Assembly: GCF_018704065.1 (NCBI RefSeq)
Contig: NZ_JAGUQP010000007.1
Location: forward strand, 1 to 61,662
Reading direction: 5' to 3'
Length of the DNA: 61,662 bases
From: Desulfovulcanus ferrireducens
GTDB taxonomy: Bacteria > Desulfobacterota > Desulfovibrionia > Desulfovibrionales > Desulfonatronovibrionaceae
Part shown: positions 1 through 61,662 of the stretch, one piece after another
How positions within the stretch are numbered: the first letter of the stretch is position 1
Layout: every line of letters begins with the position of its first letter
Made by a program: the position numbers and the translations under genes
The notes under the pieces: generated by a model
What the model was told of the DNA's origin: nothing
Database searches by the model: none
The model's input: only the letters and a program-made list of their open reading frames with translations

Positions 1-78
1 ACATGAACAAAATGAACAACGAAACAAATCGCCTAACTTATTGCCTTTATTGAAATATTTTTAACCGGACACTAGTGA

Positions 79-1125
79 TGTAAAGTCTATTACTGGCCTT
101 ATGATACGGCCCTTAATCTGCGCAAAGGTAAGTATCAGTATGATTTTCAGCTTGTTCTATCTAAACTGGCTGCCAACCAAACTTTTGAGGAAACTTCGCA
201 AAGAATTGCTGAAATATATGGCTATGAAATTTCTCAAGACACTGTTTATGAATTAACAAATGAGTATGCTGATGATGTCAGATTGACAGAAATAATTCCG
301 ACCAGAGAAGAAATAAAAGAGATTGTTGAAGGTGCGACCAAAGGGAGACGGCGTCGTCCTATCCTGGTTTTCGCTGTAGATGGTGCCATGGTTCCAATAC
401 GCACCGGAAAAGGCAAACCTAATGTCTGGAAGGAAGTTAAAGGAATACGCATTTATCTGCTCGATAACAAAAAAATCGTTCACCTGATCAGCTGGCATCA
501 AATTGCAAACAAAGAACAATTTCGGGAGTTTCTGGTTAATCTTAAGGAAGAAGACCTATTTCCCATGGACAAAATCAGAATGTGTTGCATAGCAGATGGA
601 GCAGAGTGGATATGGGACACTGTAGTAGAATTTTTCCCTGATTGCCGCCAGATTCTCGATTATTACCACTGCACAGAACATTTGCACAGGTTTGCCTCCT
701 TAAAATACCGGGATGAGGTAGCGGCTAAAGAGTGGGTGGAGCAAACCAAAATCCGCCTTTTCCATAACAAAGTACAGCACGTTATTAGCGGTCTTAAGCG
801 AATGAAATGTAGTCACGAGTTAAAAAAAGAGAGGGACAACCTGATACGCTATTTGTCAAAGAACAGGAATCGATTAGATTATGGCAAGGCGAAAAGAGGC
901 GATTATCCTCTGGGAAGTGGAGCTATTGAAAGCGCCAATAAATTTATATGCCATACACGGTTGAAACGCTCGGGCGCCTGGTGGAAAGTTGAAAATGCCA
1001 ATAATATTCTTAAGTTGAGGTGCGCACAGTATAACAACAAATATGATGAGAATTTTGCGAAGTATGAGCAAAAGCAAAAAGAAAACAAAGCAGAATTTGG
1101 GCCAAGATTGAAGCTAGTTAAATAA
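79..1125 (+). pseudogene. ISKra4-type transposase, 5'-truncated
   Basis: A DDE transposase for cut-and-paste movement of an insertion sequence. The frame stays open upstream of the first ATG (283) back to a stop at 76-78, and this upstream stretch reads as transposase-like protein (YDTALNLRKGKYQYDF...), so the gene has lost its true N-terminus rather than starting at 283. Visible motifs are ADGAEWIWD near residue 105 (counted from 283), the DYYHCTEHL segment, and the C-terminal LGSGAIESANK followed by RLKRSGAWW, which is typical of the ISKra4 group. An inverted-repeat end follows immediately after the stop. No left end is visible within the window, so the copy is probably inactive. Fragments of the same transposase occur near 23000, 59100 and 60040. 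Confidence 0.75.
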
Positions 1126-1126
1126 C

Positions 1127-1148
1127 GGTGCAGCTATCGAATGCGCCC
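1127..1148. repeat. Right terminal inverted repeat of the ISKra4-type element
   Basis: Two bases after the transposase stop lies ggtgcagctatcgaatgc plus gccc. Its reverse complement matches the starts of the three truncated copies at 22857, 58962 and 59915 (GGGGGCAT..GATGGCTGCAC type). This shared end defines the element's terminus and links all four loci. Confidence 0.65.
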
Positions 1149-1186
1149 GTTAAATGTTGCGTTTCGCAAGATTGTATACCAAGTAA

Positions 1187-1369
1187 CACTTTTGCGCTAT
1201 TTACATTTATACAAAACACATACCTCAAAGCTCGATAGGTTATCTGACTCCTGCTCGGGCCTTAAAAAAATGGCAAGAAACACACCCTCGTCATTTTGTT
1301 AAATCGGTTTATAACGAAGCGAGACTTGACAACTATGACAAGCAACAAGCTATTTTGCTGTATTGTTGA
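1187..1369 (+). pseudogene. C-terminal remnant of an integrase-core (rve) transposase
   Basis: The frame ending at 1367-1369 reads HIPQSSIGYLTPARALKKW, then HPRHFVKSVYN, then a tail ending LLYC. This resembles the last ~55 residues of DDE transposases of the IS3/IS481 type, where a PQ..LGYLTPAQALKKW motif precedes the C-terminus. A stop at 1184-1186 closes the frame upstream and no catalytic residues remain. It is therefore a dead fragment, lying between the ISKra4 end and the start of the glycan locus. The family assignment rests on this short motif only. Confidence 0.55.
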
Positions 1370-1378
1370 TGAGAGACT

Positions 1379-3067
1379 ATGATTAAAAAATTAAAATCTT
1401 TACTTTCTAAACGAGATAAAGTTTTTTTATTTTTTTTACTTTCTTTTTCCATATTTATATCACTCATTGAAACAATAGGTGTTGGAGTGATAATGCCTTT
1501 TATGTCAATTGCTAATGATTTTTCTAAAATAGCAAGTAATAAAATCTTGAACAAGATTTATTGCTTTTTAGGGTTTAGCAGTGAATTAGAATTTGTAGTA
1601 TATTTTGGTGTTTTTTTAGTATTTTTTTATATTTTCAGGGCAATAGTGAATTGTTTATATTTTTATATGCTTGCAAGATTTGCTGAAGGTAGGTACTATG
1701 TTTTTGCATATAGATTGTTTGGAAATTATATGGGCTATTCATATCGAGATTTTATAGAAAAGAACTCTTCCCATCTAATTAAAGTCATTATCAACGAAGC
1801 TAATAATCTTGTAAATTTAACTATAAAAGTTTTATTTGTAATGAGTGAAATTTTTGTAATGATTTTTATTTATTCATTTTTATTATATATAAATTGGAAA
1901 ATGACAATTCTTTTGACTATATTTTTGGGTGTTAATATTGTCATTTTAAAACTGACAGTTTCTAAAAAAATAAAAACAGCAGGAGAACTTCGAGAACAAG
2001 CTCAAAGAAAATTTTATGAGATATTAAATTCATCTTTTGGTAATTTTAAAATGATCAAGTTAAAGGGAAATGAAGAGTTTTTAATAAATGAATTTAAAAA
2101 AGCAGGCAGTGTTTATATATTGGCAAATATAAAAAATCGCACACTTTCACATGTTCCAAGATTATTTTTAGAAGCTTTAGGATTTTCAATTCTTGCTATT
2201 ATTGTAATTTATTTGATTATAAAATACCAAACAGATATAAAAGCGGCTATACCAATACTTATGGCTTTTGTTCTTGGCCTTTACAGGCTTCTTCCGAGTA
2301 TAAATAGAATTATAGCATCGTATAATGAAGTTTTGTTTTATTCTAAAAGTTTAGAAATTGTGCATAATGAATTGATTTATGAGGTTGAAAGTTTGGGAGA
2401 GGAAGAGATTGAATTTAAAGAAGAAATTGAGCTTAGAAATATTAGTTTTGCATATGTAGAAGGTAAAAAGATATTAAAAAATATAAATTTAGCTATTAAA
2501 AAAGGTGAAAAGATTGGAATAGTAGGGGAAAGTGGTAGCGGAAAATCAACATTAGTTGATATTATTATTGGGCTTTATAAACCAAAGGATGGTAAACTTT
2601 TAATAGATGCTGTTGAATTAAGTGAAAAAAATCTTAAATCCTGGAGAAAAAAAATAGGATATATTCCACAATCGATATATTTATTTGACGGAACAATTGC
2701 TGAAAATGTTGCTCTTGGAAGTAAAGTAGATAGAAACAAAGTAAAAGAGGCCTTAAAAAAAGCCAGACTATTAGATTTCTTAGAGAGTCATCACAAAGGT
2801 ATTTATACAGATGTTGGAGAAAATGGTGTAAAGCTCAGTGGTGGTCAGAAGCAGCGAGTTGCTATTGCAAGGGCAATTTATAATAATCCTGAAATTTTAG
2901 TTCTGGATGAAGCTACAAGTGCTTTAGATCATAATACAGAACAAGAGATTATGGAAGAGCTGTATGAGCTTGGAAAAGATAAAACAATGATAATCATTGC
3001 TCATAGAGTTTCAACACTTGATGGGTGTGATAGGATTGTAAGGCTAGAAGAAGGTAGAATAATATGA
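1379..3067 (+). CDS. PglK-like ABC transporter / lipid-linked oligosaccharide flippase
   Basis: A 562-residue half-transporter: about six membrane helices in residues 15-320, then a nucleotide-binding domain. Walker A is GESGSGKST at 383-391, the signature LSGGQ starts at 486, and Walker B with its catalytic glutamate (LVLDEATSALD) is at 510-511. Length, domain order and the N-terminal SLIETIGVGVIMPF segment fit the PglK/WlaB group, which flips undecaprenyl-diphosphate-linked oligosaccharides to the periplasm using ATP. A general MsbA-type exporter is the alternative. It opens the glycan operon and overlaps the next gene by ATGA. Codon use is very AT-rich, unlike genes from 8449 onward. The start has only a weak ribosome-binding site (gatgagag). 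Confidence 0.8.
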   Translation: MIKKLKSLLSKRDKVFLFFLLSFSIFISLIETIGVGVIMPFMSIANDFSKIASNKILNKIYCFLGFSSELEFVVYFGVFLVFFYIFRAIVNCLYFYMLARFAEGRYYVFAYRLFGNYMGYSYRDFIEKNSSHLIKVIINEANNLVNLTIKVLFVMSEIFVMIFIYSFLLYINWKMTILLTIFLGVNIVILKLTVSKKIKTAGELREQAQRKFYEILNSSFGNFKMIKLKGNEEFLINEFKKAGSVYILANIKNRTLSHVPRLFLEALGFSILAIIVIYLIIKYQTDIKAAIPILMAFVLGLYRLLPSINRIIASYNEVLFYSKSLEIVHNELIYEVESLGEEEIEFKEEIELRNISFAYVEGKKILKNINLAIKKGEKIGIVGESGSGKSTLVDIIIGLYKPKDGKLLIDAVELSEKNLKSWRKKIGYIPQSIYLFDGTIAENVALGSKVDRNKVKEALKKARLLDFLESHHKGIYTDVGENGVKLSGGQKQRVAIARAIYNNPEILVLDEATSALDHNTEQEIMEELYELGKDKTMIIIAHRVSTLDGCDRIVRLEEGRII

Positions 3068-4650
3068 TTTTTTCTGTAATTACTCCTACATATAATAGAG
3101 CTGATAAATTACATAGGGTACATGAGAGTATAAAGTATCAAACTTTAAAGAAGATAGATGATAAATATATTTTTGAATGGATTATCGTGGATGATGGAAG
3201 CAGTGATAATACAAAGGAGTTAGTAGAAAAATGGCAAAAAGAGGTTGATTGGCCTATTATTTATATTTATCAGGAAAATAGAGGAAAACCTCATGCTTTG
3301 ATGAATGGAATTGAAAAAGCAAGGGGAGAGCTTACTTTAATAGCTGATAGTGATGATAAGTTTTTACCAGAAACTTTTGAAACATTTTATGATATTTGGC
3401 ATGGGTTTAATGATGATGAAAAAGCTAAGTGTGGCGGGATTGGAGTTTTGTGTCAAGACCAGCATGGTCATCGCATTGGGTGTGATTATCCAGTTACACA
3501 TCGGTTGATTCCATCCATTAAGGCAGTTTTTGGATGGAGAGATATTGGCTTAGGTGAAACGTGGGCAGTACTTAAAACCGAAAATCTAAAAAAAGCGTTT
3601 CAAATACCTGATGAAGCAAAGCATCTTAAATTTATTCCTGAAAGTTTTTTTTGGAATCGTATTATTTTTGAGATTCAACCTTACTCATTTTTCATCAATA
3701 AAGTATTGAGAATATATTATAGAAATGAGTCTGACAATATCAGTGATAATGTTAGATTGAAATATCCAGAAGGATTTTTGTTTGAATCAAAATGGTTTGT
3801 AACAAAATATTGGAAGATTGCTTGGCAATATCCAAAAATCTATTTAAAGCATATTATTAAATCAATATATTTTTCATGGAAATTACATATTCTACAAATG
3901 ATAAAAATGGATTGTAAAAAAGTATCACCTTTATTAGGAATTGATAAAAAAGAACCTCATTATTATAAAAATATTAGAATGAAAACAGATACTTGTTTGC
4001 ATGAACAGTTAGTAGATTATATAAATAAAATTAGTTGTAATAAAAAATTAAAAATATTAGACTGGGGTTGTGGGGAGGGTGCTTTATCTCAAAGACTTAC
4101 AGACTTAGGCCATGAAGTTATAGCCGTAGATATGGATGCTAATAATTTTAAAGCTAATTGCAAATTTTTTCAAATTGATTTTAATTGTAAAGATGAAGTA
4201 GAAAATTTTTTAAATAAACATTATAATTTTGATATTGTATTAGGTATAGAAGTAATTGAACATGTAAAGTCACCTTATGAATATTTGGAATATATTGGTA
4301 GACTTTGCCAGAATAATACTATTGCAATAGTATCAACTCCAAATATTGCTTCATGGTGGGGTAGGTTTTGGTTTCTATTAACTGGTGAGCTTTGGGGATT
4401 TTCTTATGATAGTTGGGAAGAGCCTGGTCATATTAATCCTATAAGTGACATTGAAATGAAGAGAATATTGAAAGAAAAAAAATTTGAGTTAATAGATACT
4501 TGGGAAGGTGGAAAACTTCCAATTATTTGGCTTTATAATATTAAGAGGGTTTTAATAAGTTTATTTATGTTGCCTTTTCAGGTTATAATGAAGGGAAGGA
4601 AAGATGGTTGGGTATTGGTATATGTTTTTAAAAAAGGTAGTAATTTATAA
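3064..4650 (+). CDS. GT2 glycosyltransferase fused to SAM-dependent methyltransferase
   Basis: A 528-residue two-domain protein. Residues 1-250 form a GT-A family 2 glycosyltransferase: the N-terminal VITPTYNRADKL strand, VDDGSSDNT at 42-50, and a DSDDK metal/nucleotide-sugar site at 95-99. Residues 320-500 form a class I methyltransferase, with motif I ILDWGCGEG around 331-339, an acidic VDMDA after the next strand, and a UbiG-like GIEVIEHV. The likely role is adding a sugar to the lipid-linked glycan and methylating the glycan. Whether both domains act on the same sugar is not visible. It is translationally coupled to the flippase upstream and shares a base with the next gene's start. AT-rich. 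Confidence 0.82.
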   Translation: MIFSVITPTYNRADKLHRVHESIKYQTLKKIDDKYIFEWIIVDDGSSDNTKELVEKWQKEVDWPIIYIYQENRGKPHALMNGIEKARGELTLIADSDDKFLPETFETFYDIWHGFNDDEKAKCGGIGVLCQDQHGHRIGCDYPVTHRLIPSIKAVFGWRDIGLGETWAVLKTENLKKAFQIPDEAKHLKFIPESFFWNRIIFEIQPYSFFINKVLRIYYRNESDNISDNVRLKYPEGFLFESKWFVTKYWKIAWQYPKIYLKHIIKSIYFSWKLHILQMIKMDCKKVSPLLGIDKKEPHYYKNIRMKTDTCLHEQLVDYINKISCNKKLKILDWGCGEGALSQRLTDLGHEVIAVDMDANNFKANCKFFQIDFNCKDEVENFLNKHYNFDIVLGIEVIEHVKSPYEYLEYIGRLCQNNTIAIVSTPNIASWWGRFWFLLTGELWGFSYDSWEEPGHINPISDIEMKRILKEKKFELIDTWEGGKLPIIWLYNIKRVLISLFMLPFQVIMKGRKDGWVLVYVFKKGSNL

Positions 4651-5705
4651 TGAAGATAGTATTTATTATTTCATCACTAGGAAGTGGAGGCGCAGAGAGG
4701 GTTTTAACACTAATTGCAAACTACTTATCTAATAAATATACAGTTACAATAATAACACTGTCAAGTGAAAAACCATTTTATAAAATTGATAAAAAAATTA
4801 AACTAATACAGTTAGATTTATTAAAAATTTCAAGAAATAAATTTGAGTCATTATATAACACTGTAAAAAGAATCTTAATATTAAAAAAAACTCTTAAACA
4901 AGTTAATGCAGATGTGAATATATCTTTTATGACTCATACAAATATTTTATCAATTATTGCTTCAAAATTAAATCAGCAAAAAATTATTGCTTCTGAGGAT
5001 ATAGAATATTATTATTATAATAATAAGTTTTTATTTTTTATAAGAAAAATAGTTTATAAATTTTCAGATTTTTTAATAGTAAAAACTTTTGCTGATAAAA
5101 AAAATTATGATTTTTTAAAAAAAGTATGTGTTATTGGTAATCCTTTACCAAGTATATCTTTTAAAATAGATTCTAAAAAAGAACCATTTATTTTAGCTGT
5201 AGGACGATTAGATAAACAAAAGGGGTTTGATACTTTAATCGAAGTTTATTCAAAAATAGATACAGATTGGAAACTATATATTGCTGGTGAGGGAAAGGAA
5301 AGAGAAAATTTACAAAGTTTAATAAAAAGTTTAAAGTTAGAAAATAGAGTAATATTATTAGGTATAAGAGAAGATATTTTTGAATGGTATGCAAAAGCTT
5401 CAATTTTTGTTCTTTCTTCAAGAAAAGAGGGGTTTGGAAATGTTTTAATAGAAGCGATGGCTTTTGGTTGTGCTGTAGTGAGCTTTGATTGTCCCTATGG
5501 TCCTAATGAGATTATTCAAGATGGTGTTAATGGTCTTTTGATTGAAAATCAAAATAGTCAAGCTCTTGCAGGAGCTATCAAAAAACTTATTGATGATCAG
5601 GTATTAAGAGAAAAACTATCACAAGAGGCACTTAAAGTAAGAGAGACTTACCATATTAAAAAAATTATTGGTGCGTGGGAAGAAGTGATAAGATTAGTTT
5701 TGTAA
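4650..5705 (+). CDS. Glycosyltransferase family 4 (GT-B)
   Basis: A 351-residue retaining glycosyltransferase. The N-terminus carries the glycine-rich SLGSGGAERV acceptor-domain motif. The C-terminal Rossmann domain carries AVGRLDKQKGFDTLIE and the EX7E pair at E260 and E268 (KEGFGNVLIEAM), which binds the nucleotide-sugar donor. It acts at the cytoplasmic face, extending the lipid-linked oligosaccharide. The sugar specificity cannot be read from the sequence. It starts on the last base of the preceding stop codon (TAATG), a sign of an operon. AT-rich like its neighbours. Confidence 0.85.
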   Translation: MKIVFIISSLGSGGAERVLTLIANYLSNKYTVTIITLSSEKPFYKIDKKIKLIQLDLLKISRNKFESLYNTVKRILILKKTLKQVNADVNISFMTHTNILSIIASKLNQQKIIASEDIEYYYYNNKFLFFIRKIVYKFSDFLIVKTFADKKNYDFLKKVCVIGNPLPSISFKIDSKKEPFILAVGRLDKQKGFDTLIEVYSKIDTDWKLYIAGEGKERENLQSLIKSLKLENRVILLGIREDIFEWYAKASIFVLSSRKEGFGNVLIEAMAFGCAVVSFDCPYGPNEIIQDGVNGLLIENQNSQALAGAIKKLIDDQVLREKLSQEALKVRETYHIKKIIGAWEEVIRLVL

Positions 5706-5719
5706 AAGGAGAGTCTACA

Positions 5720-6529
5720 TTGGCAATTGTATATATTTTAGGTACAGGATACTGTGGAACGACTGTATTAGGCTTATCTTTAGGTGTCCATTCAGCAATT
5801 GTTGATATGGGAGAATTATCTTATCTTTTAGATAATATTAAAACTAAACAGAGTTTAGAAAATTTTTATTCAAAAATGAGTTGTTATTGTGGCACTATTA
5901 TGCAAGAGTGTAGTTACTGGAAGGACTTTTATGAAATTTTAATTAACAATTTAGATAAATCATTTGCTGAAAAATATTTAATACATTATAATTTTTTTAA
6001 GAAAAAAAATCCAGATAAGATAATGGTTGATTCATCAATGAAACTGGATTACTTTAATCAAATAATTAAAGTAATCCAAAAAAATGAAGTCTACCCAATA
6101 CTTATAACTAAAGATATTAGAAACTGGTCAATATCTGTAATAAAAAAACATGGTGGAAGTGTTTTTAAAAGATTTTTGGGATGGTATTTTAGAAATAGGA
6201 AATTTAGCAAAATCTCATATACACATTTAAAAATAGGTTATGAAGAGTTTGCTCTATTTCCTGAAGAAATTTTAGTGAAAATAAGTAACTATTTGAACAT
6301 AGAGTTTGAAAAAGATATGTTGGAACCGTATAAATCTACAAGTCATCTGGTTTGGGGCAATAAAATGAGTAAAGATTCATCAAGAAAAAGTAAGATTTTT
6401 TATGATTACAGGTGGTTTAATAGCTATTCTGTTTGTTTGGCATTTACTCTAATGCCGTTTGTTAGAAAATTAAATAATACGTTGGTGTATTCTAATAATC
6501 TAATTTCTAAATTTAATTATAAGAAATGA
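5720..6529 (+). CDS. Sulfotransferase-like protein
   Basis: I place the start at TTG 5720, because an AAAGGAG ribosome-binding site (5705-5710) stands just upstream and the family's first strand begins here (AIVYILGTGYCGTTVLG). This leaves a protein of 269 residues. The glycine/threonine-rich loop after the first strand resembles the 5'-phosphosulfate-binding loop of PAPS-dependent sulfotransferases. Lower down, MVDSSMKLDYF and KDIRNWSISVIKKHG resemble the 3'-phosphate-binding region (R/S). In a glycan operon this suggests sulfation of a sugar. The family match is weak at sequence level. The gene overlaps the next by ATGA. Confidence 0.6.
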   Translation: MAIVYILGTGYCGTTVLGLSLGVHSAIVDMGELSYLLDNIKTKQSLENFYSKMSCYCGTIMQECSYWKDFYEILINNLDKSFAEKYLIHYNFFKKKNPDKIMVDSSMKLDYFNQIIKVIQKNEVYPILITKDIRNWSISVIKKHGGSVFKRFLGWYFRNRKFSKISYTHLKIGYEEFALFPEEILVKISNYLNIEFEKDMLEPYKSTSHLVWGNKMSKDSSRKSKIFYDYRWFNSYSVCLAFTLMPFVRKLNNTLVYSNNLISKFNYKK

Positions 6530-7311
6530 AAACACATATACTAATTTCAAGTCACTCAAAAGCAAATGATATTTGGTATATAACAAACTATTTTTTAATG
6601 AAGTATTGGAAAGGAGATGTTGAAATATACCTTGGAGCGAATGGAGAAGATAGAAAAGAGTTTGTCCCAAATAGTTGGAGATATATCAACAATGGAGAAG
6701 ATGTGTCATTCTCTAAAAGTTTGATGAGCTATTTAAGAGCTATAGATGAAGAGTATTTTATTTTAATGCTTGATGATTTTATAATTTTGGAAGAGGTTAA
6801 TACCAAAAAAATAGAGAAAGCATTTGATTTTATAAAGTCTAACAATGGAGTTTATTTAAGACTTGTTCCAAATCCAAAAGGGGAGAAGAGAGTAGATAAC
6901 GATTTTTCAAAAATCGATGTAGAGTCAAAAGTTCCTTATGTCACATCTTTACAAATGGCAATTTGGAAAAAAGATTTTTTAATGCAACTTTTATCTTATG
7001 ACTTTTCTCCATGGGAGTTTGAACTTAAAGCTGGAAAGACCAAAGAGTCCATGGAGAATCGCGATAAATTTTTTGTTACTAATTATAACTTTATTAAATA
7101 TACACATTTCGTTGAAAAAGGGAAGTTCTATCCCTATTTAAAAGATATTTTAAAAAAAGAGGGTTTGATTTTAAATTCAACAAGAGAGTTTTTAAGCGAA
7201 GAAGAGTTGAAAAATATGCAAGATTCTTGCTTGAAAAAAAGTATAAGAAATTTATTGCCTTCTCGATATATCAATTTTATTAGAAAACTTATTGGGAAAG
7301 AGCCATTATGA
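6526..7311 (+). CDS. Uncharacterised glycosyltransferase-like protein
   Basis: A 261-residue soluble protein. It starts with a single strand (THILISSHSKANDIW), has a central FILMLDDFIIL that looks like the DXD-type metal-binding site of GT-A enzymes, and ends with a basic tail. I do not recognise a named family. Similar small proteins occur in lipopolysaccharide and capsule loci. Its position, overlapped by ATGA at both ends between a sulfotransferase-like gene and a GT4 gene, supports a role in the same glycan. It is the last gene of the extremely AT-rich block. Confidence 0.5.
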   Translation: MKTHILISSHSKANDIWYITNYFLMKYWKGDVEIYLGANGEDRKEFVPNSWRYINNGEDVSFSKSLMSYLRAIDEEYFILMLDDFIILEEVNTKKIEKAFDFIKSNNGVYLRLVPNPKGEKRVDNDFSKIDVESKVPYVTSLQMAIWKKDFLMQLLSYDFSPWEFELKAGKTKESMENRDKFFVTNYNFIKYTHFVEKGKFYPYLKDILKKEGLILNSTREFLSEEELKNMQDSCLKKSIRNLLPSRYINFIRKLIGKEPL

Positions 7312-8426
7312 AAGTTGCTCTTGCCATCCGTTCTCTTGATATTGGTGGTGCAGAGCGTCAATTTATCGAACTGGTTAAACATATCGATAAAACCAGGTTT
7401 GATGTAACAGTGTGTACGATGTATGGGGGTGCGCAAGAAGAAATAGTTAAAAGTATTCCACTGATTACCTATTACAACCTCGGGAAAAAAGGGCGTTATG
7501 ATTTTGTGACATTTTTCAAAAAATATCGTCAGCTTTTAAAAGAAATTCAACCGGATGTGACTTATTCTTTTCTTGGAGAGATGAACCTCTTTTCCCTGTG
7601 GTGCAAACCTAAAAAGTCGAAGATTATTTGGGGATTTCGAGCATCCAATATGGACTTGAAACAGTACGGTAAGGTTCCTCAGATACTCTTTTGGTTACAA
7701 AAGAGACTGTCATGTCGTGTCGATAGAATTATCGCCAATTCATCGGCATCAATAGAGTTTCATCGGACGCAAGGTTTTGATATGTCACGTGCCATGGTGA
7801 TCCATAACGGTATCGATATAGAGAGATTTAAAAGAGATCACAATGCAAGATTAAAATTTCGTGACATGTACGGTGTTAGAGGTGACCAGATTGCCATAGG
7901 AATTGTGGCAAGGATCGACTATATGAAAGGATATACGGTCTTCGCTAAAGCGATGAAAAAAATTTTAGATCGATATGATCAGGTGAAAGCCTTTGCAGTA
8001 GGCGACGGAGATAGAACGATTAAAAAAAGGTGTGAAGAGATTCTTGGAGCTCATAACGGTGTGCGCTTTCAATGGCTTGGTCAAAGAGGAGATGTCGAGG
8101 TAGTCTATAGTGGATTAGATATTGCTGTCTCATCTTCTAGTTTTGGTGAAGGTTTCAGTAATTCGATTGCAGAAGCGATGAGTTGTGAGGTGCCATGTGT
8201 TGTGACTGATGTTGGAGATTCAAAGAAAATGGTTGGTGCTACAGGAATAGTTGTTGAGCCTAATAATGTAAACAGTTTATATTGTGGAATAAAAGAGATG
8301 ATAAGCAAAAAGAATGTTATATCTCTTGGCAAGAAAGCAAGGAAAAGAATAAAAGAAAAGTTTTCAATTGAAAGAATGGTTATGAAAACGGAACGAGCAC
8401 TATTTCATGTTATAGAATCAATGTAA
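7308..8426 (+). CDS. Glycosyltransferase family 4 (GT-B)
   Basis: A 372-residue retaining glycosyltransferase. It has IGGAERQFIEL near the N-terminus, GIVARIDYMKGY at the start of the donor domain, and the EX7E pair at E281/E289 (GEGFSNSIAEAM). It probably adds one sugar to the lipid-linked glycan. It is coupled by ATGA to the preceding gene, yet base composition rises clearly from this gene onward, so the AT-rich import ends at this junction or within this gene. It is similar in plan to the next gene (both have GAER or GAEV and RASNMD/RCSNMD segments), suggesting related enzymes. Confidence 0.85.
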   Translation: MKVALAIRSLDIGGAERQFIELVKHIDKTRFDVTVCTMYGGAQEEIVKSIPLITYYNLGKKGRYDFVTFFKKYRQLLKEIQPDVTYSFLGEMNLFSLWCKPKKSKIIWGFRASNMDLKQYGKVPQILFWLQKRLSCRVDRIIANSSASIEFHRTQGFDMSRAMVIHNGIDIERFKRDHNARLKFRDMYGVRGDQIAIGIVARIDYMKGYTVFAKAMKKILDRYDQVKAFAVGDGDRTIKKRCEEILGAHNGVRFQWLGQRGDVEVVYSGLDIAVSSSSFGEGFSNSIAEAMSCEVPCVVTDVGDSKKMVGATGIVVEPNNVNSLYCGIKEMISKKNVISLGKKARKRIKEKFSIERMVMKTERALFHVIESM

Positions 8427-8448
8427 ATTTTATTTAAAAATAACGATT

Positions 8449-9591
8449 TTGAAGTATTATCAGACAAAATTGAAAATTCTCCATATAATTACTGACCTTA
8501 ATACAGGCGGAGCTGAAGTGATGCTTTATAAACTTCTTTCCCGCCTGGATAGAAAAAAATTTTCTTGCCGCGTAATTTCTCTTTTGCCAATTGGTTCAAT
8601 AGGAGAAAAAATTCAGCGCTTAGGTATCCAAGTTGACACGCTGAATTTAACCCGCGGCATTCCCTCTCTTTTAGCCTTTATAAAAACAATCTCTTTAATT
8701 CGTTCCTGGCGGCCAGATATAATCCAAACCTGGCTTTATCATGCTGATTTATTGGGGTTAATTGCGGCAAAAATTGCCTGTAAAGGCAGAGTTATATGGA
8801 ACATCCGCTGTTCGAATATGGATTTTGCTCAGTACAGAAAATCAACTGCTTGGGTAGTAAAAATCAACGCTCTTTTTTCCTCATTCCCTGAAGCAGTAAT
8901 AACTAATTCCTTTACAGCTAAAGACTATCATTTTAACCTCGGGTATAGCCCAAAGAGATTTCTAGTGATCCCTAACGGTTTCGAACTGGGAACGTTTAAA
9001 CCAGATGATGCGGACAGGGAAAAAATTCGACAGGAACTTGGAATTTCAGCAAATGACTTATGTGTAGGAATGGTGGCCCGTTATGATGTGATGAAAGATC
9101 ATAGTAATTTTTTGCGGGCGGCGGGATTGGTTAGAAAAGAGATGCCAGATGTGCAATTTATTCTCTGTGGGCAGGATGTTGATGACAAAAATAAGCAACT
9201 AATGGATCTAGTTCATAAGTTTGCGCTTGATAAAAATGTTTATTTGCTTGGGCTCAGAGAGGATATTCCCCGTTTGTTATCAGGCCTGGATGTCTATTCT
9301 TCTTCTTCTTTTGGTGAAGGCTTTCCTAATGTGATTGGAGAAGCCATGGCCTGCGGCCTTCCTTGTGTTGTCACAGATGTGGGAGACTGCTCCAGGATAG
9401 TTGGCGATACAGGTATCGTTGTACCGCCAAAGGATTCTCAGGCTTTGGCTAAGGGGATGTTAGCTCTCCTATCGATGCCGGAAGAAGATAGAAATAAGTT
9501 GGGATTAAAGGCCAGAAAAAGGATAGAAGAGCATTATAGTCTGAAGAAGATAGTGAAGCAGTATGAGCAATTGTATTTTTTAGTAAATTGA
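8449..9591 (+). CDS. Glycosyltransferase family 4 (GT-B)
   Basis: A 380-residue family 4 enzyme with NTGGAEVMLYKLL at the N-terminus, WNIRCSNMDFAQYR mid-protein, MVARYDVMKDHSNF at the donor domain and the EX7E pair at E290/E298. The start is a TTG (8449) without a strong ribosome-binding site; the conserved first strand LKILHIITDLNTGG begins soon after, so the start cannot lie much further in. It probably adds a sugar to the lipid-linked oligosaccharide. Twenty-two bases separate it from the preceding gene. Resemblance to that gene over the middle third suggests an old duplication or acquisition of a related enzyme. Confidence 0.82.
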   Translation: MKYYQTKLKILHIITDLNTGGAEVMLYKLLSRLDRKKFSCRVISLLPIGSIGEKIQRLGIQVDTLNLTRGIPSLLAFIKTISLIRSWRPDIIQTWLYHADLLGLIAAKIACKGRVIWNIRCSNMDFAQYRKSTAWVVKINALFSSFPEAVITNSFTAKDYHFNLGYSPKRFLVIPNGFELGTFKPDDADREKIRQELGISANDLCVGMVARYDVMKDHSNFLRAAGLVRKEMPDVQFILCGQDVDDKNKQLMDLVHKFALDKNVYLLGLREDIPRLLSGLDVYSSSSFGEGFPNVIGEAMACGLPCVVTDVGDCSRIVGDTGIVVPPKDSQALAKGMLALLSMPEEDRNKLGLKARKRIEEHYSLKKIVKQYEQLYFLVN

Positions 9592-9652
9592 TAATCTTCC
9601 TCCTTAACAAATCATCTATTCAAATATTTTTAATAGAGATCAGGACCCAGTT

Positions 9653-11611
9653 ATGTGTGGAATAGCAGGCTTTATCGACTTTGCATGTTCGCAGAACAGA
9701 TTTTCTTTGGAATCTACGGTTCGTAGGATGGCCGATACCTTAACTCATCGTGGCCCTGACGCTGGTGGAGTCTGGGTCGATGAACAAAGGAGCGTGGCAT
9801 TAGGCCATCGTCGCCTGGCTATTATTGATCTTTTGCCTTCCGGGAACCAGCCCATGCTTTCTCCTGGAGGCAGATACATAATTGTTTTTAATGGGGAGAT
9901 ATATAATTTTCAGCAGTTACGGCAGGAATTGGCAGGAAGGAATATTGAATGGCGCGGGAACTCAGATACTGAAGTCATGCTGGCTGCTTTTGAGGTTTTA
10001 GGAGTAGAACGGGCAATAAAAAAATTTATTGGCATGTTTGCCTTTGCCCTCTGGGATAGACAAAAGCGTTGTCTGTATCTAGTGCGTGACCGTTTAGGCA
10101 TCAAGCCTCTTTATTATGGTTGGGCAGGGAAGACATTTTTATTTGCATCAGAGCTTAAGGCACTACGAGCATATCCCGGCTGGTCGGCTGAGATAAACCG
10201 AAATGCGTTGTCTCTTTTTTTACGCCATAATTACATACCTACTCCTTATTCTATCTATGAGGGTGTTTTTAAACTCCAGCCTGGCACTATCCTTACTATC
10301 TCATTTGATAGTATTCCCGGTTCATTGCCAGAGCCTGATGTATACTGGTCGGCCAAAGAAGTTACGGAAGAAGGAGTTCGCAAACAATTTGCATTAAGTG
10401 AAGAGGACCTGGTCGAGCAGTTGGATTTATTGCTTAAAGACGCCATTGGTTTGCGCATGATTGCCGATGTACCTCTGGGCGCTTTTTTATCCGGTGGAAT
10501 TGATTCCTCAACAGTTGTCGCTTTAATGCAGACCCAGTCACATAAGCCTGTTAAGACTTTTACTATTGGTTTTGAAGAGGAAGGATTTAATGAGGCTGTT
10601 CAGGCAAAGGCTGTAGCTGATTACCTTAAGACAGACCATACTGAGCTTTATGTTACGCCGAACCAGGCAATGGCAGTAATTCCAAAGTTACCCACTCTCT
10701 ATGATGAACCTTTTGCTGATTCTTCCCAGATACCAACTTATCTGGTTTCTGAGCTTACCCGGCAGCATGTGACAGTAAGTCTTTCAGGCGATGGAGGAGA
10801 TGAACTCTTTGGTGGGTATAATCGTTATTTCTGGGGACGAAGTATCTGGCAAAAGATTGGATGGGTTCCCGGTGGATTAAGAAATTTATTGTCTGGAGGC
10901 TTGACCCTCTTATCGCCTCAGGCCTGGGACAATTTGTTTATGAAACTTGAACCTATACTTCCTGGGAAAGTTGGACAACGTTTCCCAGGAGATAAGCTCC
11001 ATAAACTGGCCGAGATTTTGGCGGTGGAGAATCCCGAGGCCATGTATCGCGGGCTGGTCTCTCATTGGAAGAAACCAGCCACAATAGTTTCTGGCGCTGT
11101 TGAACCGTTAACAGTACTGACTGATTCAAAACGTTGGGCGAACTTACCTGATTTTACTCTGCGAATGATGTTTTTGGACTTGGTCAGTTATTTGCCTGAC
11201 GATATACTGGTCAAGGTTGACCGGGCCAGCATGGGGGTGAGTCTTGAAGCTCGAGTGCCTTTTTTGGATCATCGGGTTGTAGAATTTGCGTGGCGGGTGC
11301 CTCTTTCCTTGAAGGTCAAAAACGGCCAGGGGAAGTGGATATTAAGACGCGTATTATATAAATATTTGCCTAAAGAGTTGGTTGAGCGTCCCAAAATGGG
11401 ATTTGGGGTGCCACTAGCTGATTGGTTGCGTGGGCCACTGCGTGATTGGGCGGAAAGCTTGTTAAATGAGGCGCGGCTGAAGCAGGAAGGCTTTTTTAAT
11501 CCAGCACCAATTCGCCAGAAGTGGCATGAACATCTGTCAGGAAAACGTAATTGGCAGTATTATCTTTGGGATATCCTGATGTTTCAGGCCTGGTTGGAGC
11601 GCTGGGGGTAG
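9653..11611 (+). CDS. asnB: Asparagine synthetase (glutamine-hydrolysing)
   Basis: A 652-residue two-domain enzyme. The N-terminal class II glutaminase domain begins MCGIAGF with the nucleophilic Cys2. The C-terminal ATP-pyrophosphatase synthetase domain has the SGGIDSSTV PP-loop and the SGDGGDELFGGYNRY segment. It transfers ammonia from glutamine to an activated carboxylate, classically aspartate to asparagine. Copies inside polysaccharide loci often amidate sugar acids, so its substrate here may be a uronic acid. That is an inference from position. The stop lies two bases before the next gene's TTG start. Confidence 0.9.
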   Translation: MCGIAGFIDFACSQNRFSLESTVRRMADTLTHRGPDAGGVWVDEQRSVALGHRRLAIIDLLPSGNQPMLSPGGRYIIVFNGEIYNFQQLRQELAGRNIEWRGNSDTEVMLAAFEVLGVERAIKKFIGMFAFALWDRQKRCLYLVRDRLGIKPLYYGWAGKTFLFASELKALRAYPGWSAEINRNALSLFLRHNYIPTPYSIYEGVFKLQPGTILTISFDSIPGSLPEPDVYWSAKEVTEEGVRKQFALSEEDLVEQLDLLLKDAIGLRMIADVPLGAFLSGGIDSSTVVALMQTQSHKPVKTFTIGFEEEGFNEAVQAKAVADYLKTDHTELYVTPNQAMAVIPKLPTLYDEPFADSSQIPTYLVSELTRQHVTVSLSGDGGDELFGGYNRYFWGRSIWQKIGWVPGGLRNLLSGGLTLLSPQAWDNLFMKLEPILPGKVGQRFPGDKLHKLAEILAVENPEAMYRGLVSHWKKPATIVSGAVEPLTVLTDSKRWANLPDFTLRMMFLDLVSYLPDDILVKVDRASMGVSLEARVPFLDHRVVEFAWRVPLSLKVKNGQGKWILRRVLYKYLPKELVERPKMGFGVPLADWLRGPLRDWAESLLNEARLKQEGFFNPAPIRQKWHEHLSGKRNWQYYLWDILMFQAWLERWG

Positions 11612-11613
11612 TA

Positions 11614-12762
11614 TTGGCAAAAAAGACAAAAATTTTATTTTTGGTTACAGAAGATTGGTATTTTTGGTCGCATCGTTTGCCCATCGCCAGAGCTGCCCGA
11701 GATATGGGCAAGGACGTTGTTGTAGCTACCAGGTTGCAGAAACATGCCAATCTTATTCGTGAGGAAGGTTTTCGACCAATATCCCTTTCCTGGAAAAGAA
11801 AATCTATTCATCCTGCCCGAGAATTGTTTTCATTCTATGAGATATTAAAAATATATAGGCAAGAGAAACCAGACATTGTCCACCATGTTGCGCTAAAACC
11901 AGTAATTTATGGTACTATTGCAGCGATATTTGCAGGCATTCCAGGTGTAATCAATGCGCTGGCTGGCATGGGATTTGTTTTTGCTTCCCAGCGTATAAAG
12001 GCTAGACTGGTTCGTCCTTTTTTGCTTTTTTTATTTCGTTTTCTTTTACAGCGTAAAAATACTTGGCTGATTGTACAAAATCCAGACGACAGAGAACTTT
12101 TTTTGAGCCGTGATATTTGTTCTAGAGATAGAATTATCCTCATACCTGGATCTGGAGTAGACACTGCGAAATTTCAACCTGTTCCTGAACCACGGAATGG
12201 TGTGCCTGTCATTGTCATGGTCTCCAGGATGCTTTGGGATAAGGGGGTTGGTGAGGTGGTGGAAGCAGCCAAAATTTTAAAGGATAAGGGCTATAAATTT
12301 GAGGTATGGCTGGTGGGCTCTCCTGATCCCGAAAATCCAGCATCCATTTTAGAAAAACAGCTATTGGATTGGCACGACAGTGGTTTGGTAAAATATCTGG
12401 GGTACCAGGAGGACGTGAGCCATATCTGGAGGCAAGCGCATATAGGTGTGTTACCCTCTTATAGAGAGGGGTTGCCAAAATCTCTTCTTGAGGGAGCAGC
12501 GAGTGGGCGTCCTCTTGTGACTACTGATACCCCTGGTTGCCGTGAGGTAGTTCGAGATGGCGAAAATGGTTTTCTGGTTCCTGTAAGGGATGCCAGTGCG
12601 TTGGCGGATGCCTTGGCCAAGCTTCTTGAAGACAGAGCGCTTAGGCACAAAATGGGAGAAAAGGGGAGAAGAATAGTTGAGAAAGAATTCTCCGAACAAA
12701 TTGTAGTTGAGCAGACAATAAATCTTTATCAGAGGATATTAGAAAAAAGTATCTTAATATAA
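11614..12762 (+). CDS. Glycosyltransferase family 4, capsule/O-antigen type
   Basis: I place the start at TTG 11614, two bases after the asnB stop and preceded by GGGGG, because the conserved first strand KTKILFLVTEDWYFWSHR follows directly. Any earlier start would run into asnB. The protein is 382 residues. Features are HHVALKPVIYG, MVSRMLWDKGV at the donor domain and the EX7E pair at E285/E293 (REGLPKSLLEGA). The TEDWYFWSHRLP opening is typical of enzymes that act early in O-antigen or N-glycan repeat assembly, next to WbpL-type initiators. The exact sugar is unknown. Confidence 0.82.
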   Translation: MAKKTKILFLVTEDWYFWSHRLPIARAARDMGKDVVVATRLQKHANLIREEGFRPISLSWKRKSIHPARELFSFYEILKIYRQEKPDIVHHVALKPVIYGTIAAIFAGIPGVINALAGMGFVFASQRIKARLVRPFLLFLFRFLLQRKNTWLIVQNPDDRELFLSRDICSRDRIILIPGSGVDTAKFQPVPEPRNGVPVIVMVSRMLWDKGVGEVVEAAKILKDKGYKFEVWLVGSPDPENPASILEKQLLDWHDSGLVKYLGYQEDVSHIWRQAHIGVLPSYREGLPKSLLEGAASGRPLVTTDTPGCREVVRDGENGFLVPVRDASALADALAKLLEDRALRHKMGEKGRRIVEKEFSEQIVVEQTINLYQRILEKSILI

Positions 12763-12769
12763 GGAAAGA

Positions 12770-13723
12770 ATGTCCAAGGTTTTAGTCACTGGAGCGGCAG
12801 GATATATTGGCCAGCATCTTTGTCAGAGATTGCGTGCCTGTGGCAAACACATTCTAGCTTTGACTCGTGATCAGGTTACAGGCCCATGGGATGAAAATCT
12901 TGTGGCAGATATTGGTAAAGATTCAATTCCTGCCAAAAGCTTGACTGGTGTTGATACGATATTTCATTTAGCTGGCAAGGCCCATGCATTTTTCGAGCGC
13001 AAGGGAGAGGAAAAGGAATATGAGAAGATAAATGTGCAGGGGACCAGAAGTTTACTTGAAGCAGCAAGAAAAGCAGGCGTCAGCCGATTTATTTTTTTTA
13101 GTAGCGTCAAGGCCATGGGTGAGGGCGGACTGCAATGTCTGGATGAAACTTCGTCATGTCATCCGCAAACATCGTACGGAAGAACAAAGTTGGTTGCAGA
13201 AAATTTTGTTCTTCATGGTGGATATGTGCCTCATCCGGTTGTCTTGCGCTTGAGCATGGTTTACGGACCACGAGCAAAAGGAAATTTGTCACAAATGATT
13301 AAATTCATAAAAAAGGGGATTTTTCCTCCCTTGCCTGAGATAGAGAATAAACGCTCCATGGTCCATGTGGAGGATGTAGTACAGGCTGCGATACTGGCTG
13401 CTGAGAAGCCAGAGGCCCGGTCACAGCTTTACCTTGTAACGGATGGTAATGTTTATAGCACAAGGCAAATATATCTTTGGATAAGACAGATTTTGGGAAA
13501 AGGAGAACCTGTTTTCGCTGTGCCCTGGTTTGTTTGGCAGTTTGGTGCAAAGGCCGGTGATTTACTTGGTGGCCTCAGAGGCAGAAGATTTATTTTTGAC
13601 TCACAAACTCTGGATAAACTTTTTGGTTCTGCGTGGTATAGTTCGGCCAAGATAAAAAAAGAGCTTGGCTTTAAGCCTAGATGGGATTTGCAGTCTGCTA
13701 TGCCGGAAATAATATATGCGTGA
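12770..13723 (+). CDS. NAD-dependent sugar epimerase/dehydrogenase (SDR, WbpV-like)
   Basis: A 317-residue extended short-chain dehydrogenase. It has the NAD-binding GAAGYIG at 7-13, HLAGKAHAF, the catalytic Y136-x3-K140 (SYGRTK) and a serine in FFSSVKAMG. It modifies a nucleotide sugar, in this subgroup usually a UDP-N-acetyl-hexosamine. It lies directly upstream of a WbpL-type transferase, and this pairing is known from O-antigen loci where the SDR makes the first sugar (UDP-QuiNAc or FucNAc type) that the transferase loads on the lipid carrier. A good AAGGAAAG ribosome-binding site precedes the ATG. Confidence 0.8.
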   Translation: MSKVLVTGAAGYIGQHLCQRLRACGKHILALTRDQVTGPWDENLVADIGKDSIPAKSLTGVDTIFHLAGKAHAFFERKGEEKEYEKINVQGTRSLLEAARKAGVSRFIFFSSVKAMGEGGLQCLDETSSCHPQTSYGRTKLVAENFVLHGGYVPHPVVLRLSMVYGPRAKGNLSQMIKFIKKGIFPPLPEIENKRSMVHVEDVVQAAILAAEKPEARSQLYLVTDGNVYSTRQIYLWIRQILGKGEPVFAVPWFVWQFGAKAGDLLGGLRGRRFIFDSQTLDKLFGSAWYSSAKIKKELGFKPRWDLQSAMPEIIYA

Positions 13724-13732
13724 GTTGTAACG

Positions 13733-14740
13733 ATGTCGTTATTTATATCCCTGTTCATGTCTTTTTTAATGGGCAGCCTGGGGGCATTTTGTGTATCTCG
13801 CCTGGGCTTCAAATTTGGACTTTGTGATAGACCCACTGAGAGAAGTTCTCACCTGGTTCCTACGCCTAAAGGTGGGGGGATTGGCATAGCAGGGGCTTTT
13901 CTTTTTTTATCGCTTTCTTTGAATATCCCGATATTTTTATGGGGGCCGGCGATTTTGCTCTCCTTCCTAAGCCTGGTTGGTGATAAGTGTGAAATATCGC
14001 CGCTAATCCGCCTTGTTTTCCAATTTGCAGCAGCCTTAATAGTTCTTGTCAGCTTTTTTTTATCCTCTGCCCAAGCCTTTTTGCATCAGTTGGCTACAAC
14101 ATTTTTCAATATCCCCACTTTGCTTGTTTTTGCTTTTTTGGCGGTCTTTGTTGTCGGAACGGCCAATTTTTATAATTTTATGGATGGGATCAATGGCATT
14201 GCAGGTATCACTGGAGTTGTAGCCTTTGGTTTGCTTGGTGGATATGCTTATTTTATTGGTGCTGACAGGCATTTTGTGCAGCTCTCATGGGGTATTGCCT
14301 GTGCTTGTGCCGGTTTTCTTCCTTGGAACATACCTAAAGCAAAAGTTTTTATGGGAGATGTTGGCAGTATTTTGCTAGGTTTTGTTTTTGCAACTTTGCT
14401 GGTGGTCATATCGAAAGATGTCCATGATTTTTTTGTTGGCATGAGTTTTTTATTTCTTTTTTATGCTGATGAGCTCTTTACCATGTACGAAAGGATAAAA
14501 GACGGTGAGAAACTTACAAAACCGCATCGCAGACATTTATACCAAATTTTGGCCAATGAAGCTGGTATACCTCATTGGAAGATATCTCTAGGATACGGTT
14601 TTTGTCAGTTATTTTGTGGCATCGTCATCTGGATAATGCGTGAAAGTAGTTTAGTTGGTATCTTATCATTACTTTTTTTATTTTTTATTTTGTTTGGCCT
14701 GGTGAACAATAAGGTTAAATGTTTATTTTTGACGAGATAA
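13733..14740 (+). CDS. WbpL/WecA-type polyprenyl-phosphate sugar-1-phosphate transferase
   Basis: A 335-residue integral membrane protein with about ten helices. The motifs of the polyprenyl-phosphate N-acetylhexosamine-1-phosphate transferase family are visible: DRPTERSSH with VPTPKGGG near residue 40, NFYNFMDGINGIAG around 145 (catalytic aspartates), and MGDVGSILLGF around 205. It loads the first sugar phosphate from a UDP-sugar onto undecaprenyl phosphate, starting the glycan. It takes the place that PglC holds in Campylobacter pgl loci. No strong ribosome-binding site is seen, and translation may be coupled to the gene ending nine bases upstream. Confidence 0.85.
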   Translation: MSLFISLFMSFLMGSLGAFCVSRLGFKFGLCDRPTERSSHLVPTPKGGGIGIAGAFLFLSLSLNIPIFLWGPAILLSFLSLVGDKCEISPLIRLVFQFAAALIVLVSFFLSSAQAFLHQLATTFFNIPTLLVFAFLAVFVVGTANFYNFMDGINGIAGITGVVAFGLLGGYAYFIGADRHFVQLSWGIACACAGFLPWNIPKAKVFMGDVGSILLGFVFATLLVVISKDVHDFFVGMSFLFLFYADELFTMYERIKDGEKLTKPHRRHLYQILANEAGIPHWKISLGYGFCQLFCGIVIWIMRESSLVGILSLLFLFFILFGLVNNKVKCLFLTR

Positions 14741-14786
14741 AGAATAGGATGCACCCCAGAACTTCTAATAAAAAGGTAGTAATTTT

Positions 14787-16955
14787 ATGAAAAGGCTACA
14801 ATTGCAAGGACGATACTCAGATGAACAACCAGCCAATTTCATCAATAATATTTATATTTTTATTTTTTCTTTGCTAATTACCTATGCACTCTGTGTCTCT
14901 CTAAGACTTGTAGAATATCCGGCTTGGCAGACGCCTTATTTCCAAGTTGGCGGCGAAAAGCTTATGGCTACCCATGATGCTTATGCCTGGCTGGCTGGAG
15001 CTAAAGGAATAAATAGATATGCTGGTGCGCCATTGGCAGAACTTGTTGCCTCTATATCACATTGTACAGGAATAAGTCCGGGTAATGTAGGTTTTTGGCT
15101 ACCAGCATTATTAGCTCCTTTGGTGGTCGTGCCTATTGTCTTGTTAGGTTTGGCCTTTGGACAAAGCGAGGCAACTTTAGCCCCTGCAATTATGGCCGGT
15201 ACGGGTATAGGTTTCTTATTGAGGACAAGATTGGGGTTCTTGGACACAGATGTGCTCACCTTGTTTTTCCCCCTGACTGTTGGATCTGGTCTGGTTGTCT
15301 GGCTTTCTGAAATGTGTCGGAGTACCTGGAAGTTCAAAGACCGCGAGAGCGACGAAAAGGGGTTGTTTAAGTTTTTTTTTGTTGCTGTTCTAATTGGACT
15401 TTTGATAAAGATATATTTATGGTTTTATAGTTCGGGAAGTTCAATTGCACTCAGTTTACTGGGTATGGCTTTAATTTTATCCTTAGTGCTGGGATACCTA
15501 CAACTCAGGTTGCATATCCTTCTTGGCTTTTTAATATTGTATCTTGTTGCTTATGGTGGCTGGGTTACTTTTTTAGTGACTTTATGTTTTCTCTTGGCCG
15601 TAGTATGGAAGTCTGATTTCTTAAAGCAAAAAAGAGTTCTTGTAGTCTTGTTTATTATAGGTTCAGGGTTGTTATTCACCCATACCAATATCCTTGCTCA
15701 AATTGGTAGTGTCTTTTATAGTTTTTTAAAGTATACTAAAGTATTTCCATCAGAAATGCTTAATTCCACCTCTTTGCATTTGCCATCTGTTGTCCAAAGT
15801 GTCCGCGAAGCACAGAACGTCAATTGGACACAGCTCATTTCTCGCATTTCAGGCAACTGGATTCTGTTTGCTGGAGGGTTGGCAGGTCTAGTATATCTCG
15901 CCTGGAAAAGGCCGCTAATGTTAATTTTTTTGCCTCTTTTAGGCTTGGCTATAGCCAGTGTTAAGCTGGGTAATAGATTTACCATGTATGGAGGCGTAGT
16001 TATCGGGCTTGGCCTGGGCTTTGGTTTGAATTCACTTTTATTGCATTTTAAACAACCCTTATTTCGACGTATTTTGATCCATCTTGCTCTGGCCTTACTT
16101 GTCAGCTGGCCTTCTTTTTCCATAATGAAGAACCTAAGAGCTGCACCAGTTTTGCCGGCAATTTATGCCCAGACCTTTTTAGAGTTAAAGGGTAAGGCCG
16201 ACTACAAGGCACAACTCTGGCAATGGTGGGATTATGGTTATGCAGGGCAATATTATGCAGAACGGGAAACTTTTGGGGATGGTGGCAGGCAGAGTGGACC
16301 CTGGCTTTATCCTCTGGCTAAAGTGCATATAACAAGTTCCCCTCTTCAAGCCAATCAGGTTATTAAGCTGGTGGCTACAACTTTGGACAGTCAAGATAAG
16401 AAATTAGTCTCCACTGATGGCATAAAGGCTGTATTGTATCAGGGCGATCCCATTAAATTTTTAAAAGATTTGGGTCCTCAAAAAGCAGAGAGTTTTATTT
16501 TTAGTTTGGCCCAAGAAGAGAAGAGTTGGCCTTCTGGTTTGCCTGAACAATATTTTATCGTTTCCTGGGAAAATTTACGTCTTGCTTACTGGATTAGTTA
16601 TTTTGGTAATTGGAATCTGCTTACTGGAAAAACTGTTCCTGGGAAGATTAGGCGCTTAATTGGAGTTGTAAATTTTGATTTAAGAAATGGGGTAATTAAG
16701 TTTGGTCAACGGCTGATAAAAATCAGGGCCTTGGACGTTATTGATCAAGGAGGAACAAGACATTTCGAGTGGAGTAATACAAAGAACTTATATGCACTTA
16801 TGAATCAATTTTCAAAAGAATTATATCTAATGGATAAAACTATATATAAGTCTATGATGGTGCAAATGCTAATTTCGGACCCTGGTCAATTTAAGCCATA
16901 CTTTGAGTTGGTGATCGATCACTATCCTTGGTCTAGAGCATACATGGTGAAATAA
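14787..16955 (+). CDS. pglB: STT3/PglB-type oligosaccharyltransferase
   Basis: A 722-residue protein with about 13 membrane helices in residues 20-450 and a C-terminal periplasmic domain. Key signs are THDAYAWLAGA with a metal-ligand aspartate at D64, GFLDTDVLTLFFP in the next external loop, and the signature WWDYG at 480-484, which reads the +2 Ser/Thr of the Asn-X-Ser/Thr acceptor. It transfers a lipid-linked oligosaccharide to asparagine in the periplasm. It sits between the initiating transferase and a PglF-type dehydratase, in an operon led by a PglK-like flippase, so the full set for N-glycosylation is present. Its last stop base is shared with the next start. Confidence 0.9.
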   Translation: MKRLQLQGRYSDEQPANFINNIYIFIFSLLITYALCVSLRLVEYPAWQTPYFQVGGEKLMATHDAYAWLAGAKGINRYAGAPLAELVASISHCTGISPGNVGFWLPALLAPLVVVPIVLLGLAFGQSEATLAPAIMAGTGIGFLLRTRLGFLDTDVLTLFFPLTVGSGLVVWLSEMCRSTWKFKDRESDEKGLFKFFFVAVLIGLLIKIYLWFYSSGSSIALSLLGMALILSLVLGYLQLRLHILLGFLILYLVAYGGWVTFLVTLCFLLAVVWKSDFLKQKRVLVVLFIIGSGLLFTHTNILAQIGSVFYSFLKYTKVFPSEMLNSTSLHLPSVVQSVREAQNVNWTQLISRISGNWILFAGGLAGLVYLAWKRPLMLIFLPLLGLAIASVKLGNRFTMYGGVVIGLGLGFGLNSLLLHFKQPLFRRILIHLALALLVSWPSFSIMKNLRAAPVLPAIYAQTFLELKGKADYKAQLWQWWDYGYAGQYYAERETFGDGGRQSGPWLYPLAKVHITSSPLQANQVIKLVATTLDSQDKKLVSTDGIKAVLYQGDPIKFLKDLGPQKAESFIFSLAQEEKSWPSGLPEQYFIVSWENLRLAYWISYFGNWNLLTGKTVPGKIRRLIGVVNFDLRNGVIKFGQRLIKIRALDVIDQGGTRHFEWSNTKNLYALMNQFSKELYLMDKTIYKSMMVQMLISDPGQFKPYFELVIDHYPWSRAYMVK

Positions 16956-18868
16956 TGATTCCTAGAACTCAGCTAGCCAATCCTAAATTTTATCTTATGC
17001 TCTTTGCAGATGTTCTCTTATTTTGCCTTTCTCTTATTTTAGCCTATTTGTTTCGCTTTGATTTTTCCATTTCTCAAGAATTTTCTGCTCAGTTGTTCAA
17101 GATTCTGCCTATGACTTGTGGTGTAAAGTTGTTTTTTTTCTTTTTATTTGGTCTCTATCGAGGAATGTGGCGATATACCAGTGTAAGTGATTTTTGGCGT
17201 CTTTTGCAGGCGATTCTTTTCTCTCAGCTTACAATAATTGCTATTATAGCTTACTTATATCACTTTTATGGGTATCCTAGGTCTGTTTTTCTTTTAGACG
17301 GGTTGATTGCCTTTTTTCTTTCAGGAGGAATGCGCCTCTCTATTAGGCTTTTTTATAGTTCTCAAACCGGTTCTTTAAGCTGGACAAGGGCAATTTTTTT
17401 CCCGTTTGGGAGTGAAAAGCAAGGCAAACCAGTGATTATTGTCGGAGCCGGAGATGCCGGCGAGAAGGTAGCCAGGGAAATTTTAGAGCATGGGCATAGT
17501 CTATATCATTTAATAGGCTTTGTTGATGACGATTATAGAAAAGTTGGCCGTTTGGTACATGGGCTACCAGTATTAGGGAAAGTTGAAGATTTGCCTCAGC
17601 TTATCCAGAAATACCTGGTCCAGGAGGTCCTTATTGCCATCCCTTCTGCAACCGGTAAACAGATGCGGAGAATTATCAGGTTGTGTGATAAGGCTAAGAT
17701 TAAATTCAAGACTTTACCTGGGCTAAAGGATATTATCGATGGTAAAGTTAGTATTAAGGCTTTACGGGATGTTAGTTATGAAGATCTATTGGGGCGGCCG
17801 CAAGTTAAACTGGATTGTCAGGAAATAGAAGGTTATCTTAAAGACAAGGTTGTTTTAGTTACAGGTGCGGGTGGTTCTATCGGTTCTGAGCTCTGTCGGC
17901 AAATTGTCCGATTTGATCCTAAGTTGCTTGTTTTGGTCGATTCAGGTGAAGCCAATCTATATTCTATCCAGATGGAATTAGAGCATGTTATAGGTTTCAC
18001 TAAATACCAAACAGTTTTGGCTCAGGTTCAGGATAAGAAACTCATGGAGCAGGTTTTTGGCAAGTACTCACCCCAGGTAGTATTTCACGCTGCAGCTTAT
18101 AAACACGTGCCAATGCTTGAGATAAGCCCCTGGCAGGCAGTATATAACAACATTTTAGGAACTCAAACTATCATGGAGGTAGCAGTAAGACATAAGGCCG
18201 AGCGTTTTGTCCTGGTGTCTACAGATAAGGCTGTCCGGCCAACGAATGTAATGGGGGCAAGTAAGCGGGTAACAGAGCTTTTAATGCCTACCTTTAATGG
18301 TGCCAGTACCAGATTTATGGCTGTTCGTTTTGGAAATGTTGTGGGGTCGTCTGGTTCGGTAATCCCCTTATTTCGGCGCCAAATAGAAAAGGGAGGTCCG
18401 GTAACTGTTACGCACCCCGAAATGACCAGGTATTTTATGACAATACCTGAGGCAGCCCAGCTAATCCTGCAGGCTGGCTCAATGGGCGAAGGCGGCGAGA
18501 TATTTATTCTGGAGATGGGTACACCAGTTAAAATCGCTGACATGGCCAGAGACCTTATTCGCCTTTGCGGCAAAGAGCCTGATGAGGATATTGAAATTGT
18601 CTTTACGGGATTGCGGCCCGGAGAAAAACTTTATGAGGAACTCATCACCGAAGGTGAAGGCATTGTCTCCACCTGGCATGAGAAAATAATGGTTTTAAAG
18701 CCTGAGATAGATGGCAGCACGAATAGTCTTCAGTCCACTGAAAGGCTAGTCAAACAAATTGAGGAACTATATTTACTCGCCCGTAAATTTGATGGTCATG
18801 CAATTAAAATAAAGCTTAAGGAAATAGTGCCAGAATATGAGCCAAAGGATATAGAAACGGTTGTTTAG
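16955..18868 (+). CDS. PglF/WbpM/CapD-type UDP-GlcNAc 4,6-dehydratase
   Basis: A 637-residue membrane-anchored enzyme. It has four N-terminal helices (residues ~10-125), a first Rossmann-like domain with VGAGDAGEKVARE (~160), and an SDR domain with TGAGGSIGSELC (~300), YKHVPMLE, and STDKAVRPTNVMGASKR (~420). In this SDR domain methionine replaces the usual catalytic tyrosine, as in WbpM and PglF. It dehydrates UDP-GlcNAc to the 4-keto-6-deoxy sugar, the first step to QuiNAc, FucNAc or bacillosamine derivatives. No aminotransferase or acetyltransferase (PglE/PglD) is in the window, so reduction by the upstream SDR (QuiNAc-type product) is the simpler reading. Last gene of the operon. Confidence 0.9.
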   Translation: MIPRTQLANPKFYLMLFADVLLFCLSLILAYLFRFDFSISQEFSAQLFKILPMTCGVKLFFFFLFGLYRGMWRYTSVSDFWRLLQAILFSQLTIIAIIAYLYHFYGYPRSVFLLDGLIAFFLSGGMRLSIRLFYSSQTGSLSWTRAIFFPFGSEKQGKPVIIVGAGDAGEKVAREILEHGHSLYHLIGFVDDDYRKVGRLVHGLPVLGKVEDLPQLIQKYLVQEVLIAIPSATGKQMRRIIRLCDKAKIKFKTLPGLKDIIDGKVSIKALRDVSYEDLLGRPQVKLDCQEIEGYLKDKVVLVTGAGGSIGSELCRQIVRFDPKLLVLVDSGEANLYSIQMELEHVIGFTKYQTVLAQVQDKKLMEQVFGKYSPQVVFHAAAYKHVPMLEISPWQAVYNNILGTQTIMEVAVRHKAERFVLVSTDKAVRPTNVMGASKRVTELLMPTFNGASTRFMAVRFGNVVGSSGSVIPLFRRQIEKGGPVTVTHPEMTRYFMTIPEAAQLILQAGSMGEGGEIFILEMGTPVKIADMARDLIRLCGKEPDEDIEIVFTGLRPGEKLYEELITEGEGIVSTWHEKIMVLKPEIDGSTNSLQSTERLVKQIEELYLLARKFDGHAIKIKLKEIVPEYEPKDIETVV

Positions 18869-19134
18869 TAAAGAAAAGGCACAAGGCTAGTGGGGGCCGA
18901 GGATAAAAGTATGAAATTATTTTCTGTTCGCCGTTCCGATTGTTGAGTTTTCGTTCAAGGTTTTTATAGGTATTCACAGATTTTCTCGTAAGTCTTTCAC
19001 ATGCTTCTGCTTCTTGCACTCAGCCTCTAAGGTCTTATCTTTTTTGCAATACCTTTTTAAAAAGTTAAAGTTCGGTATTTGGTGAGGTACCCCGGCAAAA
19101 GACTTTGTTTTTGCCGGGGTTGCTGGTGTGATGT
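18869..19134. other. Intergenic region between convergent glycan and TRAP genes
   Basis: 266 bases with no supported gene. Apart from the hairpin at 19090-19119 I see nothing recognisable. Confidence 0.6.
19090..19119. terminator. Hairpin terminator between convergent transcripts
   Basis: An 11-bp perfect stem (CCCCGGCAAAA / TTTTGCCGGGG) with an 8-base loop lies between the ends of the glycan operon and the TRAP permease gene. The A/T run is inside the stem rather than after it, so it may work in both directions. Confidence 0.6.
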
Positions 19135-21192
19135 TTAACTGTTCTTCAGTCTGGATTTTTGCATCAGGATAACAATACCAAAGCTGAGCATGCCAATGAT
19201 ATACATGTAATATTTAGAGTTCAGGGGCAAGTTAAAAAGGGTATTCACTAGTGCCGGATGAAAAAGGACCAGGGTAGCAATAGCCAAAAATGGAATGTCG
19301 TACCATTTATTTTTGGTTAAAAGCCAACCCTGCAATATACTAGTAAATGCAAAAGAAGCAAAGACAGCCATAACAAAGATTAAAATCGCCAATGGCCAGT
19401 TGTTCAGGTTATGTAGTATGAGGTCCGGATTGAAAATAAACATAAATGGGATAATGGCTGTTCTTAAATCGTATAAAAATCCTTGTAGGCCCGTTGGAAT
19501 AGGCTCCGAGTCGGCAATAGCTGCTGCAGCATAAGAAGCTAGTCCAACAGGAGGTGTGTCATCGGCAAGTATTCCAAAGTAAAAGCAAAACAAGTGAGCA
19601 GCCATTAATGGGACTATAAAACCCTGTATACCTCCTATCTGCACGATTATTGGCGCGGTAAGAGATGCCATGACTATGTATGTAGCTGTAGTTGGCAGCC
19701 CCATACCCAATAAGAGGCTTGCGATGGCTGTTATTAACAAGAGGAGAAAAATGTTCCCATGGGACAGGACTTCAACAATCTGTGTGACCATGCTGCCAAT
19801 GCCCATATTTACGATACCGACAATAATCCCGGCAGATGCTGTGGCCAGGGCCACGGAGATCATGTTTCGGGAGCCGGCTATAAACGCGTCTCCAATCAGT
19901 CTGAACGCATTTTTTAATCCTTGCCCAATGCCATTGCCATTATTCGTTTTCCTTGCTCTGACTATTTCTTGGACAAACATCAATACGATAAGCAGCATAA
20001 TTGACCTAAAAGCTGATAATTCCGGGCTGTGTCTTAAAACCACGAGTTCGTAGATAAGCATGGCAATGGGGATTAAGTAATGCAGTCCCTTTTTAAGGGT
20101 CTGCTTAAAATCAGGCAGTTCTTCTTTGCTTAAGCCCCGAATGCCTAATTTGCTAGCTTCCAGATGGGTGACAAAAAACAGAGCAAAATAAGAAACAAAG
20201 GCAGGTATTGCTGCCGCCTTAACAACTTCGATATAAGGAACATTAACATATTCTGAGATAATAAATGCTGCTGCGCCCATGATTGGAGGCATAAGCTGTC
20301 CATCAGTACTGGCTGCGACTTCTGTAGCAGCTGCCTTTTTAGCTGGATACCCAGCCTTTTTCATTAGAGGGATTGTGAAGTTCCCCGTGGTGACAATGTT
20401 GGCAATACTTGAGCCTGAGACCATTCCGGTTAAGGCGCTGGATACTATTGCTGCTTTGGCAGGCCCACCTTTGTAACGTCCCAATAGAGATATGGCTATA
20501 TCAATAAAAAAGCGACCTGCACCGGCCTTTTCCAGCATAGCTCCTAAAAGGACAAAAAGATAGACTATTGAAGCTGAAACACCAAGGGGAATGCCGTATA
20601 TCCCCTCTGTGGAGAGAGAGATTTGACTTAAATATTTAGTTAAGGAGACACCTTTAAAAGCCAGAACATCTGGCATGTAGGGACCCAAAAAGGCGTAGAG
20701 AGTAAATGCTAGAGCGATGATGGTTAATGCTGGTCCTATTGAGCGCCTGGTTGCTTCCAGAAGAAGAACAATAGTTAAAATACCAAATATTATATCACGA
20801 GTATTGGGACATCCGGCCCTCATGGCTATTCCTTGCCAATCAAGCATGATGTACAGAGCCGAAATTGCACCTACAATGGCAAAAAGATAATCAATTAAAG
20901 GAATACGGTCGGTTACAGATAAGTAGCGACAAAATTTTCTAGGTTTCTTAAAAAAGGGAATAGTCAAAAAAACTAGAGACATGGCAAAGGCAAGGTGAAT
21001 AGAACGAATAGTAGTACTGTCAAGAATAACAAAACTGGCAATAGCTAATTGAAAAATTGCCCAGGCTATGGCGATGGTTCCGAAGATAAAACTTTCATGC
21101 GGACGGAATTCTCTTAATTCGCCTGTTTCTTCCTTAAGTATTTCCTGATCTTTCCTTAATTCATTTTTCCCCATGCCCACTCCGATGACCAT
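19135..21192 (-). CDS. TRAP transporter fused permease (4TM/12TM)
   Basis: A 685-residue membrane protein of the DctQ-DctM fusion type that partners TAXI receptors. About 16-18 helices are visible. The large-subunit signature appears as SALTGMVSGSSIANIVTTGNFTI around residues 250-275, followed by VAASTDGQLMPPIMGAAAF. It drives solute uptake, probably of a dicarboxylate or related organic acid, using an ion gradient. The receptor gene lies upstream on the same strand, but a strong hairpin separates them. Two starts are possible: ATG 21192 with AAAGGA, or ATG 21174 with GGAG. The first lies inside an RNA hairpin described separately. Confidence 0.9.
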   Translation of the reverse strand: MVIGVGMGKNELRKDQEILKEETGELREFRPHESFIFGTIAIAWAIFQLAIASFVILDSTTIRSIHLAFAMSLVFLTIPFFKKPRKFCRYLSVTDRIPLIDYLFAIVGAISALYIMLDWQGIAMRAGCPNTRDIIFGILTIVLLLEATRRSIGPALTIIALAFTLYAFLGPYMPDVLAFKGVSLTKYLSQISLSTEGIYGIPLGVSASIVYLFVLLGAMLEKAGAGRFFIDIAISLLGRYKGGPAKAAIVSSALTGMVSGSSIANIVTTGNFTIPLMKKAGYPAKKAAATEVAASTDGQLMPPIMGAAAFIISEYVNVPYIEVVKAAAIPAFVSYFALFFVTHLEASKLGIRGLSKEELPDFKQTLKKGLHYLIPIAMLIYELVVLRHSPELSAFRSIMLLIVLMFVQEIVRARKTNNGNGIGQGLKNAFRLIGDAFIAGSRNMISVALATASAGIIVGIVNMGIGSMVTQIVEVLSHGNIFLLLLITAIASLLLGMGLPTTATYIVMASLTAPIIVQIGGIQGFIVPLMAAHLFCFYFGILADDTPPVGLASYAAAAIADSEPIPTGLQGFLYDLRTAIIPFMFIFNPDLILHNLNNWPLAILIFVMAVFASFAFTSILQGWLLTKNKWYDIPFLAIATLVLFHPALVNTLFNLPLNSKYYMYIIGMLSFGIVILMQKSRLKNS

Positions 21193-21208
21193 GCAATCCT
21201 TTGCATGG
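21189..21208 (-). promoter_or_regulatory. Hairpin holding the Shine-Dalgarno in its loop and the start codon in its stem
   Basis: Read on the - strand: CCATGCAA, then AGGA, then TTGCATGG. This is a perfect 8-bp stem with a 4-base loop. The loop is the ribosome-binding core and the 3' arm contains the ATG of the TRAP permease. Such a fold would mask the start codon. Confidence 0.5.
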
Positions 21209-21293
21209 AATGTTGGTTTTGTATGTTGAATTTAGAATTTTTTTAGTATGTTGAGTAAGAATAAATGATTTTAATAACTCCCAGTAATAAAAT

Positions 21294-21333
21294 AGCGATA
21301 ATCCCGCAAATACAGATTTGCAGGATTATCGCT
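21294..21333 (-). terminator. Strong intergenic hairpin after the TAXI receptor gene
   Basis: Two 18-base arms (17 of 18 paired) with a 4-base loop lie 23 bases past the receptor stop. On the - strand they are followed by ATTTTATT. It probably ends most receptor transcripts or protects their 3' end, giving more receptor than permease, as is common for binding-protein transporters. Confidence 0.75.
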
Positions 21334-21356
21334 AACATAAAAGTTTGGTGATTTTT

Positions 21357-22352
21357 TTACTTGATCAAGTCTTTGTTTATATACTTGATAAGGCCAGTTT
21401 CTTTATAGTACTTTAATGCGCCTTTATGCACAGGTGCACTTAAGCCCTGCAACATATCTTCTTTGGTCAAAACTGTATAGGCTGGATGCAATTTCTTAAA
21501 TTCTTCAAAGTTGTCAAAGACTTCTTTGACAATAGCATAGACAACGTCTTCGTCCATATCTTCTCTTGTCACAAAAGTAGCTTTAACGCCTATGGTTTTT
21601 ACATCTTCTTTGTTTGCTACATTTGGATAAAAGCTAATTGGTATAATTGATTTTGCATAATATGGATATTTAGCAAGTAATGAATCAACGCCGGCACCAA
21701 CAATTGGTATCAACTTTACTTTGATTCTACCGGCTGTAGCTTCTTTAATATTTCCATTAGGATGGCCTACAGTATAGAAGAATGCATCAATTTTTTCATC
21801 CTGGAGCAGTCTTGGGGCCTCTACAGCCTTGGCGTATTCAGCGGAGATGCTGTTTTCATCCAGTCCAAAGGCGGCCAAGACGTCTTTAGAGTTTTGCAAT
21901 TGACCTGAGCCTGGATTTCCAATGTTTACTCTTTTGCCTTTCAGATCAGCCACAGAGTTAATTTTGCTGTTAACTGATGCAATTAGAGTAATAGCTTCGG
22001 GATGGATTGAGAAAACAGAACGAAGATTTTTCTGAGGTCCTTTATTCTTCCACTCAGCAAGCCCATTCCAGGCCTGGTATTGTCTGTCAGACTGACAAAT
22101 ACCAAACTCCAAATCGCCACTGAGGACAGCGTTAATGTTGTAAACAGAGCCAGCTGTAGACTCTACAGTAGCCTTAATTCCATATTGCTTAACTTTTTTG
22201 TTGATCATCCTGCTGATGGCACCACCTGTAGGATAATAAACTCCTGTGACCCCTCCGGTTCCAATGGTAACAAATGTTGTTTTACTATGCACTACAGGTG
22301 CGAAGGACAAAACAAGCAACAGCGCAAGGATAAGGTTAAGGGTTTTTTTCAT
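21357..22352 (-). CDS. TAXI-family TRAP transporter solute-binding protein
   Basis: A 331-residue periplasmic receptor. A cleavable signal peptide is visible (MKKTLNLILALLLVLSFAP, then VHSK). The mature part begins FVTIGTGGVTGVYYPTGGAI, the hallmark of the TAXI (immunogenic protein) family, and includes NIGNPGSGQ around 180. It captures a small organic anion and delivers it to the fused permease encoded downstream. The ligand cannot be told from sequence. A strong AAAAGGAGG ribosome-binding site precedes the ATG. Confidence 0.92.
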   Translation of the reverse strand: MKKTLNLILALLLVLSFAPVVHSKTTFVTIGTGGVTGVYYPTGGAISRMINKKVKQYGIKATVESTAGSVYNINAVLSGDLEFGICQSDRQYQAWNGLAEWKNKGPQKNLRSVFSIHPEAITLIASVNSKINSVADLKGKRVNIGNPGSGQLQNSKDVLAAFGLDENSISAEYAKAVEAPRLLQDEKIDAFFYTVGHPNGNIKEATAGRIKVKLIPIVGAGVDSLLAKYPYYAKSIIPISFYPNVANKEDVKTIGVKATFVTREDMDEDVVYAIVKEVFDNFEEFKKLHPAYTVLTKEDMLQGLSAPVHKGALKYYKETGLIKYINKDLIK

Positions 22353-22856
22353 ACATTCCTCCTTTTAATTTGTTTTTTTATATTTTAGACCTTAAACCCA
22401 CGATGAGTTTTTTGAGGTGCTTTAAATCTCAAACTGTTTTGGTTTTTGTCAGATTTTTTGGAAATCGAGCAAATTTAGTTTTTTGTATGAGCGACATAAA
22501 AAGAGCCGGTTTTTTAAAAGCAAAATAGAGGCCATTTGTGACTTTAAAACTTTTGCTTGTGACTGTTGTAACAATCGAGGCTTGATAAAAACTGTAGATA
22601 AGTTGTTTTTACAAAAGTGTCACAACAGTAGGTGGGATTTTTTTCAAAATTGAAAAATTGTTTAGGTTAGCTTGAAAATAGAATTTAGCAACTTCTATAT
22701 TTATGACAAGATAAAGAAAGAAATAGCAGTTATCAAAAGAGATGTTGGGTGTCAAACCAGGTCGTTAGCTTGATCAGGGGAATCGCATCTAAATTTTAGG
22801 TAGTGTTTGAGATAGGTAGAATTTATAGTTTTTTTACCTTAGACCTACGCAGAAAT
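22353..22856. other. AT-rich intergenic region upstream of the TAXI gene
   Basis: About 500 bases with no supported gene. It must contain the promoter of the TRAP genes, but I cannot point to a convincing -10/-35 or -24/-12 pair. Confidence 0.5.
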
Positions 22857-23110
22857 GGGGGCATCAGATGGCTGCACTTTGGTTGAGTAGGTGAGTAAGG
22901 TAAGTAGTTGAGTGAGGAGAGTGGTGAGAGTAAGGTGAGTAGGGTGGAGATGGATGATATGAAAATGACTTTTGAGACTTTAGAAGCTTGGCCAATGCCG
23001 ACGGAGCAAAGTGGATATGGGATAATGTAGTAGAATTTTTTTCTAATTGCCCCCGCAAGATTCTAGACTTTTACCTCTGCACAGAGCATCTGTACAGGAG
23101 TGTATAGGCA
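22857..23110 (+). mobile_element. Internally deleted ISKra4-type copy (copy A)
   Basis: Begins with the GGGGGCAT..GATGGCTGCAC end also seen, inverted, at 1127-1148. It continues through a GTGAGTAGGGTGGAGATG tract and ATGAAAATGACTTTTGAGAC, then joins directly to DNA encoding a transposase segment (ADGAKWIWDNVVEFF, then CTEHLYR), matching 590-695 of the window. Most of the transposase gene is missing and the frame is broken after NCP. No right end is found. Confidence 0.65.
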
Positions 23111-23500
23111 CAGACCTGTTAAAAATCATAAGCCAAAAGCCAGAGATTCATGGGCGAAATCTGAGCCTGTTTATGCTCCACAAATTTTGATGCCCTCTGG
23201 TTTTCTAATTTTTGAAATATTTTAAATGTTTAATTATTATAGGTAGATAAATGCGTTTGGTGGAATTGTTAGATTAGATTTTGATATTCAAAATAATTTT
23301 GTATATCGACTTATTGTCTGGATGCTTTTTGGTGTGGCTCATTAAAGATATGTCTTTCAAGGCGGTTATGGGTGTCTAAGCTTAGATTTTGTGTGTTCAG
23401 TATGAAAAATTGTGAAAGATAAGCTGCTAGCTTATCTTTAAAAAAGGCATTAGGCGACGTTAAATCATTGTCTCAACTTTCTGACACGATTAACATCCTC
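23111..23500. other. Non-coding stretch
   Basis: About 390 bases between repeat copies. I find no gene, RNA or clear repeat in it. Reading frames are short and not protein-like. Confidence 0.5.
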
Positions 23501-23760
23501 AAATTACTACACAATGGAAGAGAGCATTTTCTGAAATGCATTACAAACGGGTTGGGTAACACATCTTGGCGAAGATTGCGGAAGTGCTGTGCATAGGGGA
23601 GGTTGTTCCATCGAACTTTCGAAACCCATCATAACAACAGAAAAGGCATTAAGTAACATTCTATTGACTAACCCCATTATGCACAGCCCGCAAGCAAGCC
23701 TTAGATGTGTCCAAGTCTTTGTTAGCATTGAAGAAAATGCGCTCGCAAATTAACACAGAA
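23501..23760 (-). repeat. Degenerate inverted copy of the 316-bp MITE-like element
   Basis: The stretch around 23530-23595 (GGGTTGGGTAACACATCTTGG) and that around 23675-23720 (GCCCGCAAGCAAGCCTTAG) match the reverse complement of the elements at 25532 and 27017, in the right order. The ends are too diverged to place exactly. Confidence 0.5.
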
Positions 23761-23872
23761 AGTTGAGTCATTGTTAAAATAAGGTTGGCCCGCCAAAAAC
23801 AACAACCTTATAACCGACCCAAAATAATAAAAAATTTAACGATTAATAATTCGTGCAAAGGAGGACTGGGGA

Positions 23873-24415
23873 TTGAAGTTATTGAAAGCAAAGCAGCTTG
23901 AAGTTCATCCTCCTCTTGATCTGGAGACTTATATGTTTCTGGCCCAGGTCAAAGGGATGGAAGGGAAGGATACGGTGGAGCTTTTATCTTATTGGTCTAA
24001 GTGGGCTCCCAGTTTAAAGGTGTATAGGTTGGGGGAGAAGAAAGGGTATGTTTTGGCTTATCTGGGGCAGGAAGTAGATATGGAGGTGGATGAAATTTGG
24101 GATAAATCTCCCGCTATGGGGTTTAAGCTGGAAGCCTTGGCCCAGACTATGATCATGGGCGTCATGAGGTATTTGCTTCCGGAGCTTAGTTCAACCAAGT
24201 GCGCTCCTGTGCCTAAGCCAAACAAAATTTTGAAAAGGTCTTTGGGTAAAATTGGACTGGAGTTTTCAGCTGCCGGGGCACTTAACTATAAATACTCAAC
24301 CATTACCTTTTTCCCATATAGAGGAGGGTGTGAGTTGTGTTATCTTAAGCCTAGCTGCCCCAAGGCTATGTTTCCTAAAATGGACGATATTTTTAAGACA
24401 AATAATCCCGGTTAA
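23873..24415 (+). CDS. Uncharacterised protein with C-terminal cysteine motif
   Basis: A 180-residue soluble protein that I do not recognise. The start is TTG 23873, chosen for the perfect AAAGGAGG eight bases upstream. The C-terminal part has a C-x2-C-x5-C cluster (CELCYLKPSCPK, about residues 159-168) after another cysteine near 109 (TKCAPVPKP), a pattern that could bind an Fe-S cluster or zinc. The middle (GFKLEALAQTMIMGVMRYLLPE) is amphipathic helix. It converges on, and overlaps by 23 bases, the 3' end of a radical SAM gene. Codon use looks normal for the region, so it is probably a real gene. Confidence 0.6.
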   Translation: MKLLKAKQLEVHPPLDLETYMFLAQVKGMEGKDTVELLSYWSKWAPSLKVYRLGEKKGYVLAYLGQEVDMEVDEIWDKSPAMGFKLEALAQTMIMGVMRYLLPELSSTKCAPVPKPNKILKRSLGKIGLEFSAAGALNYKYSTITFFPYRGGCELCYLKPSCPKAMFPKMDDIFKTNNPG

Positions 24416-25505
24416 AGGCCAGTTTGAGCAGGTGGTTATTTAGCCCACCCAGATCTTTGGGAGTATATCCCATGACCTTTTTCCAAACATGGTCAGATTC
24501 CATGCAGAAGTAGATTTGTTTGTCCAACCCTTTTTGTTTGAGTTTTTGGGTAATAAATAAAAATTGTTTAAGGCGCAGAGGTAAAAAGAGCCTCTGTTTC
24601 CCGTCAAGCCCGGTTATAAATTCATTGTAGATGAATGTGGAATGGGGGAACTCGCGGGCAATGACTTTGAAAAGGTCTGGCATGCACCGAAATGAACCTA
24701 GGCTAAAATAGGCAATATCCTGAGGTCGGAGATAGTCAAAGATCATATCTATAATTTGAGAGTAGCCCTTTTCCCAGCCCGGATAGTGGATGATGGGGTC
24801 AAAGTGGAGGCAGACCCTGAACCCAAGTTTGGTACACTCCCTGGCTGCCTTTAGTCTTTCTTCCAAGGGGGCAGTGCCAGCTTCTTCCTTCCTGGAAACA
24901 TCCGGGCTGTTTAAAGACCAGGCTGGCAACACTCTGTCTGTGCGCTTTAGGCCTTCCATCCAGGACAAGTCGACAATTTTTGTTTTCAGTTCCAGGCAGA
25001 CATTGGGATAGTTTTCCAGAAATTGAGCCAGGTCACGGCTGTACCCCGTGATGGGCTCCAGGACGAGAGAATCAGTAAATTCACCAGTGCCTACTCGGAA
25101 AAAGTGTTTTGGATTCGGACCAAATGCATGATCAAGCTCGGCCCACAAATCATTTTGATTGGCCCATACCTTGAGGGTTTTGTCCTGAAAATAAGCTCTT
25201 AAAATACAGTAGGAGCAGCTTAAAGGACAATTCTCGCCTATATGGATAATGCGATAGCCGCAACAGCGATAATATCTCGTACCAGGACAAAAGCGTAAAA
25301 ATTTCCCCATGTAATTTTTTAAATACAAGGTCTGAGTTGATTCTGTTGTGTTTATTGGGTTTGTATGAGTGGTTTGTTTTTTGTCAACAACATGCCATGG
25401 TAAGTGACCGAGTTTTTGCCGCACTCGTTTTGCAAGTGGAGTATGTTCTACTTCCTTGTCCACCAAAACACGCTTAATTTTTTTCAGATAGTTAGTTGAG
25501 TTCAT
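24393..25505 (-). CDS. Radical SAM protein, spore photoproduct lyase family
   Basis: A 370-residue protein. The cluster-binding motif is C-x3-C-x2-C (NCPLSCSYC, around residues 93-100), the spacing of radical SAM enzymes, and it is preceded by the RCCGYRIIHIGE strand. Other SPL-family landmarks are VGTGEFTDSL (~140), LELKTKI (~172), and FDPIIHYPGWEKGY (~257). True SPL repairs UV-induced thymine dimers. Members in non-sporulating bacteria may repair DNA or do something else, so the exact role is open. It converges with the cysteine-motif gene, and a MITE-like element lies just upstream of its start. Confidence 0.8.
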   Translation of the reverse strand: MNSTNYLKKIKRVLVDKEVEHTPLAKRVRQKLGHLPWHVVDKKQTTHTNPINTTESTQTLYLKNYMGKFLRFCPGTRYYRCCGYRIIHIGENCPLSCSYCILRAYFQDKTLKVWANQNDLWAELDHAFGPNPKHFFRVGTGEFTDSLVLEPITGYSRDLAQFLENYPNVCLELKTKIVDLSWMEGLKRTDRVLPAWSLNSPDVSRKEEAGTAPLEERLKAARECTKLGFRVCLHFDPIIHYPGWEKGYSQIIDMIFDYLRPQDIAYFSLGSFRCMPDLFKVIAREFPHSTFIYNEFITGLDGKQRLFLPLRLKQFLFITQKLKQKGLDKQIYFCMESDHVWKKVMGYTPKDLGGLNNHLLKLAFNRDYLS

Positions 25506-25531
25506 TTTAACTAATTTTCACTTAACCTTTA

Positions 25532-25847
25532 GAGCCTGTGGCCAAACTTTACTCAGAGAATAATTTTTCATAATTTTTTTTTAATCCTGATTCCTTTCAA
25601 GCTCGTGCAAATGCCTGGACACATCTATGGCTTGCTTGCGGGCAGAGCATAATGGTACATTTAGGATAAATGAATATGCTTTTATTGTCGATAGTTATGG
25701 CAAATAGTCCAGGACATTTATTTTTGTCACCCCGATGCTCTGCTTATCCGCAAGCTTCTCTAAGATGGGTTACCCAGCCCTTTGCAATGCTTTCAAGAAA
25801 CCAGGATTTCTAACCTGGTAGTCAAAATGGGGTTTGGCCACAGACTC
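25532..25847 (+). mobile_element. MITE-like element, copy 1 (316 bp)
   Basis: Bounded by 16-bp terminal inverted repeats: GAGCCTGTGGCCAAAC at 25532 and GTTTGGCCACAGACTC ending at 25847 (one mismatch). It has no coding capacity. The flanks TTTA (left) and ATTTA (right) may be a target duplication. The right end lies two bases from the stop codon of the ParB-domain gene. Confidence 0.75.
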
Positions 25848-25849
25848 AT

Positions 25850-26827
25850 TTAGTCTTTTATTTGCCAGCATCTATCGAGCATTTCCCAGGTAGGGGACTT
25901 GCTTATTTGCTGCAAGTCTTTTAGTCCGTTTAAAAGTTCTTCTCTGGAATTTATCTTTATGGCTAGTTCCAGACTAAAATTTTCGAAATTATCCTTATGT
26001 TCAACCCGCCATTTTGTTCCGGCACAGAGTTCCTGGCATCTTTTATCTACAGATTGTTTAAGCTCGCTCAAGGTCGGATAGCGTATCTCCCAAGCCTTTA
26101 AGACTAGATTTTTAACCAGGTCTTTAGGTGATAGCTCTCTGTCTAGCAATGCAGTCAAATTGTTTTTAGCTATTAACTCCCGCACTGATATCCCCCGCAT
26201 TTGTCCACTTTCCCAGAGCCAGGTCAAAAAGTGAAGAGCATTGTTCTGGGACCAGGATACCCTGGCCAGGAAAGGATAAATTGCATCCAAATCTTTTTGC
26301 TCAAAGCGGGAAAGAATCGAGGCTGCACTTAGAGGAACATGGTCTGTTATCAAAAGCTGATCCCATTTGGGGGGTAATTTTAGCCAGTTTTCCCACAGTA
26401 TATATTGTTTTGACTTAATGGGGATATTTAGAAGGCGACATAGTTCTTTCAGGCTAGAATTAAGGCCTTGAAAATAGCGTAGGGCCTTAAGTTGTTTTTT
26501 TGGGTCAAGGGTCTGGTTTAGATTGGAAGAGAGATACACCATGCCCTTGTCCAAGTCGGAGGCAAGTTCGATTTCCATGATCAAGACAGGCCTGTTTAAA
26601 TTTTTTAGAGCTTGGACTCTCCTGTACCCGGCAATAAGTTCATAGCGGTAGCGTTCGGGCCCGCTATTTTCGACCTTGGTAACCAGGACAGGCTGGAGTT
26701 GTCCCCACTTATTTATAGATTCTATAAAAAGTTTATCTGGCTCTGAAGACCAAAAAAGCCATGGCCCGTCACAGTCGAGTAATTCGTAATTTGTAATTTG
26801 CAATTGGTTGTATGTGTTTTTTTTCAT
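25850..26827 (-). CDS. ParB N-terminal (nuclease-like) domain protein
   Basis: I choose ATG 26827 because GGGAG lies eight bases upstream; the ATG at 26857 has no good site. The 325-residue protein has a ParB/Srx-type N-terminal domain (residues ~20-110): INKWGQLQPVLV, then ELIAGYRRVQALK, where GYRR is the characteristic CTP/phosphate-binding box. Helical DNA-binding-like sequence follows, and a C-terminal half I do not recognise. No ParA or parS site is near, so a role in chromosome segregation is doubtful. It resembles stand-alone ParB-like regulators. It lies exactly between two copies of the MITE-like element. Confidence 0.7.
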   Translation of the reverse strand: MKKNTYNQLQITNYELLDCDGPWLFWSSEPDKLFIESINKWGQLQPVLVTKVENSGPERYRYELIAGYRRVQALKNLNRPVLIMEIELASDLDKGMVYLSSNLNQTLDPKKQLKALRYFQGLNSSLKELCRLLNIPIKSKQYILWENWLKLPPKWDQLLITDHVPLSAASILSRFEQKDLDAIYPFLARVSWSQNNALHFLTWLWESGQMRGISVRELIAKNNLTALLDRELSPKDLVKNLVLKAWEIRYPTLSELKQSVDKRCQELCAGTKWRVEHKDNFENFSLELAIKINSREELLNGLKDLQQISKSPTWEMLDRCWQIKD

Positions 26828-27016
26828 TTTTGAACTCCCGTCGAAATCATAGCTCACGGCTGTTAATAAGCCCGCCCCGGCCTTTAAATTTTACTTTTAG
26901 GCCCCTAATCAACATCTTGACATCTTTTCATTCATCTTCCTATAGGACAAAATCTACAGAAAATCATATAAGCGTTTGTGAAATTCAGGGCAAAGTATGA
27001 TTGGCAAAACCGTTTA

Positions 27017-27332
27017 GAGTCTATGGCCAAACATTGTTCAGAGGACAACTTTTCATAATTTTTTTCAATACTGGTTTCTTTCATGCTGGTGCAAATGCCA
27101 GGACCCATCTATAGCTTGCATGCGGGCAGAGGATGATGGTAAATTTAGAGTAAATGAATATTCTTTTTATTGTGGATAGTTATGGCAAATAGTCCCGGAT
27201 ATTTAGCTTTGTCATCCCGATGCTCTGCTTATCCGCTAGCTTCGCCAAGATGGGTTGCCCAGCCCTTTGCAATGCTTTCAAAAAACCAGTATTTTTAATC
27301 AGGTAGTCAAAATGGGGTTTGGCCACAGACCT
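27017..27332 (+). mobile_element. MITE-like element, copy 2 (316 bp)
   Basis: Same length and orientation as copy 1, with ends GAGTCTATGGCCAAAC and GTTTGGCCACAGACCT. The left flank again reads GTTTA. The internal sequence matches copy 1 throughout with scattered changes. Confidence 0.75.
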
Positions 27333-27488
27333 TTTGGTCTAGCCGGGACTAGGCTAGGATTAGTCAGTCAGGCCTACTCTGTCTACAATATTTTACGCGA
27401 ATTTGTGGGAAGTCAGGGGTGCTTGGGTAACCATGGTTTCGAATAAAGCGGAACTGACCGCAATAAAAATGATAAAGGGGGCAAATTA

Positions 27489-29549
27489 ATGCTGGATAAG
27501 CTAGAAAAACAAAGAACCTTTGCTTTGGTTGGCCATGGCGGAACAGGTAAAACTTCTGTGGCAGAAATGATTTTGTTTAACGCGAAAGTTATAAATAGGC
27601 TGGGCAAGATCGAAGAGGGAACCACTTGTTTGGACTTTGAGCCAGAGGAAATCAAGAGAAGAGGTAGCGTTCAGCCTGGATTTGCCACATATAAATGGCA
27701 AAAAAATACCCACTACTTAATTGATACCCCGGGAGATAATAATTTTATCGGTGACATAAGTTATCTTCTGACCGGAGCGGATGGCGTCGTGTTTGTAGTT
27801 GATGCCATTGATGGTGTAAAGCCTTTGACCAAAAAGGTATGGTCAGAAGTTGAGCGGGCAGACTTACCCGCTATCGTTTTTGTGAACAAAATGGACCGCG
27901 AACGGGCTGATTTTGATATGGTCTATGATGGCTTGACCAATATTTTGGGAATCAAGCCTGTATTGTTATATCTGCCCATTGGGGCGGAAGCCAATTTTAA
28001 AGGCCTTGTGGATGTCCTGGAAAACAAAGCCTATTTCTTTGCTGAAGATGGCAAGTTGACACCAGGCGATGTGCCTTCCGAGATTCAGGACAAGGTCTTG
28101 GAATTGCAAGAGATGATGATTGAAAATATTGCAGAAAGCGATGAAGAGTTGATGGAGAAATACCTTGAAGAAGGCAGCCTGACTCCCGAAGAGATGTACA
28201 AAGGTTTGCGTGCCGGAGTATTAAGCAGGGAACTGGTTCCTGTTTGTGTAGGAGCTGCTCTGGAAAATAAGGGCGGGAGCAAACTTTTGGACGCCATCCA
28301 GCAGCTTCTTCCCTCACCGCTTGAACATAAGCCCTGGATTGGTGAGGATGGGAGTGAAAGAGCTTCCAGTGTGGAAGAGCCCTTTGCAGGTTTTGTGTTC
28401 AAGACCATAGTAGATCCGTTTGCCGGACAACTTAGTGTCATGCGCGTTTTGTCCGGTAAACTCAGCTCTGATATGACAGTTGCCAACCCCTTAAAAGACA
28501 CTAAAGAGAAACTGGGTCAACTTTTGGCCTTTGAGGGGAAAAAACAGATTTCGGTCAAAGAGGAAGTAGGCCCGGGAGCCATTGTTGCTGTGGCCAAACT
28601 CAAGAATACCTCCACAGGGGATACCCTGTGCGATGAAAAGGCCCCGTTTGTACTTAAAAAGCCTGAAATTCCGCCGTGCATTCTTTCTTATGCTTTGGCT
28701 GCTGAGGAAAAGGGTGAAGAAGACAAGGTATTTGCTGCGGTGCAGAAACTTTTGGATGAAGACATTACCCTTTCACTTACCCGCAACGACGAAACCGGGG
28801 ATATGCTCCTTTCAGGTATGGGGCAATTGCATATTGAACTTTCTGTGGAAAAGGCCAAAAGAAGGTATAAGGTAGGCATCCTCTTGAAAACGCCCAAGAT
28901 CCCTTATCGGGAAACCATAAAAGGCAAGGCTGAAGTTCAAGGACGATATAAGAAGCAGACGGGAGGTCGCGGTCAATTCGGTGATTGCTGGATCAGGCTC
29001 GAACCTTTGCCTCGCGGCGCAGGATATGAATTTGTGGACCAGATTGTGGGTGGAGCCATCCCGAAACAATATATTCCTGCCGTGGATAAAGGTATTCAGG
29101 AAGCAGCCCAAAAAGGGGTTATTGCTGGTTACCCGGTAGTAGATTTTAAGGTCACTCTTTATGATGGTTCATACCACAGCGTGGACTCATCTGAAATGGC
29201 CTTTAAAATTGCCGGTTCAATGGCCTTTAAAAAGGCGGTTGAAAAATGCAAGCCCGTTCTTCTTGAACCAATCATGAGTGTCTCTGTCTATGTGCCTGAT
29301 GAGTTTATGGGTGATGTCATTGGCAATATCTCCAGCAGAAGGGGCAAAGTCCTTGGCTCAGATTCAGACAATGGCATTACTGAAATCAGAGCCCATGTGC
29401 CTATGGCTGAAATGCTCCAGTATGCCCAAGACTTACGGTCCATGACCGGAGGACAGGGCACCTTTACCATGGAATTTGATCACTATGAGGAATGTCCTCC
29501 ACCTATTGCTGAAAAGATCATTGAAGAGAGTAAGGTAAAGGAAGAATAA
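27489..29549 (+). CDS. Elongation factor G-like GTPase (EF-G2 type)
   Basis: A 686-residue translational GTPase. G1 reads GHGGTGKTS at 15-23 instead of the canonical AHIDAGKTT. The switch I region (LDFEPEEIKRRGSV) also differs from canonical EF-G (EQERGITI). G3 is DTPGDNNF and G4 NKMDRE, followed by domains II-V, including KKQTGGRGQFGD and the C-terminal HVPMAEMLQYAQDLRSMTGG. These deviations match the second EF-G class found beside the main EF-G in many bacteria, including the ortholog annotated fusA in some deltaproteobacteria. Whether it promotes translocation or has a specialised role is not clear. An AAAGGGGGC ribosome-binding site precedes the ATG. Confidence 0.88.
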   Translation: MLDKLEKQRTFALVGHGGTGKTSVAEMILFNAKVINRLGKIEEGTTCLDFEPEEIKRRGSVQPGFATYKWQKNTHYLIDTPGDNNFIGDISYLLTGADGVVFVVDAIDGVKPLTKKVWSEVERADLPAIVFVNKMDRERADFDMVYDGLTNILGIKPVLLYLPIGAEANFKGLVDVLENKAYFFAEDGKLTPGDVPSEIQDKVLELQEMMIENIAESDEELMEKYLEEGSLTPEEMYKGLRAGVLSRELVPVCVGAALENKGGSKLLDAIQQLLPSPLEHKPWIGEDGSERASSVEEPFAGFVFKTIVDPFAGQLSVMRVLSGKLSSDMTVANPLKDTKEKLGQLLAFEGKKQISVKEEVGPGAIVAVAKLKNTSTGDTLCDEKAPFVLKKPEIPPCILSYALAAEEKGEEDKVFAAVQKLLDEDITLSLTRNDETGDMLLSGMGQLHIELSVEKAKRRYKVGILLKTPKIPYRETIKGKAEVQGRYKKQTGGRGQFGDCWIRLEPLPRGAGYEFVDQIVGGAIPKQYIPAVDKGIQEAAQKGVIAGYPVVDFKVTLYDGSYHSVDSSEMAFKIAGSMAFKKAVEKCKPVLLEPIMSVSVYVPDEFMGDVIGNISSRRGKVLGSDSDNGITEIRAHVPMAEMLQYAQDLRSMTGGQGTFTMEFDHYEECPPPIAEKIIEESKVKEE

Positions 29550-29643
29550 ATTAAACTTTCATATTGCTACGGTACGCCACATAAGAAAAGTTAGACAGAG
29601 TCCGCGAGAAGTATTTCGCGGGAAAATAATTTACGTTAAAAAA

Positions 29644-29669
29644 GGCCCTGCTTGCAGGGTCTTTTTTTT
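29644..29669 (+). terminator. Rho-independent terminator after the EF-G-like gene
   Basis: GGCCCTGC-TT-GCAGGGTC followed by eight T. A typical intrinsic terminator about 95 bases past the stop codon. Confidence 0.85.
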
Positions 29670-29782
29670 GGACCAAAACTCCCGATTTTAAATCGAGCAT
29701 GCTTGTCTTGTGCTTTTGATGTAAATTGATTAACTAGAAAATAATACACCCTGAATCCGTGAAAATGATGTAATTTTGCTTA

Positions 29783-30076
29783 TTGAGTTTTTGCAATCCG
29801 GAACTTTTGTCAAACAGCTGAAAAAACTCCTTCGAAGGCAGCCTAAATCAAAATCTTTAATACGATTTATTGGATTTAAGGGGCGTTATATTCAAGTGTT
29901 TAAGCGAATTTTGGAGCTTACGATTTAAAAAGATTTTAATTAAGGCTGCCTAACTCGGTCAGACAGTTTTCGCTGTTTTCCAAAAGCCCCGGATTGCAGC
30001 AGGAATCGTGGCTGTGTTAAATTTTACGGATTCCGGATACACATTAATTTTTTAAGATTTGATTGCAAAAACTCAA
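29783..30076. repeat. Nested imperfect inverted repeats upstream of RNase J
   Basis: Arms 29792-29868 and 29921-29998 are reverse complements over most of their length (shared blocks TGCAATCCGG, CTTTTG, AAACAGC, GGCAGCCT, AAAATCTTT). A second perfect 16-bp pair, 29783-29798 with 30061-30076, encloses them. No gene is visible. It could be a small transposon remnant or a long-hairpin RNA. It accounts for most of the 530-base gap between the terminator and RNase J. Confidence 0.6.
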
Positions 30077-30144
30077 AAATTTGTTTTTTGATAAAAGCGT
30101 AAGCGCATATCTAGGAAAACATTGAACTTTGAACCTTGAACTCA

Positions 30145-30171
30145 GCCTGCAAAAACGGAATTTTTGCAGGC
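30145..30171 (+). promoter_or_regulatory. Hairpin in the RNase J 5' leader
   Basis: A perfect 11-bp stem (GCCTGCAAAAA / TTTTTGCAGGC) with a 5-base loop ends 30 bases before the rnj start. RNase J and RNase E genes are often autoregulated through their leaders, so this is a candidate processing or control site. It could also be a weak terminator of upstream transcription. Confidence 0.45.
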
Positions 30172-30201
30172 GCATCTTAATAATGGATATCGGAGTTAGC
30201 A

Positions 30202-31872
30202 ATGACCAGTGAAGATAAATTTGTTACTTTGACTCCTCTGGGAGGATTGGGCGAGATAGGGCTCAATTGTATGGTTTTAGAGACAAAAGACTCTATGGTT
30301 GTGATAGACTGCGGGATAATGTTTCCTGAAGATTTTTTATTTGGCGTTGATGTAGTTATCCCTCGACTGGATTTTATTGTGCAAAAAAAGGATAAGTTAA
30401 AAGGGATTGTTTTAACCCATGGTCATGAAGATCATATTGGAGCCTTGCCTTGGCTGATGCCCTATGTAGATGCGCCTATCTATAGTTCGCGGTTTACACT
30501 GAGCCTGGTGGAGAACAAGCTCAGGGAATATGGCTTATTGGAGTACGTGCAACTGGTCCCGGTTTCCGGTGGACAGGAATTAACTTTGGGTGATTTCAAA
30601 TTTCATTTTTTCCCTGTCTGTCACTCCATCGTTGAAGGCTTTGGCTTAGGTGTAGAAACACCAGTGGGCAAGATCGTGCATACAGGTGATTTCAAGATTG
30701 ATCGACACCCTCTTGATGGTCATTACACAGATTTGGAAGCCTTTGCCCGCTTTTCAGCCTCAGGGGTCAAGTTATTACTTTCAGACTCTACCAACGTGGA
30801 GCGCGATGGTTTTGCCCTGACTGAGAGAGAGATAAAAGAGTCCTTGCGGAGCATATTTGCCCAGTCTAAAGGACGGATTCTGGTCACCTTATTTTCCAGT
30901 CATATCCAGCGTATTCAAGAGGTGTTTGATCTGGCCCGGGAGTTTGGGCGAAAAGTTGCAGTCAGCGGTAAAAGTCTGGCTGTAAATATCGATATTGCCA
31001 CAGAGTTGGGTTTCCTACGCCATACTGAGGAGAATTATGGCAAGCTGGAAGATGTCCTTAGATTAAACGATGATCAGATAGTGCTTTTGCTTACCGGTTC
31101 CCAGGGTGAACCTTTATCGGCCCTATCCCGTCTGGCTTTAGGAGAGCACAGGCAGCTTAAGGTACACAAAGGGGACACGGTGATAATGTCTTCCAGGTTT
31201 ATCCCTGGCAATACCAAGGCCATAACCAAGGTGATCAACAACCTGTATCGCCTGGGGGCTGAAGTATTGTATGAGAAAGTCAGGGCCATACATGCTTCGG
31301 GACATGCCCACCGGGAAGAACTTAAGCTTATGCTGAAGACTGTAAAGCCTAAATTCTTTCTCCCTGTGCATGGCGAGTACAGACATCTGGTCAAGCATTG
31401 TCAGCTAGCTCAGGAATGTGGGGTAGCTCCTGAACGGACTATAATTTTAGAAGATGGCAACCCGCTCACATTGTTTACAGATTCCATTCGTTTTGAAGAA
31501 GATATCTATGCTGAATCTATTCTCGTGGATGGAAAAGGTGTAGGCGATGTGGGCCAGACTGTACTTAGAGAGAGGCAGATTCTGGGAGGTGAGGGTCTGG
31601 TTATTGTGGTTTTGGTTATTGAGAAGGATACGGGAGAGATGGTTATGGAGCCGAACCTGCTGTCCAAAGGTTTCATTTTCGAACAGCAGTTTGCCCATGT
31701 GCTAGAAGATGCCAAGTGTATTGTCCTGGATATCTTTGAAAATATTCCTCCCGGTCAGACCAAAAAACTTGAAGACCGTATTCGCTCCTCTTTGCGCCGA
31801 TTTTTTCGCAAGATATTAGGTCGAGATCCTGTGGTTATCCCGCTTGTCATTATAGTCCCTAAAGGGCGCTAA
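30202..31872 (+). CDS. rnj: Ribonuclease J
   Basis: A 556-residue metallo-beta-lactamase/beta-CASP nuclease. The zinc site HGHEDHIG is at residues 73-80 (H75, D77 and H78 among the ligands). Further ligands are seen in VCHSIVEGFG and VHTGDFKID. The beta-CASP part has LLTGSQGEP and HASGHAHREELK, and PVHGEYRHL precedes the C-terminal domain. It is a 5'-3' exonuclease and endonuclease for mRNA decay and rRNA/16S maturation. It stands alone, with a long structured 5' region upstream. Confidence 0.95.
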   Translation: MTSEDKFVTLTPLGGLGEIGLNCMVLETKDSMVVIDCGIMFPEDFLFGVDVVIPRLDFIVQKKDKLKGIVLTHGHEDHIGALPWLMPYVDAPIYSSRFTLSLVENKLREYGLLEYVQLVPVSGGQELTLGDFKFHFFPVCHSIVEGFGLGVETPVGKIVHTGDFKIDRHPLDGHYTDLEAFARFSASGVKLLLSDSTNVERDGFALTEREIKESLRSIFAQSKGRILVTLFSSHIQRIQEVFDLAREFGRKVAVSGKSLAVNIDIATELGFLRHTEENYGKLEDVLRLNDDQIVLLLTGSQGEPLSALSRLALGEHRQLKVHKGDTVIMSSRFIPGNTKAITKVINNLYRLGAEVLYEKVRAIHASGHAHREELKLMLKTVKPKFFLPVHGEYRHLVKHCQLAQECGVAPERTIILEDGNPLTLFTDSIRFEEDIYAESILVDGKGVGDVGQTVLRERQILGGEGLVIVVLVIEKDTGEMVMEPNLLSKGFIFEQQFAHVLEDAKCIVLDIFENIPPGQTKKLEDRIRSSLRRFFRKILGRDPVVIPLVIIVPKGR

Positions 31873-31966
31873 AGTGAAAAAATGAGTGTCCTTAGGTTAA
31901 AAGTGTTTGAAAAGCCTCCACCGGAAGATTTTTTAGCGAGGTGTAGCCTTTTTAAATCCTTCAAAA

Positions 31967-32347
31967 TCAAACCAGCATATCAATAATAACCCCTGCCATC
32001 TGATCATAAGTTCTCACAACCTGGGCGTTGGCCTCAAAGCCGCGTTCTTTTTTTATCATTTGAGTCACTTCCTGGCTTACTTCAGTATTACTACCTTCCG
32101 TTATCACCTCTTGCTGTTCAATGCGGCCGTCATTGTTTTCCCTTGGCTGGATTTGGTTGGTTAATGGGCCAGGCTCCGTACTTTCCACAATAGTTTGGGC
32201 TCGTACACCCTGTCCATCCGGGGCGCTTTCAACGTCCAAACGTTTAGCCTTGTATCCATCCGTGTTTATATTGGCCACATTGTTGGCCGTAATATCCTGG
32301 GCCAGAGAAAAGACATTCAAGGCACTTTGGCTTGTTGAGATGTCCAT
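31967..32347 (-). CDS. FlgC-like flagellar basal-body rod protein
   Basis: I choose ATG 32347, which has GAGGGAG seven bases upstream, giving 126 residues. It begins DISTSQSALNVFSLAQDITANNVANINTDGYK, the flagellar rod N-terminal domain with the NNVANxxTxGYK motif. It ends with the rod C-terminal domain (NTEVSQEVTQMIKKERGFEANAQVVRTYDQM). The middle is short, as in proximal rod proteins, so FlgC or a FlgC/FlgE-like paralogue is likely. It is not inside a flagellar operon, which suggests an orphan paralogue. Confidence 0.8.
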   Translation of the reverse strand: MDISTSQSALNVFSLAQDITANNVANINTDGYKAKRLDVESAPDGQGVRAQTIVESTEPGPLTNQIQPRENNDGRIEQQEVITEGSNTEVSQEVTQMIKKERGFEANAQVVRTYDQMAGVIIDMLV

Positions 32348-32392
32348 GATTGCTCCCTCATAAGCTGATAACAAGATAATGTTGGCTGTCAC

Positions 32393-32910
32393 GATTCATT
32401 AACGATTCATTAATGTGACCGTCCGGAGTCATATCTTTTGTGGATGGTCAGAGGATCTTTCTCTTATTATTTAATCTTTTGATGACTATTGGCAAGTCTT
32501 GAGTACGAGTGAAGTTTGTCACGAGTACAAAAAATAATATTCGGGATATTTTTTTAGATTTGAAAAATCTATCTTTCCTCCCTTTCAAAGGCAAAAAATA
32601 ATTTGCCCACTTAATCCAAGTCGTTAGTGAAACAAAGCACAAAAAAATGCTTCCATTAATATACAGGATGCAAACTCAAGTTTGCATTTGGGCCTGGGCT
32701 AGAAAATTAAAGTCAATAATTTCAATAGGTTTAAAGTGTGAAAAATATGGCATATCTATTGCTTTCAACCTTGTTCATTTAGGCGCAAAGTTTTCAACTT
32801 TGCCCGTTCTAGAGGGGCTAGCATTAATTAGTTTTTAATATCTATAAGCATATCTTTTTTTAAGATTTTTTTAAGAGATATGCAATTTATAATATATTAG
32901 GAGGGTTAAA
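32393..32910. other. Intergenic region upstream of the cytochrome gene
   Basis: About 520 bases without a gene. Two small perfect palindromes stand out: GCAAACTCAAGTTTGC near 32670 and GCAAAGTTTTCAACTTTGC near 32785. The cytochrome promoter must lie here, but none is convincing. A clear AGGAGG precedes the ATG at 32911. Confidence 0.5.
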
Positions 32911-33624
32911 ATGGATAGAAGGAAATTCTTAAAAAACAGTGGGAAAGTAGTGGGAGTCACTTTGTTGTCAACAAACTTAATGGCAGGTTCTGCTCATGCA
33001 GAGTCCTCAAAGGCTCCGAAACTTCCTTTTCCTTACAGTCCTCTAGACCCAGGTAAAGTAGAGAAAAAGGGTTATGAAGGGTATTATCAACATCACTGTT
33101 CTTTTGGTGCCTTTGAGGCTATTGTTGGTTCTCTTAGGGAAAAAGTAGGTCATCCATATAATCTTATTCCTACAGAGATAATGACTTTTGGAAGAGGAGG
33201 AGTTGCTGGCTGGGGTACAATTTGTGGTGCTTTAAATGGAGCTTCAGCGGCTATAGCCTTGGTTGTAGGTGAGTATAAAAAATATAAGGGGTTGCTGAAT
33301 GAGCTTTTGGCCTGGTATTCAAAGGTAGAAATGCCAATTTATATCCCAGCAGGTCAAAAAGATATGGTGAAAACTGTTGCCGGAAGTCCTTTGTGTCATG
33401 CTTCTGTTATGAACTGGTGTGAGGCAGCAAATGTAGGGGCCAAGAGTAAGCTTCGTTCTGAAAGGTGTGCCAGACTTACTGCAGATGTTGCTAAGAAAAC
33501 TGCTGAGTTGCTCAATGCGTATTTTAAAGGAACATTCCAGTATGTATATTATAAACCTACAAAGGAAGAGCTTACCAACTACAAGCAAAACAAGACCAAA
33601 ATGGAATGTTCAGGATGCCATTAA
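32911..33624 (+). CDS. Split-Soret-type cytochrome c
   Basis: A 237-residue exported protein. The N-terminus has a twin-arginine motif (RRKFLK at 3-8), a hydrophobic stretch and an AHA cleavage site around residue 30. The body matches split-Soret cytochrome c of Desulfovibrio: HHCSFGAFEAIVG, FGRGGVAGWGTICGALNG and PLCHASVMNWCEAA, a C_GCAxxG-type fold. The last residues, CSGCH, are a c-type haem site placed exactly at the C-terminus. The purified family member is reported as a dimer with two haems per subunit; only one CXXCH is seen here. It acts in the periplasm in electron transfer, partner unknown. Confidence 0.85.
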   Translation: MDRRKFLKNSGKVVGVTLLSTNLMAGSAHAESSKAPKLPFPYSPLDPGKVEKKGYEGYYQHHCSFGAFEAIVGSLREKVGHPYNLIPTEIMTFGRGGVAGWGTICGALNGASAAIALVVGEYKKYKGLLNELLAWYSKVEMPIYIPAGQKDMVKTVAGSPLCHASVMNWCEAANVGAKSKLRSERCARLTADVAKKTAELLNAYFKGTFQYVYYKPTKEELTNYKQNKTKMECSGCH

Positions 33625-33643
33625 TTGAATGTTCTTAAGTTTA

Positions 33644-33680
33644 GGAATAGTTAGCTTCCAGTATGGGAACTAACTATTCC
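33644..33680 (+). terminator. Hairpin after the cytochrome gene
   Basis: An 11-bp stem (GGAATAGTTAG / CTAACTATTCC) extended by TTCC/GGAA on the inner side, 20 bases past the stop. There is no clean T run, so it may act mainly as an mRNA 3' end stabiliser. Confidence 0.5.
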
Positions 33681-33848
33681 TAGTACCAAAACAGATACAA
33701 ATCGCTTTCATGGATTTTGCCTTAGCAGGATTATAATTAAATATAGTTTTCCCATCAACTCATTTGTTTTTGTCACCCACCCCTCTTTTCCCCTCCCTGG
33801 TCTCAGGGAGGGGAACCAATTAATTTAAAGAGCGACCATATACTTCTG

Positions 33849-34460
33849 TCATTCGTTTTTTGTTCCATTTGATGGGACTGGCTTCCAGCAGATGCGGAAT
33901 TTTTGTAGGGCAATCCATACTGCTACGCCAATACAAAGACCATATATCCAGCCAGCCAGAACATCCGTGGGAAAATGTTTGCCCAGGTAAACGCGTGAGT
34001 AACCGATTGCAAGTGGCAAGAACCATACCCAGAATCTGGACCTCGGCCAGAAAATGACAGCCAGAGTAGCTGCGGTCATGGCATTGGCGCTGTGGGCTGA
34101 TGGATACGATGTCCCGCTTTTTTTGGTTGCAGTAAAGTCAGGAGGTCTTTGTCTCCACTCTCCATCTTCATAGTAGTTAACCCCGGCCAATTGATTAAGC
34201 GGTCTGATCCGGCCTATACTTTTTTTTATAAAATTGGTGCTAAAATCACAAAGACCTATGCTTAAAGCAATGATGAAAAGATAACAGATTTTCTGTCTGT
34301 CTTTTTTTATCAGATAAATAAAAAGAAGCACAAAAGCGATGGACCATAAAAAGATATTGCTGGAGAATAAAGGCATAAAAAAATCAAACAAGGTATTTCT
34401 CCAGACCATATTGATTTTTGTAAACAGGGCCATGTCCCAGGAAGGAGTGTGAAAATACAT
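33849..34460 (-). CDS. PAP2-family membrane phosphatase
   Basis: A 203-residue membrane protein with about five or six helices. All three PAP2 motifs are present: KKSIGRIRP (K-x6-RP) near residue 65, SYPSAHSAN near 118 and SRVYLGKHFPTDV (SR-x5-H-x3-D) near 155. Family members remove phosphate from lipids such as undecaprenyl diphosphate, phosphatidylglycerophosphate or lipid A. The substrate here is unknown. It lies 26 bases downstream of a GT39-type transferase on the same strand, which supports a job in envelope lipid or carrier-lipid recycling. Confidence 0.88.
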   Translation of the reverse strand: MYFHTPSWDMALFTKINMVWRNTLFDFFMPLFSSNIFLWSIAFVLLFIYLIKKDRQKICYLFIIALSIGLCDFSTNFIKKSIGRIRPLNQLAGVNYYEDGEWRQRPPDFTATKKSGTSYPSAHSANAMTAATLAVIFWPRSRFWVWFLPLAIGYSRVYLGKHFPTDVLAGWIYGLCIGVAVWIALQKFRICWKPVPSNGTKNE

Positions 34461-34486
34461 AGTAAACGGTAAAAATTGGTTAAAGG

Positions 34487-36025
34487 TTAATAACTCTCCC
34501 TTTTACTTTCAGGCCAGTAGCCATTATAATTATAACAACAAAAAATAGTAAAAGTCCGGCCGGGACGGCCTTTATGTCTAGAGTGAAGAACAAGACCAGG
34601 ATCAATTTTGGCAAACATTTTTTTTACCTCAGGGGGTACCTTATGTTCTATACCTTTTTGTACAAAGATGGCGTCCCAGCCTTTTTTATCAAGTGGACCC
34701 GGCCAGAAATCATACTGATTATATTTTCGGCCGGCATTGACGCAATAGGCTCTTTTCTGGCCAGGAACATAAAATGACAGTTCAGCCGTAACCCCATAGG
34801 TGTCGCTGAAGACAAACACCTTTTCTGGAAAATTAAACTTTGCCTTTTTCAACTCATTCACGGTTAAGCCCAGCTCAGCCCATCCCTTCATCCGCCGGGT
34901 CAGGTCCAGCTTTTCCGGCAGAGGCAGGTAGTTGTTCCCATAGATCAAAATAAAAAGTAGTCCGCCAAGAGCCGGCCACAGCCATTTTTTCGCCCCCTTT
35001 GTTTGAACAAAGGTCAGGGTGGTAAGGACAATGCCGGCGCAGTAGCTTGTTGCTGACCAGTTGGCTTCCACCTTGCCATGTAAACTAAATAAAAGAAAAA
35101 AGAGCCAGATCGGCCAGAAAAAGACAGTCAGTATTATCCCTTGCGTCCTGTTCAGGGCAAAGGGAAGTTTTTGGGACCATAGTCCCCTGGTCACCTTAAC
35201 CGCTCCTATGAGACAAAAGACAAACCACCAAGGTGTTAGCACGCCCAACTGGCTACCTAGATATTCAGGGAAATATTTGGGTCGAAGCAGCGTCCGGGCT
35301 TTTTCTCCGGCCAGGCTTCCGCGATAAAGTACATGTTTTATACCGGCAAAGTCATGGGTTATGTTCCAGATAAGAATTGGCAAAAGTCCGATACATGTTC
35401 CACAGACCAGAGATTGGATAAAGCGGGGCCAAAACTTTGCTGGCAGCTCATCTTTTCGCCCCTTTAACCAGGCACAGGCCAGGCTTAAAGGGACGAACAA
35501 TAGCATGGTATATTTCGCTAGTATGCCCAGGCCCAATGCTAGGGCCAGGACAAAATAAGCCCATGGGCCGGTATTGGTTGTAAAAATTGTGTATAAGATA
35601 AAAAAGGCAATGAGCCAGAAAAGGATAAGCAGGTTATCTGTGGTCATTAGTACGCCTGCGGTAATAAATAAAGGCATGGTATTGGCCACAATCAAACAAT
35701 AAAAAGCGAGTTTTGGCCTGGACCAGATTTTAGTAAGGGACCAAAAAATTATAATTTGCATCAAGAAGGTATTGAACACCGCGCCAAAGCGCACACCAAG
35801 TTCTGTTGGGCCGAAGATCTGGGTCCAGAAACGGATGACATAAGCAATTAAAGGTCCTTTGGAGTAATAAGAAAGCTGCAGGGTCCTGCTCCAATCCCAG
35901 TACTGGGCCTCATCTGTATATAAGTTGGTCTGACCTGAATAAACAAACCAGAACCTGGTTAAAGTCGTCACGAAAATAATTAAAGCAGCCCCAATATATG
36001 GATTAAATTCTTTGGTTTTTTGCAT
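34487..36025 (-). CDS. GT39/ArnT-like membrane glycosyltransferase
   Basis: A 512-residue protein with about 11-12 helices. An acidic DEAQYWDWS motif sits in the first external loop (residues ~39-47), the catalytic site of the protein mannosyltransferase/ArnT superfamily. These GT-C enzymes take a sugar from a polyprenyl-phosphate carrier on the outer face of the membrane and transfer it to lipid A, another lipid or protein. It is followed by a PAP2 phosphatase gene. Donor and acceptor are not evident. Confidence 0.82.
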   Translation of the reverse strand: MQKTKEFNPYIGAALIIFVTTLTRFWFVYSGQTNLYTDEAQYWDWSRTLQLSYYSKGPLIAYVIRFWTQIFGPTELGVRFGAVFNTFLMQIIIFWSLTKIWSRPKLAFYCLIVANTMPLFITAGVLMTTDNLLILFWLIAFFILYTIFTTNTGPWAYFVLALALGLGILAKYTMLLFVPLSLACAWLKGRKDELPAKFWPRFIQSLVCGTCIGLLPILIWNITHDFAGIKHVLYRGSLAGEKARTLLRPKYFPEYLGSQLGVLTPWWFVFCLIGAVKVTRGLWSQKLPFALNRTQGIILTVFFWPIWLFFLLFSLHGKVEANWSATSYCAGIVLTTLTFVQTKGAKKWLWPALGGLLFILIYGNNYLPLPEKLDLTRRMKGWAELGLTVNELKKAKFNFPEKVFVFSDTYGVTAELSFYVPGQKRAYCVNAGRKYNQYDFWPGPLDKKGWDAIFVQKGIEHKVPPEVKKMFAKIDPGLVLHSRHKGRPGRTFTIFCCYNYNGYWPESKRESY

Positions 36026-36039
36026 AGTTAGTTTGTAAG

Positions 36040-36831
36040 TTATAGGTTCCCCTGCAGAATTATTTCCCCATTTTTACATATCATCTGTATCTCATTTTTG
36101 GACAAAAATTTAAGCCTCAGGAGTTTATCAAGCTCCTGGCCAGGATCAAACAGTGGGTAGTCTGAGCCGAAGAGAATTCGCTCTTTAGGGTGGCGGGCCA
36201 GTATTTTTTTTAAAGTATCTTCAGGAATAAAATCGATGCAGCTGGAAGTATCCAGAAAAATATCTTCGCCCACAATATGCTCAAGGGCTAAGTCCCACTG
36301 TAGATAACCACCTAAGTGAGCAGCAATGATTTTTAATCGGGGAAAATCTTTGATTACTTGTTTTAGCTTCACCGGACAGGAAGGACTTTTATGGGCAGGC
36401 AACCTGTCTCCTATATGGATCATCAAAAAGAATCTTTCCCCAATGGCCTCAAAGATCGGTCCGAGTCGCTTGTCATTTAACCAGAAGCCCTGAAAATCCG
36501 GATGTAGTTTTAACCCTTTGATCCCGTTTTTCTCTAACCGGTTTAGTTCCCTTTCCCACCTGTCAAATCCCGGGTGGATAGTGCCAAAAGGGACCAATTC
36601 AGGATATCTCTTTTTGATTTCAATGGACCAATTGTTGGCCGGAATAACCTGGGCCGGGGCCGTGGCTGCTGTGTGTACTACAGCCTTTGAAAACCCGCTT
36701 TTTTTAAGCCGTGCGATCAAATCTTCGGCCAAGCCTGAGCCTGCCGGAGAAATCCCGTACCGGACTTCCAACTCCTTCAAAATTCTGGGGGCAACATTTG
36801 GATGGAAAATATGGGTATGTACATCCAGCAT
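36040..36831 (-). CDS. Amidohydrolase-family metal-dependent hydrolase
   Basis: A 263-residue TIM-barrel protein of the amidohydrolase-2 type. It has the metal motif HTH (residues 5-7), GLKLHPDFQGF (~110), MIHIGDR, IAAHLGGY (~180) and FGSDYPLFDP near the C-terminus (catalytic Asp). It probably hydrolyses or decarboxylates a small carboxylate or cyclic amide. The substrate is unknown. It is nine bases upstream of the GT39 gene and downstream of a YbgC-type thioesterase, so these genes may share a transcript. Confidence 0.8.
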   Translation of the reverse strand: MLDVHTHIFHPNVAPRILKELEVRYGISPAGSGLAEDLIARLKKSGFSKAVVHTAATAPAQVIPANNWSIEIKKRYPELVPFGTIHPGFDRWERELNRLEKNGIKGLKLHPDFQGFWLNDKRLGPIFEAIGERFFLMIHIGDRLPAHKSPSCPVKLKQVIKDFPRLKIIAAHLGGYLQWDLALEHIVGEDIFLDTSSCIDFIPEDTLKKILARHPKERILFGSDYPLFDPGQELDKLLRLKFLSKNEIQMICKNGEIILQGNL

Positions 36832-36839
36832 CGAGAACT

Positions 36840-37274
36840 TTAAGAGGAAGGTGTGCAGATTTGTTTTAACCAGGCAGGAAGAGGTACGGGACGGCCTTGC
36901 TTGTTAACGCATGCATGCTCAGTCTTGCCCAAGGCCAGTACACGGTTTTTTTGCTCATCCACCACTTCATAAACAAACAAAAGAGATGCCCGTCCCCACT
37001 TTTCTATTCCTGTACGGACAAAGACCAGTTCATCAAATCTGGCAGGGGCTAAATAGCGACATTCTGCTTTACGGACCGGCAAAAAAATTCCTTTTTCCTC
37101 TACCTGGACATAGCTCAGGCCCCTTTCCCGCAAAAAAGTACTCCTGGCCATCTCAAACCAATGCAAGTAATTGGCATAATAAACCACTCCCATAGCATCT
37201 GTCTCACCATATGATATTCGATGCTCATGCCAGGTTTCGGGTTGCGGAAATTTTGAGTTTTCCTTTGGCTTCAT
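36840..37274 (-). CDS. ybgC: YbgC/FadM-type acyl-CoA thioesterase
   Basis: A 144-residue hot-dog fold thioesterase. The active-site region reads SYGETDAMGVVYYANYLHWFE (Asp near residue 26), the signature of the 4HBT/YbgC family, followed by FLRERGLSY. It hydrolyses short or hydroxybenzoyl-type acyl-CoA or acyl-ACP thioesters. It precedes the amidohydrolase gene by eight bases on the same strand. Confidence 0.88.
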   Translation of the reverse strand: MKPKENSKFPQPETWHEHRISYGETDAMGVVYYANYLHWFEMARSTFLRERGLSYVQVEEKGIFLPVRKAECRYLAPARFDELVFVRTGIEKWGRASLLFVYEVVDEQKNRVLALGKTEHACVNKQGRPVPLPAWLKQICTPSS

Positions 37275-37356
37275 AAAGTTTGTGTTATGTTTTATTTGAG
37301 TCCGTTTAGTTAAAAAATGGCCGAAGGCTAAGAGGTGAATTTACTGTTTTTTGGCT

Positions 37357-38550
37357 TTATAACCTTTTGCTCCCTATCACCGAGTTCAGCAACTCGTATC
37401 CTTTTTCAATAAATAATCCTGTCTTTTTTGCTGTCTTTTCCGAAAAGACATTCTCTCCCTGCACCTCTTTTTGCGAATTATAGATAAGAAAGGGCACGGG
37501 TTCGCTAACATGGGTTCTTTTAGCTATTGGTGTTAGGTGGTCACAGCAGACCACAAGGGTAAAATCTTCACCTTTCAGGGACTGTAAGATTGGGGCAACT
37601 ATGAGTTGGTCAAAGCGTTTGATAGCCTCAATTTTATCCTGGACATTTCCCATATGTCCGCATTCATCAGGTCCTTCCAGGTGAACAAAAATAAAATCTC
37701 CGTTCTCCAGGAACTTGAGAGTTGAAGCTACCTTGCCAGCATAATTAGTATCCAAAAGTCCGGTTGCTCCTGGTACATCAATGACCGAAAGGCCGGCTGC
37801 CCGTCCCAGGCCTTTGATCAAATCAACAGCAGAAATCACTCCGCCTTTTAAATTGAATTTATCGCTAAAGGCGGGCAAGGAAAGCGGCCGTCCCTGACCC
37901 CAGGGCCAAATAGAGGTGGCCTGTGTTGGATTATCTGAGGTTGTCAAGAACTCATAAGCCTTGCTGACCAGTTCCCACAGAGCAGGATATTCTTGGAAGC
38001 TCAATATATCTGGCCAGATAGATTCTCCTAAAATATCATGTGGCGGTCGTATGTGCATGTCTGCCGCTTTTGTGAGCATTCCGTTTTTTTGAACTAGAAG
38101 ATGGCGGTACTGTACACCAGGATAGAAAACGAATTCGCTGTTCTTGTTTATTTTCCGGAGGCCATGAATCAATGATGTAGCCTGGTCAGTTTCAAGATGC
38201 CCGGCAGCGTAATCAATCATTTTATCTTCTTGACCAAGACCGGTAAGAGTAACCAGGTTGCACCGCCAAACAAGGTCATCCGTGTTTAATTCCAGTCCCT
38301 GGGCGGCTGCTTCAATAGGCCCCCGGCCTGTGTGGTAAACAGCTGGGTTATAGCCGAGCAATGCCATATTGGCTATATCCGAGCCTGGGGGCATACCCTG
38401 GGGGATGGTCTGACAAAGTCCCAATCGGGATTTCTTGGCCAGCTCATCCAAAGCCGGCGTCTCGGCCACCTCCAGGGGAGTTTTATTGCCCAATTCTTCC
38501 AGGGGCCAGTCTCCCATTCCATCGGCAACAAGAAATAGAATCTTGGTCAT
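37357..38550 (-). CDS. Archaeal-type phosphoglycerate mutase homologue, possible homoserine kinase
   Basis: A 397-residue alkaline-phosphatase-fold protein of the ApgM family. The metal site is VADGMGDWP at 8-16, the phosphorylatable serine is S57 in PPGSDIANMALLGY, and the C-terminal metal ligands are in HLEGPDECGHMG and VVCCDHLTPIA. By family it would isomerise 3- and 2-phosphoglycerate. However, it overlaps homoserine dehydrogenase by four bases (ATGA), and homologues in this position in deltaproteobacteria have been predicted to replace homoserine kinase in threonine synthesis. No ThrB is visible in the window. The family call is firm; the reaction is open. Confidence 0.8.
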   Translation of the reverse strand: MTKILFLVADGMGDWPLEELGNKTPLEVAETPALDELAKKSRLGLCQTIPQGMPPGSDIANMALLGYNPAVYHTGRGPIEAAAQGLELNTDDLVWRCNLVTLTGLGQEDKMIDYAAGHLETDQATSLIHGLRKINKNSEFVFYPGVQYRHLLVQKNGMLTKAADMHIRPPHDILGESIWPDILSFQEYPALWELVSKAYEFLTTSDNPTQATSIWPWGQGRPLSLPAFSDKFNLKGGVISAVDLIKGLGRAAGLSVIDVPGATGLLDTNYAGKVASTLKFLENGDFIFVHLEGPDECGHMGNVQDKIEAIKRFDQLIVAPILQSLKGEDFTLVVCCDHLTPIAKRTHVSEPVPFLIYNSQKEVQGENVFSEKTAKKTGLFIEKGYELLNSVIGSKRL

Positions 38551-39854
38551 GATAAAATCCTGTAATGTACTGTAGGAGCAGTGACAAAGCTAAAACTGTT
38601 GATTTCTTTGAGGGCCGCATGAACATCTTTTAGCTGTGCCTTGTGGGTTAAGAATACAATCGGAACAGATCGGCCTGATGGACTGGTCTTTTGCACAGCC
38701 TGTGCGATACTTATGTTGTATTCGCCCATCACTCCGGACAGGGCTGAAAGGACGCCTGGTCTATCCAAAACAGTAAAGCGAAAATAGTGTTCATATACTG
38801 TCAGCTCAGGGTCTAAAATTTTGGCTTGTGGAAGGCTTGCCTCTAAAAATCCAGTATTGTTGGGTTCTGAATTTTCTTTGGCCAGGGCCATAATATCAGC
38901 CAGCACCGCGCTGCCCGTGGGCAGGTCGCCAGCTCCCTGTCCATAAAGCATGATAGGTCCCACAGCATTGCCGTAGAGCAAGATAGAGTTAAACGGACCA
39001 TCGACTTTCGCCAGGATATGATCCTTGGGCAAAAGGGCCGGGAAGACCCCAGCCTGAATATAGCCGGACTTTTCTTTGACCTGGGCAATTAGTTTCAAGG
39101 TATAGCCAAACTCGGCTGCCAGGGCGATGTCTGTAGCCTGGATACTGGAGATGCCTTCCACGGGTAACTGATCAAAAGGATAGTTCTGACCATGAGCCAG
39201 GCGGATAAGAATCGTCAATTTGTGGGCCGCATCCAGACCCTCAATATCTAAAGTGGGGTCAGCCTCAGCGTACCCTTTTTCTTGGGCCTTTCTCAGGGCC
39301 TCGCCAAAGTCCAGTCCCCTAAGCGTCATTTCGGTTAGGATAAAATTGGCCGTGCCGTTTAGGATTCCAGTAAGGGATTTGATTTTATTTCCAGCCAGAC
39401 TTTCTTTTAAGGTCTGAACAATGGGGACGCCTCCGGCCACGCTGCCCTCGTAATAAAGGCCTGCTTTTTTTTGTGTGGCCAACTCAAAAAGCTCGTTCCC
39501 CTTTAGAGCCAGAAGAGCCTTATTAGCTGTGACCACGGACTTTCCCTGCTCTAAAGCCCTCGTAATGATTGTGTAAGGGGCTTCAATGCCGCCAATTAGT
39601 TCGACAATGATGTCGATAGCCGGATCGGTTAAAAGGTCATCCGGGTTGTCAGTAAATTTTGTTTCCGGACTGGGAATGAATGATCTGACTTTATTTAAAT
39701 CCCGTACCAAAACCCTGCTTATGACTAGTTCTTTGCCGATCCGTCTTTTGATCCATTCCTGATTTTCTAGGATAATCTTGGCCAGGCCAGTGCCAACAGT
39801 GCCAAATCCGGCCAGGCCAATGCGAACAACCTCTTTATCCACCCTGACCTCCAA
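38547..39854 (-). CDS. hom: Homoserine dehydrogenase with ACT domain
   Basis: A 435-residue enzyme. The NAD(P)-binding motif [11 protein letters not shown] is near residue 17, the catalytic core includes [22 protein letters not shown] and [14 protein letters not shown], and the C-terminal ~80 residues form an ACT domain ([24 protein letters not shown]) for feedback control by threonine. It reduces aspartate semialdehyde to homoserine. It overlaps the upstream aminotransferase gene by 20 bases and the downstream PGM-like gene by 4, forming a tight three-gene unit. Confidence 0.95.
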
Positions 39855-41016
39855 AGACTTTCTTCAGGCCACGTAAAGCTTGATTGATGCGGTGCCTATT
39901 TTCGACTAGGGCGAAACGAACGTGATCGTCACCATAATGCCCAAAACCCAGGCCGGGAGAAACTGCTACCTTGGCCTCCTTAAGCAGTAACTTAGAGAAT
40001 TCTACTGAGCCCATGTGGCGGAATTCTTCTGGAATTTTGGCCCACACAAACATGGTGGCCTTGGGTTTTTCCACTTCCCAGCCTATCCTGTTCAAACCCT
40101 CTACCAATGCATCCCGTCGGTCTTTGTAAACGTTGACAATTTCCGTTACGCAATCCTGTGGGCCGTTTAAGGCAATAATGGATGCAATCTGAATGGGTTG
40201 AAAAATACCATAATCAAGATAGCTCTTGATTCTGGTCAAGGCATGAACCATCTCTTTGTTGCCGCAACAAAAGCCCATTCTCCAGCCGGCCATTGAATAA
40301 CTTTTGGACAAGGAAAAGAATTCTACGCCCACATCCTTGGCACCTTTGGCCTGGAGAAAGCTGGGGGCCTGATAGCCGTCGAAGCATAGATCGGCATAAG
40401 CCAGGTCATGAATGACATACATCTTGTGTTCTTTGGCAAAATCGACAATTTTTTGAAAAAAATCCAGGTCCACTACAGCCGTGGTTGGATTGTGCGGAAA
40501 ACAAATAATAAGCAGTTTGGGCTGGGGCCAGGTTTGTTTGGTGGCTGTTAACAAGTCTTCAAAAAAATCCCTATCCAGATCAATGGGGATTCTGCGTACA
40601 TCTGCACCGGCAATAATGGCCGAATAAGGATGGATGGGATAGGTAGGGTCCTGGGCAAAGACCACGTCTCCAGGGCTGAGCATGGCCAGAGCCAGATGCG
40701 AAAGACCTTCTTTGGCTCCCATGGTGGCGATGGCTTCTGTTTCAGGGTCTAGTTCTACTCCATAACGCCGCGCATACCAGTCGCAAATGGCCTTGCGCAA
40801 ATTGGGGATTCCTCTGGACACTGAATACCTGTGATTCACAGATTTCTGGGCCGCCTCAACTAGTTTGTCCACAATGTGTTTGGGCGTGGCCAGATCAGGG
40901 TTTCCCATGCCAAGATCGATTATATCTTCGCCCTGGCGGCGCATCTTCATTTTTAGGTCATTCACCACAGCAAAGACATAAGGTGGAAGACGATGCATAC
41001 GTGGAAATTCGGTCAT
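39835..41016 (-). CDS. alaC: AlaC-type alanine/aspartate aminotransferase
   Basis: A 393-residue fold-type I PLP enzyme that follows E. coli AlaC along its whole length: [33 protein letters not shown] at the start, FPHNPT in the middle, and the PLP lysine in [14 protein letters not shown] (~residue 240). AlaC makes alanine from pyruvate and glutamate. In this operon with hom an aspartate-family role is also possible. It starts the - strand unit. Confidence 0.88.
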
Positions 41017-41046
41017 TGGTTTTTCTCCTGTAAGTTGATCTTTAAA

Positions 41047-41130
41047 GTTTAGAATTTGGAGTTTAGTGTGGACTATAGGTAGGAGAAAGGCTCTTGCTCT
41101 TGAACAAGCTTTTCACTCCAGATTCTAAAC
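41047..41130. repeat. Inverted repeat upstream of the aminotransferase gene
   Basis: Arms GTTTAGAATTTGGAGT (41047-41062) and its near-perfect reverse complement (41115-41130; 15 of 16) enclose 52 bases, in the 5' leader region of alaC on the - strand. It may be a leader hairpin or a dispersed palindrome; no peptide or riboswitch fold is evident. Confidence 0.45.
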
Positions 41131-41198
41131 ACAGAACTAATAAAAATGGATAAGGTAAAATGTCAAATTAGAGCGGATAAATAAGTAGTGAACACTAA

Positions 41199-41409
41199 CC
41201 TAAATGGATCAATTTTTTTGCAGTTCAAATCTTGAGATTGCTTCGCTCCACTTTGTTCCCCTCGCAATGACAGGGGCGAGATTGTCATTGCGAGGGCAGC
41301 GAAGCTGCCCGTGGCAATCTCTCCCATTTGGTGAAACTCACTGGCTCAAAATCTACTTTTATTCCAATATATTTAATGTAAAACTCAATTAAAAATCGCT
41401 CAACTTAGG
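41199..41409. mobile_element. Palindromic dispersed element, copy 1 (211 bp)
   Basis: Starts CCTAA and ends AAATCGCTCAACTTAGG. The core has two mirrored GAGATTGCTTCGC...CATTGCGAGG blocks that can fold into a long hairpin. It matches the element at 60298-60453 in reverse orientation, but carries about 55 extra AT-rich bases near its right end. Such CATTGCGAG repeats are known as short dispersed palindromes in many genomes. Confidence 0.65.
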
Positions 41410-41584
41410 ACAAAAAAATCAAAAAATTATTTAGCCAAATTTTTTAAGCAAATTGTAAGATCCAAGTGACCAATAACTAGCTCTAATGTCAATAGATGGT
41501 AGTAAAAATAAGTTTTTTTCGAGGAAATATAAAAATTCTTAGGTTGACGGGGAAAATCATTTTGGTTAAACGGTGATTCTTCAC

Positions 41585-41679
41585 GGAGAGGTGGCCGAGT
41601 TGGCTGAAGGCGCTCGCCTGCTAAGCGAGTATAGGGGCTAAAACCTCTATCGAGGGTTCAAATCCCTCCCTCTCCGCCA
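41585..41679 (+). tRNA. tRNA-Ser (anticodon GCT)
   Basis: A complete class II tRNA: GGAGAGG/CCTCTCC acceptor stem, anticodon loop CTGCTAA in the stem CTCGC/GCGAG, long variable arm (TATAGGGGCTAAAACCTCTA), T arm GAGGG-TTCAAAT-CCCTC, and an encoded CCA. It reads AGC/AGU serine codons. Confidence 0.95.
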
Positions 41680-41694
41680 CAGATGATAATACTT

Positions 41695-41728
41695 CCCGGA
41701 CTTTTGCGAGTCCGGGTTTTTTATTTTT
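41695..41728 (+). terminator. Terminator after tRNA-Ser(GCT)
   Basis: CCCGGACT / AGTCCGGG stem followed by TTTTTTATTTTT, 15 bases past the tRNA. Confidence 0.85.
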
Positions 41729-41804
41729 GGACAGAGATTTTCTTTGTCTGCTTTACGGACTGACACTTTTTAACTAATTTTCCCAAGAATTCTCCAACCA
41801 TAAT

Positions 41805-42227
41805 CTATGATTTGGGTGGAGATGAATTGGGCTTTTTACCTTGCTTCTCTATATATTGTTTTATTACTTCTAACGGTGCGCCACCGGTTGTTGCTATAAA
41901 ATATGCTCTTGTCCATAATAGAGGTTTCCAATAATACTTTGCTAACTCTTGAGCAAATTCTTTTCTTACCTTTCTTGACGTTACTGTTTTGATGTTATTG
42001 ATAAACCTTGATAATTCCAAAGACGGATGAGCATCTATTAGTAAATGAACATGATCTTTTTCGCCATTGAATTCTAAAAGTTGAACGTCCCACTTATCGC
42101 ATAAAGCAACCAAAATTTCTTTTAGCCTTTTTAGTATTTGATCAGACAATACTGGATTTCTGTATTTGGTCACTAACACTAAATGATATTTTAGGTCGTA
42201 AACTGCGTGATAATGTGCTCTTTTCAT
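41805..42227 (-). CDS. tnpA: TnpA, Y1 HUH transposase
   Basis: I choose ATG 42227 (MKRAHYHAVYDLKYH), where family members start; the alternative start at 42263 would overlap tnpB. The 140-residue protein has the HUH motif in DHVHLLI (~52) and the catalytic tyrosine in VIKQYIEKQ near the C-terminus. It excises and inserts the element as single-stranded DNA by forming a 5' phosphotyrosine. It appears intact. Confidence 0.92.
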   Translation of the reverse strand: MKRAHYHAVYDLKYHLVLVTKYRNPVLSDQILKRLKEILVALCDKWDVQLLEFNGEKDHVHLLIDAHPSLELSRFINNIKTVTSRKVRKEFAQELAKYYWKPLLWTRAYFIATTGGAPLEVIKQYIEKQGKKPNSSPPKS

Positions 42228-42265
42228 GTTGACACTAATACTAAGGCTTGGTACTAATGTCAATT

Positions 42266-43588
42266 ATGTTGCAGGGATGTAAATATCGTCTGTATCCGAA
42301 CAAACAGCAGAAAGAGCTTATAGAAAAACATTTTGGCTGTTGCAGGTTCGTGTATAATTACTTCTGGGCGAAGTATAAAGATGATAAACTTCCTTCTAAG
42401 TACAAACTTCAATCTGAACTGCCTACACTTAAAAAAGAATATCCCTGGCTAAAAGAGGTTAATTCACAATCTTTACAGGTTACAGTTCACAACCTATCTG
42501 ATGCGTATAGCCGTGCATTTGACAAAAAAATTGTTGCTGCCAGAAAGAAAGCTATTGCTAAGGCTAGAACTAAAAAGCAGAAAAAAAGAGCATATTCACA
42601 CGGCTTTCCTAATTTCAAGTCAAAGAAACATGCCAAACAGTCATTCACTGTGCCTCAGTATGTAGAGTTAAAAGATAATTTGGTATATCTGCCCAAGTTC
42701 AAAACAGGTATCAAGCTAGAACTCCATCGACCTTTGTCCGATAAATGCACTATTCAAAGAGCGAGCATATCCAGGCATGGAAACAAGTATTACATTGCGT
42801 TCAATATCGAGACTAACAAGGGTTTGCCTGTGAAAGTAAACCCTGAGAAAAGCATCGGCCTGGATATGGGACTTGATAATTTTCTCGCTTATTCAGACGG
42901 TAAAAAGGAATACAATCCTCGTTATCTTATCAAGTCTGAGCGCAGACTCAAAAGGGCTAACAGACAGCTTGCACGCAAAAAGAAACATTCCAGCAATTGG
43001 TTCAAGGCAGTATCCAGACTTCAAAGACTTCATGCCAAAGTAGCCAATCAACGCCTGGATTTTTTGCACAAACTGTCATCTGCGATAACCAAGCGGTATG
43101 ACGTTATCTGTGTGGAAAGTCTGGGCATCAAGAATATGGTCAAAAATAAATATCTGTCCAGGTCCATATCCGATGCAGGCTGGGGAGAGTTCTTAAGACA
43201 ACTGAAATATAAGTCGGAATGGAAAGGTAAACACTATGTAGAGATAGAGGAATATTTTCCAAGTTCCAAAGCCTGTCATGTCTGCGGATATGTACTGGAC
43301 AAACTTTCATTATCTCAAAGAACATGGACGTGTCCTGCATGTGGTACAGTTCATGACAGGGACACAAACGCTGCAATAAACATAGAACAAAGAGGACTTG
43401 CCACCCTTCAATCGGCACTAGGGGCGGAGCGTCCCGAAGTTACGCCTGTGGAGAGAGGCTCTGTGGACGACCGTGGCTTTCTGCCACCTAAGAAGCACCC
43501 TCTCGCTGAAGCAGGAATCCCTCATGGGTCTTCCGGATGGGCAACCTACCGGAAGCTCTCGCCATATCCATTAGATTGGCGGGAGTAG
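42266..43588 (+). CDS. tnpB: TnpB, RNA-guided endonuclease
   Basis: The start at ATG 42266 (MLQGCKYRLYPNKQQ) fits the family; 42248 is an earlier ATG. The 440-residue protein has the three RuvC acidic residues in GLDMGLDNF, VESLGIKNM and DRDTNAAIN, and a zinc finger CHVCG...CPACG between the last two. The nuclease is guided by RNA from the element's right end and cuts the donor site to promote element retention. The ~60 residues after NIEQRG are weakly protein-like and overlap the predicted guide-RNA scaffold. All key residues are present, so it may be active. Confidence 0.92.
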   Translation: MLQGCKYRLYPNKQQKELIEKHFGCCRFVYNYFWAKYKDDKLPSKYKLQSELPTLKKEYPWLKEVNSQSLQVTVHNLSDAYSRAFDKKIVAARKKAIAKARTKKQKKRAYSHGFPNFKSKKHAKQSFTVPQYVELKDNLVYLPKFKTGIKLELHRPLSDKCTIQRASISRHGNKYYIAFNIETNKGLPVKVNPEKSIGLDMGLDNFLAYSDGKKEYNPRYLIKSERRLKRANRQLARKKKHSSNWFKAVSRLQRLHAKVANQRLDFLHKLSSAITKRYDVICVESLGIKNMVKNKYLSRSISDAGWGEFLRQLKYKSEWKGKHYVEIEEYFPSSKACHVCGYVLDKLSLSQRTWTCPACGTVHDRDTNAAINIEQRGLATLQSALGAERPEVTPVERGSVDDRGFLPPKKHPLAEAGIPHGSSGWATYRKLSPYPLDWRE

Positions 43589-43594
43589 TTCACA
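43440..43594 (+). ncRNA. Probable omega RNA (reRNA) scaffold of TnpB
   Basis: The 3' end of tnpB and the element's right end (43440-43594) can fold into several hairpins, including the terminal TCTCGCCA/TGGCGGGA. In this family the guide RNA runs across the right end and takes its guide from flanking DNA; here that would be AAAAGCAAGGACTTGACT, just after 43594. Position is inferred from the family. Confidence 0.5.
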
Positions 43595-43657
43595 AAAGCA
43601 AGGACTTGACTAATACTCCTAAACTTTTTATATATTTTTTACTTGATTGACTTATGC

Positions 43658-43747
43658 GGAGGGATGGCCGAGTGGTTGAAGGCGGCGGTCTTGAAAACCG
43701 TTGACCCTTGACCGGGTCCGGGAGTTCGAATCTCTCTCCCTCCGCCA
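43658..43747 (+). tRNA. tRNA-Ser (anticodon TGA)
   Basis: A complete class II tRNA: GGAGGGA/TCCCTCC acceptor stem, anticodon loop CTTGAAA in the stem CGGT/ACCG, long variable arm (GACCCTTGACCGGGTC), T loop GGAG-TTCGAAT-CTCT region, and an encoded CCA. It reads UCA/UCG-type serine codons. Confidence 0.95.
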
Positions 43748-43757
43748 CCATGTTTAT

Positions 43758-43784
43758 AAGCCCACCTCCGAGGTGGGCTTTTTT
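43758..43784 (+). terminator. Terminator after tRNA-Ser(TGA)
   Basis: AGCCCACCT / AGGTGGGCT stem with a 3-base loop, then TTTTT. Confidence 0.88.
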
Positions 43785-43846
43785 GTATCGTTTAAACGAA
43801 AGCCGAAAGAAAACAAGGTAAAAGCTCAAAAGGCTGAGAAAGAGAT

Positions 43847-43872
43847 TTAAAAGTTAATCTGTTAGCTTTTAA
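43847..43872. promoter_or_regulatory. Inverted repeat upstream of bioA
   Basis: TTAAAAGTTAA and TTAGCTTTTAA form an 11-bp inverted repeat with a 4-base spacer, 60 bases before the bioA start. Biotin operons are commonly repressed by BirA at such a site, but the sequence does not match a BirA consensus I can state firmly. Confidence 0.3.
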
Positions 43873-43931
43873 AAAACCCTAGATTTTATATATCATACCT
43901 AAAGCCTTTCATCTTAAACCCAATAAAAACT

Positions 43932-45239
43932 ATGAACTCAAAAAAGGACTGGGATCAGCTTCTCCAATTTGACCGCAATCATATCTGGCATCCGTACACT
44001 TCCATGTTGGATCCTCTGCCTGTTTACCCAGTGGTAGAGGCTAGGGGAGTACGCTTAAAACTTGCAGATGGCCGGGAACTTGTTGACGGCATGGCCTCCT
44101 GGTGGGCGGTAATTCACGGCTATAATCATCCTGTCCTGAATGAGGCCTTGGAATCACAGCTAAAAAAAATGGCTCATGTCATGTTTGGCGGGCTCACCCA
44201 CCAGCCTGCAGTTGAGCTTGCCAGCCTGCTTATTGAGATTACTCCCAAGCCCTTGCAAAAAGTCTTTTTTTCTGATTCTGGCTCTGTCTCTGTAGAGGTA
44301 GCCCTGAAAATGGCCCTCCAGTATTGGCAGGCTAAGGGAAAAACACGCAAAGCAAAGTTTTTAAGCCTGGCCAAAGGATATCATGGCGACACGTTTGGGG
44401 CCATGTCTGTTTGCGATCCCATAACCGGGATGCACAAACTATTTACCCATTTTTTGCCAAAAAATTTCTTTGTTTCAGCACCAGAATGTTCATTTGATGC
44501 TTCGTGGGATGAAAAATACATTACGGAATTTAAAACTCTTCTTCAAAAACATCATCAAGAGATTGCCGCGGTCATTCTGGAGCCCATTGTTCAAGGCGCT
44601 GGTGGCATGCGTTTTTATGCTCCGCAGTATCTACTTCGGGTTCGGGAACTTTGTACCCAGTATCAAGTGCTTCTAATTGCTGATGAAATTGCCACGGGCT
44701 TTGGCCGCACAGGCAAGCTGTTCGCCTGTGAGCACAGTCAGATCTGTCCGGATATCATGTGTTTGGGTAAGGCCTTGACTGGTGGATACATGACTTTGGC
44801 TGCCACTTTATGTACGGATGAAGTAGCTGAAACGATTTCGGGAGTCGAGCCCGGTGTTTTTATGCATGGTCCAACCTTTATGGCCAATCCCCTGGCATGT
44901 TCAGTGGCCAGGGCCAGCGTCCGGCTTTTGCTAAATTCTGCCTGGCAGGACAAGATTAAGAGCATCGAAAAACAGCTAAAAAAAGAGCTGGCCCCTTGCC
45001 AGGACTTGCCAGCAGTCAATGAAGTTCGTGTTTTAGGGGGGATTGGCGTTGTTGAAGTTAAAGAAAACGTTGATGTAGCCTGGATGCAAAAAGAGTTTGT
45101 ACGTCTGGGGGTATGGATCAGGCCTTTTTTAAACCTTATCTATATCATGCCGCCATACATCATTTCCACAGACGAGCTAAGAAGCCTAACCCAGGCTATT
45201 TTTTCTGTTGTCAGGAAAGTTGATGCTAAGTCTTCCTGA
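43932..45239 (+). CDS. bioA: Adenosylmethionine-8-amino-7-oxononanoate aminotransferase
   Basis: A 435-residue PLP enzyme of biotin synthesis, converting KAPA to DAPA with SAM as amino donor. Landmarks: IWHPYTSMLDPLPV at the start, GMASWWAVIHGYNHP (~55), FSDSGSVSVEVALKMALQYW (~110), LIADEIATGFGRTG (~240), and the PLP lysine in CLGKALTGGYMTLAAT (~277). The 3' end overlaps bioD by 17 bases. Confidence 0.95.
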   Translation: MNSKKDWDQLLQFDRNHIWHPYTSMLDPLPVYPVVEARGVRLKLADGRELVDGMASWWAVIHGYNHPVLNEALESQLKKMAHVMFGGLTHQPAVELASLLIEITPKPLQKVFFSDSGSVSVEVALKMALQYWQAKGKTRKAKFLSLAKGYHGDTFGAMSVCDPITGMHKLFTHFLPKNFFVSAPECSFDASWDEKYITEFKTLLQKHHQEIAAVILEPIVQGAGGMRFYAPQYLLRVRELCTQYQVLLIADEIATGFGRTGKLFACEHSQICPDIMCLGKALTGGYMTLAATLCTDEVAETISGVEPGVFMHGPTFMANPLACSVARASVRLLLNSAWQDKIKSIEKQLKKELAPCQDLPAVNEVRVLGGIGVVEVKENVDVAWMQKEFVRLGVWIRPFLNLIYIMPPYIISTDELRSLTQAIFSVVRKVDAKSS

Positions 45240-45876
45240 AAAGATTTTCATTACTGGCACAGATACGGATGTGGGCAAAACAGTTATTTCTGCCCTCCTT
45301 GTTCTGGGTCTAGGAGCCAAGTATTGGAAGCCAATACAAAGCGGCACAGAAGAGGGCACAGATGTCCAAAAAATTCAAAACATGACCGGACTGGATGAAG
45401 AATATTTTCTCCCCGAGGTTTACAAACTAAAGGCTCCTCTTTCCCCGCATCTGGCAGCTAGGCTGGAAGGTATAAGTATAGATTTAAACCGGATTGTCCT
45501 CCCTGAAACGCAAGGTCCGCTTATCGTTGAGGGAGCCGGAGGCGTTATGGTCCCGGTAAATGAGGAGCAGTTTATGCTTGATCTCATGCAAAGGCTCGCG
45601 CTTCCGGTTCTGGTTGTGGCCAGAAGCACTTTGGGTACCATCAACCATACTCTCCTGACCATTGACAAACTCCGTCGAGCAAGAGTTGAGATTTTAGGCG
45701 TGGTTTTAAATGGTCCTCAAAATATTGAGAACAAAAAGGCCATAGAAAAATATGGAAAAGTTAATGTACTGGCTGAAGTGGAGCCGTTGCCTGAGCTTAC
45801 GCCTCAGGGGGTACAAGAGGCATTTAGACGATGTTTTGGGGGAAAAGGGGAGAATGCACTATCCACCCCTTCTTAA
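45223..45876 (+). CDS. bioD: Dethiobiotin synthetase
   Basis: The start at ATG 45223 ([20 protein letters not shown]) with AGGAAA upstream is preferred to the TTG at 45208. The 217-residue P-loop enzyme has GTDTDVGKT around residues 11-19, KPIQSG (~40) and [13 protein letters not shown] (~105). It closes the ureido ring using ATP and CO2. It follows bioA with an overlap. Its 3' end meets the - strand chemosensory operon with a 4-base overlap (45873-45876). Confidence 0.93.
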
Positions 45877-47375
45877 AACAACTCAATTTGAGGGCCTTCG
45901 TCTTTATCTGTTGTTAGAGTTTTTCCCGTTACATTTTCATGTACCTGGCGTTCACTATGCATTTTGTACTTGGTAAGCATTTCGTCAGCCTTAAAATCCT
46001 GCAGGTCTTTGAGCTGTTCCTGGTCATTTTTGTGGATTATGTCCAAAAAATTTTGGGCATGCGAGTTAATTTTATTTAATATTTCTACCACATTTTCTAT
46101 TCTTTGACGTGTAATATCCTGAAATTGGATATTGCTCATGGCTTCCATAAGCAAATTTGCAGCTTCCTGCGTTTTATTGTGCATTTTGGCAAGCATCTCT
46201 TGGTGGATTCTATCCAACTCGTCATAGGCATGAAGTAGCTCAAAAAGCTGGTTGTTCAACTGATCAAAGTTACGTTTTTGTTTGAGGCTATATTCTTTGT
46301 CCAATGTAGATTCAAAACGGCGTTCGACACTTTTAACTAACCCAAAAATTTGTTTTTGCATCTCATCGGCTGCTTGTTGAGATTTTGTAGAAAGTTTGTG
46401 CACTTCATCAGCAACTACCGCAAAGCCTCGCCCGGCTTCACCGGCGCGAGCTGCTTCAATAGCTGCATTTAAAGCCAGGAGCTTAGTTTGATCTGCTACT
46501 CCTTTGACCAAGGTAATTAAATCTACTAATTTTCTTATATCATCTAAAACAAGGCGCATATTTTGTTCATTTTCCTGGGCCTCCACCAGACGCTCTTCGG
46601 CTCCTTTTTGCATTGATTCAAGAGTATCCTTCCAATGGGTAGAGTCTGATCCCTCTGTTAGTTGTTTTACTTGATCCATAGATTCAGTTACAACCTGTAG
46701 GAGCTCCTGGACCGATTTATCTACGTGATCTAGACGTTCAACAATATCTTTAGCAGCATTTTCTGTGTCTGTAGTTACTGTAAACAATTGATCCTGAATA
46801 ATTTTATTGGTTAGGGAAAACTCTTGTAGACTTTTTTCCACTTTTTCTACAAAAAGTGGATGAATTTCTAAAGTTAAATCTTTATCTGTTTCTCTATCTG
46901 TCTCTGAAGTTTCTTCAGCCAAGGTGAGACTGTTTAGTTCGTCAACCAATGCCGTTAGTTTATGAGAAATATTTGTTAAAGTTGTATACAATTCATGAAG
47001 AAAAGACACTGTATCGTCGCCTGAATTAAAGTCGTTAATTTGTGACAAAGAAACAGAAAGACTTGCTATATTTTCATCTCCCTTTAGTTTGGTTAACTCT
47101 TTATACAACCGGTGCATAGTCTCTATTAATTCTGAAACCTCACGACTAATCTGGCGGGTTAATTGAATTAACTCTTTCTTTTTTTGAAGCTCTGTTTCTT
47201 GTCCGAAATATTGTCCTATAAAGGAGCATAACCAGGTAATGAGCAGCAAGGCAGGAATAGACAGAGCAATATTTAGCCGGCTCGATGTAGCAAACACCCA
47301 GTGCAGACCAAATCCGCCCGCCCCAGCGAGTAGACAAACAAGCCACAGGCTTAGCCACCTTGGAATTTTTTTCAT
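45873..47375 (-). CDS. Methyl-accepting chemotaxis-type protein, two TM helices and no periplasmic domain
   Basis: The start at ATG 47375 has GGGAGGAG upstream. The 500-residue protein has two close hydrophobic helices (residues 6-27 and 35-52) with only a few residues between them, then coiled coil, so it has no external sensing domain. The signalling tip is [40 protein letters not shown] (~residues 300-340). A CheW/CheZ-like C-terminal region lacks the usual receptor tail for CheR docking. It is the last gene of the operon and may sense membrane state or internal cues. Confidence 0.85.
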
Positions 47376-47442
47376 TTTTCTCCTCCCATAAACAGGGACC
47401 AATTTGTTCGCTATTTTTACTTTATATAAATTTTTCAGTTTG

Positions 47443-47814
47443 TTAGGTTCCTGGCAAGACCCTCTTGATCACCGCTAACAGATCCTGGGCTTTTACTGGT
47501 TTGACCAACCAGCCAGTGGCTCCGGCTTTTTTGGCCTCCTGGCGTTTAGTCTGCTGGGACTCTGTGGTGAGCATAAGAATAGGTACGAAGCGAAATCCTG
47601 GTAGTTTGCGCAGTTCCTTGATCAAAGTCATGCCATCCATAATCGGCATATTAAGATCAGTGATAACCAGGTCAGGTTTCAGCCCTGCATTTATTTTGTC
47701 AAGCGCCTTCTGGCCATTTTCTGCCTTTTCAACCTTATAGCCGGCTTTGGTTAAAATAGTAGTCATACTTAAAAGTAAGGTGCTTGAGTCATCCACGAGC
47801 AAAATTGTTTTCAT
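47443..47814 (-). CDS. cheY: CheY-like response regulator
   Basis: A 123-residue single receiver domain. It starts [17 protein letters not shown] with acidic DD at 8-9, the phosphoacceptor aspartate in [12 protein letters not shown] (D~54), and the conserved Thr/Lys in MLTTESQ and GWLVKP. It carries the CheA phosphoryl signal. It is the second of two stand-alone receivers in this operon; the two differ enough to have separate targets. Confidence 0.93.
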
Positions 47815-47838
47815 AGTTATCCCCCTTTTTTACGAAAA

Positions 47839-48612
47839 TTATCGTTTCCACAAAGTTTCTAACTCTTCAGCTAACAGATGGTAGTCCATGGCCCCAGGGC
47901 TTTTGGGAGCATAATGACTAACCGGCTGGCCAGCAGCAAAGGCCTCTGCCAGGCGCACATTAGTACGGATGCCGCGCAAAATACGTTGCTGGCCAAATTG
48001 GGCGGTCAGTTCTCTGATTACCTGTTGATGCATTTTGATTCGTCGATCAAACATAACCGGAAAAAGCCCTATCAGTCTTAACTCTTTATTATAATTAGTA
48101 GCCACTTGATAAAATAGGCGTGCCATTTGGCGTACGCCAATTCCGGCGAGATAATGGGGCAAGAAAGGAATTAATACCCCATGTGCAGCAGCCAAAGCAT
48201 TAACCAGGATAAGGTCTAAAGTAGGTGGTGTGTCCAGGATAATACGGGCAAAAGTTTGGTGGGCAAGAAGATCAGCCAACTGGCGTTTTAAAATCAAGTT
48301 GTCAGGATTAGCTTTGCTTGTTTGAAAATCTAAATTTGCGGGCACGAAATAGAGATTTTCGAAAACCGTTTTATGAACTGCTGTGTGCAGGCGAAATTGA
48401 GGGTCATGAAACATGTCGTGGGCATAAAGGTCGAATTTTCTTATGTCTTTAAAGCCAAGCCCCCAACCAGCATGACCTTGGGTGTCTAGATCAATTAGTA
48501 AACATTTCTTGCCTTGCCTAGCCCACTCCGCAGCCAGGTTCACGGCAGTAGTCGTTTTGCCTGTTCCACCCTTACGGTTAGCTATGGCTACGATCAGTGT
48601 ATGTTGAACCAT
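47839..48612 (-). CDS. ParA-family ATPase of a chemosensory system
   Basis: A 257-residue MinD/ParA-type ATPase. The deviant Walker A KGGTGKTT is at 14-21, the Walker A' LIDLDTQGHAG follows, and LDTPPTLDLILVNAL is the switch II region. In some bacteria a ParA protein (ParC, PpfA) encoded in a che operon places the soluble chemosensory array evenly in the cell and ensures its inheritance. The same is likely here, since this operon also encodes a soluble receptor. It follows the small STAS-like gene by two bases. Confidence 0.88.
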   Translation of the reverse strand: MVQHTLIVAIANRKGGTGKTTTAVNLAAEWARQGKKCLLIDLDTQGHAGWGLGFKDIRKFDLYAHDMFHDPQFRLHTAVHKTVFENLYFVPANLDFQTSKANPDNLILKRQLADLLAHQTFARIILDTPPTLDLILVNALAAAHGVLIPFLPHYLAGIGVRQMARLFYQVATNYNKELRLIGLFPVMFDRRIKMHQQVIRELTAQFGQQRILRGIRTNVRLAEAFAAGQPVSHYAPKSPGAMDYHLLAEELETLWKR

Positions 48613-48614
48613 TT

Positions 48615-48854
48615 TCAGGCCTTATGTCTTACCTTTGCAAGTACTGTCTGCAAAAATTCGTCTTCCGGAGGGGAAGCAATTTCCGGCTGCAGGGCCATCA
48701 GAACCTGAAGAATGGCTGTGTGAATGTGCTGTGCCTGCTTAAGGTCTAGTTTGCCAGCAGGGTGCTCTTTTAACCAATCAAGAAGAGGCTCGGCCTCTTC
48801 GACCGTGCAAATATCTGAAAAAATTGCTGTATCTTCGGTAATTTTTATAGGCAT
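48615..48854 (-). CDS. Small STAS-like protein
   Basis: A 79-residue protein starting 10 bases inside the end of cheA and ending two bases before the ParA start, so it is translationally embedded in the operon. The pattern ILDLKQAQHIHTAILQVLMAL resembles the strand-helix core of STAS or anti-sigma-antagonist-type domains (LDLSxVxxIDxxGLQLL), without the serine. I cannot assign a function. The position between CheA and ParA suggests an adaptor. Confidence 0.6.
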   Translation of the reverse strand: MPIKITEDTAIFSDICTVEEAEPLLDWLKEHPAGKLDLKQAQHIHTAILQVLMALQPEIASPPEDEFLQTVLAKVRHKA

Positions 48855-51493
48855 TTGACCAACTCCTTAAGGTTAAGAACCAGAAGTACCCGACCATCGC
48901 CAAGCAGGGTGGCTCCGGCATAAATGCGAAATTTAGCCATCAGGCCTTCCAATGGTTTTAAAATGATGTCTACCCCCTCGTGAAATTTATCCACAATCAG
49001 GCCCAACTCCTCCCTGCCGGTATTGACTACTAATATCGCCTCTTCTTCAGTCTCTTTCCTGGCGTTTTCTTGGGTAGAGAGTTGAAGAACATCACCTAAG
49101 CGACATAAAGGAATCAGACGATTTCGTAAAATAACGGTCTCTTTATTTTTTATCAGATGGATGTCATTTGCGGGCACGCGTACTGTTTCCATTACACTTT
49201 CTATGGGTACTCCAAAGATTTCTCCTCCAACTTCAATCATGAGTACTCTGGTTACAGCCATGGTTAAGGGTAGAGAAAGGCTGATGACTGTACCCCGCCC
49301 TTTTTCGCTTTTAATGGAGATGCTTCCACCGGCATTTTCAACCATGGTTCGGACGGCATCCATACCTACTCCTCGACCGGAAACATCAGATACCTGTTCA
49401 GCCGTGGACAGACCCGGGGCAAAAATAAGTTGAAGAGCTTCCTCTTCTGTAATTTGGTCCAGCTTTTCTTCATCGATTAGCCCCTTTTCATAGGCCTTGC
49501 GTTTAACTATTTCCGGATCAATTCCTCGGCCGTCATCACTAATTTCAATAACTACCTGATCCTCAAGGTGAATAGCGCGTAAACGGACTTCTCCTTCTAT
49601 AGGCTTACCCAAAGCTTCTCTCTCTTCTGGGGGTTCTATACCGTGATCGATGCTGTTACGCAGTAGATGTACCAGTGGCTCTGCCAGGTCTTCAACAACA
49701 TTTTTGTCTGCCTCTGTCTCCTCTCCTTCTATAATCAATCTGACTTTCTTGCCTAGTTTTCGGCTTAGATCTCTTACTAGGCGGGGGAAGCGTTGAAACA
49801 CATGTGATACGGGAACCATACGCACTTGCATCACAGCTGTTTGCAACTCTTCACAGATACGATTAATGGCTCCGTATTGTGTTTTAAGTTCCTTAGCCAA
49901 CTCCCTACTCTGAAAAACCTCTTCAGCCCTTTTGGCCAGAAAAGGCAAGCTGTTTTTAGCCACCACCAGTTCACTTACAAGGTCCATTAGGACATCTATG
50001 CGTTTTTGGTCCACCTTTAACACCTTGATCGTCTGCTTAACCGGAGGGCTTGGTTTTACAACTGGTTTTTTTTCTGTTTCTTGCTGGACAGGGGCCTGTT
50101 TCTCCGGCTCCTTGCGGATTGGTTCTGGTTCAGGCTCTGTACTGCCCTTGGATGATAAGATGTCGTTTATAAAAGTGAGGAGGGGAGAAAAACTTTTTTC
50201 TTTTTGAGCCTTATCTATAAGGGCAGAAATTTCTTCCGTGCTTTTCTCTATTGCAGAGAAAGGCAGACAGCGTTTTAAGACCTCGCCAATACTTAATAAA
50301 CGTCCTGTCCATAGCTCAGGAGGGCAAGGAAGCTGGAGCAACTTTTGTTGAGTGCGCAAAATGTCGAGGGCTAACTTAGTGGTAAGTTCATCTTTTTGTC
50401 CTTCTTCCTGTGGGTAGTCAACCTTATTTTCTTCTTGTTCTTCAACAACTTCTCCTTCTGGCATTATGCCTGTGGCAACGGCTTGAACCAGATTTTTTAT
50501 CAGGCTTTCATTTGGTCCGCTTGGATGCTCCAAAACAACTTTTAACCAGCGCAGGGCCGAGGCCTGGAAAAGATCAGGACCAGCCACTTCCAGGGCCACA
50601 TCAACAGCTTTGAGCAGAGATGACCAGTCCTTGTTATCAATTAACTGTGTGGCGTCCTGAACAAACAAACCAAAGGGTTCGTTATCGCCAACTTCTCCTT
50701 GCGGGAAAATCAAGTCTTGTATGGAAATTCTGGCCTGCTGTACTTCTTCTTCCACATAGGTAAAAAGCTCCTTTATCTCTTCCAGGGAAGCCTTGGTCAA
50801 AGCATAAAATTGTACCAGGCAGGTAAATGGATCAAACTCGTTTATATCCGGCCACGGTTCCCTTGTTTCTATGCCAAACCAACAAAGTTCAGGGATTTGA
50901 CGCATGGTATAAAGGGGATCATCGCCATTAAAAAAACACTGTTCGTCTGGTATATAGGTTATAGCCAGCAAGGTATCATTTAGATTTTGGGCTTGCCGTA
51001 CAATAAGTTGTCGTTCCTCTTCACTGATTTTGGCCAGCCAATCAATATTTGAACCCAGCTCAGCTTCATGCCCAGTATCAGTTTCCTGTTGTCCGTTTTC
51101 CAGGGCAACATTACTAATCATGCCTCTTAACTTTGTTTTTAGTTCTTCACTTATCTCTTCTGCATCCGGCGACAACTTTTCTTCTGCTTCCAGGTCGTCC
51201 AGCCAAGTATTTACCTGATCCAAACTATCTAAAAGAATATCCACCATATCTGGAGATAGTTTTAGGCGGCCTTCACGAACAATATCTAGCACATCCTCGG
51301 CAGCATGAACCACATTGGTTAAGGGAGCAATATCAAATAAGCCAGAGGAGCCTTTAATGGTATGGATAGCCCGGAAGAGACCATTTAGTATGTTTAAATC
51401 GTCCGGATTATTTTCCAGGTGCAGAAAAGCCTGGCTGGCTTCTTCCAGAAGTTCGCGGGATTCGTTTATAAACTCTTGTAAAAGCGTATTCAT
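48845..51493 (-). CDS. cheA: CheA histidine kinase with long linker
   Basis: An 882-residue CheA. The N-terminal Hpt domain carries the phosphorylated histidine H44 (RAIHTIKGSSG). A long, poorly conserved region (~120-490) contains acidic and proline-rich parts where CheY-binding P2 would lie. The P3 dimerisation helices follow (~495-560), then the ATPase with N box LLRNSIDHGIEPPEER, G1 DDGRGID and G2 GRGVGMDAVR. The C-terminal CheW-like P5 domain starts VLMIEVGGEIFGVPIESV. It is the kinase core of this pathway. It overlaps both neighbours. Confidence 0.95.
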   Translation of the reverse strand: MNTLLQEFINESRELLEEASQAFLHLENNPDDLNILNGLFRAIHTIKGSSGLFDIAPLTNVVHAAEDVLDIVREGRLKLSPDMVDILLDSLDQVNTWLDDLEAEEKLSPDAEEISEELKTKLRGMISNVALENGQQETDTGHEAELGSNIDWLAKISEEERQLIVRQAQNLNDTLLAITYIPDEQCFFNGDDPLYTMRQIPELCWFGIETREPWPDINEFDPFTCLVQFYALTKASLEEIKELFTYVEEEVQQARISIQDLIFPQGEVGDNEPFGLFVQDATQLIDNKDWSSLLKAVDVALEVAGPDLFQASALRWLKVVLEHPSGPNESLIKNLVQAVATGIMPEGEVVEEQEENKVDYPQEEGQKDELTTKLALDILRTQQKLLQLPCPPELWTGRLLSIGEVLKRCLPFSAIEKSTEEISALIDKAQKEKSFSPLLTFINDILSSKGSTEPEPEPIRKEPEKQAPVQQETEKKPVVKPSPPVKQTIKVLKVDQKRIDVLMDLVSELVVAKNSLPFLAKRAEEVFQSRELAKELKTQYGAINRICEELQTAVMQVRMVPVSHVFQRFPRLVRDLSRKLGKKVRLIIEGEETEADKNVVEDLAEPLVHLLRNSIDHGIEPPEEREALGKPIEGEVRLRAIHLEDQVVIEISDDGRGIDPEIVKRKAYEKGLIDEEKLDQITEEEALQLIFAPGLSTAEQVSDVSGRGVGMDAVRTMVENAGGSISIKSEKGRGTVISLSLPLTMAVTRVLMIEVGGEIFGVPIESVMETVRVPANDIHLIKNKETVILRNRLIPLCRLGDVLQLSTQENARKETEEEAILVVNTGREELGLIVDKFHEGVDIILKPLEGLMAKFRIYAGATLLGDGRVLLVLNLKELVKCL

Positions 51494-51861
51494 CTTGTCC
51501 CTCCCACCAAGATGTTAACGATACTTTGGAGTACCTCTGGCTGCACGGGTTTAACCAGATAATAATTTGCCCCGGCCTCATAGGCCTGTGCTTCATCTTG
51601 CTCGCCGGCTTCTGTGCTAATCATAATGGCCGGGATAGACATTAAGTCCGGATTCTGGCGTACTTCTTTTAAAAAACGATATCCATCCATTTTGGGCATG
51701 TTCACATCTACGAGCAATAAGTCAAAATTATCACGCATCATCTTTTCTAATGCCTCTACTCCATTTGCTGCCTCTTCTGCTTTCAGCCCTATTTCTTCTA
51801 CTTGTTGACGGTGATACATGCGGACTGTAACTGCATCATCAACTATCAATACCCGTTTCAT
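51490..51861 (-). CDS. cheY: CheY-like response regulator
   Basis: A 123-residue receiver domain. It starts MKRVLIVDDAVTVRMYH (DD at 8-9), with the phosphoacceptor in LLLVDVNMPKMDGYRF (~D53), and Thr/Lys in MISTEAG and YLVKPV. It lies directly upstream of cheA, overlapping its start by 4 bases, so it is probably the main substrate of this CheA. Confidence 0.93.
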   Translation of the reverse strand: MKRVLIVDDAVTVRMYHRQQVEEIGLKAEEAANGVEALEKMMRDNFDLLLVDVNMPKMDGYRFLKEVRQNPDLMSIPAIMISTEAGEQDEAQAYEAGANYYLVKPVQPEVLQSIVNILVGGTR

Positions 51862-51863
51862 GA

Positions 51864-52709
51864 CTATCTCCAGGTAGTTAAGGGTTTTTGATAGACAATG
51901 GCCTGGGGGAATTTACGTACCTTGAACAGGGAAGTTATCCGACTCATGGACTCTGAATGCCCTAAGAAGATAATTCCTCCAGGGTTTAAACTATCGTAAA
52001 ATGCCTCAGCTGCCTTGCGACGGGATACATCGTCAAAATAAATCAAAAGGTTGCGACAAAAAATAAGATCAAAGTCCCGCATTTTTTTTGTATCCTCAAA
52101 GTCACAGATGTTTATTTGTCTAAAATCAATGGCTTCGCGTAAATCCTGGTCAATAAGATAACGCCCGCCAGATAACTGTTTAAAATACTTTCGTAAAATT
52201 TCTCGAGGTAAATATTGTACGGAACGAGAATTATATATTCCTTGCTTGGATTTTTCTAATACTTTGGTATCAATATCAGAGGCAACAATTTCTACATCTA
52301 CTTCATCAATAAGAGGCCAGTATTCCAAAAGGTAAATGGCAATAGAGTAAGGTTCTTCTCCGGTAGAGCAGGGTATGGACCAGATACGAATGAGCTCCTT
52401 TTTTTTGCGTTGGACAATTTCTGGCAATACAGATTCAACCATGCACTTTAGTTGATATTCTTCCCGAAAGAAATAGGTCTCATTAACAGTCATTAAATTG
52501 ACTAGCTCTTGGAATTCCTTGCCTGAGGCCTGAAAACGCATAAAGGTGAAATAAGAACGAAAGTTACGATGGCCAGTAGCTTTGATGCGTTCGATCAATC
52601 TTTTATCCACAAAATAGCGTTTGGAATCTCCAAAATAGATGCCAGTTTTGCGGTAAAAGTAGTCGCGAAAGCGTTCAAAATCAGCATCCGAAATCTTGAT
52701 TTGAGACAT
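51864..52709 (-). CDS. cheR: CheR protein-glutamate methyltransferase
   Basis: A 281-residue enzyme with an N-terminal helical domain (FERFRDYFYRKTGIYFGDSKR) and a SAM-binding domain with IPCSTGEEPYSIAI (~135-148), DIDTKVLEKSKQGIYN, and FDLIFCRNLLIYFD (~215). It methylates receptor glutamates, counteracted by CheB from the same operon. It starts two bases after the HEAT-repeat gene ends. Confidence 0.95.
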   Translation of the reverse strand: MSQIKISDADFERFRDYFYRKTGIYFGDSKRYFVDKRLIERIKATGHRNFRSYFTFMRFQASGKEFQELVNLMTVNETYFFREEYQLKCMVESVLPEIVQRKKKELIRIWSIPCSTGEEPYSIAIYLLEYWPLIDEVDVEIVASDIDTKVLEKSKQGIYNSRSVQYLPREILRKYFKQLSGGRYLIDQDLREAIDFRQINICDFEDTKKMRDFDLIFCRNLLIYFDDVSRRKAAEAFYDSLNPGGIIFLGHSESMSRITSLFKVRKFPQAIVYQKPLTTWR

Positions 52710-52711
52710 GA

Positions 52712-53344
52712 TTATGCTTCACTCTTAGTCCGTTCAATGACAGTATCTACGGCAAAGGCAATGTATGGTTCGTTGGCAAAGCGTTGTTTGACCTCTAAAA
52801 GAGCAGGGATCATTTCCGGAGTCCCTACTTCTGCCAGGCGATCCAAGGCAGCAGCCACCACATTTACATGGTCATCGGTCCTAATCACCTGTAAAAGCCA
52901 TTCAGGTACCTGGGCATGTGGAAGAACCTGTAAAATATCTACGGCAAAGATACGTACATCAGAATCAGGGTCGCGCAAGAGTTTCTCTATATAAGGAGCT
53001 ACGGCTTCGGGTAATGCCTGAAGAACTTCTATTACTTTATTGCGAAGCCCTGCATCATCACTGCGTAAAAAAGGAATGAGATTCTTTACAACCTCTTCTC
53101 CGCCAATGGTTAACAGGCTGTTCAGAATGCTCTCTTGCACGCTTAACACCTGTTCTTTCTGAAGACGACGGCACAACGGCTCTACAGCCTGTTCAAAACC
53201 AGCCAGTTCTCTGGCAGCCCAGCGTCGAATCTGTATATCAGGATCATTGAGTTGATTTATAAGTCCCTGAAAATTACGCTTCAAAGATCTTCGTTCTTCT
53301 TTAGGTTTTGATTTTTGTATATCTCTTGCTTTTTTTAAGGCCAT
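52712..53344 (-). CDS. HEAT-repeat protein in che operon
   Basis: A 210-residue all-helical protein. Four or five HEAT/PBS-lyase-type repeats are visible, each with a D(P)D-x-x-x-R-x-x-A-x-x-x-L pattern (DPDIQIRRWAARELAGF, DAGLRNKVIEVLQAL, DPDSDVRIFAVDILQVL, DDHVNVVAAALDRLAEV). Such repeats bind proteins. Related genes accompany che loci in Desulfovibrio and deltaproteobacteria; their role there is a scaffold or adaptor, undefined in detail. It lies between cheB and cheR. Confidence 0.8.
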   Translation of the reverse strand: MALKKARDIQKSKPKEERRSLKRNFQGLINQLNDPDIQIRRWAARELAGFEQAVEPLCRRLQKEQVLSVQESILNSLLTIGGEEVVKNLIPFLRSDDAGLRNKVIEVLQALPEAVAPYIEKLLRDPDSDVRIFAVDILQVLPHAQVPEWLLQVIRTDDHVNVVAAALDRLAEVGTPEMIPALLEVKQRFANEPYIAFAVDTVIERTKSEA

Positions 53345-53366
53345 GTTTTTATCTCCCTTTTGGTTT

Positions 53367-54416
53367 TTACATGGTCCATTTTATCAGGCGGTCAGCAATT
53401 TTATGCACGGGCAGAACCACATCTGCACCGCCGCGTTCTATAAGTTCCCTAGGCATGCCAAAGACTACAGCTGTTTCTTCAGATTCAGCAATTGTTCTTC
53501 CTCCCAGACGATGTAATTCTGTCATGGCTTCTGCTCCATCATAGCCCATGCCTGTTAGTTGGACGGCAATGATGTCTTTGGGATCAAGACACTTGAGAGC
53601 AGAGCGCACCATTCGATCTACACTGGGATGCCATAAAAGCTGCTTGTCCATAGGGAGGTTTACAGCTACCTTTCGTCCTAATTTTCGTCTGACCTCGACA
53701 TCCGCATCACCTTGGGCAATAAGAATTTCTCCGACCTGTAGGGGCAAGGGACGGTTTACCTCGCGTACTTCCAGTTGACAGCTTTGGTTCAAGCGTTTGG
53801 CAAAAACATTGGTAAAACGTGCCGGCATATGTTGGGCCACCAGTACAGGCAGGGGGAAGTCAGGGGGTAGCTGGGTTAGAATTTCTTCCAGGGCCCCAGG
53901 GCCACCGGTTGAACAACCTATCAGGACCAGACCGGGGATATCCCTAGTTATTTTGGGCCTAGCTTTTTTTATAGTGATTTTTTCGGGCTTTGCCCTATGA
54001 ATACGTAGTTTGGACCAACGCGTTCGTGAACGGGCCACAGCCCGTATCTTGGCAATGAGTTCTGGGCGAATATCCTTGATGCTTAAGGAAATCGTGCCCC
54101 CGGGCTTGGGTATATAATCCACTGCGCCCAGTTCCAGGGCCTCAAATGTGGCTAGAGCCCCTTTTTCGGTCAATGAGGAAACCATGATCACTGGACGGGG
54201 AAATTCGGTCATGATGTGACTTAAACAAGTCAACCCGTCCATTACGGGCATATTGATGTCCAGAGTAATGACATCGGGGTCTACTTTGGGAATTTGGTCT
54301 AAAGCATCCTGTCCATCTCTGGCCGTAAAAACTTCTATATCACCTTCTTCTTCCAGCATTTCCCGAATGTATTTGCGCATCAGGGCTGAATCGTCCACAA
54401 CTAAAACGCGCAGCAT
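53367..54416 (-). CDS. cheB: CheB protein-glutamate methylesterase
   Basis: The start is ATG 54416 (MLRVLVVDDSALMRK), since GTGGAGGAAAG just upstream is its ribosome-binding site; the GTG at 54428 is part of that site. The 349-residue protein has an N-terminal receiver (phosphoacceptor in VITLDINMPVMDG) and a C-terminal esterase with the catalytic Ser in GCSTGGPGAL, the His in VAQHMPARF, and the Asp in LTGMGYDGAEA. It removes receptor methyl groups and deamidates glutamines. Confidence 0.95.
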   Translation of the reverse strand: MLRVLVVDDSALMRKYIREMLEEEGDIEVFTARDGQDALDQIPKVDPDVITLDINMPVMDGLTCLSHIMTEFPRPVIMVSSLTEKGALATFEALELGAVDYIPKPGGTISLSIKDIRPELIAKIRAVARSRTRWSKLRIHRAKPEKITIKKARPKITRDIPGLVLIGCSTGGPGALEEILTQLPPDFPLPVLVAQHMPARFTNVFAKRLNQSCQLEVREVNRPLPLQVGEILIAQGDADVEVRRKLGRKVAVNLPMDKQLLWHPSVDRMVRSALKCLDPKDIIAVQLTGMGYDGAEAMTELHRLGGRTIAESEETAVVFGMPRELIERGGADVVLPVHKIADRLIKWTM

Positions 54417-54456
54417 CCTTTCCTCCACTGTTTTGAAAATTTAGGTTATGAGATGT

Positions 54457-56088
54457 CTAACTACCGGCTAACGCTTCCGGTTCCTTATTTTCCTCATTCA
54501 CATCCGCAAGTTCGGATACTTCCTGTTCATCTAACAGTTTACTAACGTCTAGAATCAAGATCATCCTGTTCTGATCTTTCAGGTTGGCCACTTTACCCAT
54601 TATTCGCGCCTGGTCTGCAGATAGTTTTGGTGAGTCTTCAATCACCTGGCTTGGAATGCGCAACACTTCAGATACAGCATCCACTATAAATCCACTGCGC
54701 AATCCATCAATGTTAAAGACAATGATCCGCTGGCTATCCTTACGTTCAATGGCCTTTAGGCCAAAACGTTTGCGCATATCAATTACAGGTAAAACAGTAC
54801 CCCGCAAGTTGATCATTCCTTCAATAAAGTCTGGCGTTTTGGGCACAACATTCATTTCTTCAGGAATCAAGATGATTTCCTGTATTGCATCAATCATTAC
54901 GCCATATTCCTGATCAGCCAGTTGGAATACAACTAACTGAATTTCTTCATCTTCTGTATTTTGTTGATTTAGATCAGCTGTCCTCATCTCTTCCTCCCCG
55001 TCCTCAAACTCCTGCCCTGTTTCAACAGCGGCCTGCATGGCTGGATGTTGAAACAGATTTTTTGCCGAGAGCACAGAAATAAGCCTTTTTCCTCCATTTA
55101 AACGACAAACCGCCTTTATCTCATCTAGCTCTCCACTGTTTGCGAGTAGACCAGGCATCTGCTCCCAATCTTCTTCAGCAACATATAAGACTTCCTGTAC
55201 TCGATCTACCACGATACCGACAGTTTGTGGACGTCTGACAGCCCCATTGTCCAGGGTAACAACTAGAATACGGTTACTTTCATCCACTTCCGCATTAGTT
55301 AATCCGAACATCCGGCGCAAACTAACCAGGGGCAGCATCTGGTGACGAAAATTAATCAGCCCCAAGACATGAGGATCTGTCTGCGGGACATGATTGATTT
55401 CTTCTGGAACGCGTACGATTTCTTTGAGCTCTGAAATCTCAAAGGCATATTCCTGGTTGTCCAGGAAAAAGCTTACAAGCTGGCGGGCACTGTCGTTTTC
55501 TTCCTCTTCGCTTTCCTTCCGTTCTATAAACCCCTGGCTCTCCCTTTTTTGAACCTCTGAGTCTGCCTCCTCCAGAAGAGATGAAAATTCTTTCTGGATT
55601 AAGGAGCGGACATCTAAAAGTTGAATCAGGCTGTGTCCTCCCACGTCTTTAACTACTCCGCTCAGTAATTCTACGCGTACTGTTGATTGGACAGAGTCCA
55701 CATCCTCAATTTTGTCTGGCTCTACGCTTAATACACGGTCTACCCGGTCCACCACCAGACCAATGGGGTGGCCAGAATCAATAATGATAACCCTACTAGT
55801 CTCAGTAAGTTCTGAGGCTGGCAGGCCTAAGTTAAGACGTAAATCTAGCACAGGCAGGACAGTCCCCCGCAAATTTGCCAATCCCATAAGACTTGCCGGG
55901 GTCAAGGGCACACTAACTGTTTCCGGGACCCAAATAATTTCTAGGACTGTATGCATGGGAAAGGCAAAACACTCTTTCCCAATATAAAAAGTTATGTATT
56001 GATTAAGATCTTCTGCTTCTATCAAGTCCAAACCTTCTCCTTCAGGTGGAGAATGGTCCGCTGACATTTTCGTTGCTTGCATCGCCAT
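54457..56088 (-). CDS. Triple CheW-domain coupling protein
   Basis: The start is ATG 56088 (MAMQATK), eight bases after AAGGAGG. The 543-residue protein consists of three tandem CheW domains, near residues 15-165, 205-345 and 385-515. Each has a xYxFEI/xYGVxI strand, a VP box (IIWVPE, IVRVPE, IILIPE), a G(L/M)xNxRGxxLPxxxLR segment, and the second-half VD motif (VVDRVDRVL, VVDRVQEVL, IVDAVSEVL). The linkers are acidic. CheW normally links one receptor to CheA. Three domains could bridge several receptor tips or kinases, and the neighbouring receptor has two tips. Confidence 0.9.
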   Translation of the reverse strand: MAMQATKMSADHSPPEGEGLDLIEAEDLNQYITFYIGKECFAFPMHTVLEIIWVPETVSVPLTPASLMGLANLRGTVLPVLDLRLNLGLPASELTETSRVIIIDSGHPIGLVVDRVDRVLSVEPDKIEDVDSVQSTVRVELLSGVVKDVGGHSLIQLLDVRSLIQKEFSSLLEEADSEVQKRESQGFIERKESEEEENDSARQLVSFFLDNQEYAFEISELKEIVRVPEEINHVPQTDPHVLGLINFRHQMLPLVSLRRMFGLTNAEVDESNRILVVTLDNGAVRRPQTVGIVVDRVQEVLYVAEEDWEQMPGLLANSGELDEIKAVCRLNGGKRLISVLSAKNLFQHPAMQAAVETGQEFEDGEEEMRTADLNQQNTEDEEIQLVVFQLADQEYGVMIDAIQEIILIPEEMNVVPKTPDFIEGMINLRGTVLPVIDMRKRFGLKAIERKDSQRIIVFNIDGLRSGFIVDAVSEVLRIPSQVIEDSPKLSADQARIMGKVANLKDQNRMILILDVSKLLDEQEVSELADVNEENKEPEALAGS

Positions 56089-56104
56089 CACATCCTCCTT
56101 CCCC

Positions 56105-58033
56105 TTATGAACTCTGGAGTTCATCTGCGACAGAAGCGATCTCCTCTGTGGCTGCAGCCAGTTCTTCTATTCCTTTGGCTTGCTCTTGTGCTGCTGTACT
56201 TGCTTCAGCTGTTGCTGATCCGGCCTCCTCAGCCGCAGCCGCGATTTCATCAATGCCTTTTTTGGTTTGGGAGAGAGCAGTGACGATCTCAATGCTGGCA
56301 TCGTAAATAACTTGGTTGCCATTGACTACATTTCTCATTTGGGAGGAAATATCATCCAGCTTCTGCGTAGTGCCTTCCGCCTTTTTCACTTCCTCCATAG
56401 CTGCGTTCACAATTTCTGCCAGGTCGTTGCTTACGTACATGATCTGATCCTGAATACTTTTGACCAACTCCTTGACCTGCTCTGCATTTTCAGCCGCATC
56501 ACTGGCGAGGTTTTGAATGTCTGTAGAAACTACAGCAAAACCTTTCCCGTACTCCCCGGCCCGCGCAGCCTCTATGGCTCCACTGACTGCCAGCATGCTT
56601 GTCTGGATGGCCACAGTAGCAATGGTATCCACAATTTTATCCATACGCCGCACAATTTTATCCAATTGCTGCATGGCTTCCCGATTTTTTAAGCTTTCTT
56701 GCAGATTGTTCTTAATGCCTTCTATCATTTCTTTTACAGCTTCGATGTTTTCTGCCACAAAGTTTGCCATTTTTTCGCCTTTGTTCATGGCTTCTTTGGC
56801 GCTGTCTTCAGTCACCCGGGCATTTTTTTCGATCTGACTGATGCTGGCCGCAATTTCTTGTACGGCAGCACTCTGCTGGTCAGCCCCTTTGCTAATTTGG
56901 GTTATAGCCGCCATAATTTCCTGGCTGGAGCGGTGATTTTCTTCAATGGCAGCAGCCAGTTCCTCGGCTGCAGCAGCGACTTCTTCAGCACTCTTGGTTA
57001 TATCTGTGCTGTTTTTTAAATCTTCAGCCAACTCTTCCAGTTCTTGTGCTGCCTTTTCACTTTGTTCTAGAGCAATCTTTTGCTGCTCAACATTATTTAA
57101 GGCCTCTTCGCAGGCCGCTGCTTGTTCTTCGGCTGCTGCGGCAATGTCTTCCGCTCCTTTTTGTGCCTCAACAGAGGCCTGTTCCACTTCTACAGCATTC
57201 TGGGCAATCTTCTCTGCGCTTTGATAGATTTCTCCCATGCCATTTTTGATTTCTTCGAGCTGTGCAGTTATATTAGTTCCCTTATCGGCCTCTTTTTTGA
57301 CTGTTTCCGCTGAAGTATTTATACCCCTACTCAAGGCTTGCATCTGAGTCTGAATCTGCTCCACCAGCTGAGCAATATTGACGGCATTTTTTTCGGTCTT
57401 TTCGGCCAATGTACGTACTGTGTCGGCAACTACCGCAAAACCTTTTCCATGTTTACCTGCCCGCGCTGCTTCTATCGCTGCATTTAAAGCCAATAGATTG
57501 GTTTTATCCGCTATCTTGATTACGGCTTTAACTGTTTCATTTATCTTGTCCGCCTGCTTTTCCAGTTCAGCCATCTTTTCTACAGACCCTGATTGCCTTT
57601 CGGCTCCTAGAACAACACTTTCCACCAAGGCTCCAATTTCTACCCGTGCTTCTTCAAGAAGCTGCTGTAATTTTTTAACTTGAGTCCTGGATTCTTCAGC
57701 ATTGTCTGCTTGTTCCTTAACCCGTTTTACTATCTGGTTCATGGCAGCGAGAGATTCTTGCGTTGCCCCGCTTGCCTCTTCTGCTCCACCAGCGATCTGT
57801 TCCATGGCCTTGGCTAATTCTTCTACAGCCGTTAAAGCCTGGGTAACACCGCTGGCCAATTCTGTTGAGGCCATAGCAATACGCTCGGCCGCTTGTTGCT
57901 GTTTAGCCAATGTCCTGGCTCTGCGTCTCCTTTCTTCGGCCTCTCTTCTCGCTCGGGTAGCAGAAGTATCCTGCTTAACCGTATCGGAATTAAGCCGTCT
58001 TTTTGACTCTGATACTTGTTTTTTTAAAGGCAT
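56105..58033 (-). CDS. Soluble chemoreceptor with two signalling tips
   Basis: The start is ATG 58033 with AGGAGG seven bases upstream. The 642-residue protein has no membrane helix. A short basic N-terminus leads into continuous heptad coiled coil. Two MCP hairpin tips are seen: [21 protein letters not shown] at ~174-194 (canonical), and [21 protein letters not shown] at ~474-494 (variant, with SMLAVSG replacing NLLALNA). Alanine/glutamate-rich methylation-type helices flank each (residues ~55-100, ~350-400, and the C-terminus). It is probably a cytoplasmic receptor. The first gene of the operon. Confidence 0.88.
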
Positions 58034-58108
58034 AAACAATCCTCCTGCTGTGTTACGTTTTTCAGTTTGTGTTTAATGTTTATTATTTTATTATTCTAAT
58101 CAAAAAAC

Positions 58109-58147
58109 AAAAACGGCCTGTAGCTCAGAAGGCCACGGACCGTTTTT
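58109..58147 (-). promoter_or_regulatory. Terminator-like hairpin in the che operon leader
   Basis: On the - strand, AAAACGG...CCGTTTT and an inner GGCCT/AGGCC compete or stack, followed by TTTTTGTTTTTTG, about 70 bases before the first start codon. It may end transcription from upstream or act as an attenuator. No known riboswitch core is seen. Confidence 0.4.
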
Positions 58148-58961
58148 ATTCGAAAAAGTTAGTAAATATTATAAATTGAGTTGGTGACAGACTAAATAAT
58201 GGAATAAAAAATAAATAATTTTTTATCATTTATTTTTAAAGTTTACTTTTTGGAAAGATAAAATATTATTTACGTATCAATTTGACACTACTTATTCTAG
58301 TATATACTTATCAATTAGTTAGAATCTAGCTTGTGTGATTTTTTGCAGTTTAAAATTTGAGATTGCGTAAGGTGTAACGCTACTTGCTATGACTTAGCGC
58401 TTATACTGTTATTGTTATGTTTAAAGTGAGGCTTAATTATACATTACTTAATTTACAGTTAAAATGTTTGTAATAGTCTCTCATGCCAGGGTGACAACCT
58501 CTTGTTAAGAGTGTTTAGGTAAAATTTAAACTTATTTGGTAGTTACCGTGTAATTTACTAATAAACTAGGACTTTTTGATTTGAGGCCACGTTAACCACA
58601 GCTAGCCTTTCCCCGGACCTTCTTTAAAGCGGGAGTAACAGATGTGAGGATATAACACAGGCGTTTCACTGAGATATTCAGGTTAGGAGGGTTCAAAGGC
58701 TTTCCAATAATTATAGAGCAAATTTTGTGTCAAAGAATAGATGGTATCTATTCCAGATTTTAAAATGTATCATAAAACTTGCAAGCCCTACGTGTCAAGT
58801 TGAGCCTGAAAGATTTTCAACCCTACTTTAATGGCCATGTTCATCTAGTTGATTTTATTCGAAATGTATGAGGACGACCTTTGCCCGGATGTGTTTGGCG
58901 GGTTTGTAAAGAGAAAATCGCACTCCTGGCTTAACTTGGAATGATACGAATTGTTGACTCT
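58148..58961. other. Repeat-bearing intergenic region upstream of the che operon
   Basis: About 800 AT-rich bases. 58325-58370 is a remnant of the palindromic element (TTTTTTGCAGTT, then TTTGAGATTGCG). Otherwise I see no gene or RNA. The che operon promoter must lie near 58150-58300, but I cannot place it. Confidence 0.5.
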
Positions 58962-59130
58962 GGGGGCATTCGAAATGCTGCACTTGGGTTGAGTTGGTTG
59001 ATTTGTTGAGTGAGGTGGTGGGGAGGGTAAGGCGAGTAGGGTGGAGATGGGTGATATGAAAATGACTTTTGAGACATTAGAAACTAGGCCAATGCAGGTG
59101 GAGCAGAGGAGATATGGGAGTCCGTATTTC
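58962..59130 (+). mobile_element. Truncated ISKra4-type copy (copy B)
   Basis: Starts GGGGGCATTCGAAATGCTGCAC, then the GTGAGT and GGTGGAGATGGGTGATATG tract, ATGAAAATGACTTTTGAGAC, and the junction to GGAGCAGAGGAGATATGGGA, as in copies A and C. It ends just before the MerR-like gene. Confidence 0.6.
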
Positions 59131-59152
59131 TGTCCATGTACTTGTTAAGTCC

Positions 59153-59842
59153 CTAATTATCATCTTCCTCCATTTCTTTTAACTTTTCTGGCGTGAATTG
59201 GAGCATAATCCGTTTGGTCCAAAACTGGCATTTATTCATTTTCTCTTTTAAAATTTTGAGCTCCTGGACTAGTTGTTCTTCCAGTTTTTGTTGCTGAACC
59301 AGAACTGTCTGCAGGCCCGCTTCCAACTCTTCAACCCTTTTTAAAATATCGTTGAATTGTCTATCCGGGTTTGCGTTTTGTCTCTTCTGCTCCCGCCAAA
59401 TGAGCCACAAAGCTTTTTTCATCTTTCGGTATCCCCGGTCCAGAACCGCAATGTCCGCGCGCAACTTTTGTTCCATACTTATGGCTTCAGCCATCTTTTC
59501 CAGCGTCTTGGATTGAGATCTGGCCAATTCCATAAAAAAATCTTTGGGCTCATCAACCAGTACAGATGGAGAAAATTCTTCTTTCTGTTCATTGCTTAAC
59601 TGGGGATTTTGTGGGAACTTGCGGGATAAAATTTTTTCCACTTCCTCGCTATTTTTATTTTGAGCAAATTCATTAACGATTAAGGCAAAGACTTCCAATG
59701 CCTCTGGTTTATAACGTCGTTTGCGGCCTTGACCAATATAGGGCAAAAACCGCTCGAATTTATCCCGATAATAGCGGATATTGCTCTCAGGTACATTTAG
59801 CCTATGGGCTATCTCTTTGATGGTTAATAGTTCATCAGACAT
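59153..59842 (-). CDS. MerR-type DNA-binding protein with coiled-coil tail
   Basis: A 229-residue protein. Residues 5-65 are a MerR helix-turn-helix and wing (LTIKEIAHRLNVPESNIRYYRDKF, then GRKRRYKPEALEV). A long helical region follows (95-205), with coiled coil near 165-205 for dimerisation, and no recognised ligand-binding cysteines. Such MerR/RacA-like proteins can be regulators or DNA-organising factors. The target is unknown. The gene is bracketed by two directly repeated truncated ISKra4 copies, suggesting it moved as a unit or was left after deletion. Confidence 0.75.
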   Translation of the reverse strand: MSDELLTIKEIAHRLNVPESNIRYYRDKFERFLPYIGQGRKRRYKPEALEVFALIVNEFAQNKNSEEVEKILSRKFPQNPQLSNEQKEEFSPSVLVDEPKDFFMELARSQSKTLEKMAEAISMEQKLRADIAVLDRGYRKMKKALWLIWREQKRQNANPDRQFNDILKRVEELEAGLQTVLVQQQKLEEQLVQELKILKEKMNKCQFWTKRIMLQFTPEKLKEMEEDDN

Positions 59843-59914
59843 AATATAGATGTTCCTGGTCCATTAGTTTGGACTTAAGAATAACCTATGTTATACTTTT
59901 AGTAAACTAAGGGA

Positions 59915-60113
59915 AGGGGGTGTATCCGATGGCTGCACTTTGGTTGAGTAGTTGAGTGAGGTGAGTAGGGTGGAGATGGGTGATATGAAAATGACTTTTG
60001 AGACATTAGAAACTAGGCCAATGCAGGTGGAGCATAGTGGATATGGGATTCCGAAGTAGAATTTTTCCCTGATTGGCTCCAGAGTCCGGGTTATTACCAC
60101 TGCACAGGTTTGA
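59915..60113 (+). mobile_element. Truncated ISKra4-type copy (copy C)
   Basis: Begins GGGGGTGTATCCGATGGCTGCAC and continues like copies A and B. It extends into DNA matching 590-690 of the window (TGGATATGGGATTCC..., GATTGGCTCCAGA, TATTACCACTGCACAG), i.e. an internal piece of the transposase gene with frame-breaking changes. It stops at about 60113. No right end. Confidence 0.65.
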
Positions 60114-60142
60114 TTTCTGAATTATGATAAAATTTTGCTAAA

Positions 60143-60610
60143 GAGCTTGTAGCCGAATCTTTTTATCAACTTAATTTCCATGGTTTTATTTCAGTCTTGG
60201 TTTCTTTCATGCTGGTACAAAGACTTGGACCCATTTAAATCTTGCTTGCGGACAGAACATAATGGTGTACTTTGGATAAACGAATAGACTTTTAATTCCT
60301 AAGTTGAGCGATTTTCACTCAATGGGTGAGATTGCCACGGACAGCTTCGCTGCCCTCGCAATGACAATTCCGCCCCTGTCATTGCGAGTGGAACAAAGTG
60401 TAGCGAAGCAATCTCAAAGTTTGAGCTGCAACAAAATCGCTCATAAATTTTAGATAGTTATGGTCAATCCCGCAAAACATTTAGCCCATTCACCCCGATG
60501 CTCTGTTTTTCCGCAGGCTTCCCTAAGATGGGTTACCCAAGCCGTTTGTAATGCATTTCAGTAACCAGGACTTTCAATCAGCGGCTAAAAAAGGATTTGG
60601 CCATAGGCTC
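60143..60610 (+). mobile_element. MITE-like element, copy 3, interrupted by a palindromic element
   Basis: Ends GAGCTTGTAGCCGAAT and ATTTGGCCATAGGCTC are degenerate versions of the 16-bp repeats of copies 1 and 2, and internal landmarks (ATGCTCTG, AAGATGGGTTACCCA) are in order. It is 468 bases long because a second element (60298-60453) has inserted in its middle. Confidence 0.65.
60298..60453. mobile_element. Palindromic dispersed element, copy 2, nested
   Basis: CCTAAGTTGAGCGATTTT at the left and AAAATCGCTCATAAATTTTAG at the right bracket two mirrored GAGATTGC...CATTGCGAG blocks. It matches 41199-41409 in reverse orientation and interrupts MITE copy 3 at a point that is continuous in copies 1 and 2. 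Confidence 0.65.
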
Positions 60611-60747
60611 CTATAATGTGGACGAACTGATGGAGTGCTTAAAAGTGTATTGCAAGGTCGTAACTCCTTAGAGTATCACTCTTTATCCTCAGAGTTGCCG
60701 CTCAACTGTTGGACTGGAGTTGGATAAAATGGTCAAAAAAGCAAAAA

Positions 60748-60774
60748 GGGTTTACGGATATTGGCCGTAAACCC
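60748..60774. terminator. Bidirectional terminator next to the tRNA fragment
   Basis: GGGTTTACGG / CCGTAAACCC, a perfect 10-bp stem. On the - strand it is followed by TTTTTGC, 12 bases after the tRNA 3' end, so it is probably the original terminator of that tRNA. On the + strand TTATTTTTA follows. Confidence 0.75.
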
Positions 60775-60785
60775 TTATTTTTATG

Positions 60786-60830
60786 TGGCCCGCCCTGCAC
60801 GATTCGAACGTGCGACCTACGGATTCGAAG
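60786..60830 (-). other. 3' half of a tRNA gene, probable attachment (att) site
   Basis: On the - strand: CTTCGAA (anticodon loop, reading TCG for arginine), stem TCCGT, variable AGGTC, T arm GCACG-TTCGAAT-CGTGC, acceptor AGGGCGG, then G and CCA. The 5' half that should pair with it is absent: the next bases (GCAGGGCATC) cannot form the anticodon stem. Duplicated tRNA 3' halves starting at the anticodon loop mark the far end of elements integrated by tyrosine recombinases. Confidence 0.65.
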
Positions 60831-60934
60831 GCAGGGCATCAATTCAATAACTGACCTGAAAAATTTTATAAAATCAACACGTTGCCGAATATTGGCGATC
60901 AGGTTTTTTCTCGCAATTTTCGTTTTTTTTCTCC

Positions 60935-60970
60935 AACTGCCAACCAAACTGCCAACCAATTGCCAGCTAA
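60935..60970. repeat. 12-bp direct repeats near the att site
   Basis: AACTGCCAACCA occurs twice in tandem (60935-60946, 60947-60958), followed by a degenerate third copy (ATTGCCAGCTAA). About 105 bases from the tRNA fragment, this fits integrase arm-binding sites. Confidence 0.5.
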
Positions 60971-61010
60971 ACCATTCCCTAGCATGCCAGGGTTTTAAGA
61001 TGGCATCCAT

Positions 61011-61662
61011 AAAATTTCTCCCTTAGACTTTAAGGCAATAATAAATTCTGAAGCATTTCGCCTCAAATATTTTAGATTTTCTGGCTGCATTTATACCGAT
61101 CAGTTCTTCCTATCAATTACCCATCAATTAAATTTTTACAGGTAATGTTAAACAATATCAATAAGTTAGATTAAACAGACAAACTTTCAAAACCCGTTTT
61201 ATCAATTACCCATCAATTAAAAATGTCATTATGCCCAAAAAGGCACATACTTCATTAATTTCTTAGGAGCCTTTTCATCAAAAGGTTTTAGCATCCCATC
61301 TTCCACTGCTTCTTTAATATATCGTGACACTGCAGCAAAATTTCTCCCTTAGACTTTAAGGCAATAATAAATTCTGAAGCATTTCGCCTCAAATATTTTA
61401 GATTTTCTGGCTGCATTTATACCGATCAGTTCTTCCTATCAATTACCCATCAATTAAATTTTTACAGGTAATGTTAAACAATATCAATAAGTTAGATTAA
61501 ACAGACAAACTTTCAAAACCCGTTTTATCAATTACCCATCAATTAAAAATGTCATTATGCCCAAAAAGGCACATACTTCATTAATTTCTTAGGAGCCTTT
61601 TCATCAAAAGGTTTTAGCATCCCATCTTCCACTGCTTCTTTAATATATCGTGACACTGCAGC
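61011..61662. repeat. Exact 326-bp tandem duplication reaching the window end
   Basis: Bases 61011-61336 are repeated at 61337-61662, without a difference that I can see. The unit contains the 22-mer TATCAATTACCCATCAATTAAA twice (61111, 61200, and again at 61437, 61526). The second unit stops at the last base of the window. Confidence 0.85.
61229..61351 (-). pseudogene. C-terminal coding remnant inside the tandem repeat
   Basis: On the - strand, a frame ending at 61229 reads AAVSRYIKEAVEDGMLKPF, then a lysine-rich stretch and MKYVPFWA before the stop. It resembles the C-terminal winged-helix tail of AlbA/RecG-type ATP-binding or Fic-like proteins, though I cannot name the family. The frame opens only from about 61351, because the duplication cuts it off from its upstream part. 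The same tail occurs again at 61555-61662, where the window ends, so that copy may belong to a full gene beyond. Confidence 0.45.

Follow-up and report, generated by a model that had tools for sequence, protein, structure and literature searches.

A gene for an adaptor with three CheW domains (cheW3) adjoins a gene for a receptor with two signalling tips (dosM) in Desulfovulcanus ferrireducens, which raises the question of what kind of chemosensory array such a pair would build. The window analyzed here is the whole stretch of 61,662 nucleotides of contig NZ_JAGUQP010000007.1. The chemosensory cluster that contains both genes spans positions 58033 down to 45873 of the window on the minus strand (Table 1).

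Table 1. Features of the chemosensory cluster of D. ferrireducens. Positions are those of the window.
Feature	Position	Strand	Remarks
dosM	56105..58033	-	642-aa cytoplasmic receptor, two MCP signalling tips
DosM tip 1	57437..57472	-	residues 188-199
DosM predicted helix break	57002..57010	-	residues 342-344, near the inter-tip midpoint; AlphaFold2 pLDDT 84-89
DosM tip 2	56537..56572	-	residues 488-499; 300 residues past tip 1
RBS-like aaggagg 5' of cheW3	56094..56100	-	identified by eye
cheW3	54457..56088	-	543 aa; CheW domains at residues 29-165, 203-348 and 384-520
CheW domain 1	about 55591..56004	-	NLRG retained; genome search E=1.2e-30
CheW domain 2	55045..55482	-	NFRH replaces NLRG; genome search E=2.1e-28
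CheW domain 3	about 54523..54939	-	NLRG retained; best conserved of the three; genome search E=4.5e-36
cheB	53367..54428	-	receiver and methylesterase
HEAT-repeat protein	52712..53344	-	in most F9 clusters, flanked by cheB and cheR
cheR	51864..52709	-	
cheY-like receiver a	51490..51861	-	
cheA	48845..51493	-	Hpt, dimerisation, kinase, one CheW/P5
ParA-type ATPase gene	47839..48612	-	inside the cluster
cheY-like receiver b	47443..47814	-	
Last receptor of the cluster	45873..47375	-	N-terminal pair of hydrophobic segments, single MCP tip, CheZ-like C-terminal region

The cheW3 reading frame starts with an ATG at 56088-56086 on the minus strand and its stop codon ends at 54457. Pfam CheW matched three stretches of the 543-residue protein (whole-protein E=8.8e-93), and the probability of obtaining three matches at such E-values by chance is negligible. 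A VP...VP stretch and a VDRV or VDAV stretch were found in each domain, and the loop sequences of domains 1, 2, and 3 are NLRG, NFRH, and NLRG. Pfam shows CheW only, and no receiver, ParC-binding or CheR-like fusion of the CheV, ParP or CheW-CheRlike type was found in the protein. DosM gave two MCPsignal matches, no hydrophobic segment was found in it, and its stop codon ends at 56105, 16 bases before cheW3. A preliminary description of this DNA had claimed three tandem CheW domains, each with a VP box and a VD motif, behind a receptor with two tips at a distance of 16 bases; Pfam and the genome search confirm the domains, and the motifs, the gap and the two tips are as described.

AlphaFold2 gave three CheW folds in CheW3 joined by linkers of low confidence (residues 170-199 and 364-380; mean pLDDT 69.6), and with a pTM of 0.49 the relative placement of the domains is not firmly given by the model. 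The order of the domains and the linker lengths were kept across 28 CheW3 proteins, a set without G057, G487, the CheW3 of a Denitrovibrio metagenome-assembled genome (MAG) and one set added later. The linkers comprise 26-38 and 22-47 residues, about 33 being typical, which corresponds to 7.9-16.9 nm when fully stretched, with maxima of 13.7 nm for the first and 16.9 nm for the second. Mean pairwise identity was 0.38 for domain 1, 0.37 for domain 2, and 0.44 for domain 3. NLRG was intact in domain 1 of 26 of the 28 proteins and in domain 3 of all but two rows. For domain 2 the loop arginine was present in 28/28, while the G of NLRG was found in 9/28 and lost in the other 19. Domain 2 is consistently the odd one of the three, an observation that may be new.

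In five genomes (L200, L201, L202, L203, and L207) an insert of roughly 100 residues interrupts the middle domain. The insert matches Pfam CZB in four of them, two over the cut-off, and may place a zinc or redox sensor domain inside the adaptor. CheW-CZB proteins have already been published (PMC8262984, in the part of the text available). In the CheW3 of the Denitrovibrio MAG, a TAG lies in frame near the start of the third CheW domain (L056:11684-11686), either a nonsense codon or an assembly error.

Wuichet and Zhulin reportedly treated F9, in 2010, as a phylogenetic class of CheA. According to the available text of PMC9321776, the F9 signature is DosM, with double signalling domains, together with CheW3, a concatenated triple CheW; DosM is described there as cytoplasmic, with tandem signalling domains and without a sensory domain; 64 of the 2781 species are counted as having full F9 clusters and eight as having partial ones. 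We found the same features in the window: an adaptor of three concatenated CheW domains, a cytoplasmic receptor with two tandem signalling domains and no sensory domain, and a cheW3 that adjoins dosM within a full cluster that also contains cheA, cheB, cheR, and cheY, the comparison being with three Vibrio-genus clusters. The dosM/cheW3 pair in the window is the already described F9 signature. It is like the F9 system of V. cholerae, cluster I, in which the double-tip cytoplasmic receptor VC1403 (DosM) adjoins the triple CheW VC1402 (PMC7534058, available text).

The gene order in the window is dosM-cheW3-cheB-HEAT-cheR-cheY-cheA-parA-cheY-receptor. It was shared by all three of the Vibrio-genus clusters, the only ones found among 148 genomes searched for DosM, save for parA, which in the window separates cheA from the second cheY but is absent from these clusters. 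Vibrio metoecus and V. mimicus were searched in place of V. cholerae, and in neither did a CheW3 reach E<=1e-40. The order dosM, cheW3, cheB was found in 32 of the 35 loci compared, the exceptions being G165 and G129, which have no dosM, and G487, where the contig ends. Of the 35 loci, 14 contain a ParA match (E<1e-20). In Rhodobacter sphaeroides the ParA homologue PpfA partitions the cytoplasmic cluster, and CheOp3 of that organism (TlpT, PpfA) resembles the present system in having a cytoplasmic double baseplate, about 30 nm apart, and a ParA-type gene in the operon. It differs in that its array is curved and not flat and its CheA is split, and the parts of the CheOp3 description at hand make no mention of a triple CheW or a double-tip receptor.

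In a quick CheA tree (SH-aLRT only; the row of G967 was lost), which compares with cluster CheAs and not with labelled F-class references, the CheA of the window fell in a starred group of 12 rows, all from DosM/CheW3 clusters and including the three from Vibrio. The three other CheAs of the genome, on contigs C1, C3, and C20, fell outside all 31 cluster CheAs with a split support of 83. The genome also carries further single-domain CheWs and three flagellin-type matches. The CheA on contig C1 (L049:5399-8557, G000:C1) contains a pair of CheW domains and, at its C-terminus, a stretch resembling a receiver.

The pairing of CheW3 and DosM was assessed across genomes, with scoring limited in each phylum search to the best two to five candidates of a genome. 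Among 394 genomes of the phylum of D. ferrireducens, CheW3 was found in 13 and DosM in 13, with both in 11 (E<=1e-60; Fisher P=7.8e-18); among 279 genomes of the phylum of Azospirillum picis the numbers were 8, 8, and 7 (Fisher P=2.6e-12). These P values treat genomes as independent, which related genomes are not. The preliminary description had made its proposal depend on such co-occurrence, and both samples show it (11/394 and 7/279 genomes with both). Within the order of D. ferrireducens, 7 of 348 genomes had a CheW3, each adjoining a receptor of the DosM kind; the contig of G031 in this set holds the second tip only, and the frames of G057 are broken. The DosM of G337 adjoins a triple CheW with its middle domain split by an insert. 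Contig ends cut several other loci: the CheW gene after the DosM of G487 runs into one past a single domain, the DosM of G1083 lies at one, and the CheW gene of G1100 is cut in its second domain, no DosM having been found in that genome.

Two genomes, G129 and G165 (L199 and L198), have a triple CheW with cheB and cheR behind it, and no double-tip receptor was found near it, in 17.0 and 15.6 kb, respectively, or at threshold in the whole genome. They constitute a second context for the triple CheW, and CheW3 is therefore not tied to DosM everywhere. The pairing of CheW3 and DosM is nevertheless real and strongly conserved. A scan of genome contigs with the single CheW3 protein gave no relative. 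The same scan with a tip-2 alignment gave at least 80 loci, a biased slice, all of which were scanned for frames with multiple CheW domains or multiple tips; five of these (L053-L057) were inspected closely, L054 being dropped for its short contig and masked bases. The named-genome search covered 50 of 80 loci, of which 16 were over the cut; only G061, G063, G064, G065, and G069 resemble a triple CheW, while the remaining matches are a single CheW or a CheA adjoining a CheW (G066).

In the literature covered, F9 arrays are described from V. cholerae, in which the array is cytoplasmic and hexagonal with two baseplates, and deletion of the F9 CheA leaves fewer arrays but not zero (PMC7534058, available sections). 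By cryo-tomography the packing is hexagonal at 12 nm, as in membrane arrays, and the baseplates are 35 nm apart (PMC3964821, text in part), a spacing also given in the accessible part of PMC7184735. In the literature on F9 arrays we found no function and no solved arrangement of a triple CheW.

With high confidence we consider the cluster in the window to encode an F9-class core in which a DosM rod joins two opposed baseplates, while CheW3 and CheA build these baseplates, CheW3 contributing three domains in one molecule. Each end of this cytoplasmic rod would carry a tip for kinase control, and the rod would hold together the two baseplates, both formed by CheW3 with CheA. That D. ferrireducens builds the same two-baseplate array as V. 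cholerae we infer from its genes, and the places taken by the three CheW3 domains are likewise deduced. The domains, being flexibly linked, would most likely fill three CheW places in one ring or in adjoining rings. The linkers are far shorter than 35 nm, so one molecule most likely stays within one baseplate. Concatenation would raise avidity, hold CheW at a fixed stoichiometry and help a flat sheet to stay stable in the absence of a membrane. Several CheW-type domains are also found in one baseplate in the F2 system of Treponema denticola with CheW-CheRlike. Unlike here, the array symmetry does change in that system (P2), and the cause is separate proteins together with a linear order of CheA, not a concatenated CheW.

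The preliminary description had seen in CheW3 a multivalent coupler to match the two-tip receptor, suggesting a lattice unlike the standard hexagon. The strict pairing of the two architectures fits this, as does the inequality of the three domains implied by the loss of the G of NLRG from most middle domains. We nevertheless regard it as highly improbable: the F9 arrays of V. cholerae, built with a triple CheW, have the hexagonal packing cited above, the linkers are too short to join both baseplates, and G129 and G165 have a triple CheW where no double-tip receptor was found. What is unusual in the geometry is the two opposed baseplates, and since the two tips point to opposite baseplates, which the linkers are too short to span, the matching of coupler to receptor found no support.

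The divergence of domain 2 could also mean that CheW3 is a filler of CheA-free rings or spacer places, with two molecules making one ring of six CheWs at a low CheA:CheW ratio and coupling left to domain 3 or to the single-domain CheWs of the genome. Domain 2 usually lacks the glycine that domains 1 and 3 mostly keep within NLRG, F9 arrays are fewer yet present after deletion of CheA (PMC7534058, available sections), and other single-domain CheWs do exist in this genome, all of which speak for such a role. On the other hand, the loop arginine is retained in every domain 2, which is therefore not plainly dead, and we hold the filler role to be possible but rather unlikely.

The shape of DosM bears on how an F9-class rod could hold two baseplates. 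Measured between the same position of both tips, the spacing came to 300 residues in 33 of the 34 sequences, which represent several phyla, and it was likewise 300 in the three Vibrio-genus DosMs. The count excludes G031, where the contig ends, and G057, whose frames are broken, and includes near-copies. Over the stretch between the tips, pairs of DosMs shared a median identity of 37%, the lowest value being 16%. The sole exception is the DosM of the Denitrovibrio MAG, with a spacing of 402 and a zinc-sensing CZB domain between the tips (L056:8291-10558). AlphaFold2 (five sequences, mean pLDDT 89.8) predicted helices at residues 23-191, 193-341, and 345-641, with tips at about 192 and 492 and their midpoint at about 342, and a conserved DLKxSTDxxKSAE-like stretch lies at the predicted break. 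The model cannot be right throughout, because its helix runs unbroken through tip 2, where homology demands a turn. The invariant spacing combined with a mid-helix break may be new.

A helix rises 0.1485 nm per residue, and 300 residues as a straight helix would measure 44.6 nm. A simple straight-rod picture does not fit, because a helix of about 45 nm exceeds the 35 nm in V. cholerae; a straight DosM helix would put the baseplates 42-45 nm apart, and the rod would then have to bend or tilt at a joint. We tentatively suggest, as a doubtful possibility, that DosM is a fixed molecular ruler, bent or tilted at a central joint where two layers couple and where its N- and C-terminal arms would also end.

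The origin of the three CheW domains was addressed with a tree of 95 rows (the domains of 24 CheW3 proteins, 18 single CheWs and 5 CheA domains, with four near-duplicates omitted). The five labels required 8 changes, compared to a minimum of 4 and a shuffled mean of 54.6. No position label formed a single group (2 changes for domain 1, 4 each for domains 2 and 3), and several forks are open. CheW domains of the same position tended to cluster across phyla, and the domains of the CheW3 in the window were not each other's nearest relatives. Because same-position domains group across phyla, the tree is in line with one old triplication that would have given non-interchangeable domains in the DosM-linked set, with G129, G165, and a few others unplaced. 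That all three domains of the protein come from one family would also be expected if the triple CheW were a recent local tandem duplication with no special function. This is extremely improbable given the grouping by position, the linker lengths and domain order preserved in the 28 proteins, and the presence of the triple CheW in several phyla.

The last receptor of the cluster gave weak CheZ matches, both below the cut-off (Pfam E=0.0014; NCBIfam E=1.6e-5). It carries QFQDITRQ, with a spacing which we take to be like that of the catalytic D and Q of CheZ, and a motif of this type was found in 15 of 19 receptors of the last type in DosM/CheW3 clusters. It is possibly a receptor-bound CheY phosphatase. 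Its C-terminus reads IELF. The known CheR-docking pentapeptide has a WxxF form, which this xELF end lacks, and the end was rejected as a docking site. On contig C20 of the same genome, a further protein (L051:355-2163, G000:C20), in which no hydrophobic segment was found, combines two MCP-like regions with a CheZ-like MQFHDITRQ and a pair of C-terminal ENVELF repeats.

To the F9 class the window adds a full cluster that includes a ParA gene; the genome is flagellated and carries three other CheAs. The invariant 300-residue tip spacing and the consistently divergent middle CheW domain provide measurable handles on this class. If DosM is indeed a ruler, the spacing of array layers would be predictable from sequence.

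Follow-up and report, generated by a model that had tools for sequence, protein, structure and literature searches.

The window analysed here, a whole stretch of 61,662 nucleotides from contig NZ_JAGUQP010000007.1 of Desulfovulcanus ferrireducens, carries a set of chemosensory genes lying in one direction (Table 1). The gene of main interest opens with an ATG at 58033, has AGGAGG 7 nt ahead of it and runs on the minus strand to 56105. An earlier note, made from the letters alone, had read its product as a soluble chemoreceptor with two unlike signalling tips 300 residues apart; the letters agree exactly, with the tips starting at residues 179 and 479. Pfam MCPsignal recognised two stretches (E 7.7e-58 for the whole 642-aa protein) that scored 111.6 and 87.6 bits against a cut-off of 34.6, so that both tips belong to genuine MCP signalling domains. 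The Pfam search gave no further domain above cut-off, and hence no sensor domain, and a search for a hydrophobic membrane segment found none, in agreement with the claim of a soluble, sensor-less receptor.

Table 1. Features of the two-tip receptor and of the neighbouring operon (positions in the window).
Feature	Position	Strand	Basis
Double-signalling-domain soluble chemoreceptor, DosM-type, 642 aa	56105..58033	-	Pfam MCPsignal x2, RBS, syntenic homologues
N-terminal basic tail, residues 1-43	57905..58033	-	tail also net positive (+3 to +9) in homologues
Signalling unit 1, residues 44-342	57008..57904	-	gapless internal repeat, offset 300
Tip 1 (canonical), residues 179-193	57455..57499	-	consensus common to most other receptors of the genome
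Conserved helix break STD, residues 342-344, tip-to-tip midpoint	57002..57010	-	non-helical in AlphaFold2; most homologues share the motif
Signalling unit 2, residues 344-642	56108..57004	-	gapless internal repeat
Tip 2 (divergent), residues 479-493	56555..56599	-	conserved among DosM homologues
CheW3, three CheW domains, F9 marker	54457..56124	-	Pfam CheW x3, E 8.8e-93
CheB	53367..54428	-	Pfam
HEAT-repeat protein, same slot conserved in relatives	52712..53344	-	Pfam and synteny
CheR	51864..52709	-	Pfam
CheY-type receiver 1	51490..51861	-	Pfam
CheA, 882 aa (Hpt, dimerisation, ATPase, CheW domains)	48845..51493	-	Pfam
ParA-family ATPase, in about half of related clusters	47839..48612	-	
CheY-type receiver 2	47443..47814	-	orthologues occupy same slot in related clusters
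Short membrane MCP (MCP2), candidate partner receptor	45873..47402	-	CheZ-like motif at 46101-46136

When the protein was aligned with itself, an offset of exactly 300 brought the two units into gapless register, and 89 of 299 positions were identical. The protein is therefore an old head-to-tail tandem duplication of 299 residues without a linker.

Assignment to the F9 class

Read from the two-tip receptor gene onwards, the operon encodes CheW3, CheB, a HEAT-repeat protein, CheR, CheY, CheA, ParA, a second CheY and MCP2. The F9 gene set is thus present in full, with cheA, cheB, cheR and cheY accompanying dosM and cheW3, and the receptor has the tandem MCP signalling domains, the lack of a sensor or membrane segment and the adjoining CheW3 of a DosM. 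The combination of DosM and CheW3 is the stated signature of the class, and 98% of DosM proteins have neither a sensory domain nor a membrane segment (PMC9321776). Given the CheW3 gene directly next to it and a remaining operon that matches F9 clusters elsewhere, the product is almost certainly a DosM, of the F9 class by gene set. The earlier interpretation was right about a soluble two-hairpin receptor, but it overlooked that this architecture is already known.

The cluster resembles cluster I of Vibrio cholerae, also F9, in which DosM is VC1403, CheW3 VC1402, CheA VC1397 and the membrane MCP VC1394 (PMC7534058). VC1403, as likened here by its published description, is likewise a soluble protein with two MCP signalling domains and no sensor, and it adjoins a triple-CheW gene; CheA, CheB, CheR and CheY proteins and a short membrane MCP are also common to both clusters (PMC7534058, PMC9321776). 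Apart from the organism, the difference lies in the ParA-family gene, which is in the cluster here. The host genome contains four CheA genes and a FliM gene, indicating that the F9 system coexists with other chemosensory systems and flagella.

Two features of the operon and its receptor invite a comment on positioning. The ParA gene is reduced to a deletion remnant in two same-phylum clusters (L179 and L181) and, by analogy, its product may position the array; PpfA reportedly positions the cytoplasmic clusters of Rhodobacter. A strict association between ParA and the basic tail of DosM was not supported, since tails persist in clusters without ParA. The tail itself is conserved among most DosM homologues and frequently opens with M(A/P/G)L(x)KK; residues 1-21 have a pLDDT below 50 in AlphaFold2. 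By analogy with FrzCD of Myxococcus (PMC5716589), it is a candidate binder of the nucleoid or of ParA. FrzCD, too, is a cytoplasmic receptor; its N-terminal tail is positively charged and binds DNA, although FrzCD has only one tip.

Conserved spacing and a conserved difference between the tips

Two-tip homologues occur within the family and the order, elsewhere in the phylum, in Denitrovibrio and in two Vibrio genomes and, among the matches listed, also in an acidobacterial MAG and in Microvirga. The tips lie exactly 300 residues apart in all complete homologues but two. One exception is Denitrovibrio, whose second unit has taken up a CZB zinc-binding domain, so that the spacing grows to 402 residues; the other has 299 residues and reflects a single-codon gap in one error-prone assembly. 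Similarly, an offset of 300 gives the best self-match in every complete homologue except that of Denitrovibrio (offset 402), and between tip 2 and the C-terminus the complete homologues have a near-constant 163-166 residues.

The gene order is matched in same-phylum relatives, in the acidobacterial MAG and in Vibrio, and partly in Microvirga and Denitrovibrio. Indeed, the other F9 clusters (L156 from the acidobacterial MAG, L155 from Microvirga, L194 and L195 from Vibrio, and L177-L191 from the same phylum) have the same order, the 300-residue spacing and the tip difference described below; they differ in that ParA is missing or a remnant in some and in the CZB insert of the Denitrovibrio DosM. 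In the CheW3 proteins, each of the three CheW domains forms its own clade across species. A triple-CheW gene like the present one was carried by 5 genomes out of 297 in the order, by 13 out of 395 in the phylum and by 2 out of 118 in Vibrio, in keeping with the published prevalence of roughly 2% for full F9 (PMC9321776). At the sensitivity used, V. metoecus and V. mimicus, chosen as stand-ins for V. cholerae, gave no triple CheW, and two other Vibrio genomes were positive.

We compared the tips over 61 positions in 21 homologues. At 17 of these positions the tip 1 and tip 2 sets have no residue in common, which bears out the claim that the tips are unlike each other. The fixed differences, written tip 1 first and numbered by their E. 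coli Tsr equivalents, include 373 (D vs I/V/M), 377 (L vs M), 380 (L vs V), 382 (A vs G), 402 (E/T/A vs D) and 403 (V vs I). These differences suggest either that the two tips were already distinct when the lineages split and have stayed so, or that they moved between lineages together. That the difference is constant across phyla is compatible, as far as sequence can tell, with different partners, as the earlier note suggested, or with different positions.

DosM as such and the F9 class are known; what appears new here is the conserved geometry together with the conserved tip difference. Our literature search found no report of this exact spacing and conserved difference, but the primary DosM paper (PMC5027440) lay outside that search, and that paper may have recorded them already. 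Few signalling arrays with two baseplates are known, those of DosM among them; the fixed spacing and consistent tip difference make two questions testable, namely whether the baseplates are alike or different, and whether each DosM dimer has one or both tip types.

Topology of the two-tip receptor

The earlier note proposed that a chain going through two hairpins could form either a double-length or a side-by-side array unit, and these are indeed the two natural options. The explanation best supported for the family is the former, in which a full F9 system has this protein as its DosM and, the rod topology included, we put its probability at about 55%. DosM arose by head-to-tail duplication, without a linker, of one cytoplasmic MCP signalling domain, and as a receptor would now scaffold a cytoplasmic array of two layers. 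Two DosM chains would pair lengthwise to give a rod; CheA/CheW would be bound by tip 1 in one baseplate and by tip 2 in the opposite one, and the N- and C-termini would meet mid-rod near residue 343. Since DosM has no sensor domain, input must come from other receptors, and co-assembled MCP2 or others in the genome could provide it; signalling and adaptation would proceed via CheA, the CheY proteins, CheB and CheR.

In cryo-tomography of V. cholerae, DosM bridged the two baseplates of an array in the cytoplasm, and this was read as a rod (PMC7534058, PMC9321776). It is from that DosM that we infer the rod and the double-baseplate behaviour of the present protein. The geometry is consistent with this, in that the N-arm (44-193) and C-arm (494-642) together equal the 300-residue tip-to-tip span, and one signalling unit matches the Thermotoga cytoplasmic receptor 2ch7 at equal length (Foldseek TM 0.90 by target, rmsd 2.0). 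However, a straight span of 300 residues at about 0.148 nm per residue would measure about 44 nm, and the inter-baseplate distance in V. cholerae is 35 nm (PMC3964821); tips reaching beyond the baseplate density may explain the difference.

Evidence against a rod came from AlphaFold2. Modelled as a whole from a five-sequence alignment, the chain (pLDDT 90) had helices at 22-191, 193-341 and 345-641 and turned back at 342-344. The isolated connector (225-463) formed a hairpin with a pLDDT of 92.8 that turned at the same residues; it best matched a coiled-coil hairpin of Smc, which is antiparallel (234 residues, rmsd 2.9). Both runs used a single chain, in which a homodimer cannot form and which is therefore biased towards intramolecular packing; the fold-back was read from matching structures only, and a known rod was not included as a control. 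Published tomography favours the rod, whereas the single-chain calculations, being predictions, favour the fold-back.

Such a fold-back would make DosM a single-chain pseudo-dimer: the chain would turn at the STD break, the units would lie side by side in a four-helix bundle, and both tips would sit adjacent at one end. Each molecule would then amount to a receptor dimer that is asymmetric by construction, supplying both the inner and the outer subunit for the trimer of dimers, and two layers would stand base to base in a sandwich with a rod-like outline, differing from the rod only in connectivity at the midplane. Several observations fit this arrangement. The predicted turn falls on a conserved motif, STDxxKSAE, at the exact midpoint between the tips, and the compact bundles to which the whole-chain model aligns involve residues close to tip 1 as well as to tip 2. 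In addition, the units are equal in length and free of indels in nearly all homologues, as in-register packing needs and a rod does not, and several of the fixed tip differences fall near positions described as trimer or CheW contacts in E. coli Tsr numbering. Outside the tips, conservation peaks at 39-53, 347-361 and 626-640, which would form the base end of such a bundle; these ends do not discriminate, however, because the three peaks converge in the rod and the fold-back alike. Nor does array spacing alone tell the two apart, given their near-identical outline in a two-layer array, and a test of arm charge complementarity was uninformative, giving no signal even for the obligatory N1-C1 pairing.

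Engineered Tsr~Tsr (PMC4692393) provides a further comparison, since it too joins two receptor subunits head to tail in one chain. It required connections of about 19-22 residues and failed with 9 or fewer, which argues against a linker-less fold-back, albeit with a HAMP domain to cross there. Moreover, Tsr~Tsr is artificial and membrane-bound, with identical tips and a long linker, whereas DosM is linker-less with unlike tips. Weighing these points and the published rod interpretation, we consider the pseudo-dimer a serious contender that falls somewhat short of even odds. Its stronger form, a natural single-chain asymmetric dimer whose adjacent tips are specialised for inner (trimer) and outer (CheA/CheW) positions, seems to us rather unlikely. 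If true, the published rod would be two such DosM molecules base to base, and an inner/outer asymmetry that is positional only in ordinary homodimers would be encoded in sequence.

We also considered that tip 2 might belong to a degenerate coiled-coil derivative that no longer binds Che proteins and merely spaces the array. Tip 1 has the consensus common among this genome's receptors, whereas tip 2 occurs in no other receptor there and reads LAV[NST]G where the usual consensus is LALNA. Nevertheless, the conservation of tip 2 comes close to that of tip 1 (mean pairwise identities of 0.74 and 0.78, respectively, with 48% between the two tips and about 0.42 in the arms), and the residue equivalent to Tsr E385 is invariant in both tips, and that equivalent to R388 nearly so. 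The best PDB match of tip 2 is the Thermotoga receptor tip of 3ur1/4jpb, reportedly crystallised with CheA/CheW. A degenerate tip is thus very improbable.

Finally, an assembly duplication, which the earlier note had named as grounds for refutation, or an annotation artefact such as collapsed tandem receptor genes, has practically no chance of being correct: identity between the halves is only 30% at the protein level and 44% at the DNA level (longest common word 13 bases), the frame is continuous, and the two-tip layout recurs across several phyla, single-contig genomes included. A chance origin of the two-tip pattern is excluded as well.

Additional observations

A 12-letter stretch of MCP2 (46101-46136, minus strand) resembles the active site, D-x-x-x-Q, of the CheZ phosphatase. 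MCP2 scored E 1.2e-5 against NCBIfam CheZ, far below the cut-off, and 0.0014 against Pfam CheZ; the motif Q[FL][QE]D-x-x-x-Q was retained in all 14 aligned MCP2 homologues. From its sequence, MCP2 may be a receptor that carries its own CheY phosphatase.

Another contig of the same genome (C20; L201, 358-2166) encodes a further soluble MCP-like protein with two tips, of 602 aa, in which the tips are degenerate. It has a CheZ-like motif, MQFHDITRQQ, between its tips, and its gene heads an operon with STAS-like, CheY, CheA and CheR genes.

In the Denitrovibrio DosM homologue (L153, 6642-8909), the CZB insertion was recognised with E 4.4e-14, and a scaffold receptor may here have gained a sensor.

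An Rfam scan of 44000-61662 found no RNA family. Elsewhere in the window, at 41805-43588, lies an IS200/IS605 element in which the TnpA transposase gene (minus strand) overlaps the start of the gene for the TnpB RNA-guided endonuclease (plus strand).
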